Assembly: GCA_018650085.1 (NCBI GenBank)
Contig: JABIGQ010000016.1
Location: 1-39,093, forward strand
Direction: 5' to 3'
Source: Candidatus Magasanikiibacteriota bacterium
GTDB taxonomy: Bacteria; Patescibacteriota; Patescibacteriia; Magasanikbacterales; UBA922
DNA length: 39,093 bases
A program made the position numbers and the translations under genes. Each line of letters begins with the position of its first letter. Position 1 is the stretch's first letter. This document shows, piece by piece, positions 1 to 39,093 of this stretch. The notes under the pieces are model-generated. The model did no database searches. It saw only the letters and a list, made by a program, of their open reading frames with translations, and was not told where the DNA came from.

Positions 1-13
1 AACAATACTTCCT

Positions 14-1378
14 ATGGCTATCACTCTATACAACTCACTTTCAAAACAAAAAGAAGCGTTTACCCCAATAAATCCAGATGAAGTAAGCCTCTATACTTGT
101 GGGCCTACTGTATATAATTATGCACACATAGGAAATTTACGCTCATATTTATTTGAAGATATTTTAAGACGAGTATTACGTTTCAATGGATACAACGTAA
201 AACATGTCATGAATATCACAGACGTTGGGCACCTAACAGATGATGCAGACGCAGGAGAAGATAAGATGGAAAAAGGAGCACGTCGTGAAGGAAAGACAGC
301 GTGGGAAATTGCTGAGTTTTATACAGATGCATTTAAACACGATATAGCCACACTAAACATTTTAGAGCCTAGCATCTGGGCAAAGGCGACAGATCATATA
401 GATGAGCAAATCGCAATGGTACAAACACTCATAGATAAAGAATATGCATACCAAACAAGTGATGGCATATATTTTGATACCACAAAAGTAAAAGACTATG
501 GAAAATTAGTCAATTTAAAAGATCAAGAATTACAAGCTGGCGTTCGTGTAGATATGGGAGAAAAAAAGAATGTCCATGATTTTGCATTATGGAAATTTAC
601 GAAAGATGGAGAAAAAAGACAAATGGAATGGGATGCTTTCTGGAAAAAAGGATTCCCTGGTTGGCATATAGAATGTTCTGCTATGAGTATGAAATATTTG
701 GGCGACCAGTTTGATATTCATTGCGGAGGTATTGACCATAAACCAGTACATCACACAAATGAAATAGCCCAGAGTGAAGCAAGCAGTGGAAAAAAACCAT
801 GGGTAAACTATTGGTTACATAATGAACATCTCTTACTAGGCAGCGGAAAAATGTCAAAATCTGGAGAACATTTTATTACCCTACAAACACTCTTAGAAAA
901 AGGCTACGATCCACTAGCGTATCGTTATTTTATTCTTCAAGCACATTATAGAAAACAACTCACCTTTACATGGGAGGCACTAAATGGTGCTGCACAGGGA
1001 TTAAAAAAATTACGTCAGCATGTTTCCCGCTTAGAAACAAGCACAAATATTGATCCACAAGTTCGTGAAGCATTTTCAGCTGCTATAAATGATGATTTAA
1101 ATACTGCAGAAGCATTGGCTGTGTTATGGAAAGCGCTAAAGGAAGGGACTATTGATTTAAATATGGTTATTGAATTTGATAAAGTCCTAGGCCTTAATTT
1201 ACATCAACCAAAAAAAGAAAAACCACTTCCAGATGATATTAAACAAATGCTTGAGGAAAGATCAAAATCAAGAGAAGAAAAAGACTGGGCAGAAAGTGAC
1301 CGCTTGCGTGATGAATTATTTGCTCGTGGATATATAGTAGAAGATACTGCAGATGGACAGAAGATTGTGGAGGTGTAA
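14..1378 (+). CDS. cysS: cysteinyl-tRNA synthetase
   Basis: Full-length ORF; YTCGPTVYNYAHIGNLRSYLFEDILRR, GWHIECSAMS and GSGKMSKS-type motifs. Confidence 0.98.
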   Translation: MAITLYNSLSKQKEAFTPINPDEVSLYTCGPTVYNYAHIGNLRSYLFEDILRRVLRFNGYNVKHVMNITDVGHLTDDADAGEDKMEKGARREGKTAWEIAEFYTDAFKHDIATLNILEPSIWAKATDHIDEQIAMVQTLIDKEYAYQTSDGIYFDTTKVKDYGKLVNLKDQELQAGVRVDMGEKKNVHDFALWKFTKDGEKRQMEWDAFWKKGFPGWHIECSAMSMKYLGDQFDIHCGGIDHKPVHHTNEIAQSEASSGKKPWVNYWLHNEHLLLGSGKMSKSGEHFITLQTLLEKGYDPLAYRYFILQAHYRKQLTFTWEALNGAAQGLKKLRQHVSRLETSTNIDPQVREAFSAAINDDLNTAEALAVLWKALKEGTIDLNMVIEFDKVLGLNLHQPKKEKPLPDDIKQMLEERSKSREEKDWAESDRLRDELFARGYIVEDTADGQKIVEV

Positions 1379-1386
1379 AATAATGT

Positions 1387-2004
1387 ATGAAACAAAAAAA
1401 TATTGTTACAAATACTATACATATTTTGACAAGCCTATTTACTTGGTTAATTATTTGGAATCATCTAAATTTTGAATTTGGTGAAAAAGTCATTTCATAT
1501 TTTTTCACTGATATAACAAACCATCCATATCTTTTACTCTTTCAATCATTTTATTTATTATTTATAACTAGTATAATTCTTTTTTTATGGTTTATCATTT
1601 TTAAAAAATTTGATTTTTTTTACTTAAACACAAAAAAAGTACTACTACTCTACATTATTCCTCTTATAATATTTCTTCTATCATTTGTATATACAAATGA
1701 AAAAACAATGTCTACTATACTACAAGAGACTTTTTCTTTTATTGTACTTTCATTTTCCCAAGATATTTTAACCTTTGGAATTTTACAAACATACTTGAGT
1801 AAGCTCATCAATACATATTATGCTACAATATTAACTGTGTGCATGTTTTTTATTGGACATATTGGTTTTTTCCCTTTAAATATTCTTCTATTATTCTATA
1901 TTACAGGATTTGTTTTATTTGGATATCTACGCTATAAAGATAAAAATATCTATAGACTAAATGTTATTCACACATCTTTTAATTTAATACGCCATTTTTT
2001 TTAA
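1387..2004 (+). CDS. multi-pass membrane protein, possibly a degenerate CPBP-family intramembrane protease
   Basis: Hydrophobic ORF; C-terminal FSQDILTFGILQTYL...FFIGH...VIHTSFNL resembles the CPBP motif order (EExxxR, FxxxH, HxxxN) but lacks the EE pair. Confidence 0.5.
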   Translation: MKQKNIVTNTIHILTSLFTWLIIWNHLNFEFGEKVISYFFTDITNHPYLLLFQSFYLLFITSIILFLWFIIFKKFDFFYLNTKKVLLLYIIPLIIFLLSFVYTNEKTMSTILQETFSFIVLSFSQDILTFGILQTYLSKLINTYYATILTVCMFFIGHIGFFPLNILLLFYITGFVLFGYLRYKDKNIYRLNVIHTSFNLIRHFF

Positions 2005-2045
2005 CAACATAAATAAATCTATTTAATTACTTATCTATACTTAAT

Positions 2046-2477
2046 ATGAAAAAACCATGCTTTTTCTGTGACATTCAAGAACAAAAAGATGATGACAAGC
2101 GCATTATGGAAAATGAACATTTTTTTGCACGCTATGACGATTTTGCTATTAGCCCAGGGCATTGTGAAATAATCCCAAAGGAACATCACCCATCATTCTT
2201 TGATTTAACACCAGAGCAACTTACTGCTTGTTATGCACTTATCAAAGAAACACAAGCAATCCTAGAAGAAGAATTTCATCCAGATGGATATAATATAGGG
2301 ATTAATGAAGGAGAAGCGGCAGGAAGAACCCAACACCATTTACACATACATATTATCCCCCGCTATGTAGGTGACGTAGAAAACCCCAGAGGTGGCGTAA
2401 GGCATATTATTCCTAAAAAAGCAGACTACATTCCTGAATTAAAAAAAATGAAAGGAAGAGAAAAATACGCTGATTAA
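2046..2477 (+). CDS. HIT family protein
   Basis: HHLHIHIIPR (HxHxH) histidine triad and N-terminal CFFCDI zinc-type motif. Confidence 0.95.
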   Translation: MKKPCFFCDIQEQKDDDKRIMENEHFFARYDDFAISPGHCEIIPKEHHPSFFDLTPEQLTACYALIKETQAILEEEFHPDGYNIGINEGEAAGRTQHHLHIHIIPRYVGDVENPRGGVRHIIPKKADYIPELKKMKGREKYAD

Positions 2478-2490
2478 TATAATAAATTAT

Positions 2491-2799
2491 ATGAATTGTA
2501 AAAAATGTGGTGCAGAATTAAATTCTAATCCGAATTTTTGTAATGTATGTGGAACACCTGCTAACATATTTCACACTGGCAATACAAACGATACAAAAAA
2601 AGACACCAACACAATATTAGATTTAACCGATATTAAAACTAAAACGTACATGAAGAGTTTTAAGAAACTTTTTTTTATATTTTTTATATTCATGTTCATA
2701 TCTAATTTTTTTGACAAGTCTTATACCTCCATTTTTAGTTTTATACTTTTTGGGCTTATAATATTTTCTTCATATAAAAAGAAAAATGAAAAAATCTAG
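2491..2799 (+). CDS. zinc-ribbon membrane protein
   Basis: MNCKKCGAELNSNPNFCNVCG zinc ribbon followed by two hydrophobic segments. Confidence 0.75.
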   Translation: MNCKKCGAELNSNPNFCNVCGTPANIFHTGNTNDTKKDTNTILDLTDIKTKTYMKSFKKLFFIFFIFMFISNFFDKSYTSIFSFILFGLIIFSSYKKKNEKI

Positions 2800-2866
2800 G
2801 GAATATTTTTGGCCCTTATATGGGTTAATGAATTTATTAATAATTTAACAATATAAATATTTTTTT

Positions 2867-3532
2867 ATGTCTGAAATATATATACCACCTATAGAAAAAG
2901 AACAACCCCCTTATTGGGAACACATACGAAAAGCTGAACAAGAACTTTTTCCCGAATTTGAGACAGAAGACTTTTGTATTGATTCACCTGAGACTAATAA
3001 CTTTTATTTTGCACCAAATTGGCATTTTAGAGAAGGGCTTATTACTGAGGAAGATATAGAACATTTTAAAAAAAATACAGAACAAAAAATATTAAGCATA
3101 GGATCTGGCCCTGCATATCTAGAACGTTTATTAGTGTCTCTAGACATCCCCAAAGAAAACATTACACTGTCCGATATAAATCCACAAGACTTACCTGACG
3201 ACTTTGAAAAAGAAACATTTAATATGCTAGAGAAATGGCCCACATTAAATAATGAAGAAAAATTTGATTTAATTATTTTTCCAGAAAATCCTTCTATTAA
3301 TGTCAATTTTTCAGGACAAAAAAGAATCCAGGCATTTGTTCATATTTTTAGTGAAGCTCTAAAAAATCTCAATCCAGATGAAACAATACGAATAACTGGT
3401 AATCCAAATAGTACAGATCTAACTAAAAAAGTAGAGAAAATGTTGATAAAAGCTGGTTATCCTGTTATTGTTCAAAATATTACTGAAAAACAAGATTTTG
3501 GTTCCTTAATTACTGTAAATTATGAAACATAA
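2867..3532 (+). CDS. class I SAM-dependent methyltransferase-like protein
   Basis: ILSIGSGPAYLERLL...ITLSDINPQ resembles motif I / acidic loop of Rossmann methyltransferases. Confidence 0.55.
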   Translation: MSEIYIPPIEKEQPPYWEHIRKAEQELFPEFETEDFCIDSPETNNFYFAPNWHFREGLITEEDIEHFKKNTEQKILSIGSGPAYLERLLVSLDIPKENITLSDINPQDLPDDFEKETFNMLEKWPTLNNEEKFDLIIFPENPSINVNFSGQKRIQAFVHIFSEALKNLNPDETIRITGNPNSTDLTKKVEKMLIKAGYPVIVQNITEKQDFGSLITVNYET

Positions 3533-3968
3533 ATTCATCATTGGGGTATTTGGAATTATTACCAATAAACAAAATCAAGTATTACTCATACATAGAAATG
3601 ATTATGATCTCTGGAATCTACCTGGCGGTGGACTTGAAACAGGAGAAAGTCCCTGGGATGGTGTAATACGTGAAATAAAAGAAGAAACAGGTTTTCATGT
3701 AGAAGTAACAAAACTTTTAGGGGTATATAGCAAATCAAATAAAGATGAAATTGTTTTTAGCTTTGAATGTAAAATTATTAGTGGGAAACGTACACTCAAT
3801 GAAGAAGCCAAAGATATACAATATTTCGCAATAAAAGATATCCCTAAAAACACATCACCAAATCAACGAAAACGGATACAGGATTATTTCAAAGATAAAC
3901 AGAATATCATACTACAAATAGATAAAGGCCCATCTTCTATACAGTTAATAAAAGAAGGGAAATTATAA
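3522..3968 (+). CDS. NUDIX hydrolase
   Basis: Nudix box GGGLETGESPWDGVIREIKEETGF; start overlaps the preceding ORF by 11 bp. Confidence 0.95.
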   Translation: MKHKFIIGVFGIITNKQNQVLLIHRNDYDLWNLPGGGLETGESPWDGVIREIKEETGFHVEVTKLLGVYSKSNKDEIVFSFECKIISGKRTLNEEAKDIQYFAIKDIPKNTSPNQRKRIQDYFKDKQNIILQIDKGPSSIQLIKEGKL

Positions 3969-3980
3969 TAAAAAAAGGGA

Positions 3981-4009
3981 TTGAACCAACGCAAAAAAAA
4001 TGCTAAAAT
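3981..4009 (+). promoter_or_regulatory. sigma70-type promoter for the 4039 gene
   Basis: TTGAAC (3981-3986), 17-nt spacer, TAAAAT (4004-4009). Confidence 0.55.
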
Positions 4010-4038
4010 AGGATAGAGAGAATTTACTAAAAAAATAC

Positions 4039-6531
4039 ATGCAACTCCCCTCTCTATTAAAATGCAAACGCATAGACGCACTCGATTTTCTTCGTGGAAG
4101 TGCTGTCTTTTTTATGTTGATTACCCATATCAATGCGGTATTTTTAAAAGACTATAACCTTTTCCTAGATAAACTCACATGGTTTGGCGCAACAATTTGT
4201 TTTAGTACATTTTTATTTTGTTTTGCGTTTATATATGGATTGAAAATATCTAAACATACACTCAATAAAAAAAGACAAATAAAAAGAGCCCTTCAAATAC
4301 TTGTCATCTACTATATCTCTGCATTTTTTGCTGCGTTCTTTTTATACGGACACTTACGCCCAGATGAAATCTTTGACATCGTTATACTAAAACACATTCC
4401 ACTATATACAGAATTTATACTTGCTTTTGTATTCTATATTATTCTCGTCATCCTCATAGAAAAACCATTAAAAAAGGCAATCAAATATCCTATCCCTCTC
4501 TTACTTTTTTCAATAGGAATATATCTACTTAGCTCTTTGCTTTATACCATAGAAACAAGTCCGCAATTACTTATTACTCTAAAAAATCTTTTTGTAGGGC
4601 ATGAGGCTCATCACACATTTGGTGTGCTATCTTACTTCCCTATTTTTATATTGGGATTTTTATCTGGAGCAATAAAAAAGAAAAAGTACAAAAAGAAATT
4701 TCTCATTTCTTTATTTGCTATTTCTACCATATCACTTATCTTTTTACGTGTAACTGGATTATCTGTATGGTATAGATGGCCACCGTCTACTCTCTTTCTT
4801 TTATACGGGATATCTTATGCTTTTTTCATTGGGATATCTTACTCATACATAAAGAAAATAACATACCTAAACAAATACTTCATCCACCTAGGAAAAAATG
4901 CATTACATATTTTTTTACTCAATATCATCGTTATCCTAGGGTTTTCATTTCTGGTAGATTATGAAAAATACCCTACACAGAGACTCCTTTTTATACACCT
5001 TGTATTTCTGATAATAATATCAGCGATTGTTATATCGTATGAAAAAGTAAAAAAAATACGCATTAGAAAACTAAATATACACTCTTTATTTCTATATATC
5101 ACAGCAATAATAAGTATAATATCTATATCTGCCTGTGGATACCTTTTTGTCGTAAAGGCAATGAAATCAGAAGTGCCAAACTTCCTAAACATTATACACA
5201 ATAAAAATGTATGTGAATCTTTTTCTTACCGACCGTCACAGCTTATAGATTTCTCTACCAATAAAACATGGCTTTTACTTGGAGATGAATTTACAGATAA
5301 AGAAAAAACACTTACCCTATCTGTAGACCTAATCAATACTATAAACTATACATCTATAAATAATCAAATACAAAACATCCAATTTGAAATAATTGATATA
5401 GATAATTCAAATAGCGTAATGAAAGGATACTTCCCTACATCTACAAAAGACAATATTTCTCTCAATTCTTTTACCACAGATATAGACATTAATGCTCTAC
5501 CTATAGGATCATATCATACAAAAATTACAGCATCATTTAAATGTGGAGATATAGCAGAAGAATACAAACAAGCATTTCATGTTTCTTATCCCTACTATCT
5601 TATATGGTCTATTGACTGGGAAGGTTATGATGTAAAAGAACAACATCTTCATGACATGGACGAAATTACAGAAAAACACCATGATATTCCTATGTCTCAT
5701 TTTCTTAACCCTCGTCTACTTACCACAGACACTATTTCAGAAGAAAGAAAAACGTATTTAAAAAATTGGCTACTAGATAAGCATTATCTCAATGGTGGAG
5801 AGGATAGTATTGATTTACACCTCCATATGTTTTTTGATCTAGCAGAAGATATGGGAATTACATTAGAAAAAGAAAAAACACTTCAGACAAATACTACAAC
5901 AATGACCACCACAACGCCACCAGAACAATGGGGATATTATCTAGAAGACGGATATGATGTCACGCTCTCCAATTTAGAGGATGGAGATATGGATAAAGCA
6001 CTGAAATTTTCTCTAGATATATTTGAAAAAAATGATTTCCCTAAACCAAAGGCCTTTCGGGCAGGTGGATGGTTTGCAGATACAGATACACTTCACATAC
6101 TTGAAGATAATGGCTTTCTCATAGATACTTCTGGAAGAAGTGCATATACATTTGGAACAAATAATCTTGAAGGCCCTTGGACATTATCTGAAACTGCGCA
6201 ACCATACAAACCAAATAGAAATAACCAAAATTCTAGAGAAGCACCACAGATGAATTTATGGGAATTCCCAAATAATGGTGGTGACTCATGGAAATATGAT
6301 ACACAGCAAATCAAAGAACGATTTGAAAAAAATTGGAAAAATGAGATAGGGTTACCACTGAAAGAAAAAAGAATTCTTATACTACTCAGTCACCCAGAAT
6401 GGTTTTACGTAGATAAACCAAAAATGAATGACTTGTTTAATTATACAGACACATTTCTTTATCTCAATGACAATGGTCCTGTATTGTATATTAACTTTGA
6501 TGATATTTATGATATATGGGAAATTAATTAA
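4039..6531 (+). CDS. fusion of N-terminal multi-TM acyltransferase (DUF1624/HGSNAT-like) and C-terminal polysaccharide-deacetylase-like domain
   Basis: RIDALDFLRGSAVFFMLITHINAVF start and ~10 TM segments, then a soluble region YYLIWSIDWEGYD...LHLHMFFDL...PKAFRAGGWFAD...ILILLSHPEWF typical of NodB-like folds. Confidence 0.7.
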   Translation: MQLPSLLKCKRIDALDFLRGSAVFFMLITHINAVFLKDYNLFLDKLTWFGATICFSTFLFCFAFIYGLKISKHTLNKKRQIKRALQILVIYYISAFFAAFFLYGHLRPDEIFDIVILKHIPLYTEFILAFVFYIILVILIEKPLKKAIKYPIPLLLFSIGIYLLSSLLYTIETSPQLLITLKNLFVGHEAHHTFGVLSYFPIFILGFLSGAIKKKKYKKKFLISLFAISTISLIFLRVTGLSVWYRWPPSTLFLLYGISYAFFIGISYSYIKKITYLNKYFIHLGKNALHIFLLNIIVILGFSFLVDYEKYPTQRLLFIHLVFLIIISAIVISYEKVKKIRIRKLNIHSLFLYITAIISIISISACGYLFVVKAMKSEVPNFLNIIHNKNVCESFSYRPSQLIDFSTNKTWLLLGDEFTDKEKTLTLSVDLINTINYTSINNQIQNIQFEIIDIDNSNSVMKGYFPTSTKDNISLNSFTTDIDINALPIGSYHTKITASFKCGDIAEEYKQAFHVSYPYYLIWSIDWEGYDVKEQHLHDMDEITEKHHDIPMSHFLNPRLLTTDTISEERKTYLKNWLLDKHYLNGGEDSIDLHLHMFFDLAEDMGITLEKEKTLQTNTTTMTTTTPPEQWGYYLEDGYDVTLSNLEDGDMDKALKFSLDIFEKNDFPKPKAFRAGGWFADTDTLHILEDNGFLIDTSGRSAYTFGTNNLEGPWTLSETAQPYKPNRNNQNSREAPQMNLWEFPNNGGDSWKYDTQQIKERFEKNWKNEIGLPLKEKRILILLSHPEWFYVDKPKMNDLFNYTDTFLYLNDNGPVLYINFDDIYDIWEIN

Positions 6532-6534
6532 TGT

Positions 6535-8487
6535 ATGAATAAAATTTTAAACATACTCACATTTGGTATTCACAATTTTAACACAAAAATGGCTATCCTT
6601 CTCGCCTTGATATTAATCATCATTGCCATATATATTATTCTGGCTATTTCTCATGTGTATATAAAAAAAATACATAAGAGACGACATATCTTCATGTGGC
6701 TTAGTGCAGGTTTAGGATGTGTTATTCTTCTATTTCTTTTATCTATCCTCATACCCAGACCATATGGGCATCTTGCTACTCCCACAGAAGATGGCCAACT
6801 CCTGCAAGCACATATGCCTATTGTGATTACGTTTGATAACCCGGTAGATGCACATAACCTGACAATGCATATCTCTCCAGAAATAAAAGGAGAATGGAAA
6901 TTTACAAATATACTTCCTATAAACACATCACTAAAACACCAAGCTATTTTTTATCCAGAAGAATCTTTTTATCCAGATACAAAAATTGTCGTATATATAG
7001 TTGGACTACAAAGTCTATTTCCTGGAAGTAAAGCCCATGAACAAGCTATTGAATTCTTTTCACCAAAAACACCAAACATTGCTGAAATTATCCCAGCCTC
7101 TGGACAAGAGAAAGTAGATATTGCAGATAATATAGAAATAATATTTGATAATCCTTCTGGAATGTTTGCTCATTGGCAATTTCATTTTGAACCAGAGATT
7201 CAATTTCAAATAAATAAAGTATCTGATAAAAAATATCTATTAGAACCAAAGGAGACACTTTTTCAAGATACACAGTATGCACTTTCTATTTCCAGATCAT
7301 TACAAACATATAATGTAAAAGATTTTTCTCCTATAAAAATAGATACTGAAGATGTATTTTCAATGACATTTCATACAGTCTCCCCTCCTCTTATAGAAGA
7401 ACATGCACCTCAGGGAGAAGAAGTCCGTTCCAATTCACAGATACGAATTGTTTTTGATGAGGATATGGATAAAGAAGATGTAGAAAAACATATTATCATA
7501 TCCCCTACGACCACAGGGACTATTTCTTGGGAAAATGAAAAAACATTTGTTTTTACTCCTACAAAAGAATTAAAAAAAGACACGAAATATATTATCACAG
7601 TAAAAAAAGACATGCTTACTGCCTATGGTGGAAAAACAGAAGAAGATGTTGAATTATATTTTAAAACATTGGGATCTGTCGCTTTAAAAAATACATTTCC
7701 TGCATCTAATTCATATGGGATACAACTAGATATTCCACATATTGCTATTACATTTAACCAAGGGGTAGACCATGATTCTGCACAATCATCTTTTTCTCTT
7801 TCGCCAAATGTCCCCGGTACTTTTTCTTGGGAAAATAACACCATGATCTATTCATTTACAAAAAAACTAGATTATTCAAAAAAATACCAAATACATCTTG
7901 ATAAAAACATAAAAAGTCTTTATGGCCAAGACTCTATAGAAGATTTTTCCTACTCATTTCTTACTAAAAACAAAGTCTTTACTCTAAAAATACCAATGTA
8001 TTATCAAGAAGAAGATTTCACCTGTAATCTCGCTGCAACAAGCATGATTTTAAAGTACAGAGGAATAACCCAAAATGAAGCAAATATTAAATCTTCTATT
8101 GGCATAGGAGGCGACCCAAATAAAAATTGGGTTAGCGAGTACGGTGTACATTGGGGGCCAATTGCACAATATATTTCACAATATAGAAAGGTAGCTATAA
8201 AAACTGGATGGAATATATCTGAACTAGCGCATGAAGTAGAACGTGGAAATCCTGTCATTATATGGTGGCATAATAATTATAGCCCCAGTGGTGCATTTAC
8301 ACTGCCCTCTGGAGTGATTGGCTATGAGGGAATGCACTCAGAAATAGTCAGTGGATTTGTAGGAAATGCAGATAATCCCATAACGCTTATTACCAATGAC
8401 CCCTGGCGTGGAATCAGACACTATTCTAGAAAAAATTTCCTTGCCACTTGGGGCTATCTTGGGTATACTGCTCTAGTGGTATATTAA
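6535..8487 (+). CDS. membrane-anchored protein with Big_5-type Ig-like repeats and C-terminal C39-like cysteine peptidase domain
   Basis: N-terminal TM; repeats PIVITFDNPVD / NIEIIFDNPSG / QIRIVFDEDMD / HIAITFNQGVD; C-terminus IPMYYQEEDFTCNLAATSMILKYRG. Confidence 0.8.
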   Translation: MNKILNILTFGIHNFNTKMAILLALILIIIAIYIILAISHVYIKKIHKRRHIFMWLSAGLGCVILLFLLSILIPRPYGHLATPTEDGQLLQAHMPIVITFDNPVDAHNLTMHISPEIKGEWKFTNILPINTSLKHQAIFYPEESFYPDTKIVVYIVGLQSLFPGSKAHEQAIEFFSPKTPNIAEIIPASGQEKVDIADNIEIIFDNPSGMFAHWQFHFEPEIQFQINKVSDKKYLLEPKETLFQDTQYALSISRSLQTYNVKDFSPIKIDTEDVFSMTFHTVSPPLIEEHAPQGEEVRSNSQIRIVFDEDMDKEDVEKHIIISPTTTGTISWENEKTFVFTPTKELKKDTKYIITVKKDMLTAYGGKTEEDVELYFKTLGSVALKNTFPASNSYGIQLDIPHIAITFNQGVDHDSAQSSFSLSPNVPGTFSWENNTMIYSFTKKLDYSKKYQIHLDKNIKSLYGQDSIEDFSYSFLTKNKVFTLKIPMYYQEEDFTCNLAATSMILKYRGITQNEANIKSSIGIGGDPNKNWVSEYGVHWGPIAQYISQYRKVAIKTGWNISELAHEVERGNPVIIWWHNNYSPSGAFTLPSGVIGYEGMHSEIVSGFVGNADNPITLITNDPWRGIRHYSRKNFLATWGYLGYTALVVY

Positions 8488-8523
8488 TTTGAATAATACT
8501 TTTATTTTTTTAACGAAACACTT

Positions 8524-9279
8524 ATGCTAAAACTTACTCGTCCACTTACTTTTTTTGACTTAGAAACTACTGGTGTAGATCCATACAATGATCGTATTGT
8601 TCAAATAGGTTTAATCCAACTACTCCCTGATGGTAAAAAAATAGAAAAAGAATGGCTTATCAATCCAGGTATTTCTATCCCCAGAGGGGCAAGTGAAATT
8701 CATGGAATTACTGATGACATGGTAGCAGATGCCCCAAAATTGGGAGATATTATCCAAAAATTACAACCATTATTTTTTGATGTCGACCTAGGAGGATACA
8801 ATGTAAAAAACTTTGATATTCCACTGCTTATCAATGAATTTAAACGCATAGGCCTTTCACTAGATACAGAAAAGATTGCTATAGTAGATGCAATGAGAAT
8901 TTTTCAAATAAAAGAACCACGTACACTTACAGCCGCCTATCAGAAATATTGTGGAAAAGAACTTATAGATGCTCATGATGCCATAGCAGACACCAGAGCC
9001 TCTCTAGAGGTCTTCTATGGACAAATGAGTACACACAGTGATGTCCCATCTACTCCAGCAGAAATACACGAGTATTGTTTCCCAAAAAATCCAAATAGCT
9101 TTGATGCAGAAGGAAAATTACTCTTTAAAAATGGACAACTCACCATAAACTTTGGAAAAAATAAGGGAAAAGAACTTAAAGATTTAGCACTAAATGATCC
9201 CAAATATCTAGAATGGATTTTAAATGGAACTTTTTCTGATAAAGTAAAAGGAGCTGTAAAAAAAGTACTGGGATACTAA
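8524..9279 (+). CDS. DnaQ/ExoX-like 3'-5' exonuclease
   Basis: FFDLETTGVDPYNDRIVQIG (ExoI), NVKNFDIPLLINEF (ExoII), DAHDAIADTRA (ExoIII); C-terminal FGKNKGKELKDLALNDPKYLEWIL domain. Confidence 0.93.
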   Translation: MLKLTRPLTFFDLETTGVDPYNDRIVQIGLIQLLPDGKKIEKEWLINPGISIPRGASEIHGITDDMVADAPKLGDIIQKLQPLFFDVDLGGYNVKNFDIPLLINEFKRIGLSLDTEKIAIVDAMRIFQIKEPRTLTAAYQKYCGKELIDAHDAIADTRASLEVFYGQMSTHSDVPSTPAEIHEYCFPKNPNSFDAEGKLLFKNGQLTINFGKNKGKELKDLALNDPKYLEWILNGTFSDKVKGAVKKVLGY

Positions 9280-9291
9280 ATTAGATACAAT

Positions 9292-9322
9292 AAAAAAATA
9301 GCCTTTTACAGGCTATTTTTTT
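9292..9322. terminator. bidirectional rho-independent terminator between convergent exonuclease and ribH genes
   Basis: AAAAAAATAGCC-ttttaca-GGCTATTTTTTT; overlaps the ribH 3' end. Confidence 0.8.
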
Positions 9323-9785
9323 TCTTTAACATTGCCATTTCTATGGCTGTTTGTCCCCATGGATATCCATGATTATGCTCACCAAATGAACGAACATTCG
9401 CTTGTTTTTCATCTAAACAAGTGAGCACACCAAATACTACGGGAACACCTGTTATAATATTTAAATCTTTTATACCCTGTGATACTGCCTCTGAAATATA
9501 TTCAAAATGCATGGTAGCTCCTTTTATCAATACACCAATACAAACGACTGCGTCTACCTGATCTGTATCAATAAGATGTTTTGCACCATACATAACTTCA
9601 TATGCACCTGGGACATCTAACTCTACAACATCTTCTGCTTCTACTCCGTGATCATGACATGCCTGTAACACCCCTTGGGCAATAGAATCAGTATACTTAC
9701 TATTCCACCGAGATTTTACAATCCCGATTCGTAATCCTTTTCCCTCTAATCCTTCAAATAATACGGATGTTTTATTTCTATTCAT
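9306..9785 (-). CDS. ribH: 6,7-dimethyl-8-ribityllumazine synthase; true start probably the internal Met (MNRNKTSVLFEG)
   Basis: RIGIVKSRWNSKYTDSIAQG...VPGAYEVMYGAKHLI...VCIGVLIKGATMHFEYIS...PVVFGVLTC; ORF-track extension to 9917 is derived from a repeat element. Confidence 0.95.
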   Translation of the reverse strand: MNRNKTSVLFEGLEGKGLRIGIVKSRWNSKYTDSIAQGVLQACHDHGVEAEDVVELDVPGAYEVMYGAKHLIDTDQVDAVVCIGVLIKGATMHFEYISEAVSQGIKDLNIITGVPVVFGVLTCLDEKQANVRSFGEHNHGYPWGQTAIEMAMLKKKNSL

Positions 9786-9801
9786 AATAAAATATATTAC
9801 A

Positions 9802-9899
9802 TACGTCATTGCGAATTGCCGATAGGACAATGCGGCAATCCCATACTTCAGTGCGCTGAACTCTGGGATTGCTTCGTCGTTCCTCCTCGCAATGACGTA
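9802..9899. mobile_element. MITE-like / nested palindromic repeat between ribE and ribH
   Basis: Terminal inverted repeats TACGTCATTGCGA (9802-9814) / TCGCAATGACGTA (9887-9899); inner arms GCAATCCCA (9835-9843) / TGGGATTGC (9864-9872); innermost TTCAG-tgcg-CTGAA (9847-9860). Confidence 0.8.
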
Positions 9900-9917
9900 A
9901 TTTTTTTTATATAACAA

Positions 9918-10526
9918 TTATATTTTCTCTGCCAAAATTCGTTCTGTCGTATCTACAATAGCTTGGGTCATGGGATCTATTTCAATATTTACCAACTCTC
10001 CTACTTTTTTATGACCTAAACTTGTGTTCTCTAAAGTTTCTGGAATAAGATGTACACGAAATGTGTCATCTTTAGGTTCTACCACAGTGAGACTCACGCC
10101 ATCTACAGAAATAAATCCTTTATGAATAATATATTTCATCCATTTATTTACCATAGAAAAAGTCATAGATACATCATGGCTGACCTTCTGTATATCTGTA
10201 ATTTCTGCTTTTGCTGAAACATGTCCAGACACCACATGCCCACCAATTTCATCTCCCATTTTTGCAGCACGCTCTACATTGACATGATCACCTACTTGCA
10301 AGCCACCCAATGTAGTGACACGTAATGATTCTTCCATAATATCAAAAGAAGCTTCACTATCATTCACAGCAATTACCGTCATACATACGCCATCTAGTGC
10401 TATACTTGACCCAGTAATAATCCCATCTAAAAAATCAGGCTCAAATAAAAGAGTAATTGTATTCATTCCCTCTTTCTTTTCTATTTTCTGCACAGGCACA
10501 TACCCTCGAACAATTCCAGTAAACAT
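9918..10526 (-). CDS. ribE: riboflavin synthase alpha subunit
   Basis: MFTGIVRG start and two lumazine-binding repeats (SSIALDGVCMTV, FISVDGVSLTVVE; GGHVVSGHV). Confidence 0.97.
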   Translation of the reverse strand: MFTGIVRGYVPVQKIEKKEGMNTITLLFEPDFLDGIITGSSIALDGVCMTVIAVNDSEASFDIMEESLRVTTLGGLQVGDHVNVERAAKMGDEIGGHVVSGHVSAKAEITDIQKVSHDVSMTFSMVNKWMKYIIHKGFISVDGVSLTVVEPKDDTFRVHLIPETLENTSLGHKKVGELVNIEIDPMTQAIVDTTERILAEKI

Positions 10527-10527
10527 A

Positions 10528-10872
10528 TTATATCTTAAAAAAATCTTTTACTTTTTCTATATCATTTCTAATTTTTTGTTTAATTTCTTTTGCTGAACTA
10601 TATGAAATCAAATCACTTACTTTTTTCTTTGGGTCAATACTAATCTTTTCATCATAAATAGTTTCCCCAAACCCTATAATAAATACTTCTACTTTATTAT
10701 GACGAGTATTGATAACAAGCGCCCCATAATGACTTACGTCTCTGACAAGAACCGTTGCCGCATACACTCCTTGTGCCAATCCGGTATCCTCTGGGGAAAT
10801 ATTAATATTTGCTGTGGGGAAACCAAGCGTTCGTCCTATTTTGTCACCAGAAATAACCCGTCCTTTTAGCAT
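10528..10872 (-). CDS. stand-alone riboflavin kinase domain (RibF C-terminal-like)
   Basis: GRVISGDKIGRTLGFPTANI...GVYAATVLV; no FAD synthetase (nucleotidyltransferase) domain. Confidence 0.88.
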   Translation of the reverse strand: MLKGRVISGDKIGRTLGFPTANINISPEDTGLAQGVYAATVLVRDVSHYGALVINTRHNKVEVFIIGFGETIYDEKISIDPKKKVSDLISYSSAKEIKQKIRNDIEKVKDFFKI

Positions 10873-10876
10873 AATA

Positions 10877-12130
10877 TTATTCTAATAATTCAATAGCTTT
10901 TTTCAACCCTAGATCTATAATATACTCTTTGTGATCTTCTGGAAGATCTTCATTTATTTCAATCATTTCTTCTAATACAATATCTGGTGTAATTCCTACT
11001 CCATCTATAGCCCGCGCATCTGGTGTTAACCATTTTGCAATAGTGATTTTAATCGCAGAACCATCTGGAAGGATTTCAAATTCCTGTACAGATCCTTTTC
11101 CAAATGTTTGTGTCCCAACTACTGTTGCTTTTCCATAGTCTTGCAACGCACCGGCTACAATTTCTGATCCAGAAGCAGTTCCTCCATCTACCAATACAAT
11201 TGTGGGCATATCTACAAAACGTTTCGTTCCTTTTCTCATATAGGATTCTCTATTTCCATCTTTGAACTCTTCCAATACCACTGCTCCATCTTCTACCCAT
11301 TCACTCGCCACAATAACAGAAGTTTCTAAAAATCCACCTGGGTTACTTCTTAAGTCCAATATAAGACCCCGAGGCTCTTCTATCATGATATTTCCAACTG
11401 CTTCATAAAATTCATCTAATGTATCTTCATTGAAATGACTAATGCGAAGATATGCAAGATTTGATTCTTTCATTTCCCAATTTATTGTAGGAATATTTAT
11501 AGTATCACGAGTAATAGTAATATCCAAGATTCCTTCTTCTGACTCTCGTGATACTCCTAGAATTACATCTGTCCCCTGTGGGCCACGAATACGTGTTACT
11601 GCTTCTTCTACAGTGATTCCATAAGTCGCTTCACTATCTATAGTCATTATTTTATCATTTGTTTTTATTCCGGCGAGCATTGCTGGAGACTTTTCCAATG
11701 GAGCAATAACCACAAGTTGATTATCTTTTAGCCCAATTTGCGCTCCAATTCCTTCAAATTCTCCACTAAGACTTTCTGTAAATTCTTTTGCGTCAGTGGG
11801 CGGAAAGTATACTGAATATGGGTCATCCAATCCAGCGACAAGTCCCTCCATGGCACCATAAAATAATGCAGTATCATCTACTGGTTGATTTACATGTTTA
11901 TCTTTTACCATGTCCCAGACTTCCCAAAATTGATCAAATTCTACTTCTTCTGAACGTGTATTTCCATAAAAATTTACAACCTTTGCAATTTCTACTTGTC
12001 CTTGTGCATTTACTAACTCACTATGCAGTCCATTTGCTGACCCAAATAAATATCCACCACCAAAAGCAAACACTGCCATTAACAATGAAAAAAATAAAAT
12101 ACTTTTTCTTTTTTGTGGGACTATTGTCAT
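10877..12130 (-). CDS. S41 family C-terminal processing protease (CtpA-like)
   Basis: N-terminal TM, PDZ, DPYSVYF, LDLRSNPGG, DGGTASGSEIVAGAL, TFGKGSVQ motifs. Confidence 0.95.
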   Translation of the reverse strand: MTIVPQKRKSILFFSLLMAVFAFGGGYLFGSANGLHSELVNAQGQVEIAKVVNFYGNTRSEEVEFDQFWEVWDMVKDKHVNQPVDDTALFYGAMEGLVAGLDDPYSVYFPPTDAKEFTESLSGEFEGIGAQIGLKDNQLVVIAPLEKSPAMLAGIKTNDKIMTIDSEATYGITVEEAVTRIRGPQGTDVILGVSRESEEGILDITITRDTINIPTINWEMKESNLAYLRISHFNEDTLDEFYEAVGNIMIEEPRGLILDLRSNPGGFLETSVIVASEWVEDGAVVLEEFKDGNRESYMRKGTKRFVDMPTIVLVDGGTASGSEIVAGALQDYGKATVVGTQTFGKGSVQEFEILPDGSAIKITIAKWLTPDARAIDGVGITPDIVLEEMIEINEDLPEDHKEYIIDLGLKKAIELLE

Positions 12131-12144
12131 AAAATATATAGTAA

Positions 12145-13458
12145 TTATGATTCAATACGTTGAATATCAACGCCAACTGCTTGCAAGTACTCTACAACAT
12201 GCTCATACCCACGCTCAATAGTATAACAATTTCGTAATACAGATTCTCCTTTTGCTGCAATCATTGCAATGAGTACTGCCATAGCTGGTCGAATAGCAGA
12301 TGGACACATGAGTTCATTTGGGCAGAGTGTTGTTTTTCCTTCTACAAATACACGATGCGGATCTACCAAGAAAATCTTTGCTCCTAGTTTTTGTAATTCT
12401 AAATAATAAATTGCTCTATTTTCATATACCCAATCGTGTACGAGTGTTCTTCCTTTTGCTTGGGTAAGTATTGGAATAAAGAATGGTAAATTATCAATAT
12501 TTAATCCTGGGAATGGTCGCCCATAAATCTTATCTGGAAGAGCCGTCAATGCAGACGGTGTTAATACTATATCTACGACAGTAAAATTACCACTTGCAGA
12601 TTTTCTTTTTTTCTTTAGTTCAAATTTTTGTCCCATGACTGCTAATTTTTCTAATTCTAGTTCAAGAAAATCGAGTGGACATTCTTTTACTGTTATAGCA
12701 GATTTCGTAGTAATTCCTAGGGATAACCATGTCATAGCTACTATAGGATCTGGCATGATATGGTACTCTACAGATTTTAATTTTTTTACTCCTGTAATAG
12801 TCAAAGTGGTTGTTCCAATTCCTGTTATCTTTGCTCCTGCGGCCTGAAGAAAATAACAAAGATCTTGCACCATATAGTTAGATGAAGCAAATTTTATTAC
12901 TGTTTTTCCAGATGCAAGCACTGCTGCCATGATTGCATTTTCTGTAGGGGTGTCTCCTGATTCATACATAACCAAATCTGGGACTGAAGTAATATTTTTA
13001 TTTTTTACTTCATAATACCGTTGCTTTGATTCTACGGATACCCCAAATTTATTTAATGCATATAAATGAGGGCGTACTGTTCTTTCTCCCAATTTACATC
13101 CACCACTCTTATATAATTTATATTTCTTTACTTGTGTAGATAATGCCCCAAGTAACATAAGGGATGAACGAACTTTCTGTGCGGCTGCTTCGTCCATGTT
13201 TGCCAGTCGTAATTGTTTTGAGCTATCTATTTCCAATATGTTATTTGCTTGCCAACGGTGAGATACACCAATACTTGCAAATAATTCAAGCATGCGATCT
13301 ACTTCTTGGATTTGTGGCATATTATGTAGAGTGATTTTTCCTCTTACCATGACACTAGCACAAAGTATCCCCATGGCAGCATTTTTTGCAGGGCTTACAA
13401 AGATTTTCCCTGATAATTTTTTACCTCCATTTATGATAAATTTAGCCATATTATGCAA
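12145..13458 (-). CDS. murA: UDP-N-acetylglucosamine 1-carboxyvinyltransferase
   Basis: EPSP synthase-like fold; INGGKKLSGKIFVSPAKNAAMGIL...RPAMAVLIAMIAAKGESVLRNCYTIERGYEHV; start likely at MAKFIINGG. Confidence 0.92.
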   Translation of the reverse strand: MHNMAKFIINGGKKLSGKIFVSPAKNAAMGILCASVMVRGKITLHNMPQIQEVDRMLELFASIGVSHRWQANNILEIDSSKQLRLANMDEAAAQKVRSSLMLLGALSTQVKKYKLYKSGGCKLGERTVRPHLYALNKFGVSVESKQRYYEVKNKNITSVPDLVMYESGDTPTENAIMAAVLASGKTVIKFASSNYMVQDLCYFLQAAGAKITGIGTTTLTITGVKKLKSVEYHIMPDPIVAMTWLSLGITTKSAITVKECPLDFLELELEKLAVMGQKFELKKKRKSASGNFTVVDIVLTPSALTALPDKIYGRPFPGLNIDNLPFFIPILTQAKGRTLVHDWVYENRAIYYLELQKLGAKIFLVDPHRVFVEGKTTLCPNELMCPSAIRPAMAVLIAMIAAKGESVLRNCYTIERGYEHVVEYLQAVGVDIQRIES

Positions 13459-13467
13459 AAATTATTA

Positions 13468-13496
13468 TTGATTTTTTAATGTATTTATGGTATTAT
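13468..13496 (+). promoter_or_regulatory. sigma70-type promoter for the PEGA gene
   Basis: TTGATT (13468-13473), 17-nt spacer, TATTAT (13491-13496). Confidence 0.55.
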
Positions 13497-13526
13497 TGTA
13501 CACAAAATAGCATAAAAAAGCAACCT

Positions 13527-14840
13527 ATGAAATATCCTCCTTATTACATCTCTAGACGCACACGAATTGGTATTATGATTTTACTTATTAGTGCTTTTTT
13601 TATTATCTCTCCATTAACGATTTTTTATGTAGCAGGATATAATTATGATTGGGATACAGGGAAAATTATTACTACAGGAGTACTCAGTGTAGATATAGAG
13701 CCTGTAGATGCCAAGATATATATAAATGATGTATTAATGGAACGGAAAACTCAGATTAGTCTTACTCATTTGAAAAAGATAGAAGCACCAGTACGCCTAA
13801 CGAGTTTAAAAAAAGGTATATATAATGTTCGAATAGAAAAAGAAGGCTATCATACATGGGAAAAAGACATGACTGTGCTAGACAATCAAACCACATATGT
13901 TAGTGAGATGACATTGCCAGAACGTCATGATCCAGAAACATTATTAACAGATATAGAACAACCACAAATATCGCCTACTGGACAATATATTGCCTACGTA
14001 AAAGATGACATACTACATATTTCAAATATAGAAACTCCTCTAGACCCACTATATACAGCTACTTCATCTATGATGATGGAATGGTCTCCTTATGATGATT
14101 TTTTCATACACTATACTACCAGCACTTTTACACTTCTAAACCCAGCATCTATAAAAGATGTAAAAACATTTGATATAGATACTATAGAAAGATTACAATG
14201 GGTAAAGGGATCAAACACACCCGAGCTTTTTATAGAGGAAGGTCACACAATCATGACCCTAAATACTCGTGAAAAAGAAGTCTTTAGTAATACAAGTAGT
14301 AGTATTTGGTATGTGGATGGAAATAATAATCTTTGGGAATATGATGAAGAAAAGAATGTATTAATAGAGGATGAACTTATTTTACAGCCCCAAAAATACG
14401 ACACCCTTACTGATATAATAGATATAAATAATACTCGTATCATTGCTAAATATGGGGAAAAAACAATAATACTTCATGAATACATGAAAGATGATCCTCT
14501 TAAACAATCTATAATAACTCATAATCTAAAATATATTCCCTCTCGTGATGAGTGGTTGACTTGGTCTCCGTGGGAGTTATGGATATTACCAGAAAAAGGT
14601 TCTGCAAAGCTTAGTATGAGAACAAGTGAATATATTCGTGATGTTGATTTACTGTATAAAGAGGGATTACTTCTCGTTGCTACAGATAAACGTCTAGCTG
14701 CATTCAATCCTAATCCCTGGTATTACACATTACAAGAGTTGCTTTCTGTGGAGTCTGTCACAGATGTAATGGTGAATCAAAAGGAAGAGATGATTTACTT
14801 TTTAACAGAAGATAGCAGTCTCTCTAAACTTCAGTATTAG
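13527..14840 (+). CDS. membrane-anchored PEGA domain protein with possible beta-propeller-like C-terminus
   Basis: ATG at 13527 (MKYPPYYISRRTRIGI) is downstream of the predicted promoter; TM then VDIEPVDAKIYINDVL...KKGIYNVRIEKEGYHTWEKDMTV. Confidence 0.8.
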   Translation: MKYPPYYISRRTRIGIMILLISAFFIISPLTIFYVAGYNYDWDTGKIITTGVLSVDIEPVDAKIYINDVLMERKTQISLTHLKKIEAPVRLTSLKKGIYNVRIEKEGYHTWEKDMTVLDNQTTYVSEMTLPERHDPETLLTDIEQPQISPTGQYIAYVKDDILHISNIETPLDPLYTATSSMMMEWSPYDDFFIHYTTSTFTLLNPASIKDVKTFDIDTIERLQWVKGSNTPELFIEEGHTIMTLNTREKEVFSNTSSSIWYVDGNNNLWEYDEEKNVLIEDELILQPQKYDTLTDIIDINNTRIIAKYGEKTIILHEYMKDDPLKQSIITHNLKYIPSRDEWLTWSPWELWILPEKGSAKLSMRTSEYIRDVDLLYKEGLLLVATDKRLAAFNPNPWYYTLQELLSVESVTDVMVNQKEEMIYFLTEDSSLSKLQY

Positions 14841-14879
14841 AATTAAAAAACAAGCTTGGGAAGAGCTTGTTTTTTAATT
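14841..14879. terminator. bidirectional rho-independent terminator
   Basis: Perfect 16-bp stem AATTAAAAAACAAGCT / AGCTTGTTTTTTAATT between convergent genes. Confidence 0.9.
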
Positions 14880-14881
14880 AA

Positions 14882-17800
14882 TTATTTTAAATATCCCCGT
14901 ATACATTCAACCATAGACATATATCCATTATCTTTCAATTTCATAATAAAATTATCATGAAAATTTCCTTGTAAATTTAAGCCTGGGTCTATCAATTTGT
15001 ATTTTTTTTGAAATTTATCTAATGAAATTATTGCTCCCTTTTCTGTTGCTGCATCTAAAAATGAAGTAAAAGCCTCTAACATATTTCCTCTATGTGCTAA
15101 AATCCAATTTTCTACTCCAATTCCACCAAAACCTCCATGTTCTACCTTTTTATATGCATGCCCAGCTTTTAAAATACGTTTTGTAAGAACAATATTTGCG
15201 ATCACTTGTTCATACTCATTTTGACCAATATTTTCTTGTATCCATTCCAATCTATCTTTAAGTGCATTGTCTGAAGAATACACTTCTAATTCAGATTTCA
15301 ATACAAAACCAATATCTATATCTAAATCTTTTTGTCCAAATGCAAATACATCTTTCAATCTCAATTGAAAGATACCACCAGATGAATTAGAATCATTATC
15401 TATCCCAGGAAAACTTTCTCGAAGATTTGGGACAATCCCATCATATATTTTTAAAGCATCCAGATTATCTACCCGAACAGTATAATCAAAATCAGCTACT
15501 CCAGTAGGATCAAATGTCCCACGGTCAGTTGACCCTATATTATATATTTGTGCACCTAGAAGTCCAGTATCAAAATCTCCTCTTATTTGTATTCCATTTT
15601 TTTCTAAGACTTTCATTATTTCCGTCTGTATTTGTATATTTAATAGTTCAGTTTTTTCTGTTTGTTCTTTCATTTCTTGTACCAGATCTTTTATATTTTC
15701 TGCATGTCTCGTATTATTTATTGATCCTTCAAATTCAAAAGCATCCCCATTATACTCATCCACACCTTTATAAAAATATCTATATTCTTCATACATTTCT
15801 GGTGTAAAAATTAAATTTCCTTTTTCATCCACCACTGGGATATAAAAATTATTTTGTGCTATTTCTATAAAGACATCCTCTCTTTTCCTATCATCTATAC
15901 TATTACTAAACACCATACAATCTATCTCTGTACTAGGAAAACCTGTCCGAATACCATAATGTTCCTTACCCCAAACACCTGTATGAAATATTTCATATTT
16001 ATCTTTATCATATTTTCTTTCTTTCCTATCTACACCACGAAAACTAGTCGTGTCTTGAAATTGCCCCCTATCTTTTATTATAAATGCAACACCACCAAAT
16101 GAAAAAAGTCCACGACTATCTAATACCTCTGCAAAACTTTTATCATTAACCCCAGATTCTTCTTGAACCCTAAATACGTCTGTATCAAATGGAGTCATAT
16201 CTGAATCTGAGCTACTTCCAAGAAATTCTTTTGAAACAGATCCATTTTGTAAAATATTAGAAACATATTCTGCATTTACACTTTTTAATATATCATGCAA
16301 CTCTATATTAAATTTACCATTTTTAATATGTTTGGCAATTTCAATACCACGATTATGTGATTTCTCTCTTTCACCATCCATTTTTTCAAGTATTTCATCC
16401 ATTGTTTTATATCCAAGTGGACGTAAATACATTTCCACAATTCTCTCTGAAACACTTTGACCTTCTTTTACTCCTAAATTTTCTTTTAAATCTGTATATC
16501 TTTTTTCTAAATCAGATAAACTTAATTCTGGATCTACTTCACTTTCTTTAAATTCTCCTAATTGTGAATTATCAAAAAGAACTTTAAGTCTACGTAAGAA
16601 AAAACTTAATTCTTCTTGTTCTTTCTCTGGCAATTCCTCTATTCCTTTATTTTTCATTTTATTTAAAACTTCTTCTCCACTAGCAAATGCTTCTATATAT
16701 GATCGCAAATTTCTATTTCCTGAATTTATATGTACTTTTAATAGATCATTATATATTGTATATTTTCTTATTAGTTTACTTGCCTCGGTTAAACGTGGAC
16801 TAAGTTTATTATTATTCTTTGTTATTTTTTTTATATTATCATTTGGGTATAATATCTCAAAGATTTTATACACTTTTCCAGCCAATGGAATATTATTTTT
16901 TATAAATATATCTTCAACTTTTTCATATTCTTCTTCTGGATTTTCTAAAAATATTATTTGCTCTAATAATTGAAATCTTATTCTTTGTATTTCTTGTGAT
17001 GGACTTTGAGATATCTTATCATATATTGCTATGAAATCTTTTAATTCTTCACTAGCTAAAAGAATTTCTTTTATATAATTATCCCTTAGCATAAAATCTA
17101 TATTTTTTATCTTTTTATTTTTTACAATAGAGTCAAAATAATCTATTACAATCACATTTAATCCACCTATTTTTAAATCTAATTCCATTATTTTTAAAAA
17201 ATTAAATGCAGTAGCCAAATAACCGCTATTTAACTCTTTTCTAAATCTTTTTATTGCTATTTCTTTTATCTCATCATCTATCTCTAAAATATTTTTATTT
17301 AACATGCTTACTATATCAGGAGAATATCCTTTTTTTAAAAGTTCAATAAACGTTCTTCTAAAAATTTCTTTTATATTTTCATTAATTTCTACACCCCATA
17401 TTTCTATATTTAGTAAATAATGCATCACAGATGAAAAATCAAGTTCTTCTAAAAATTCAATTATAATTTTTTCAAATTTTTCTATTTTTGCAAAACTTGA
17501 TATTACTGCAAATCCTCCATTATCTGACTCTGTTTTTAACATTTTTTTTACTCCACTTTCTATCTCTTCATCTATTTGAATGTTAAATTTTTCTATTTCT
17601 AATAATATTCCTATTTTATATATATTTTTTTTCTTTATTTCTTTTTTTATTCTAATATTTGCGAGACTACACATTTCTTCATCAATAAGATGATCTAGTT
17701 CTTCCAAGGCTTTCAACTTATCTACGATACTACTATCTTCATTTCTATAAAATCTACTAAAATCTCTTTTTTGTAAAATATTTTTCACCTTATATATATC

Positions 17801-20053
17801 TCCGTCTTCTAATTCTTTTGGAATTTGCAAACCCACCATTTTTTTTATTTCCTCTACTGTTATATTAAATTCTTTCATTTTTAATATATTTACTATAATC
17901 TGCACACCATCTTTCCACAACGACAACCCATTCAAAATAGCTTCCATAGCAAAACTTTCTATTTCAGAGTCTACCCCAACTCCAAGTTCTTCATCATTAA
18001 AAAATCTAGGAATATCTTCAGTATACCCTTTCAACAAACTCCTCCTTATTGCTACCTTAACAGCTGTCTTCATTTCTTCATCCATTTCAATATCACTCCC
18101 ATACTTTTCCCTTATATTAAAAAAATTATGCACACAAGTTACTATATCTTCATTTTTTAAAATAATAATCATTTTTCTTTTCGTTGCATCATTTATTTCT
18201 TCTTCAGTAAATTCAAATTTATGTTCCTCAACATATTTTGAATTTAAAAAATATTTATCACCAGATCCAAATGAGTTTAAAAAATCTTTTCTTCTTAACT
18301 TTTCCACTTCTTCTAGAGAAAAAACATCTTCTATATCTTCTCTATATATATCAAAAAGTGCACCTTCTGTATCATATCCCTTTTCTATAGATTCTAAAAC
18401 TATTTTTCTACTAAAATGAGAAACCAAATCAGATTTCCCAATTTTTTTAAGAAAACCGACAATATATCCAAGTGCTAAAGTATAATGAGCAAAATACTCT
18501 ATTAATAACTCCTGCAGACTTTCATCCACTTCTATTTTTCCTAATTTTATAAAATTTGCAATTTCACTTACTTCTGCATAAACAGATTTATTCTTTTCAT
18601 TCAAACCTCCAGACAAATAATCATTTAAAATTTTTCTTAACTCCCCATTTTTCCCAAAATCAAATTTTTTAATAAAACTATTAAAAGTCTCATTTGAAAT
18701 ATTTATAGGAAATAATTCTACCTTAAACTCCTTTAAAATCAAATCGTTTATGCCATCTGACAATGACATTTTAAATTCAAACATCATCCTTAAAATTCTA
18801 TCAAAGTCAATATGATCTGAATTATCAATAATATATTTTTCTATATCATTGACTGAAAAATCTAAATCATCTATTTCTAAAATAGTTCCAACATAATAAA
18901 ACTCCCCCCTTTCTAACGCATGTATGGACATTCTATTTATAATATCATTCATTTTTGTGTCTATAGAAAGTCCAGTAGCTTTAATATTCTTAATTATATG
19001 TGCTATTCCACTAAGAGACTTTTTAGATTCTTCTTCTTTTATAATATCAATAGCGATGCCATAAATATCCACATCTACTTCAATATTCAACTGTTCTATC
19101 CCTATTATCCTATCAACTAAATCAGACTTACAAGAAATATGTCTCATTTCATCTTTTATTTTATTTATAGCAATATTTCTCATTTTGTCATCCACAACAA
19201 TTCCTAACTTTTCAATAGAAAATATTTCTTCTAAATCAGTGATATCACTACCTTCTAATTTTTCTATTACAATCTCTGTAATATTTTTTTGTATTTCTAC
19301 ATCTCCCACAAAATTAAAAGCTGAGATATCAAAGACACCTGAAACAAAATCATAATTTCTTTTGTTTCTTAACATTTCTAATACTTCTTCTTTTACCAAT
19401 GACACCACTTCTGCATCTATTACACTATCTATTATATCAGTTTTCAAGGCCTCTTTTATTCTACTAAGATCTTTATTATCAATTGCATCTATCATTTTAT
19501 TTTTCCCAGCCACTATGATTTCATCATCACTCAACCACTCTCTCAAAAGATCTAAATTCCACTTAGTTAACTCTACAGAACCGTATTTGTTTTCTCCACT
19601 CATTAATATACTTCTATACTTTTCTTCCTCCTCTAAAATAAGATTTTCCAATTCAAACTCATCTTTTCCATCTAACTCAACACCTTCATCTTTCATACGT
19701 TTCGTTAAAAACGCTCTTTTTTCTTTTTCTATTTTTGCTTCTTCACGCTTTTCTTTCCAACCAGCCAATACTCCTCTAGGATTTTTAATAGCTTTTGTAA
19801 TTTGAGAAAGAGTCCCTCTTCTCAATTCTTCTACTTCTTTTTTTAAACCTTCTAATTCTTTTATTGCTTCCCCATTTTCTTCTGTACCAAAGATATCTGT
19901 TAAATCATCATTTAAAATCTCCCACCAAGCATCCGCATGATTTGCTATTTCTGCACTTACATTTTCAGGATCTACAGTTTCTCTACCTTTTATCTCGATA
20001 GGTTTATCTTCTATACTACTATTTTCTAATTTTTCTCCTTTTGTTCTTGTCAT
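14882..20053 (-). CDS. 1723-aa protein: degenerate helical repeats, unassigned domain, C-terminal nucleotidyltransferase-superfamily-like domain
   Basis: Single long ORF; IGSTDRGTFDPTGVADFDYTVRVD fits hG[GS]x(9-13)DhDh; KDLDIDIGFVL candidate third acid; GGFGGIGVENWIL...G near the C-terminus. Confidence 0.8.
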   Translation of the reverse strand: MTRTKGEKLENSSIEDKPIEIKGRETVDPENVSAEIANHADAWWEILNDDLTDIFGTEENGEAIKELEGLKKEVEELRRGTLSQITKAIKNPRGVLAGWKEKREEAKIEKEKRAFLTKRMKDEGVELDGKDEFELENLILEEEEKYRSILMSGENKYGSVELTKWNLDLLREWLSDDEIIVAGKNKMIDAIDNKDLSRIKEALKTDIIDSVIDAEVVSLVKEEVLEMLRNKRNYDFVSGVFDISAFNFVGDVEIQKNITEIVIEKLEGSDITDLEEIFSIEKLGIVVDDKMRNIAINKIKDEMRHISCKSDLVDRIIGIEQLNIEVDVDIYGIAIDIIKEEESKKSLSGIAHIIKNIKATGLSIDTKMNDIINRMSIHALERGEFYYVGTILEIDDLDFSVNDIEKYIIDNSDHIDFDRILRMMFEFKMSLSDGINDLILKEFKVELFPINISNETFNSFIKKFDFGKNGELRKILNDYLSGGLNEKNKSVYAEVSEIANFIKLGKIEVDESLQELLIEYFAHYTLALGYIVGFLKKIGKSDLVSHFSRKIVLESIEKGYDTEGALFDIYREDIEDVFSLEEVEKLRRKDFLNSFGSGDKYFLNSKYVEEHKFEFTEEEINDATKRKMIIILKNEDIVTCVHNFFNIREKYGSDIEMDEEMKTAVKVAIRRSLLKGYTEDIPRFFNDEELGVGVDSEIESFAMEAILNGLSLWKDGVQIIVNILKMKEFNITVEEIKKMVGLQIPKELEDGDIYKVKNILQKRDFSRFYRNEDSSIVDKLKALEELDHLIDEEMCSLANIRIKKEIKKKNIYKIGILLEIEKFNIQIDEEIESGVKKMLKTESDNGGFAVISSFAKIEKFEKIIIEFLEELDFSSVMHYLLNIEIWGVEINENIKEIFRRTFIELLKKGYSPDIVSMLNKNILEIDDEIKEIAIKRFRKELNSGYLATAFNFLKIMELDLKIGGLNVIVIDYFDSIVKNKKIKNIDFMLRDNYIKEILLASEELKDFIAIYDKISQSPSQEIQRIRFQLLEQIIFLENPEEEYEKVEDIFIKNNIPLAGKVYKIFEILYPNDNIKKITKNNNKLSPRLTEASKLIRKYTIYNDLLKVHINSGNRNLRSYIEAFASGEEVLNKMKNKGIEELPEKEQEELSFFLRRLKVLFDNSQLGEFKESEVDPELSLSDLEKRYTDLKENLGVKEGQSVSERIVEMYLRPLGYKTMDEILEKMDGEREKSHNRGIEIAKHIKNGKFNIELHDILKSVNAEYVSNILQNGSVSKEFLGSSSDSDMTPFDTDVFRVQEESGVNDKSFAEVLDSRGLFSFGGVAFIIKDRGQFQDTTSFRGVDRKERKYDKDKYEIFHTGVWGKEHYGIRTGFPSTEIDCMVFSNSIDDRKREDVFIEIAQNNFYIPVVDEKGNLIFTPEMYEEYRYFYKGVDEYNGDAFEFEGSINNTRHAENIKDLVQEMKEQTEKTELLNIQIQTEIMKVLEKNGIQIRGDFDTGLLGAQIYNIGSTDRGTFDPTGVADFDYTVRVDNLDALKIYDGIVPNLRESFPGIDNDSNSSGGIFQLRLKDVFAFGQKDLDIDIGFVLKSELEVYSSDNALKDRLEWIQENIGQNEYEQVIANIVLTKRILKAGHAYKKVEHGGFGGIGVENWILAHRGNMLEAFTSFLDAATEKGAIISLDKFQKKYKLIDPGLNLQGNFHDNFIMKLKDNGYMSMVECIRGYLK

Positions 20054-20061
20054 ATAAAAAA

Positions 20062-20214
20062 TTAAATATCTAAAATTTGCTTCTTCACAGCAGAAACAGC
20101 TTGTTTCTTTCCCTTTTCTTCATGTTTTTTTAATATTTTTAACCTTTCCTTCTTTATTTCTATCATTTTTTCTTCAAATTCTTTTTTTATCTGAACTATC
20201 TGATTATTTATCAT
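20062..20214 (-). CDS. 50-aa highly charged helical small protein
   Basis: Read directly from the minus strand: MINNQIVQIKKEFEEKMIEIKKERLKILKKHEEKGKKQAVSAVKKQILDI*; ends 8 nt before the giant gene start; below the ORF-track length cutoff. Confidence 0.6.
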   Translation of the reverse strand: MINNQIVQIKKEFEEKMIEIKKERLKILKKHEEKGKKQAVSAVKKQILDI

Positions 20215-20362
20215 AGACTATAAAAAATAGATTAATTATACTTTTACTTATGATAGCATAAAAACTATATACTCTTCAATATTATGTACAAAAATATCAA
20301 ACCAAGCTATACTCTATAAAGGAGGAATGGCACTTTTTATAGATTCTCTTTAAGAATGATTT

Positions 20363-21676
20363 ATGGAAAAAGAAAAAAATTACAAAAGACTTTATAATGA
20401 CCTTTTGAAAAACAGCCCCCATGGGATTGCGATTTATGAACCAATTAAAGATGGAAAAAATTTCATATTTATTGAATTTAATAAATCTGCAGAAAAAATG
20501 GATAAAACTTTAAAAAAGAATCTAATTGGGAAAAAAGTAACTGATGTTTTTCCTGGAGTAAAAAAAATGGGGCTTTTTGATATCTTGAAAAAAGTTTATA
20601 AAACTGGAGAACCTGAATTTTTTCCTACTGCTTTTTATGAAGACAAAAAATTACACGGATGGAGACAAAATCATGTTCATAAAACATTTGATAACAACAT
20701 TATCTCTATTTATATAGATAAGACAAAAGAAAAAAAAGATGAACAAGAAATAAAAGAAATTGAAGAAAGGCATTCACTCGCTTTACAAGGAACCTCTGAC
20801 GGTCTTTGGGATTGGGATATTATAAATAATAAAACTTATTTTTCCGATAAATGGAAAAGCATGATAGGATATAATCCTGATGAAATCAAAGATGTCTTTT
20901 CTGAATGGCAAAATCGTCTACACCCAAAAGACAAAGAAAAATGCATGCAATATATACAAAAATATATAAATAGTTCAGGAAACATGCATTTTGAAATTGA
21001 ATTTGATATGATTCATAAAGATGGAAATTCTATTCCCATTTTGGCACGAGCATTTATGATAAAGGATAAAAAAGGAAAGCCTATCCGTATGGTAGGAACT
21101 CATATTGATCTTACCGAACGAAAAAAATATGAAGAAAAGCTAAAAATACAATCCGAAAAATTAAAACAAAATGAATTATTTTTAAATAATATTATAACAC
21201 AAAGTCCTTTTAGTACTTGGATTTCCGATGACAAAGGAACCACTATCAAAATTAATACTGCATGTAAAAAATTGTTTGGAGTAAAAGATGATTATGCAAT
21301 TATTGGAAAGTATAATATTTTTAAAGATGATATTCTTATAGAAAAAAAATTAATCCCTCTTGTAAAAACTGTATTTGAAGAAGGAAAAATTATAAATTTC
21401 ACCATTGACTATCATTTTGATGAAGTAAAGCACGTAAATATACCTGAGGCTACAGCAACTCTTCTGGACGTAACTATTTTTCCAATAAAAAATAAAGATG
21501 GAGAAATTACAAACGCAGTAGTACAACACAAAGATATTACTGCTTCTAAAGCTTGGGAAGAAAAAGATAAAAAACACCAACAAACAGTAGAACAGATGAA
21601 TACATCTATTCAGGAAAAAGAGTCAGAAATAATGAAATTGAGGCGTACTATAAAACAATTGGAAGAGAAAAAATAA
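20363..21676 (+). CDS. multi-PAS domain protein without recognised output domain
   Basis: PAS/PAC signatures: GTSDGLWDWDIINNKTYFSDKWKSMIGY, KGKPIRMVGTHIDLTERKKYEE, AVVQHKDITASKAWEE; ends in a coiled coil. Confidence 0.85.
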   Translation: MEKEKNYKRLYNDLLKNSPHGIAIYEPIKDGKNFIFIEFNKSAEKMDKTLKKNLIGKKVTDVFPGVKKMGLFDILKKVYKTGEPEFFPTAFYEDKKLHGWRQNHVHKTFDNNIISIYIDKTKEKKDEQEIKEIEERHSLALQGTSDGLWDWDIINNKTYFSDKWKSMIGYNPDEIKDVFSEWQNRLHPKDKEKCMQYIQKYINSSGNMHFEIEFDMIHKDGNSIPILARAFMIKDKKGKPIRMVGTHIDLTERKKYEEKLKIQSEKLKQNELFLNNIITQSPFSTWISDDKGTTIKINTACKKLFGVKDDYAIIGKYNIFKDDILIEKKLIPLVKTVFEEGKIINFTIDYHFDEVKHVNIPEATATLLDVTIFPIKNKDGEITNAVVQHKDITASKAWEEKDKKHQQTVEQMNTSIQEKESEIMKLRRTIKQLEEKK

Positions 21677-21680
21677 TTAT

Positions 21681-22019
21681 TTACTCAACCGCCACCCCAA
21701 AATAAATCCAAACCACATCTTCATCATATGGATTACTCTGTGAATGCTTTTCTCCGGGTTCAATCGTTATACAATCCCCTGCTGTTACTTCAAATCTTTT
21801 ATCATCCACCACAAATTCTGCTTTTCCGCTTTCTATATAAAACACTTCGTACATTGTTTCGTGTGTATGTGTTTCTACTGATTGTCCGGATTTAAATGTG
21901 GCTGTAGCAAATGTGGTAAGATTTGGGATTTTTCCTTTTTCTATAATTATTTTTTTCTTTATGTTTTTGTTGTGGGATGTTCCTATTTCTGGGAGGGTTT
22001 TTGTTTGGGTTAGGTTCAT
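21681..22019 (-). CDS. cupin domain protein (intact copy)
   Basis: GQSVETHTHETMYEVFYIESGKAEFVVDD...GDCITIEPGEKH cupin motifs 1 and 2. Confidence 0.92.
   Translation of the reverse strand: MNLTQTKTLPEIGTSHNKNIKKKIIIEKGKIPNLTTFATATFKSGQSVETHTHETMYEVFYIESGKAEFVVDDKRFEVTAGDCITIEPGEKHSQSNPYDEDVVWIYFGVAVE
21792..22019 (-). repeat. direct repeat copy 1 (cupin 5' region)
   Basis: ~228 bp closely matching 22937..23164 by eye, same orientation, flanking the KilA-N gene. Confidence 0.85.
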
Positions 22020-22075
22020 AATTTTTAATTAAATGATTGGAATATTAAAAATATCTGAAAATTTTCTTGCTAATC

Positions 22076-22900
22076 TTATTTTAATTTTTTAATAATATTA
22101 CTCTGTAAAAGTGATTTCATTTGAATAATAGCTATTTCATTTAATCTTTTAAGTCTTTCTTTTTGTTCTAATTTTTGCCTTATAAATTCTGCATTAAGGC
22201 TTTCAAGTCCTGCCAAGCAAACAAGTTGTGAGACATCAGCATAATCCCGCATATTTCCATCTTTATCTTCATTTTCTTCTTTCCACTCTTTGGCGGTTTC
22301 TCCAAAAAGAGCAATATTTAAAACATCAGCTTCATTTGCATAAATATTCCCCATTTGAACTTTTGAAATGTTTTGAGGAATTAAATATTCTTTTACTGCA
22401 TCTGTATGCACAATGTAATTTACTTTCGCCAAAGTTCGTTTGGCATCCCAGCCTAAAAATTTCTTTTCTGTTTCTTCTTTTTTTAGTCGTTGAAATTCTT
22501 TAATTAGGTAGAGTTTAAATTCTGGAGAAATCCAACTTGCAAACTCAAAAGCAATGTCAGTATGAGCAAAAGTACCTCCATATCGTCCAGACTTCGAACG
22601 AATACCAATGGCGTTCGTAGTTTCTATCCATTTCTTAGGAGTAAGAATAAAGGAATTTGAACCACTTTCATTTTTAAAGGTATCGAATTCGACACGGTTA
22701 AAGTTTTGATTATTCATTTTTTCCCATATCCCCATAAACTCAACAGTATATCGAGTTTTCATCCAGTTCTGAATGGCAAATCGAGGATCTTCTGAGTTTT
22801 TAAATTTCGCGATATCTGTCAAGGAAATATAATCTTCGTCATTTTGTTGAAATAAAACGATTTTTTTTCCTTTGACGGTAATGGCATTATTTATTTTCAT
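22076..22900 (-). CDS. KilA-N domain protein
   Basis: MKINNAITVKGKKIVLFQQNDEDYISLTDIAKFKNSEDPRFAIQNWM...GRYGGTFAHTDIAFEFASWISPEFKLYLIKEFQRLK. Confidence 0.9.
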   Translation of the reverse strand: MKINNAITVKGKKIVLFQQNDEDYISLTDIAKFKNSEDPRFAIQNWMKTRYTVEFMGIWEKMNNQNFNRVEFDTFKNESGSNSFILTPKKWIETTNAIGIRSKSGRYGGTFAHTDIAFEFASWISPEFKLYLIKEFQRLKKEETEKKFLGWDAKRTLAKVNYIVHTDAVKEYLIPQNISKVQMGNIYANEADVLNIALFGETAKEWKEENEDKDGNMRDYADVSQLVCLAGLESLNAEFIRQKLEQKERLKRLNEIAIIQMKSLLQSNIIKKLK

Positions 22901-22921
22901 AAAAGATAGATTATTTTAATT

Positions 22922-23164
22922 TTATAATTTCCCTTCAAACTTTTCATCATCCACCACAAATTTTGCTCTTCCGCTTTCTATATAAAACACCTCGTACATT
23001 GTTTCATGTGTATGTGTTTCTACTGATTGTCCGGGTTTAAATGTTGCTGTAGAAAATGTAGTGAGATTTGGGATTTTTCCTTTTTCTATAATTACTTTTT
23101 TCTTTATGTTTTTGTTGTGGGATGTTCCTATTTCTGGGAGAGTTTTTGTTTTGGTTAGGTTCAT
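22922..23164 (-). pseudogene. truncated duplicate of the cupin gene
   Basis: First ~76 aa nearly identical to the 21681..22019 product, then ends in GKL* and lacks cupin motif 2. Confidence 0.85.
22937..23164 (-). repeat. direct repeat copy 2 (cupin 5' region)
   Basis: Partner of 21792..22019. Confidence 0.85.
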
Positions 23165-23225
23165 AAGAAATTACTATACACAAAATTTATTATTTTTTTA
23201 ATTTTCCTCCCCATAAATTTTTTGA

Positions 23226-23939
23226 TTATTCACTCAAACATGACCAAAGCCCCTGAGTCGCTATACAAACTTTAAATTGTAATAGTGTATTATCAGTACT
23301 TAGAATTTTCTGTAATTCACTTTTCAATAATTTTTTCTGCTCACCTAATAAATCATCTACTTCATTTTGTGTATAGTAATTATTATTTTCTTCATTCTTA
23401 TCGTTTTTCATATCTTGATACCCTACATAAGAAGAAATTAAACCTATCACTAACAAAACAATGAATAAGAGAAAAATACTTTTTTGTTTCCAAGTAATTT
23501 TTTGTTCTTTTTCATCTGCTAACGCCCAAACAAGAAGAAGAACAAAAAAAGTTAAAGATGCCAATAATACAAGTATAATTCCTAGTAAAACAAGTGGTTG
23601 TGATACTCTCGGTAAAATAGTAAAGGAAATAGAAACAAAAGTGAAGAATGCTACAAACACAGCCAGTGACTTTGTATTATCGGCTCTCGCGTTTTTCAAT
23701 TCTTCCCCTTGTATGTTTACTTTATCAGAAAGTTCATTTATTTTATCAAAAAGTCCATCTATTTTTGGATCATATTGTTTAAATCTTTCTTCATAATATT
23801 TAAAAACCCGTTCCGATTCATTAGCTACTTTTCTTGCAGTTATCCGACTATCAACATCAAAACCTTCACCAAATTTAGGTGTTTCTGGTTCATTGGGAAT
23901 TGAAGTACTTGTGTTTTCTACAAAAAAATCAGATAACAT
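23226..23939 (-). CDS. predicted membrane protein: coiled coil plus two TM segments
   Basis: FDKINELSDKVNIQGEELKNARADN coiled coil, then two hydrophobic blocks; 3 bp downstream of the 23943 gene. Confidence 0.7.
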   Translation of the reverse strand: MLSDFFVENTSTSIPNEPETPKFGEGFDVDSRITARKVANESERVFKYYEERFKQYDPKIDGLFDKINELSDKVNIQGEELKNARADNTKSLAVFVAFFTFVSISFTILPRVSQPLVLLGIILVLLASLTFFVLLLVWALADEKEQKITWKQKSIFLLFIVLLVIGLISSYVGYQDMKNDKNEENNNYYTQNEVDDLLGEQKKLLKSELQKILSTDNTLLQFKVCIATQGLWSCLSE

Positions 23940-23942
23940 AAT

Positions 23943-24599
23943 CTACATATTAAAAAGAGTTTTATTTGTTTCCTCCTTAAGTAAATTAATAATACTCCTT
24001 GTATTTTCAACATCTCTAAGTGTAAGATTTTTATTTTGCATAGTATTAACATCTCTTCCCAAAAGAAGAGCAAGCTCACTATCTTGTTTTCCAAAAGTAA
24101 GAACTGCAATATTATTACACTCTATATGTTCCTCTTCATGAAAAACACTTATTCTCTTATTAATTCTTTGTGTTGCCTCAATAAGAAGATCATCCTCTTT
24201 TTCTTTAATAATATACTCACACATTGGTAATTTTTCTTTAACAAAATTCATATCTATATTTGAAAAAATAGTTTTTTGTACATATCCAATACGCCCAACA
24301 ACAATTCCTAAATTGATAATTAAAGTAATAAAATCATTTAAAATATTTTCATCTACAACATTAGAATTAAAAAAAATATCTGCACGACTTTTCGAAAATT
24401 GTAACTTAATAGATTTATTAATATGGTTCACCTCTAACCTTGGGACAGTATCCTCAGGAAAATTATCAGGAAGTGATATCAAAACATTTGAAATATCTGG
24501 ATATTTTTCCTTATATTTAAATAAAATATCGTCAAATGAACCAGCAAATATCGTCTGATACATTAATGCTAATTGTATATCTACAATATTACTTTCCAT
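23943..24599 (-). CDS. uncharacterised protein, 218 aa
   Basis: Intact ORF, apparently operonic with the 23226 gene; no recognised family. Confidence 0.65.
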   Translation of the reverse strand: MESNIVDIQLALMYQTIFAGSFDDILFKYKEKYPDISNVLISLPDNFPEDTVPRLEVNHINKSIKLQFSKSRADIFFNSNVVDENILNDFITLIINLGIVVGRIGYVQKTIFSNIDMNFVKEKLPMCEYIIKEKEDDLLIEATQRINKRISVFHEEEHIECNNIAVLTFGKQDSELALLLGRDVNTMQNKNLTLRDVENTRSIINLLKEETNKTLFNM

Positions 24600-24653
24600 A
24601 TATTATTGCTTATAAAATTTAATTACTACTTATTTAACTTTTATCATTACCCC

Positions 24654-27086
24654 CTATACAACAACACTAACCAACCTCCCCTTCACATAAATAACCTTCT
24701 TCACATCTTTCCCCTCCACCCACTTCAAAACATTCTCATGTCCCAAAGCTAATTCCTTCACATCATCCTCAGAAATATCTGCCGCAACCTCAATAGTAGC
24801 ACGAAGTTTTCCATTTACCTGCACCGCAAGAGTAATAGTATCCTCTACAAGAAATTTCTCATCATATTTTGGCCATGATTCTAGAGTAATAGAAGTATCA
24901 TAACCTAAACTCGCCCAAATATCCTCTGTCATATGTGGAGCAAATGGAGAAAGTAATTTTAAAAGTATTTCATATTGATCTTTTGTAATTCCATTTTTCT
25001 GCACAAAATTTACAAACTCCATCATCCGAGCAATAGCGGTATTGAATCCTAGATCTTCTATATCTTCTGTAACTTTTTTGATTGTTTTGTGTAATTCTGA
25101 TTCTACTTTTTCATTGAACAGGCAGGCCTGTTCACTACAGACGACTGTTTTTAGGTTCCAAATGCGATCTAGAAATCTTTTTACTCCTACCAACCCTTTT
25201 GTATTCCATTCTGCGTCCTGATCAAAAGGCCCCATAAACATAATATATGTCCGAAGAGCGTCTGCCCCAAACTCAGCCACCATATCATCTGGATTTACTA
25301 CATTTCCTTTTGACTTACTCATTTTTTCTCCACCTTCTGCTAGGATCATGCCATGACTTGTTCTTTTCTTGTATGGTTCGCTATGTGGAACCTCTCCAAT
25401 CTTATGTAAAAATTGATTCCAAAAACGAGAATAAAGAAGATGAAGAACAGTATGTTCCATTCCACCATTATACCAATCCACCTGCCCCCAATAATTAAGT
25501 GCCTCTTTTGAAGCAAAGGCCTCATCATTGTGTGGATCCATATACCGTAACCAATACCAACTTGACCCTGCCCAATTTGGCATGGTATCTGTTTCACGCT
25601 TTCCCGCTCCCCCACATTTCGGACATTTTGTATTCACCCAATCCGTCATTGCAGCAAGTGGAGACTCTCCTGTGTCTGTAGGCTCATATTTTTCTACTTT
25701 TGGTAACTCTAGTGGTAATTCCTCATCTGGAACAGCTACCCACTCATTACACGCATCACACCATACAAGTGGAATAGGTTCTCCCCAATATCTTTGGCGA
25801 GAAAACACCCAATCTCGAAGACGAAAATTTACTTGTTTTTTTGCAACACCTTTTTCTGCTAACCAATCAATAATTTTAGGCATTGCTTCATCAGAAGACA
25901 ATCCATCAAACTGTAGAGAATTGATTAAAATACCTTTTTCAGGATAACATACTTCAAAATTTTTCACTTGCCCCCAAAGTACATCATCTTTTGGTCTCAC
26001 AGAAAGTTTAAGTGGAATATTATATATCTTAGCAAGTTCAAAATCTCTTTCATCATGAGCATCTGCAAATACAGCTCCTGTCCCATAATGCGCAAGAACA
26101 AAATCAGCAATCCAAATAGGCATTCTATCCCCTGTTGCAGGATTTATAGCATAACTACCTGTAAAAGCCGCTGTTTTTTCCTTTTGAAGTTCTGTACGTT
26201 CAAGATCAGACTTGGTACTTGCCTTTTTAATATATAGATCAATTTCATTTTTTTGTTCAGATAAAGTAATCTTTTTAACCAGTGGATGCTCCGGTGCAAG
26301 AATAATAAAAGTTCCTGAAAAGACAGTGTCAATTCTTGTTGTATATACAGAAATTTTTTCTTCATGCCCTTCTATAGAAAAATCCAACTCAGCACCTTCA
26401 CTCTTCCCTATCCAATTTCTTTGCTGTGTTTTTGCTCTCTCTACAAAATCTACATCATCTAAGCCTTTTAGCAATTTATCTGCATACTTCGTAATAGAAA
26501 GCATCCACTGCGCCTTATTCCTTTTTTCCACTTCTCCTCCACATCTCTCACATGCCCCATTTACTATCTCCTCATTTGCCAAACCAATTTTACAAGAAAG
26601 ACACCAATTAATCGGAACATTCTTCTTATACGCCAGCCCATGCTTTACAAATTGAAGAAAAATCCATTGTGTCCATTTGAAATACTTTGGATCAGTCGTA
26701 TCTACAGCTCTTGACCAATCAAAAGAATAGCCAAGCATCTTTAGCTGACGAGTGAAATTTTCAATATTTTCTTTTGTAACCTCTGCTGGTTGTCTCCCTG
26801 TTTTTATAGCAAAATTCTCTGTTGGCAAGCCAAAAGCATCAAACCCAATTGGATATAATACATTTTTTCCTTCCATTCTCTTTTTTCTACAAATAACATC
26901 CATAGCAGTAAACGGCCTAGGATGCCCCACATGAAGCCCAGCCCCAGATGGATACGGAAATTCAATAAGCCCCAGAAACTTTTCTTTATCCTTATCTTCT
27001 GTCACCTCGTATATTTTATTATCTTCCCATTTCTCTTGCCATTTCTTTTCTCCTTTTTTTGCTAAAAAATCGTTATATGTAGTCAT
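24654..27086 (-). CDS. leuS: leucyl-tRNA synthetase
   Basis: FPYPSGAGLHVGHPRPFTAMD, GEKMSKSKGNVVNPDD; start at MTTYNDFLAKKGEKKWQEKW more likely than the ORF-track start at 27149. Confidence 0.98.
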   Translation of the reverse strand: MTTYNDFLAKKGEKKWQEKWEDNKIYEVTEDKDKEKFLGLIEFPYPSGAGLHVGHPRPFTAMDVICRKKRMEGKNVLYPIGFDAFGLPTENFAIKTGRQPAEVTKENIENFTRQLKMLGYSFDWSRAVDTTDPKYFKWTQWIFLQFVKHGLAYKKNVPINWCLSCKIGLANEEIVNGACERCGGEVEKRNKAQWMLSITKYADKLLKGLDDVDFVERAKTQQRNWIGKSEGAELDFSIEGHEEKISVYTTRIDTVFSGTFIILAPEHPLVKKITLSEQKNEIDLYIKKASTKSDLERTELQKEKTAAFTGSYAINPATGDRMPIWIADFVLAHYGTGAVFADAHDERDFELAKIYNIPLKLSVRPKDDVLWGQVKNFEVCYPEKGILINSLQFDGLSSDEAMPKIIDWLAEKGVAKKQVNFRLRDWVFSRQRYWGEPIPLVWCDACNEWVAVPDEELPLELPKVEKYEPTDTGESPLAAMTDWVNTKCPKCGGAGKRETDTMPNWAGSSWYWLRYMDPHNDEAFASKEALNYWGQVDWYNGGMEHTVLHLLYSRFWNQFLHKIGEVPHSEPYKKRTSHGMILAEGGEKMSKSKGNVVNPDDMVAEFGADALRTYIMFMGPFDQDAEWNTKGLVGVKRFLDRIWNLKTVVCSEQACLFNEKVESELHKTIKKVTEDIEDLGFNTAIARMMEFVNFVQKNGITKDQYEILLKLLSPFAPHMTEDIWASLGYDTSITLESWPKYDEKFLVEDTITLAVQVNGKLRATIEVAADISEDDVKELALGHENVLKWVEGKDVKKVIYVKGRLVSVVV

Positions 27087-27151
27087 ACTTACTCTAATTA
27101 TTAAATTTCCTATTTCTAATATCTTACCTAATTTTAGACTAAATTGCAAGA

Positions 27152-27182
27152 AAAAACATAGCTGATCTAAAGCTATGTTTTT
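27152..27182. terminator. rho-independent terminator (AT-symmetric)
   Basis: AAAAACATAGCT-gatctaa-AGCTATGTTTTT. Confidence 0.75.
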
Positions 27183-27214
27183 ATATTAAAAAAATTATAC
27201 ACAAATTTAAGAGA

Positions 27215-27308
27215 GTACAGTATATTTATTTTTGAACGGATATGTTTATTTCCGTAAAAAGAACGTTTTAAGAAGCAATCATGCAGAGAAAAAATAGATA
27301 TACTGTAC
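27215..27308. other. long-stem structured element, possible ncRNA (strand unknown)
   Basis: GTACAGTATATTTATTTTT (27215-27233) pairs with AAAAATAGATATACTGTAC (27290-27308): 19 bp with one T.G on the + strand reading; inner hairpin ACGGA/TCCGT. Confidence 0.55.
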
Positions 27309-27344
27309 GAAACTATTTTTTAAAAATCACAAATATATAAATCT

Positions 27345-28796
27345 TTATAACCTACCCAAATCCAATTCATTATTACACTCAATCTCACCTACAAACTCCG
27401 ACATATGGCTAATAAGAATAATCGCACCTTCATAACTATTTACCGCACGCGCAATAACAGGAATATGACGGAAATTAATATGATTTGTCGGCTCGTCTAA
27501 AATAAGAAGCCCAGGTCTCATTAACACCAAACGAGCAAAAGATAACAATCCCTTTTGCCCCTCAGATAAATGAGCAACTCTCGTCCCCATAAGCGCACCA
27601 GTAAGTAGAAACCCACTTGCAATAGCTCGCATATCCTGAAGATCAAATCCATCTCCCAAGCTACTTTCCAAAGAATCAAATACAGTTTGATCATAATCTA
27701 GCGTAGCAAAATCTTGACTATAATACCCAATCTTTGTATCTGGTAAAATAGTAGATCCCTCACTTGTCCCATGTAATATAGACCGAAGAAGCGTACTTTT
27801 CCCAATACCATTTGGTCCAGAAATTAACAATCTATCTTTTTGTCTTAAAAGAATGTTTACCTCTTTTGTCTCTGGTTCATGATTTTTAATCACTTTTACA
27901 GAATCAATCTTTACAATATCGCCTACCAATGTCTGCGCAGGAATAGTAAAGTTTTTAATCGTTTTATCTTCACGTCTTACATCCACAGTATCTTCTTCCA
28001 TCTCTGCAATATCATCTTTTAATTTTTTTGCTAACTTACGCATTTTTCCACCCTTGTGTGAAAAGAAGTTCGCCTTATCTTTATTATCTTGTATCTTTTT
28101 CTTCAACTGAGCATTTTTCTTTTTTTCTCGCTCAATTCTATTATTGATTTCTTCCACTACAGAATAATAATCCCCCACATATGTTTCTGCTTTCTTTGTA
28201 AACACATCTAGGTAAATCACACCTTCTGTAAAACAATTTAAAAAATCCGCATCATGAGAAATAACAATCACTGTTTTTTCATACATGACTAAAAATTCTA
28301 TCAAACTATCTATTCCAGCCTTATCCAAATTATTTGTAGGCTCATCTAAAAGTAAGATATCTGGTTTTTGTATAAGAGCAAATGCAAGTAAAATTCTTGC
28401 TTGTTGTCCACCAGATAAATCCCCCACTTTTCTATCCAAAGGAACTGTCAAATTTACCGCATTCATTACCTTCCCTATTTGACTATTTATACCTACAGGA
28501 ACCACCTCAAATGCTTTTAAAAAATATTCTTCTAGAGTCAAACCTGCATCTTCTTTTGCAACCACTTGCAATGCAGTAGCTATAGTAGCCTCATTTGTAA
28601 TAAATACATTTCCACTCGTAGGTTTCAATTCTCCTTTTATTAATTTTAAAAGAGTGCTTTTTCCAGCGCCATTTTGTCCCATCAAGGTTATCTTTGAACC
28701 TTCATGTACACTAAAAGACACCTCGTCTAGGATAGGTTTTCTTTTTTCATATTCAAATGTAGTATTATCAAATCTTAAAATTACGTTTTCTGCCAT
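27345..28796 (-). CDS. ABC-F family ATPase
   Basis: Two ABC domains: GQNGAGKST...LSGGQQARILLAFAL...LLLDEPTNNLD and GPNGIGKST...LSEGQKGLLSFARL...LILDEPTNHIN. Confidence 0.95.
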   Translation of the reverse strand: MAENVILRFDNTTFEYEKRKPILDEVSFSVHEGSKITLMGQNGAGKSTLLKLIKGELKPTSGNVFITNEATIATALQVVAKEDAGLTLEEYFLKAFEVVPVGINSQIGKVMNAVNLTVPLDRKVGDLSGGQQARILLAFALIQKPDILLLDEPTNNLDKAGIDSLIEFLVMYEKTVIVISHDADFLNCFTEGVIYLDVFTKKAETYVGDYYSVVEEINNRIEREKKKNAQLKKKIQDNKDKANFFSHKGGKMRKLAKKLKDDIAEMEEDTVDVRREDKTIKNFTIPAQTLVGDIVKIDSVKVIKNHEPETKEVNILLRQKDRLLISGPNGIGKSTLLRSILHGTSEGSTILPDTKIGYYSQDFATLDYDQTVFDSLESSLGDGFDLQDMRAIASGFLLTGALMGTRVAHLSEGQKGLLSFARLVLMRPGLLILDEPTNHINFRHIPVIARAVNSYEGAIILISHMSEFVGEIECNNELDLGRL

Positions 28797-28918
28797 AATA
28801 AAGCTTATTGTTTAATAAGACAATATTCTCATAATTTCGCTTAATTGTCAACAAAAAGAGACATCTCATGCACAATTCCCCCACGTATGATACAATAACA
28901 CAAACACTAATATCATTT

Positions 28919-29452
28919 ATGAAAATAACCATCATTGGGACACACTCTACAGGAAAAACGACCATAATAAATACTATGCAAGAATATCTACTAAAAACAA
29001 AAAAAACTGTCACTATTCTAAAAGAATTATCCCGAGAATGCCCATTTCCTATAAATGAAAATACCACGCTTACGGCACAAGCATGGATACTCGATAATCA
29101 AATAAAAAAAGAACAAGCCATAGATCACAGTAATGGTCTATTAATCTCAGATAGATCATCTATAGATAATTTCGCCTATATGTACCGTGCCATAGGTGAA
29201 TCTCTACCACATAAATATGAAAAACAAGCCGTAGAACATATGGCTAGTTATGACTTTATTTATAAAACACAAAAATTAGAGATTGACGCAAAAAAAGATA
29301 AAGTACGCTCTACTGATTATGAATTTAGAGATAATATAGACTGGCTTATTATCAACTTACTAGAAAAACATAATATTCCATATATAAATCTTCCTGCAAC
29401 CACAGATACTGCCACACATATAGATTATATTATGCAGTCATCTAATTTTTAG
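28919..29452 (+). CDS. NadR/AAA_28-like P-loop ATPase/kinase
   Basis: MKITIIGTHSTGKTTIINTM Walker A; SDRSSIDNFAYMYRA; internal Met at 28919 is the likely start. Confidence 0.8.
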   Translation: MKITIIGTHSTGKTTIINTMQEYLLKTKKTVTILKELSRECPFPINENTTLTAQAWILDNQIKKEQAIDHSNGLLISDRSSIDNFAYMYRAIGESLPHKYEKQAVEHMASYDFIYKTQKLEIDAKKDKVRSTDYEFRDNIDWLIINLLEKHNIPYINLPATTDTATHIDYIMQSSNF

Positions 29453-30224
29453 GGAAAAAAGCCATGATCTTTGGGTGAAGTACTGGATTTGCAACTATAA
29501 TATCTTGCCGTCCTCTTTTCCATTCATTCCCATCACTATCTGTCGCAATAGCCCCTGCTTCCCTAGCAATAAGAACTGGAGCGATAAAATCATGATCAAG
29601 GCCTGCATTTTGGATAAAGAAATCAAAACCACCACTAGCAGTAAAACAAAGTCCTAACATATTTCCCAGATGCTGATGCCATGTGTTTGTTTCATCTAAA
29701 AACCGTTTCCAAAATTTGGTAAAACGTTCTGTGTATCTTCCATACAGTTCTGTTTCCTCTCTCATACAAGATATACTTCCAGCCCCAAAATCAAAATCTT
29801 GTTTATCACAGACAGAAATTGGCATACCATTTAATGTAGCGCCATGATCCTTTTTTGCAAAAAACAATTCATTTCCTACAGGATTATATACTGCCGCTAA
29901 GTATGGTTCTCCATCTTTTAGCACAGCAATAATATTGCACCACATTGAAATTCCTTTTGCAAAATTTCTTGTCCCGTCAATTGGATCAATAACCCATTCA
30001 TACTGTGCATCATCTGCCCCAACTTGATCTCGTTCTTCACTTGTTATTTTATGATCAGGATATTCTTTTTTTATTTCTTCAAGTAAAAAATCATTTACTG
30101 CCAGATCTGCTTCTGTAAGTAAATCTCCCAAGTGAGTTTTTGTTTGGAATGTTACTCCCTTATCAAAATATTCTTTTGATAATATGCCAGCTTCTTTAAT
30201 GATACGTTTCAAAAAGTCTTCCAT
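29442..30224 (-). CDS. inositol monophosphatase family protein
   Basis: ITSEERD...WVIDPIDGTRNFAKGI...AGLDHDFIAPVLIAREAGA. Confidence 0.95.
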   Translation of the reverse strand: MEDFLKRIIKEAGILSKEYFDKGVTFQTKTHLGDLLTEADLAVNDFLLEEIKKEYPDHKITSEERDQVGADDAQYEWVIDPIDGTRNFAKGISMWCNIIAVLKDGEPYLAAVYNPVGNELFFAKKDHGATLNGMPISVCDKQDFDFGAGSISCMREETELYGRYTERFTKFWKRFLDETNTWHQHLGNMLGLCFTASGGFDFFIQNAGLDHDFIAPVLIAREAGAIATDSDGNEWKRGRQDIIVANPVLHPKIMAFFPKN

Positions 30225-30234
30225 ATATATAAAA

Positions 30235-30552
30235 TTATGCTTCTGTAGAAATTATTCTTCCTCTTTCTCCTCCTTTTTTCTTACCACCTTCATATCCAGA
30301 ACCACTTCCTTCTTTTGCGTCTGGAACTCCTATAGCCTCTTCAGCTAATTCTTCGTCTATTTCTTCACTTCTTGCCCGTTCGGCAGCTCGTCTAGCACCT
30401 GCTTTAAAAGCTTCATCACTAATATCTACTTCTGCTGCTACCATTGATCCAACAACAGGATTTTCCCCAACTTGTTTACTTACTTTTTCTGGCTTAGGTA
30501 CTTCACCTGCTCCACGAGGATATCCTCCACCACCAATTTCTCTTATTGCCAT
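30235..30552 (-). CDS. small low-complexity, probably disordered protein
   Basis: Intact 105-aa ORF rich in G/E/A/K. Confidence 0.55.
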   Translation of the reverse strand: MAIREIGGGGYPRGAGEVPKPEKVSKQVGENPVVGSMVAAEVDISDEAFKAGARRAAERARSEEIDEELAEEAIGVPDAKEGSGSGYEGGKKKGGERGRIISTEA

Positions 30553-30581
30553 ATTTTTTAAATTAATATATAAAATAAAAT

Positions 30582-31802
30582 CTACAAGCCCTTGGAAGTA
30601 ACCCGCTCAATAGCACTCACAAAAGCAGCTGTCCTCATATCTATATTAAATTTTTCTTTCACAGTCCACACCCCCTGAAACGCATGCACCATGATTTTTT
30701 CTAATTTTTCTATCACCACTTCCTCACTCCAATGCTCGCCTTTTACATTTTGGTCCCATTCAAAATAACTTACCGTCACTCCCCCAGCATTTGCCAGTAC
30801 ATCTGGAATAACAATAACGCCATTCGCATTCAATATTTCATCTGCATCTGGAGTTGTTGGGCCATTTGCTAACTCTACAATTGCTTTTGCTTTTATCTGC
30901 CCTGCATTTTCTTTTGTAATTACATTCTCTAGTGCAGCTGGTACTAATATGTCTACGCCTAATTCTAAAATTTCTTCATTGGAAATATTTTTTGCATTAG
31001 AAAAATCAGAAACGCTTCTGGTATTTTTTTTATGTTCACTTACCTGGTCAATGTCTAATCCTTCCATGTTTACAATACCACCACGTGAATCAGATACTGC
31101 CACGATTTTATACCCTAACCCAGATAAAATACGAGCCATATGACTTCCTGCATTTCCAAATCCTTGGATAGCTACTGTCGTACTTTCTGGTGTAAGATTT
31201 ATTTTCTTTGCAATCTCTATTGTACAATATACTCCACCCTGTGCAGTAGCATAACTTCTTCCTTCAGATCCACCATCTTTTATTGCTTTTCCAGTAATAA
31301 CTCCCGGATCAGAATGTCCTACTATACGCTCATACTCATCTCGCATCCATCCCATGATCTGTGGTGTGGTATATACATCTGGTGCTGGGACATCTTTATC
31401 TGAACCAATATTACGCCAAAGCTTCTGCACATATCCACGTGATAATCGTTCCAGTTCTCCTTCTGATAATTCCTTTGGGTTTACAATCACTCCCCCTTTT
31501 CCACCGCCCATAGGAATATTTACAGTAGCACATTTTATCATCATCCAGAAAGAAAGTGCCTTTACTTCATCCTTTGTTACACCAGGATGATAGCGGATAC
31601 CACCTTTATATGGCCCTAATGTGTCGTCATATTGGCTTCTATACCCTGTAAATACTTTTGTGGTGCCATTATCCATACTAACTGGAATTGCGACTTCTAG
31701 GACTCTCTGGGGATATTTTAATACTTCATGTGTATTTGAATCTAAATTCATAATACCTGCAGCATTGTCTAGTTGTTTCATTGCGTTTTTAAATGGGTTC
31801 AT
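30582..31802 (-). CDS. gdhA: Glu/Leu/Phe/Val dehydrogenase (glutamate dehydrogenase)
   Basis: GPYKGGIRYHP, NIPMGGGKGGVIVNP, VAIQGFGNAGSHMARIL, ANAGGVTVSYFEW. Confidence 0.95.
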   Translation of the reverse strand: MNPFKNAMKQLDNAAGIMNLDSNTHEVLKYPQRVLEVAIPVSMDNGTTKVFTGYRSQYDDTLGPYKGGIRYHPGVTKDEVKALSFWMMIKCATVNIPMGGGKGGVIVNPKELSEGELERLSRGYVQKLWRNIGSDKDVPAPDVYTTPQIMGWMRDEYERIVGHSDPGVITGKAIKDGGSEGRSYATAQGGVYCTIEIAKKINLTPESTTVAIQGFGNAGSHMARILSGLGYKIVAVSDSRGGIVNMEGLDIDQVSEHKKNTRSVSDFSNAKNISNEEILELGVDILVPAALENVITKENAGQIKAKAIVELANGPTTPDADEILNANGVIVIPDVLANAGGVTVSYFEWDQNVKGEHWSEEVVIEKLEKIMVHAFQGVWTVKEKFNIDMRTAAFVSAIERVTSKGL

Positions 31803-31881
31803 ATTATTTTGAAATTAGAATTAAGGTATATATACAGTGTAACTCTGGAAAAAATATTGGTCAAGGTGTGGGTAACCCTAA

Positions 31882-31914
31882 AAAAACAATCCCTAAAAAA
31901 TAGAGATTGTTTTT
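31882..31914. terminator. hairpin AAAAACAATC/GATTGTTTTT
   Basis: 10-bp stem followed by T-run. Confidence 0.6.
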
Positions 31915-31977
31915 CCTATGGTGCTTCCTTTTTGTTATATCAGGCTATATTTAGCATACCAAGATACAAATAAAAAA

Positions 31978-32018
31978 ACCATACACTGACAAAACACCCC
32001 ACCCAGTCAGTATATGGT
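31978..32018 (-). terminator. rho-independent terminator of the 32040 gene
   Basis: Minus strand ACCATATACTGAC...GTCAGTGTATGGT followed by TTTTTT; 12 bp with one mismatch. Confidence 0.8.
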
Positions 32019-32039
32019 CTAAAACAGCACACGAAAAGA

Positions 32040-32324
32040 TCAACAAAATACACTATAGCAGAAAATGCTCTCTATGATAACAAAGGGCCCCCCCATGATC
32101 AACTGTTCCCACAGAGAAGGGTCCTTATTATTTAAAATGTGCTTAAAAGATGCTCGCACAAAAAAAATAAGAACTCCTATCCCAAAAAATACCGGCAAAA
32201 GAAACTGAATGTTAAATCCCTCATTGCACATCACAACGATGGGAAAAACAATAACTCCCGTACAGGCAAGGCCAACGATTGCCCATACTATAAAAACAAA
32301 GAAGACACCAATCCAATCCATCAT
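32040..32324 (-). CDS. small membrane protein
   Basis: Three hydrophobic segments; perfect SD AAGGAGG 7 nt upstream of ATG; terminator downstream. Confidence 0.7.
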   Translation of the reverse strand: MMDWIGVFFVFIVWAIVGLACTGVIVFPIVVMCNEGFNIQFLLPVFFGIGVLIFFVRASFKHILNNKDPSLWEQLIMGGPFVIIESIFCYSVFC

Positions 32325-32382
32325 GACTAATCCTCCTTTTTGTTACGTCATGCCACCTATACCCTAGCACAATATAAATAAA

Positions 32383-32407
32383 AAACAACCCCCTCTAGGA
32401 GTTGTTT
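32383..32407 (-). terminator. rho-independent terminator of the DUF4349 gene
   Basis: Minus strand AAACAAC...GTTGTTTTTTATTT. Confidence 0.75.
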
Positions 32408-32428
32408 AATTTTATATGCAAATAAAAC

Positions 32429-33325
32429 TTAAGCCCGTATCTTTCGTACTCCCCACCAAACAAGCAAGGAAATAACAACCCATACAGGAGAAAAAACCAA
32501 GAACCAAATAATTATATTTAAGAAACCTACTCCTACGCCACGTAAACTTCTTAACGCATCTTTCACAATAGCAATTGGTTTCCAACTATCATCTTCATCT
32601 ACCACAGGTAACACACTTGGATCTGTAGCAAGATGCACTGTAATAGTAGATAAATCAGCACTTTGACGAAGATATTTCATTTTTCCTTCTATCCGTTCAA
32701 TATCTCTTCGTACATTTGTAAGTTCACGCTGTACTGCTAATATATCTTCAATCTTCACAGCAGTCTTCATGATACCTAAAAATTGTGTTTCTGCAGCACG
32801 TAAATTCCCCAACTGTGCATCTAAATCTACAAATTCTTCTGTCACATCTATTCCTGTTATATTTTCTGATTTCACCTCTCCTAAATCTGTAATACCTTTT
32901 ATACTTCCATCAAATTCTTTTACTGGAACTTTTATTTTTACTGTTGCATTTGGGGAAAGCCCTCTTTCATAAATAGTACTCTCTACAATAAATCCACCAT
33001 TATTTTCTGCAAATGCAGTCACTTGACTTACTGCTAAACGAACATCTGATACCACCACAGAAAGCTCTGCTGTTTTTATAATAAGACGATCCACGACAAT
33101 ATTAGAATCTTCTACCATATCTCGTGATACTTTTTGCGCAGAGACACTTTCATTTAAAAGTCCCATACCTTTTTCCATTTGCATTGGGGGCACAGCTCCA
33201 TATCCACCTACAGAAGCGGACTGAAAAGACATTCTATCAGATCGTTGGAATGTAACGAAAGATACTATTAATATAAATAATATTATACCTATTATTCCTA
33301 TCCATATTTTATTTTTTTTCTCCAT
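32429..33325 (-). CDS. DUF4349 domain membrane protein
   Basis: LIIKTAELSVVVSDV...VTAFAENNGGFIVES...LDAQLGNLRAAETQFLGIM...coiled coil, C-terminal TM. Confidence 0.88.
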   Translation of the reverse strand: MEKKNKIWIGIIGIILFILIVSFVTFQRSDRMSFQSASVGGYGAVPPMQMEKGMGLLNESVSAQKVSRDMVEDSNIVVDRLIIKTAELSVVVSDVRLAVSQVTAFAENNGGFIVESTIYERGLSPNATVKIKVPVKEFDGSIKGITDLGEVKSENITGIDVTEEFVDLDAQLGNLRAAETQFLGIMKTAVKIEDILAVQRELTNVRRDIERIEGKMKYLRQSADLSTITVHLATDPSVLPVVDEDDSWKPIAIVKDALRSLRGVGVGFLNIIIWFLVFSPVWVVISLLVWWGVRKIRA

Positions 33326-33370
33326 AGTGCTTATTATTAAATAAATTATATATTTATTATAACATAAAAC

Positions 33371-33385
33371 CCTCCATTACGGAGG
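33371..33385 (-). terminator. rho-independent terminator of trxA
   Basis: CCTCC-attac-GGAGG; T-run on the minus strand. Confidence 0.7.
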
Positions 33386-33412
33386 ATTTTAATAAAAAAC
33401 TTTTTCTAAAAT

Positions 33413-33736
33413 TTACTTATTCTTTTCAATAAATGCTTTTAGTGCATCTTTTCCTACACCACCTACAAGCGTATCTACAACTTCCCCACCCTTGAACATT
33501 AGAAATGTTGGGATACTCATTACTTGATATTTTCCTGCAGTGACTTGGTTTTCATCTACATTTACTTTTCCAATTTTTACTGTAGCAGCATCATATTCAT
33601 TTGCAAGTTCTTCTATGATAGGTCCTATCATCTGACAAGGCCCACACCATGGTGCCCAGAAATCTACCAATACTGGAGAACTTGATTGTAAAACTTCTAC
33701 ATCAAAATTACTGTCATTAAATGTTACTTCTGCCAT
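33413..33736 (-). CDS. trxA: thioredoxin
   Basis: FWAPWCGPCQMIGPIIEELA, MSIPTFLMFKGG. Confidence 0.98.
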   Translation of the reverse strand: MAEVTFNDSNFDVEVLQSSSPVLVDFWAPWCGPCQMIGPIIEELANEYDAATVKIGKVNVDENQVTAGKYQVMSIPTFLMFKGGEVVDTLVGGVGKDALKAFIEKNK

Positions 33737-33762
33737 ATTATGTGTATTATTAAATATTTATA

Positions 33763-35796
33763 TTATGAGTCTGAATCCAGAGTCCTAATCTTCTTTTCTT
33801 CTTTATACGATTCTATAATATCGTCTTCTAATAATTTCTCTTTTCCTTCGAACCTTATACCACATTCAGAACCTTCTGGAACTTTCTTTTCTTCCTGTTG
33901 TCCTATTTGACAAGAAATAATTTTCCCATCTGCAATATGCTCTCCGTCTCGGATAACTCTAGCAAGGGTATTTCTATGAATTTTTCCGTCTATGACTACT
34001 CCACCTACAATCATTTGTTTTTTCTCTGTTCTAAAGATTGCTTTTACTTTTAACTTCCCAAGTTCTGTGATAACAATTTCTACATCTAATAATTTTTCTA
34101 ATTCTTCATTTACCCAATCAATCAATGCATAAATCACTTCAAATCTATGAAATGGAATACGTTTTTCTCGTAAAATTTCTTCTGCACTAAATGATGGTTT
34201 TACATTGAAAGCAATCAAATGCCCATTTCCAGATTCTACCTTTGCTACATCATCTTCTGTAATATTCCCTAATCCTTTTCCTATAATCTTAATTCCAACT
34301 TCTTCATGTTGGATTTTTTCTAGTGACCCAATGATCGCTTCTAATGACCCCAGCACATCTGTTTTTATAACCAGGTTAAGAGTCTTTTTCTTTACATCTT
34401 CATCACCACCTGTGTTTTCACGGAATACTGCCAATTGTTTTTGGGCACCAGTTTGCCTAGTACGTTTTTGTTTTACATCAATTTTCTTTGCTGTTTTTAG
34501 ATCTCCTACATTTAATACATCTCCTACTTCTGGTGGTACTTTAAACCCAATAATTTGTACTGGGACAGAAGGACCTGCACTCTCAATAGCTTTTCCTGTA
34601 TAATTTTTCATTGCACGTACTTTTCCGTAAATTTCATTGTACACAACCAATGGATCATTTTTTCGTAATGTTCCACCTTGGATAAGCAATGTAGCTACTG
34701 GTCCAGTATTTTTATCTACATGTGATTCAATAATTGTTCCAATAGCAGGCATGTCTGGATCTGCTTTCATATTATCCTCATTCACATCTGCTACTAGAAG
34801 TAATACATCGAGCAATTTATCTATATTCAATTTTTCTTTTGCAGAAATCTCTACCATAGGCACGTCTCCACCCCAGTCTTCTGGGTTCACACCGTGCTGA
34901 GCTAATTCTGTTTTTGTTCTTTGGATATCTGCTGATTCTCTATCTATTTTATTTATGGCAACCACAAATGGAAGCTTTGCAGCTTTTAAAATTTGGATTA
35001 CTTCTTTTGTTTGTGGTTTTACTCCGTCATCTGCTGCCACTACTAAAATACCAATGTCTGCAACCTTTGCACCACGACTTCTCATTACAGTAAAGGCTTC
35101 ATGTCCTGGTGTATCAATAAATGTAAGCGCTCTGGTGTCTTTTGTCTTTGGGTCTTTCCACATAGTTTGGTATGCCCCTATATGCTGAGTAATTCCACCA
35201 GATTCTGTGTCTGCAATATTCTCTTCACGAATAGTATCAAGTAATTTTGTTTTTCCATGATCTACATGTCCCATAACAACAATTACAGGATCACGTTTTT
35301 TTGCATTTTTATTATTTGCCAGTGCTTCTTCTACTTCTGAAGCTCTTCCTACTTCTTTTTCTATATCTACTTCATTTTCATTTTCTCTTTCTACAGAAAA
35401 TCCTAATTCTTCTGCCATTACTCCTGCAGTATCATAATCAATATTTTGATTTTGATTTGCAAGAATTCCATTTCTCATGAGCTCTGTAATGATTTGGTTT
35501 ATAGGTAATTCTAATTTTTCTGCAAATTCACGTACAGTAATCAATGCAGGAAGAACTACTACTTCTCCGCTCTCTTTTCTTAATTCTTTTTCTTCTTTTC
35601 GTTTCTCTTCTTGTTCCAATTTCTTCTTTCGTTCTATATCTCTTTTTATCTTTGCCCAAGAGCGCATGATTTGCTGTGCAACTTTATTATCTATTTTCAC
35701 TGCTTTCATTCCCACGTCAAAACCATACTCTGGCAAAATGCGGAGCAATTCTTTTGGGTGGACACGTAATCTACGTGCAAGTTCTGTTACATTCAT
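33763..35796 (-). CDS. infB: translation initiation factor IF-2
   Basis: VMGHVDHGKTKLLD, DTPGHEAF, NKID, IF2_N-like N-terminus. Confidence 0.98.
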   Translation of the reverse strand: MNVTELARRLRVHPKELLRILPEYGFDVGMKAVKIDNKVAQQIMRSWAKIKRDIERKKKLEQEEKRKEEKELRKESGEVVVLPALITVREFAEKLELPINQIITELMRNGILANQNQNIDYDTAGVMAEELGFSVERENENEVDIEKEVGRASEVEEALANNKNAKKRDPVIVVMGHVDHGKTKLLDTIREENIADTESGGITQHIGAYQTMWKDPKTKDTRALTFIDTPGHEAFTVMRSRGAKVADIGILVVAADDGVKPQTKEVIQILKAAKLPFVVAINKIDRESADIQRTKTELAQHGVNPEDWGGDVPMVEISAKEKLNIDKLLDVLLLVADVNEDNMKADPDMPAIGTIIESHVDKNTGPVATLLIQGGTLRKNDPLVVYNEIYGKVRAMKNYTGKAIESAGPSVPVQIIGFKVPPEVGDVLNVGDLKTAKKIDVKQKRTRQTGAQKQLAVFRENTGGDEDVKKKTLNLVIKTDVLGSLEAIIGSLEKIQHEEVGIKIIGKGLGNITEDDVAKVESGNGHLIAFNVKPSFSAEEILREKRIPFHRFEVIYALIDWVNEELEKLLDVEIVITELGKLKVKAIFRTEKKQMIVGGVVIDGKIHRNTLARVIRDGEHIADGKIISCQIGQQEEKKVPEGSECGIRFEGKEKLLEDDIIESYKEEKKIRTLDSDS

Positions 35797-36018
35797 GGGA
35801 ATTCGAGATAAATGATAAATCTTAGAGCATAATATAGCTTATGATCTTAGACCTATGATTTGGGAAAAGTATACTAAATATTGATGAAAAAGTCAATCCA
35901 TAGCTTATTTTAGAGGTATATTTGCAGATTGAGTGAATTTAGGGGTATACTGTGGGTAGGTTTTAGTAAAATTTTTATTAAAGGGTATATACTAATAATA
36001 ATTTTTAAATTTAAAGAA

Positions 36019-36540
36019 ATGAATATATTAAAATGGTTCTAAAATCACACCTATAAAACATCTATTGGAATATTAATATCTTTAATCATCGGAATAACAG
36101 CTTGGAGATTACCTTACGAAAATAAGAAAAACTATATATCAATATTTGATTTGATAGGACAAATTTCATCCGAAAAGTCATCACTTGCCAAGCAAAACAA
36201 ACTAAGTAATTACTACAATACACCTGTTAAAGACCAAGGTATTGTTCTCGATATCGAGATAAAACATAATTCTTTATCTAAGGATTCTCTCACTGCAAAG
36301 ATTATACAAAATTTAGATAAAGATAAAAATAACAATTACATAAGCCCTATAATTCAATGTGAATTCACAAAAAAAGAAAGCCAAAGATTCTTAACAGTTG
36401 ATTTCCCGTATGAAATTGAATTTACAGGCATAGTCCCAGACGAAGATAATTTTATTAACCTATTAAGAATAAAAAGAAACAAAGGGATAATTATTGAATT
36501 AGAAGACTGCATTATTGTAAATTTTAAATTATTACAATAA
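36019..36540 (+). pseudogene. membrane-anchored hypothetical protein with in-frame stop near the N-terminus
   Basis: ATG at 36019 gives MNILKWF*NHTYKTSIGILISLIIGITAWRLPYENKKN...; TAA at 36040-36042 splits it from the TTG-start ORF 36151..36540 in the same frame. Confidence 0.5.
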
Positions 36541-36616
36541 CTAACAGTGGTATGCAAACGTTATACACAATTAAGTTTTGCCCCCTAACTTCTTTATTCA
36601 AAAAGTGGAACAATAT

Positions 36617-37162
36617 ATGATTATAAAAAGACAGAAAACAACAAACCTAATCATACAAACTAAAAATCTTTTATTGCAACCAATAACACTAGACTATGCA
36701 GAAGAAATTTTTAAAGAATTTACTCCAGAGATCACTACCTACATGTTTCCAAAATCTCCTGATAAAATTGAGGAAACAATAGAATTTATAAAAACTGCCA
36801 TAAAAAAGAATGAAACAGGAATTGATTTTCAAGTAGTTATTCTAGATAAAACCACAAAAGAATATTTGGGTAATGCTGGAATTCATAATATTAATACAAA
36901 AACTCCAGAATTTGGAATTTGGATAAAAAAATCCGCCCATGGAAATGCTTATGGGAAAGAAGCGATGATTGCATTTAAAGAATGGATTGACGATAATTTA
37001 GATTATGATTACATTCTTTACCCAGTTGATAAAGCAAATTATGCCAGTAAAAGAATCCCCGAATTATTAGGAGGAGAGATTTTTAGAGAATATGACCAAA
37101 AAAGTATGAATAATAAAGATTTACATTTATTAGAGTATAGAATCTATCCAACAAAAAAATAA
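36617..37162 (+). CDS. GNAT family N-acetyltransferase (RimJ/RimL-like)
   Basis: TKNLLLQPITLDYAEEIF...YLGNAGIHNI...EFGIWIKKSAHGNAYGKEAM; ATG at 36617 preferred over TTG at 36578. Confidence 0.9.
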   Translation: MIIKRQKTTNLIIQTKNLLLQPITLDYAEEIFKEFTPEITTYMFPKSPDKIEETIEFIKTAIKKNETGIDFQVVILDKTTKEYLGNAGIHNINTKTPEFGIWIKKSAHGNAYGKEAMIAFKEWIDDNLDYDYILYPVDKANYASKRIPELLGGEIFREYDQKSMNNKDLHLLEYRIYPTKK

Positions 37163-37182
37163 AATAACTATCTATAAAAAAT

Positions 37183-37656
37183 ATGATATTTGATAAAAAA
37201 GAGCTTTGTAAATTTCTTGTAGAAGCAAAAAAATCTACTTATGCAGCTGGTGACTCGGCACAAAAAATTATTAACGATGATAAATCTACTACTTTAATTT
37301 TTAAAAATGGAGATTGGAAGTATCACGACAACTATTTTGGTGGGGAGCCTTATGGTGGTAGAGAGGTTGTCTTTTTTAAAGGTGAGCCTATTTATATTAT
37401 GACTTATTATGGTCAAGTCGATGATTCTGTGTCTGATATTAATAAGGTTTATGGTATTTTAATGGATGCATTAAAACTAATCTCCGCAGATAATCCTTAC
37501 CGTGGCCCTAAAAAATATAATAGTGGTAATTTATCATACGAAAATAATTCTACTGGAGAAATTGATAATTTCTTTGGAGAAGAATCTATAACAGAAAATG
37601 GGAAAGAAATTTACAAAGCAAAGTATATGGGAGGTTTTGTAGATATAAAAAATTAA
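37183..37656 (+). CDS. DUF5680-like protein
   Basis: FLVEAKKSTYAAG...YHDNYFGGEPYGGREVVFFKGEPIYIMTYYG. Confidence 0.7.
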   Translation: MIFDKKELCKFLVEAKKSTYAAGDSAQKIINDDKSTTLIFKNGDWKYHDNYFGGEPYGGREVVFFKGEPIYIMTYYGQVDDSVSDINKVYGILMDALKLISADNPYRGPKKYNSGNLSYENNSTGEIDNFFGEESITENGKEIYKAKYMGGFVDIKN

Positions 37657-37666
37657 TAATAAATAT

Positions 37667-37694
37667 TTGGCACATTTGCAAAAATGTTTAAAAT
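37667..37694 (+). promoter_or_regulatory. putative promoter for an intergenic transcript
   Basis: TTGGCA (37667-37672), 16-nt spacer, TAAAAT (37689-37694). Confidence 0.35.
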
Positions 37695-37706
37695 AGAAAA
37701 AATAAA

Positions 37707-37733
37707 CGCCCTACTCGAAAATCGAATAAGGCG
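37707..37733 (-). terminator. terminator of the 37830 gene
   Basis: Minus strand CGCCTTATTCGA-TTT-TCGAGTAGGGCG pairs fully (two U.G wobbles), then TTTATTTTTT. Confidence 0.75.
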
Positions 37734-37774
37734 GAATTGGTGTAGGCGTGGCGCAATAAACATATTTACCTACC

Positions 37775-37820
37775 CGTGTTTACTCACTGTTCTTTTAGAA
37801 CAAACACGAGCGGTTTTTTT
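37775..37820 (+). terminator. rho-independent terminator-like hairpin
   Basis: CGTGTTT (37775-37781) / AAACACG (37802-37808), nested GTTC/GAAC, T7 at 37814-37820. Confidence 0.6.
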
Positions 37821-37829
37821 AGTCTCCTC

Positions 37830-38189
37830 CTAATCCTCAGCTCTAGCTAATATAACCTTCTCAGTGAACTCGAAGCAGCGCAGAATCCCCTGCCTATAGC
37901 CCTCTATCCCTACGCTATTCCAATCCTCCAAAAAATAATCTTCTCTTTCCTCAAGAATACTAAGTACTACGACGACCTCATTTAGAGATGGCAAAAATTT
38001 GCGCGACTCAACTACTAGATCAATGCCCCCTCTTTCATCTCCGAAATTAATCAGATCACCGATAAACGGAACGGGGAAATCCCACAACAACATCTTATAC
38101 TCAATGCAGCAGAAATCAAAATGAACTTCATTACTTCGCACCCCACATCTAACTATATACTCGCTATTGACTCGAAACTCAATCTTCAT
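37830..38189 (-). CDS. uncharacterised protein, ~119 aa
   Basis: AGGAG SD 6 nt before ATG, consensus promoter upstream, terminator downstream; no recognised family. Confidence 0.7.
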   Translation of the reverse strand: MKIEFRVNSEYIVRCGVRSNEVHFDFCCIEYKMLLWDFPVPFIGDLINFGDERGGIDLVVESRKFLPSLNEVVVVLSILEEREDYFLEDWNSVGIEGYRQGILRCFEFTEKVILARAED

Positions 38190-38213
38190 CAAGAACTCCT
38201 AGGTCTATCTGTT

Positions 38214-38243
38214 CATACGCCAATGACGTATGGTCCAAAGGAC
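38214..38243 (-). promoter_or_regulatory. structured 5' leader of the 37830 gene
   Basis: Two adjacent hairpins: GTCC-ttt-GGAC and CATACG-tcattgg-CGTATG. Confidence 0.55.
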
Positions 38244-38248
38244 AATGC

Positions 38249-38277
38249 ATAATAGAACAAAAACGAGAACATGTCAA
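38249..38277 (-). promoter_or_regulatory. consensus sigma70 promoter
   Basis: Minus strand TTGACA-N17-TATTAT. Confidence 0.8.
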
Positions 38278-38405
38278 GTATACTACTGAGTACCGCACTA
38301 TTTTTAGATAAAATAAGCCAAATTACTAGTTATAAAAACGAATTCATAAAATTTATATCTCCCCCACTTTGACACACCCACTACTTCCATGTTTTAATAT
38401 GGTAT

Positions 38406-39093
38406 ATGGAATCAGGATTTCTTCTTATAGATAAACAACAAGATTGGACAAGCCACGATGTAGTAGGTTATCTTCGTGGTGTCACAGGAATAAGAAAAAT
38501 CGGTCATGCAGGCACACTAGACCCATTTGCTACTGGATTACTCATTGTAGGAGTTGGAAGAGCAGCAACGAAAAGATTGGATGAATTCAAAGGAATGGAA
38601 AAAGTGTATACCGCAACCATAAAATTGGGTGGAATAAGCGATACCCAAGACCGTACAGGAACAATCACCCTCACAGAAAAACAAAAGGATACGCCCGTGA
38701 TTACAAGAGAAAAAATTATACAAACACTAGAAACATTTGTGGGAGAACAAAAACAAACCCCGCCCATGTATTCTGCAAAAAAAGTAAAAAGTAAAAGGAA
38801 AGAAATTATACGAACTAGCTAGGCAAGGAAAAGTTATTGAACGAGAACCAAACGATATTACTATATACGCTATTGATTTTATTAATTGGGATGAAGAGAA
38901 ACAACTGCTTGAAATAACATGTCGTGTATCTACAGGAACATACATCCGCACGCTTTCCCACGATATTGGGCAAGTGCTTGGTGTTGGGGGGTATTGTGAA
39001 GAGTTAAGAAGAACAAGTATTGGAGAATATAGTGTAGAAGACGCCCTAGACCCAAAAATGCTAGAAAAAGAAACATGGAACGACAGACTAATC
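38406..39093 (+). pseudogene. truB: tRNA pseudouridine(55) synthase, frameshifted; runs off the window
   Basis: GFLLIDKQQDWTSHDVVGYLRG, GHAGTLDPFATGLLIVGVGRATK-like; the +1/-1 frame continues KLYELARQGKVIEREPNDITIYAIDF...CRVSTGTYIRTLSHDIG after a 7-bp duplication at 38783-38796. Confidence 0.92.

Follow-up and report, generated by a model that had tools for sequence, protein, structure and literature searches.

The window, a stretch of 39,093 nucleotides, is one contig of a 1.0-Mb, 64-contig Patescibacteria genome. Its longest open reading frame encodes the protein P0001, in agreement with the earlier note, which had called this the largest gene in the window and had described a helical-repeat array, an unassigned globular region and a nucleotidyltransferase-like (NTase) C-terminus. 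The features of the gene, with domains as predicted, are:

14882..20053, reverse strand: whole gene of P0001, 1723 aa, ATG start
17056..19606, reverse strand: helical-repeat arm, residues ~150-1000, degenerate 37-aa repeats
16304..17025, reverse strand: conserved all-helical connector, residues ~1010-1250, with SPSQEI...IEDIFIKNN motifs
15764..16303, reverse strand: predicted ART-superfamily fold, DarT/KptA-like, residues ~1251-1430, with K1257 at the ART His position and E1376 at the presumed ART Glu
15599..15709, reverse strand: long helix leading from the ART fold to the NTase head, residues ~1449-1485
14885..15616, reverse strand: predicted class I CCA/PAP-type Pol-beta NTase head, residues ~1480-1723
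14841..14879, no strand assigned: palindromic terminator-like hairpin with a 17-bp stem, between the convergent PEGA gene and the giant gene

The giant gene has a GC content of 27.4% (window, 32.3%) and is transcribed divergently from a PAS-only gene (20363-21676, forward strand), as had been described. To its left, gene order is shared with G001, a genome of the same genus, as far as the PEGA gene, which ends at 14840; synteny breaks right before the giant gene, and the G001 contig carries other genes thereafter. The location in an accessory segment, also put forward earlier, is thus supported on the left side of the gene. The strong hairpin at 14841-14879 lies close to the breakpoint. A KilA-N domain gene (22076-22900, reverse strand) lies close to the accessory segment, as do a cupin gene and the PAS-only gene, an arrangement not seen at the other loci of the family. 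The genome separately encodes an ordinary class II CCA enzyme with a housekeeping role, and P0001 was therefore rejected as the genome's CCA enzyme. Streamlined genomes of ~1 Mb rarely devote 5 kb to one accessory gene.

Single-sequence searches of P0001 against Pfam, NCBIfam, PHROGs and PDB sequences gave chance-level matches only, and PDB profile searches with 4, 28 and 32 family sequences gave no significant match. Among 95 relatives, three proteins clearly homologous over the last ~740 residues and two sharing the middle domain only were found; a search through 84,980 species genomes brought about 30 further loci, spread over many Patescibacteria lineages and gut Bacilli and Clostridia. 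In all, about 40 relatives were found, in Patescibacteria (about 2% of genomes) and gut Bacilli/Clostridia. The survey of the architecture across Patescibacteria, suggested beforehand, placed the gene in 8 of the 380 sampled genomes of the phylum and in 7/86 of the order, and the nearest gene-bearing relatives include MAGs labelled Magasanikbacteria. In a tree of 28 cores, the Patescibacteria stood apart from the Bacillota, bar one Saccharibacteria sequence inside the Bacillota side, whose placement is unsure owing to its long branch. No conserved neighbour was detected in about 25 loci beyond antisense-ORF artefacts. Adjoining genes differ between loci and are mostly housekeeping (among them CTP synthase, RF-1, YebC, a class II tRNA synthetase, GARS, a penicillin-binding protein, a recombinase and a histidine kinase), and no defence island was present among the loci examined. 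CTP synthase beside L012 and L014 was considered as a linked gene and rejected as housekeeping. Homologues were found in no phages, plasmids or viral contigs (IMG/VR), which argues against a direct mobile-element link, and Foldseek against BFVD returned NTase-like or scattered matches only, with the architecture absent.

The C-terminal part was modelled with AF2 for residues 985-1723 from a 28-sequence alignment (pLDDT 84, pTM 0.85), residues 985-1250 being helical. The best Foldseek match of this model was the archaeal class I CCA-adding enzyme 1r89 (E=1.4e-5, match probability 1.00 for class I CCA/PAP), followed by poly(A) polymerases (3e-5), Cid1, GLD-2, TUT7, CdnB and OAS1. The Pol-beta fold check recommended in the earlier note thus returned an NTase fold, and the signature GSTDRGTF...DFDYTV is real: G1507, S1508, D1521, D1523 and D1580, including the metal-binding Asp residues, are invariant in all 32-33 alignable NTase heads. 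The motif GGxGGIGVENW (1640-1650) is near-universal in these heads, with one substitution, at 1640, among the checked columns. Pfam NTP_transf_2 matched weakly in 8/28 members (best 0.0015), and tRNA_NucTransf2 (PF09249) gave no hmmscan match in P0001 or elsewhere in its genome. On the strength of the model, the head of P0001 is assigned as a class I CCA/PAP-type NTase with a predicted complete two-metal active site. It shares with the archaeal class I CCA-adding enzyme (1r89, 1uet) and eukaryotic poly(A) polymerase the Pol-beta core, the GS...DxD...D residues and the head fold (Foldseek E 1.4e-5 to 6e-5), but differs from them in lacking a PF09249 sequence match and in sitting behind an ART fold and an arm of ~1000 aa, in a genome that owns a class II CCA enzyme.

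The globular region in front of the head, which had been left without assignment, is present and can be assigned to the ART superfamily (residues about 1250-1430), since the predicted fold is consistent through the Foldseek list and an independent profile test points the same way. Its AF2 model, built from 32 sequences, reached pLDDT 88 and pTM 0.86; leading Foldseek matches were DarT1 (8baq, E 0.0099, prob 0.91), DarT2 and KptA/Tpt1, followed by diphtheria and cholix toxins and PARPs, with E-values that are singly weak (best 0.0099). For the profile test a nine-sequence KptA alignment was compared by hhalign with the His-bearing members (E=2.7e-4, probability 41.5%) and with all members (E 0.0054, probability 6.7%); both probabilities are low, and each E-value refers to a single pairwise comparison. 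The alignment is exact at LYHGT / LxHGT and the following helix ending in ...I..xG, thus covering strand 1 and helix 1 only. The Pfam DarT model (PF14487) matched neither P0001 nor any other protein of its genome.

Position K1257 was placed at the ART His because His-bearing and Lys-bearing domains are homologous (E 1.4e-30) and the CCA-headed member L060 keeps the His. This position is occupied by His in 5/39 members, L060 and L010 among them, and by Lys in 34/39, P0001 included. E1376 falls within the strand presumed to carry the ART Glu, with Glu in 32/39. Replacement of His by Lys makes ART activity uncertain in P0001 and most members. R1235, D1285 and D1292 are kept in 39/39 and look peculiar to the giant family. 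With DarT (DNA ADP-ribosyltransferase toxin) and KptA/Tpt1 (RNA 2'-phosphotransferase) the family has in common the ART fold, the strand-1 H-G motif in some members and the Glu in a (S/T)(S/T)E(I) strand in most; it departs from both in the Lys for His of most members and in R1235 and D1285/D1292, from DarT in that no DarG/macro partner was seen, and from KptA in that no counterpart of its N-terminal lobe (LRH, QGHS motifs of the KptA alignment) was seen.

The degenerate repeat array described earlier is real: residues 150-985 are most self-similar at a lag of 37 (z=4.7 relative to shuffles), and five ungapped pairs of 36 residues score 50-57, compared with a maximum of 45 in 5 shuffles. The helical nature of the arm is suggested by sequence. 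By BLASTP, the P0001 arm had similarity to none of the other arms in the compared set. In every protein pair compared, the arm was less conserved than the core, with values of 32% for the arm and 62-69% for the core in L013/L015, and of 27% and 48-63% in L017/L024; pairs with L027 were left out, as its arm was taken from the shorter second copy. The arm diverges much faster than the core; relaxed constraint may account for this. At one locus (L009:2923-4998 and 4862-8047, forward strand), the family gene runs in two frames that change over inside the arm, at an A6-T8 homopolymer, a split with which sequencing error, decay and phase variation are equally compatible.

While the ART core is constant, the C-terminal head varies. 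The CCA/PAP-type NTase head is commonest; DUF294-type NTase heads occur in L010, L011 and L049 (L011 above the Pfam cut-off), HD-like heads with HDxGKP in L032 and L033, and L061 has an ART core without a head. The arm of L007, which has a CCA-type head, is homologous to that of L010, which has a DUF294 head (E=1e-33), so arms and heads have recombined. Such swapping of heads on a fixed core is a pattern typical of effectors in conflict or RNA-end processing. Neither the ART nor the NTase fold is new; the combination of the two in this order, with long arms and exchangeable heads, is apparently undescribed. The earlier suggestion to that effect stands, as the architecture was found in none of the family libraries (Pfam, NCBIfam, PDB sequence families) or open-access papers searched, a partial coverage that leaves room for an earlier description. 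An assignment is thereby gained for very long proteins that match no family model.

Nucleotide addition to RNA 3' ends is the reaction of CCA-adding enzymes and poly(A) polymerases; DarT and KptA use NAD+ to act on nucleic acids. Among toxins, the MenT NTases lengthen the acceptor end of tRNA, and tRNA tailing can stop growth (PMC11541572, PMC10435456). For these reasons a cytosolic single-gene effector of a modular family, performing arm-directed modification of RNA ends, is the favoured reading of P0001, though we would put it at somewhat less than an even chance. The arm would recognise, or be triggered by, a target, possibly foreign or stress-derived; the NTase would then add nucleotides to an RNA 3' end, most likely of tRNA or a similar structured RNA, and tailing would alter translation or mark the RNA. 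In H-G members the ART fold could provide a second, NAD-dependent modifying site; in Lys-bearing members such as P0001 it could be a modified or regulatory nucleotide-binding site. Counted for this reading were the NTase and ART fold matches, the conserved catalytic residues of the NTase, the sparse distribution, the synteny break, the separate housekeeping CCA enzyme, the head swaps and the fast arms; counted against it were the modest TM-scores of the fold matches (0.36-0.39 by target), the unrelated and mostly housekeeping neighbours, the lack of homologues among the phages, plasmids and viral contigs searched, the possible relaxed constraint on the arm, and the finding that no antitoxin-like partner for a potentially toxic enzyme is adjacent in about 25 loci. 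MenT and AbiEii toxins are likewise Pol-beta NTases, but of another subfamily, and MenT is small and paired with an antitoxin gene, whereas P0001 is without a partner gene, no MenAT-type neighbour being conserved in the same loci. Of the functions proposed in the earlier note, the RNA- or nucleotide-modifying head would follow from the predicted fold and the intact active-site residues, and a recognition role of the arm is indirectly suggested by fast divergence and head swapping.

More tentatively, the family may consist of undescribed one-gene intracellular machines of conflict or RNA surveillance, in which a diversifying arm senses the target and unleashes an ART-NTase (or ART-HD) core that edits RNA ends, heads being exchanged between arms by recombination. 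If true, this would be a new effector layout for bacterial conflict or RNA biology, with an ART and exchangeable nucleotide-acting heads on a fast-evolving arm, and the clear active-site residues make the ART-NTase family directly testable.

The main rival to the effector reading, itself unlikely, is RNA-end repair, in which a KptA-like ART would take off a 2'-phosphate and the CCA-like NTase rebuild the 3' end, with cyclic phosphates cleared by HD heads and the damaged tRNA held by the arm. It owes its rank to the joint resemblance of these three domains to an end-healing set, and the alignment of the ART profile with KptA and a sub-significant match of the HD head to the HD region of the Aquifex A-adding enzyme (E 0.13-0.35) agree with it; however, 34 of the 39 ART domains are without the His, the KptA lobe is not seen, no ligase or RNase was present among neighbours at the loci examined, and so rapid an evolution of the arm would be unusual in a housekeeping repair factor. 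Both modification of proteins and second-messenger synthesis were judged less likely than the effector or repair readings. In the first of these, the NTase and/or ART would transfer AMP/UMP or ADP-ribose onto a protein that the arm holds. Many ARTs modify proteins and long repeat arms commonly bind them; the type B heads are DUF294-type NTases, which we take to be similar to GlnD-type domains. Against this, nucleic acids are the substrates of the enzymes nearest in fold, CCA/PAP and DarT/KptA; protein modification is rated quite improbable.

Hardly better, and if anything lower, are the prospects of a nucleotide second-messenger synthase, with a CD-NTase/OAS-like cyclase head and the arm as its sensor. 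CBASS CD-NTases and OAS do have a related NTase fold: CdnB and OAS1 are among the lower Foldseek matches, and PADLOC oligonucleotide-cyclase models weakly match about 10/28 members (best 5e-5). They are nevertheless further in fold from the P0001 head than CCA/PAP (2.9e-3 for CdnB against 1.4e-5), P0001 itself has no PADLOC match, and its neighbours are unrelated, with no effector gene nearby at this or the other loci examined. Patescibacteria are largely host-dependent, and ART and NTase folds are common as effector domains, which would suit an episymbiont effector delivered into the host cell. This reading is nonetheless the least probable, since a signal peptide is not apparent by eye in P0001, a gene this large carries no recognisable export signal, no consistent secretion neighbour occurs at the loci examined, and the family is present in gut Bacilli and Clostridia too.

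L026 (6169-11565, forward strand) has about 154 residues beyond the NTase head. At L039 (715-1533, forward strand), a 273-aa open reading frame contains the GGxGGIGxENWIL C-terminal part of the head only, behind a different N-terminus, and lies near a second, contig-cut family gene. One gut Bacilli contig (L027) bears two family copies, at 182-4825 and 9963-12992 (forward strand), the second with a much shorter arm. The family member at L058 adjoins a second giant protein of 1367 aa (1144-5244, reverse strand) with a mid-protein Ser/Thr protein-kinase domain (Pfam E=1.5e-21), possibly another long arm-type protein.
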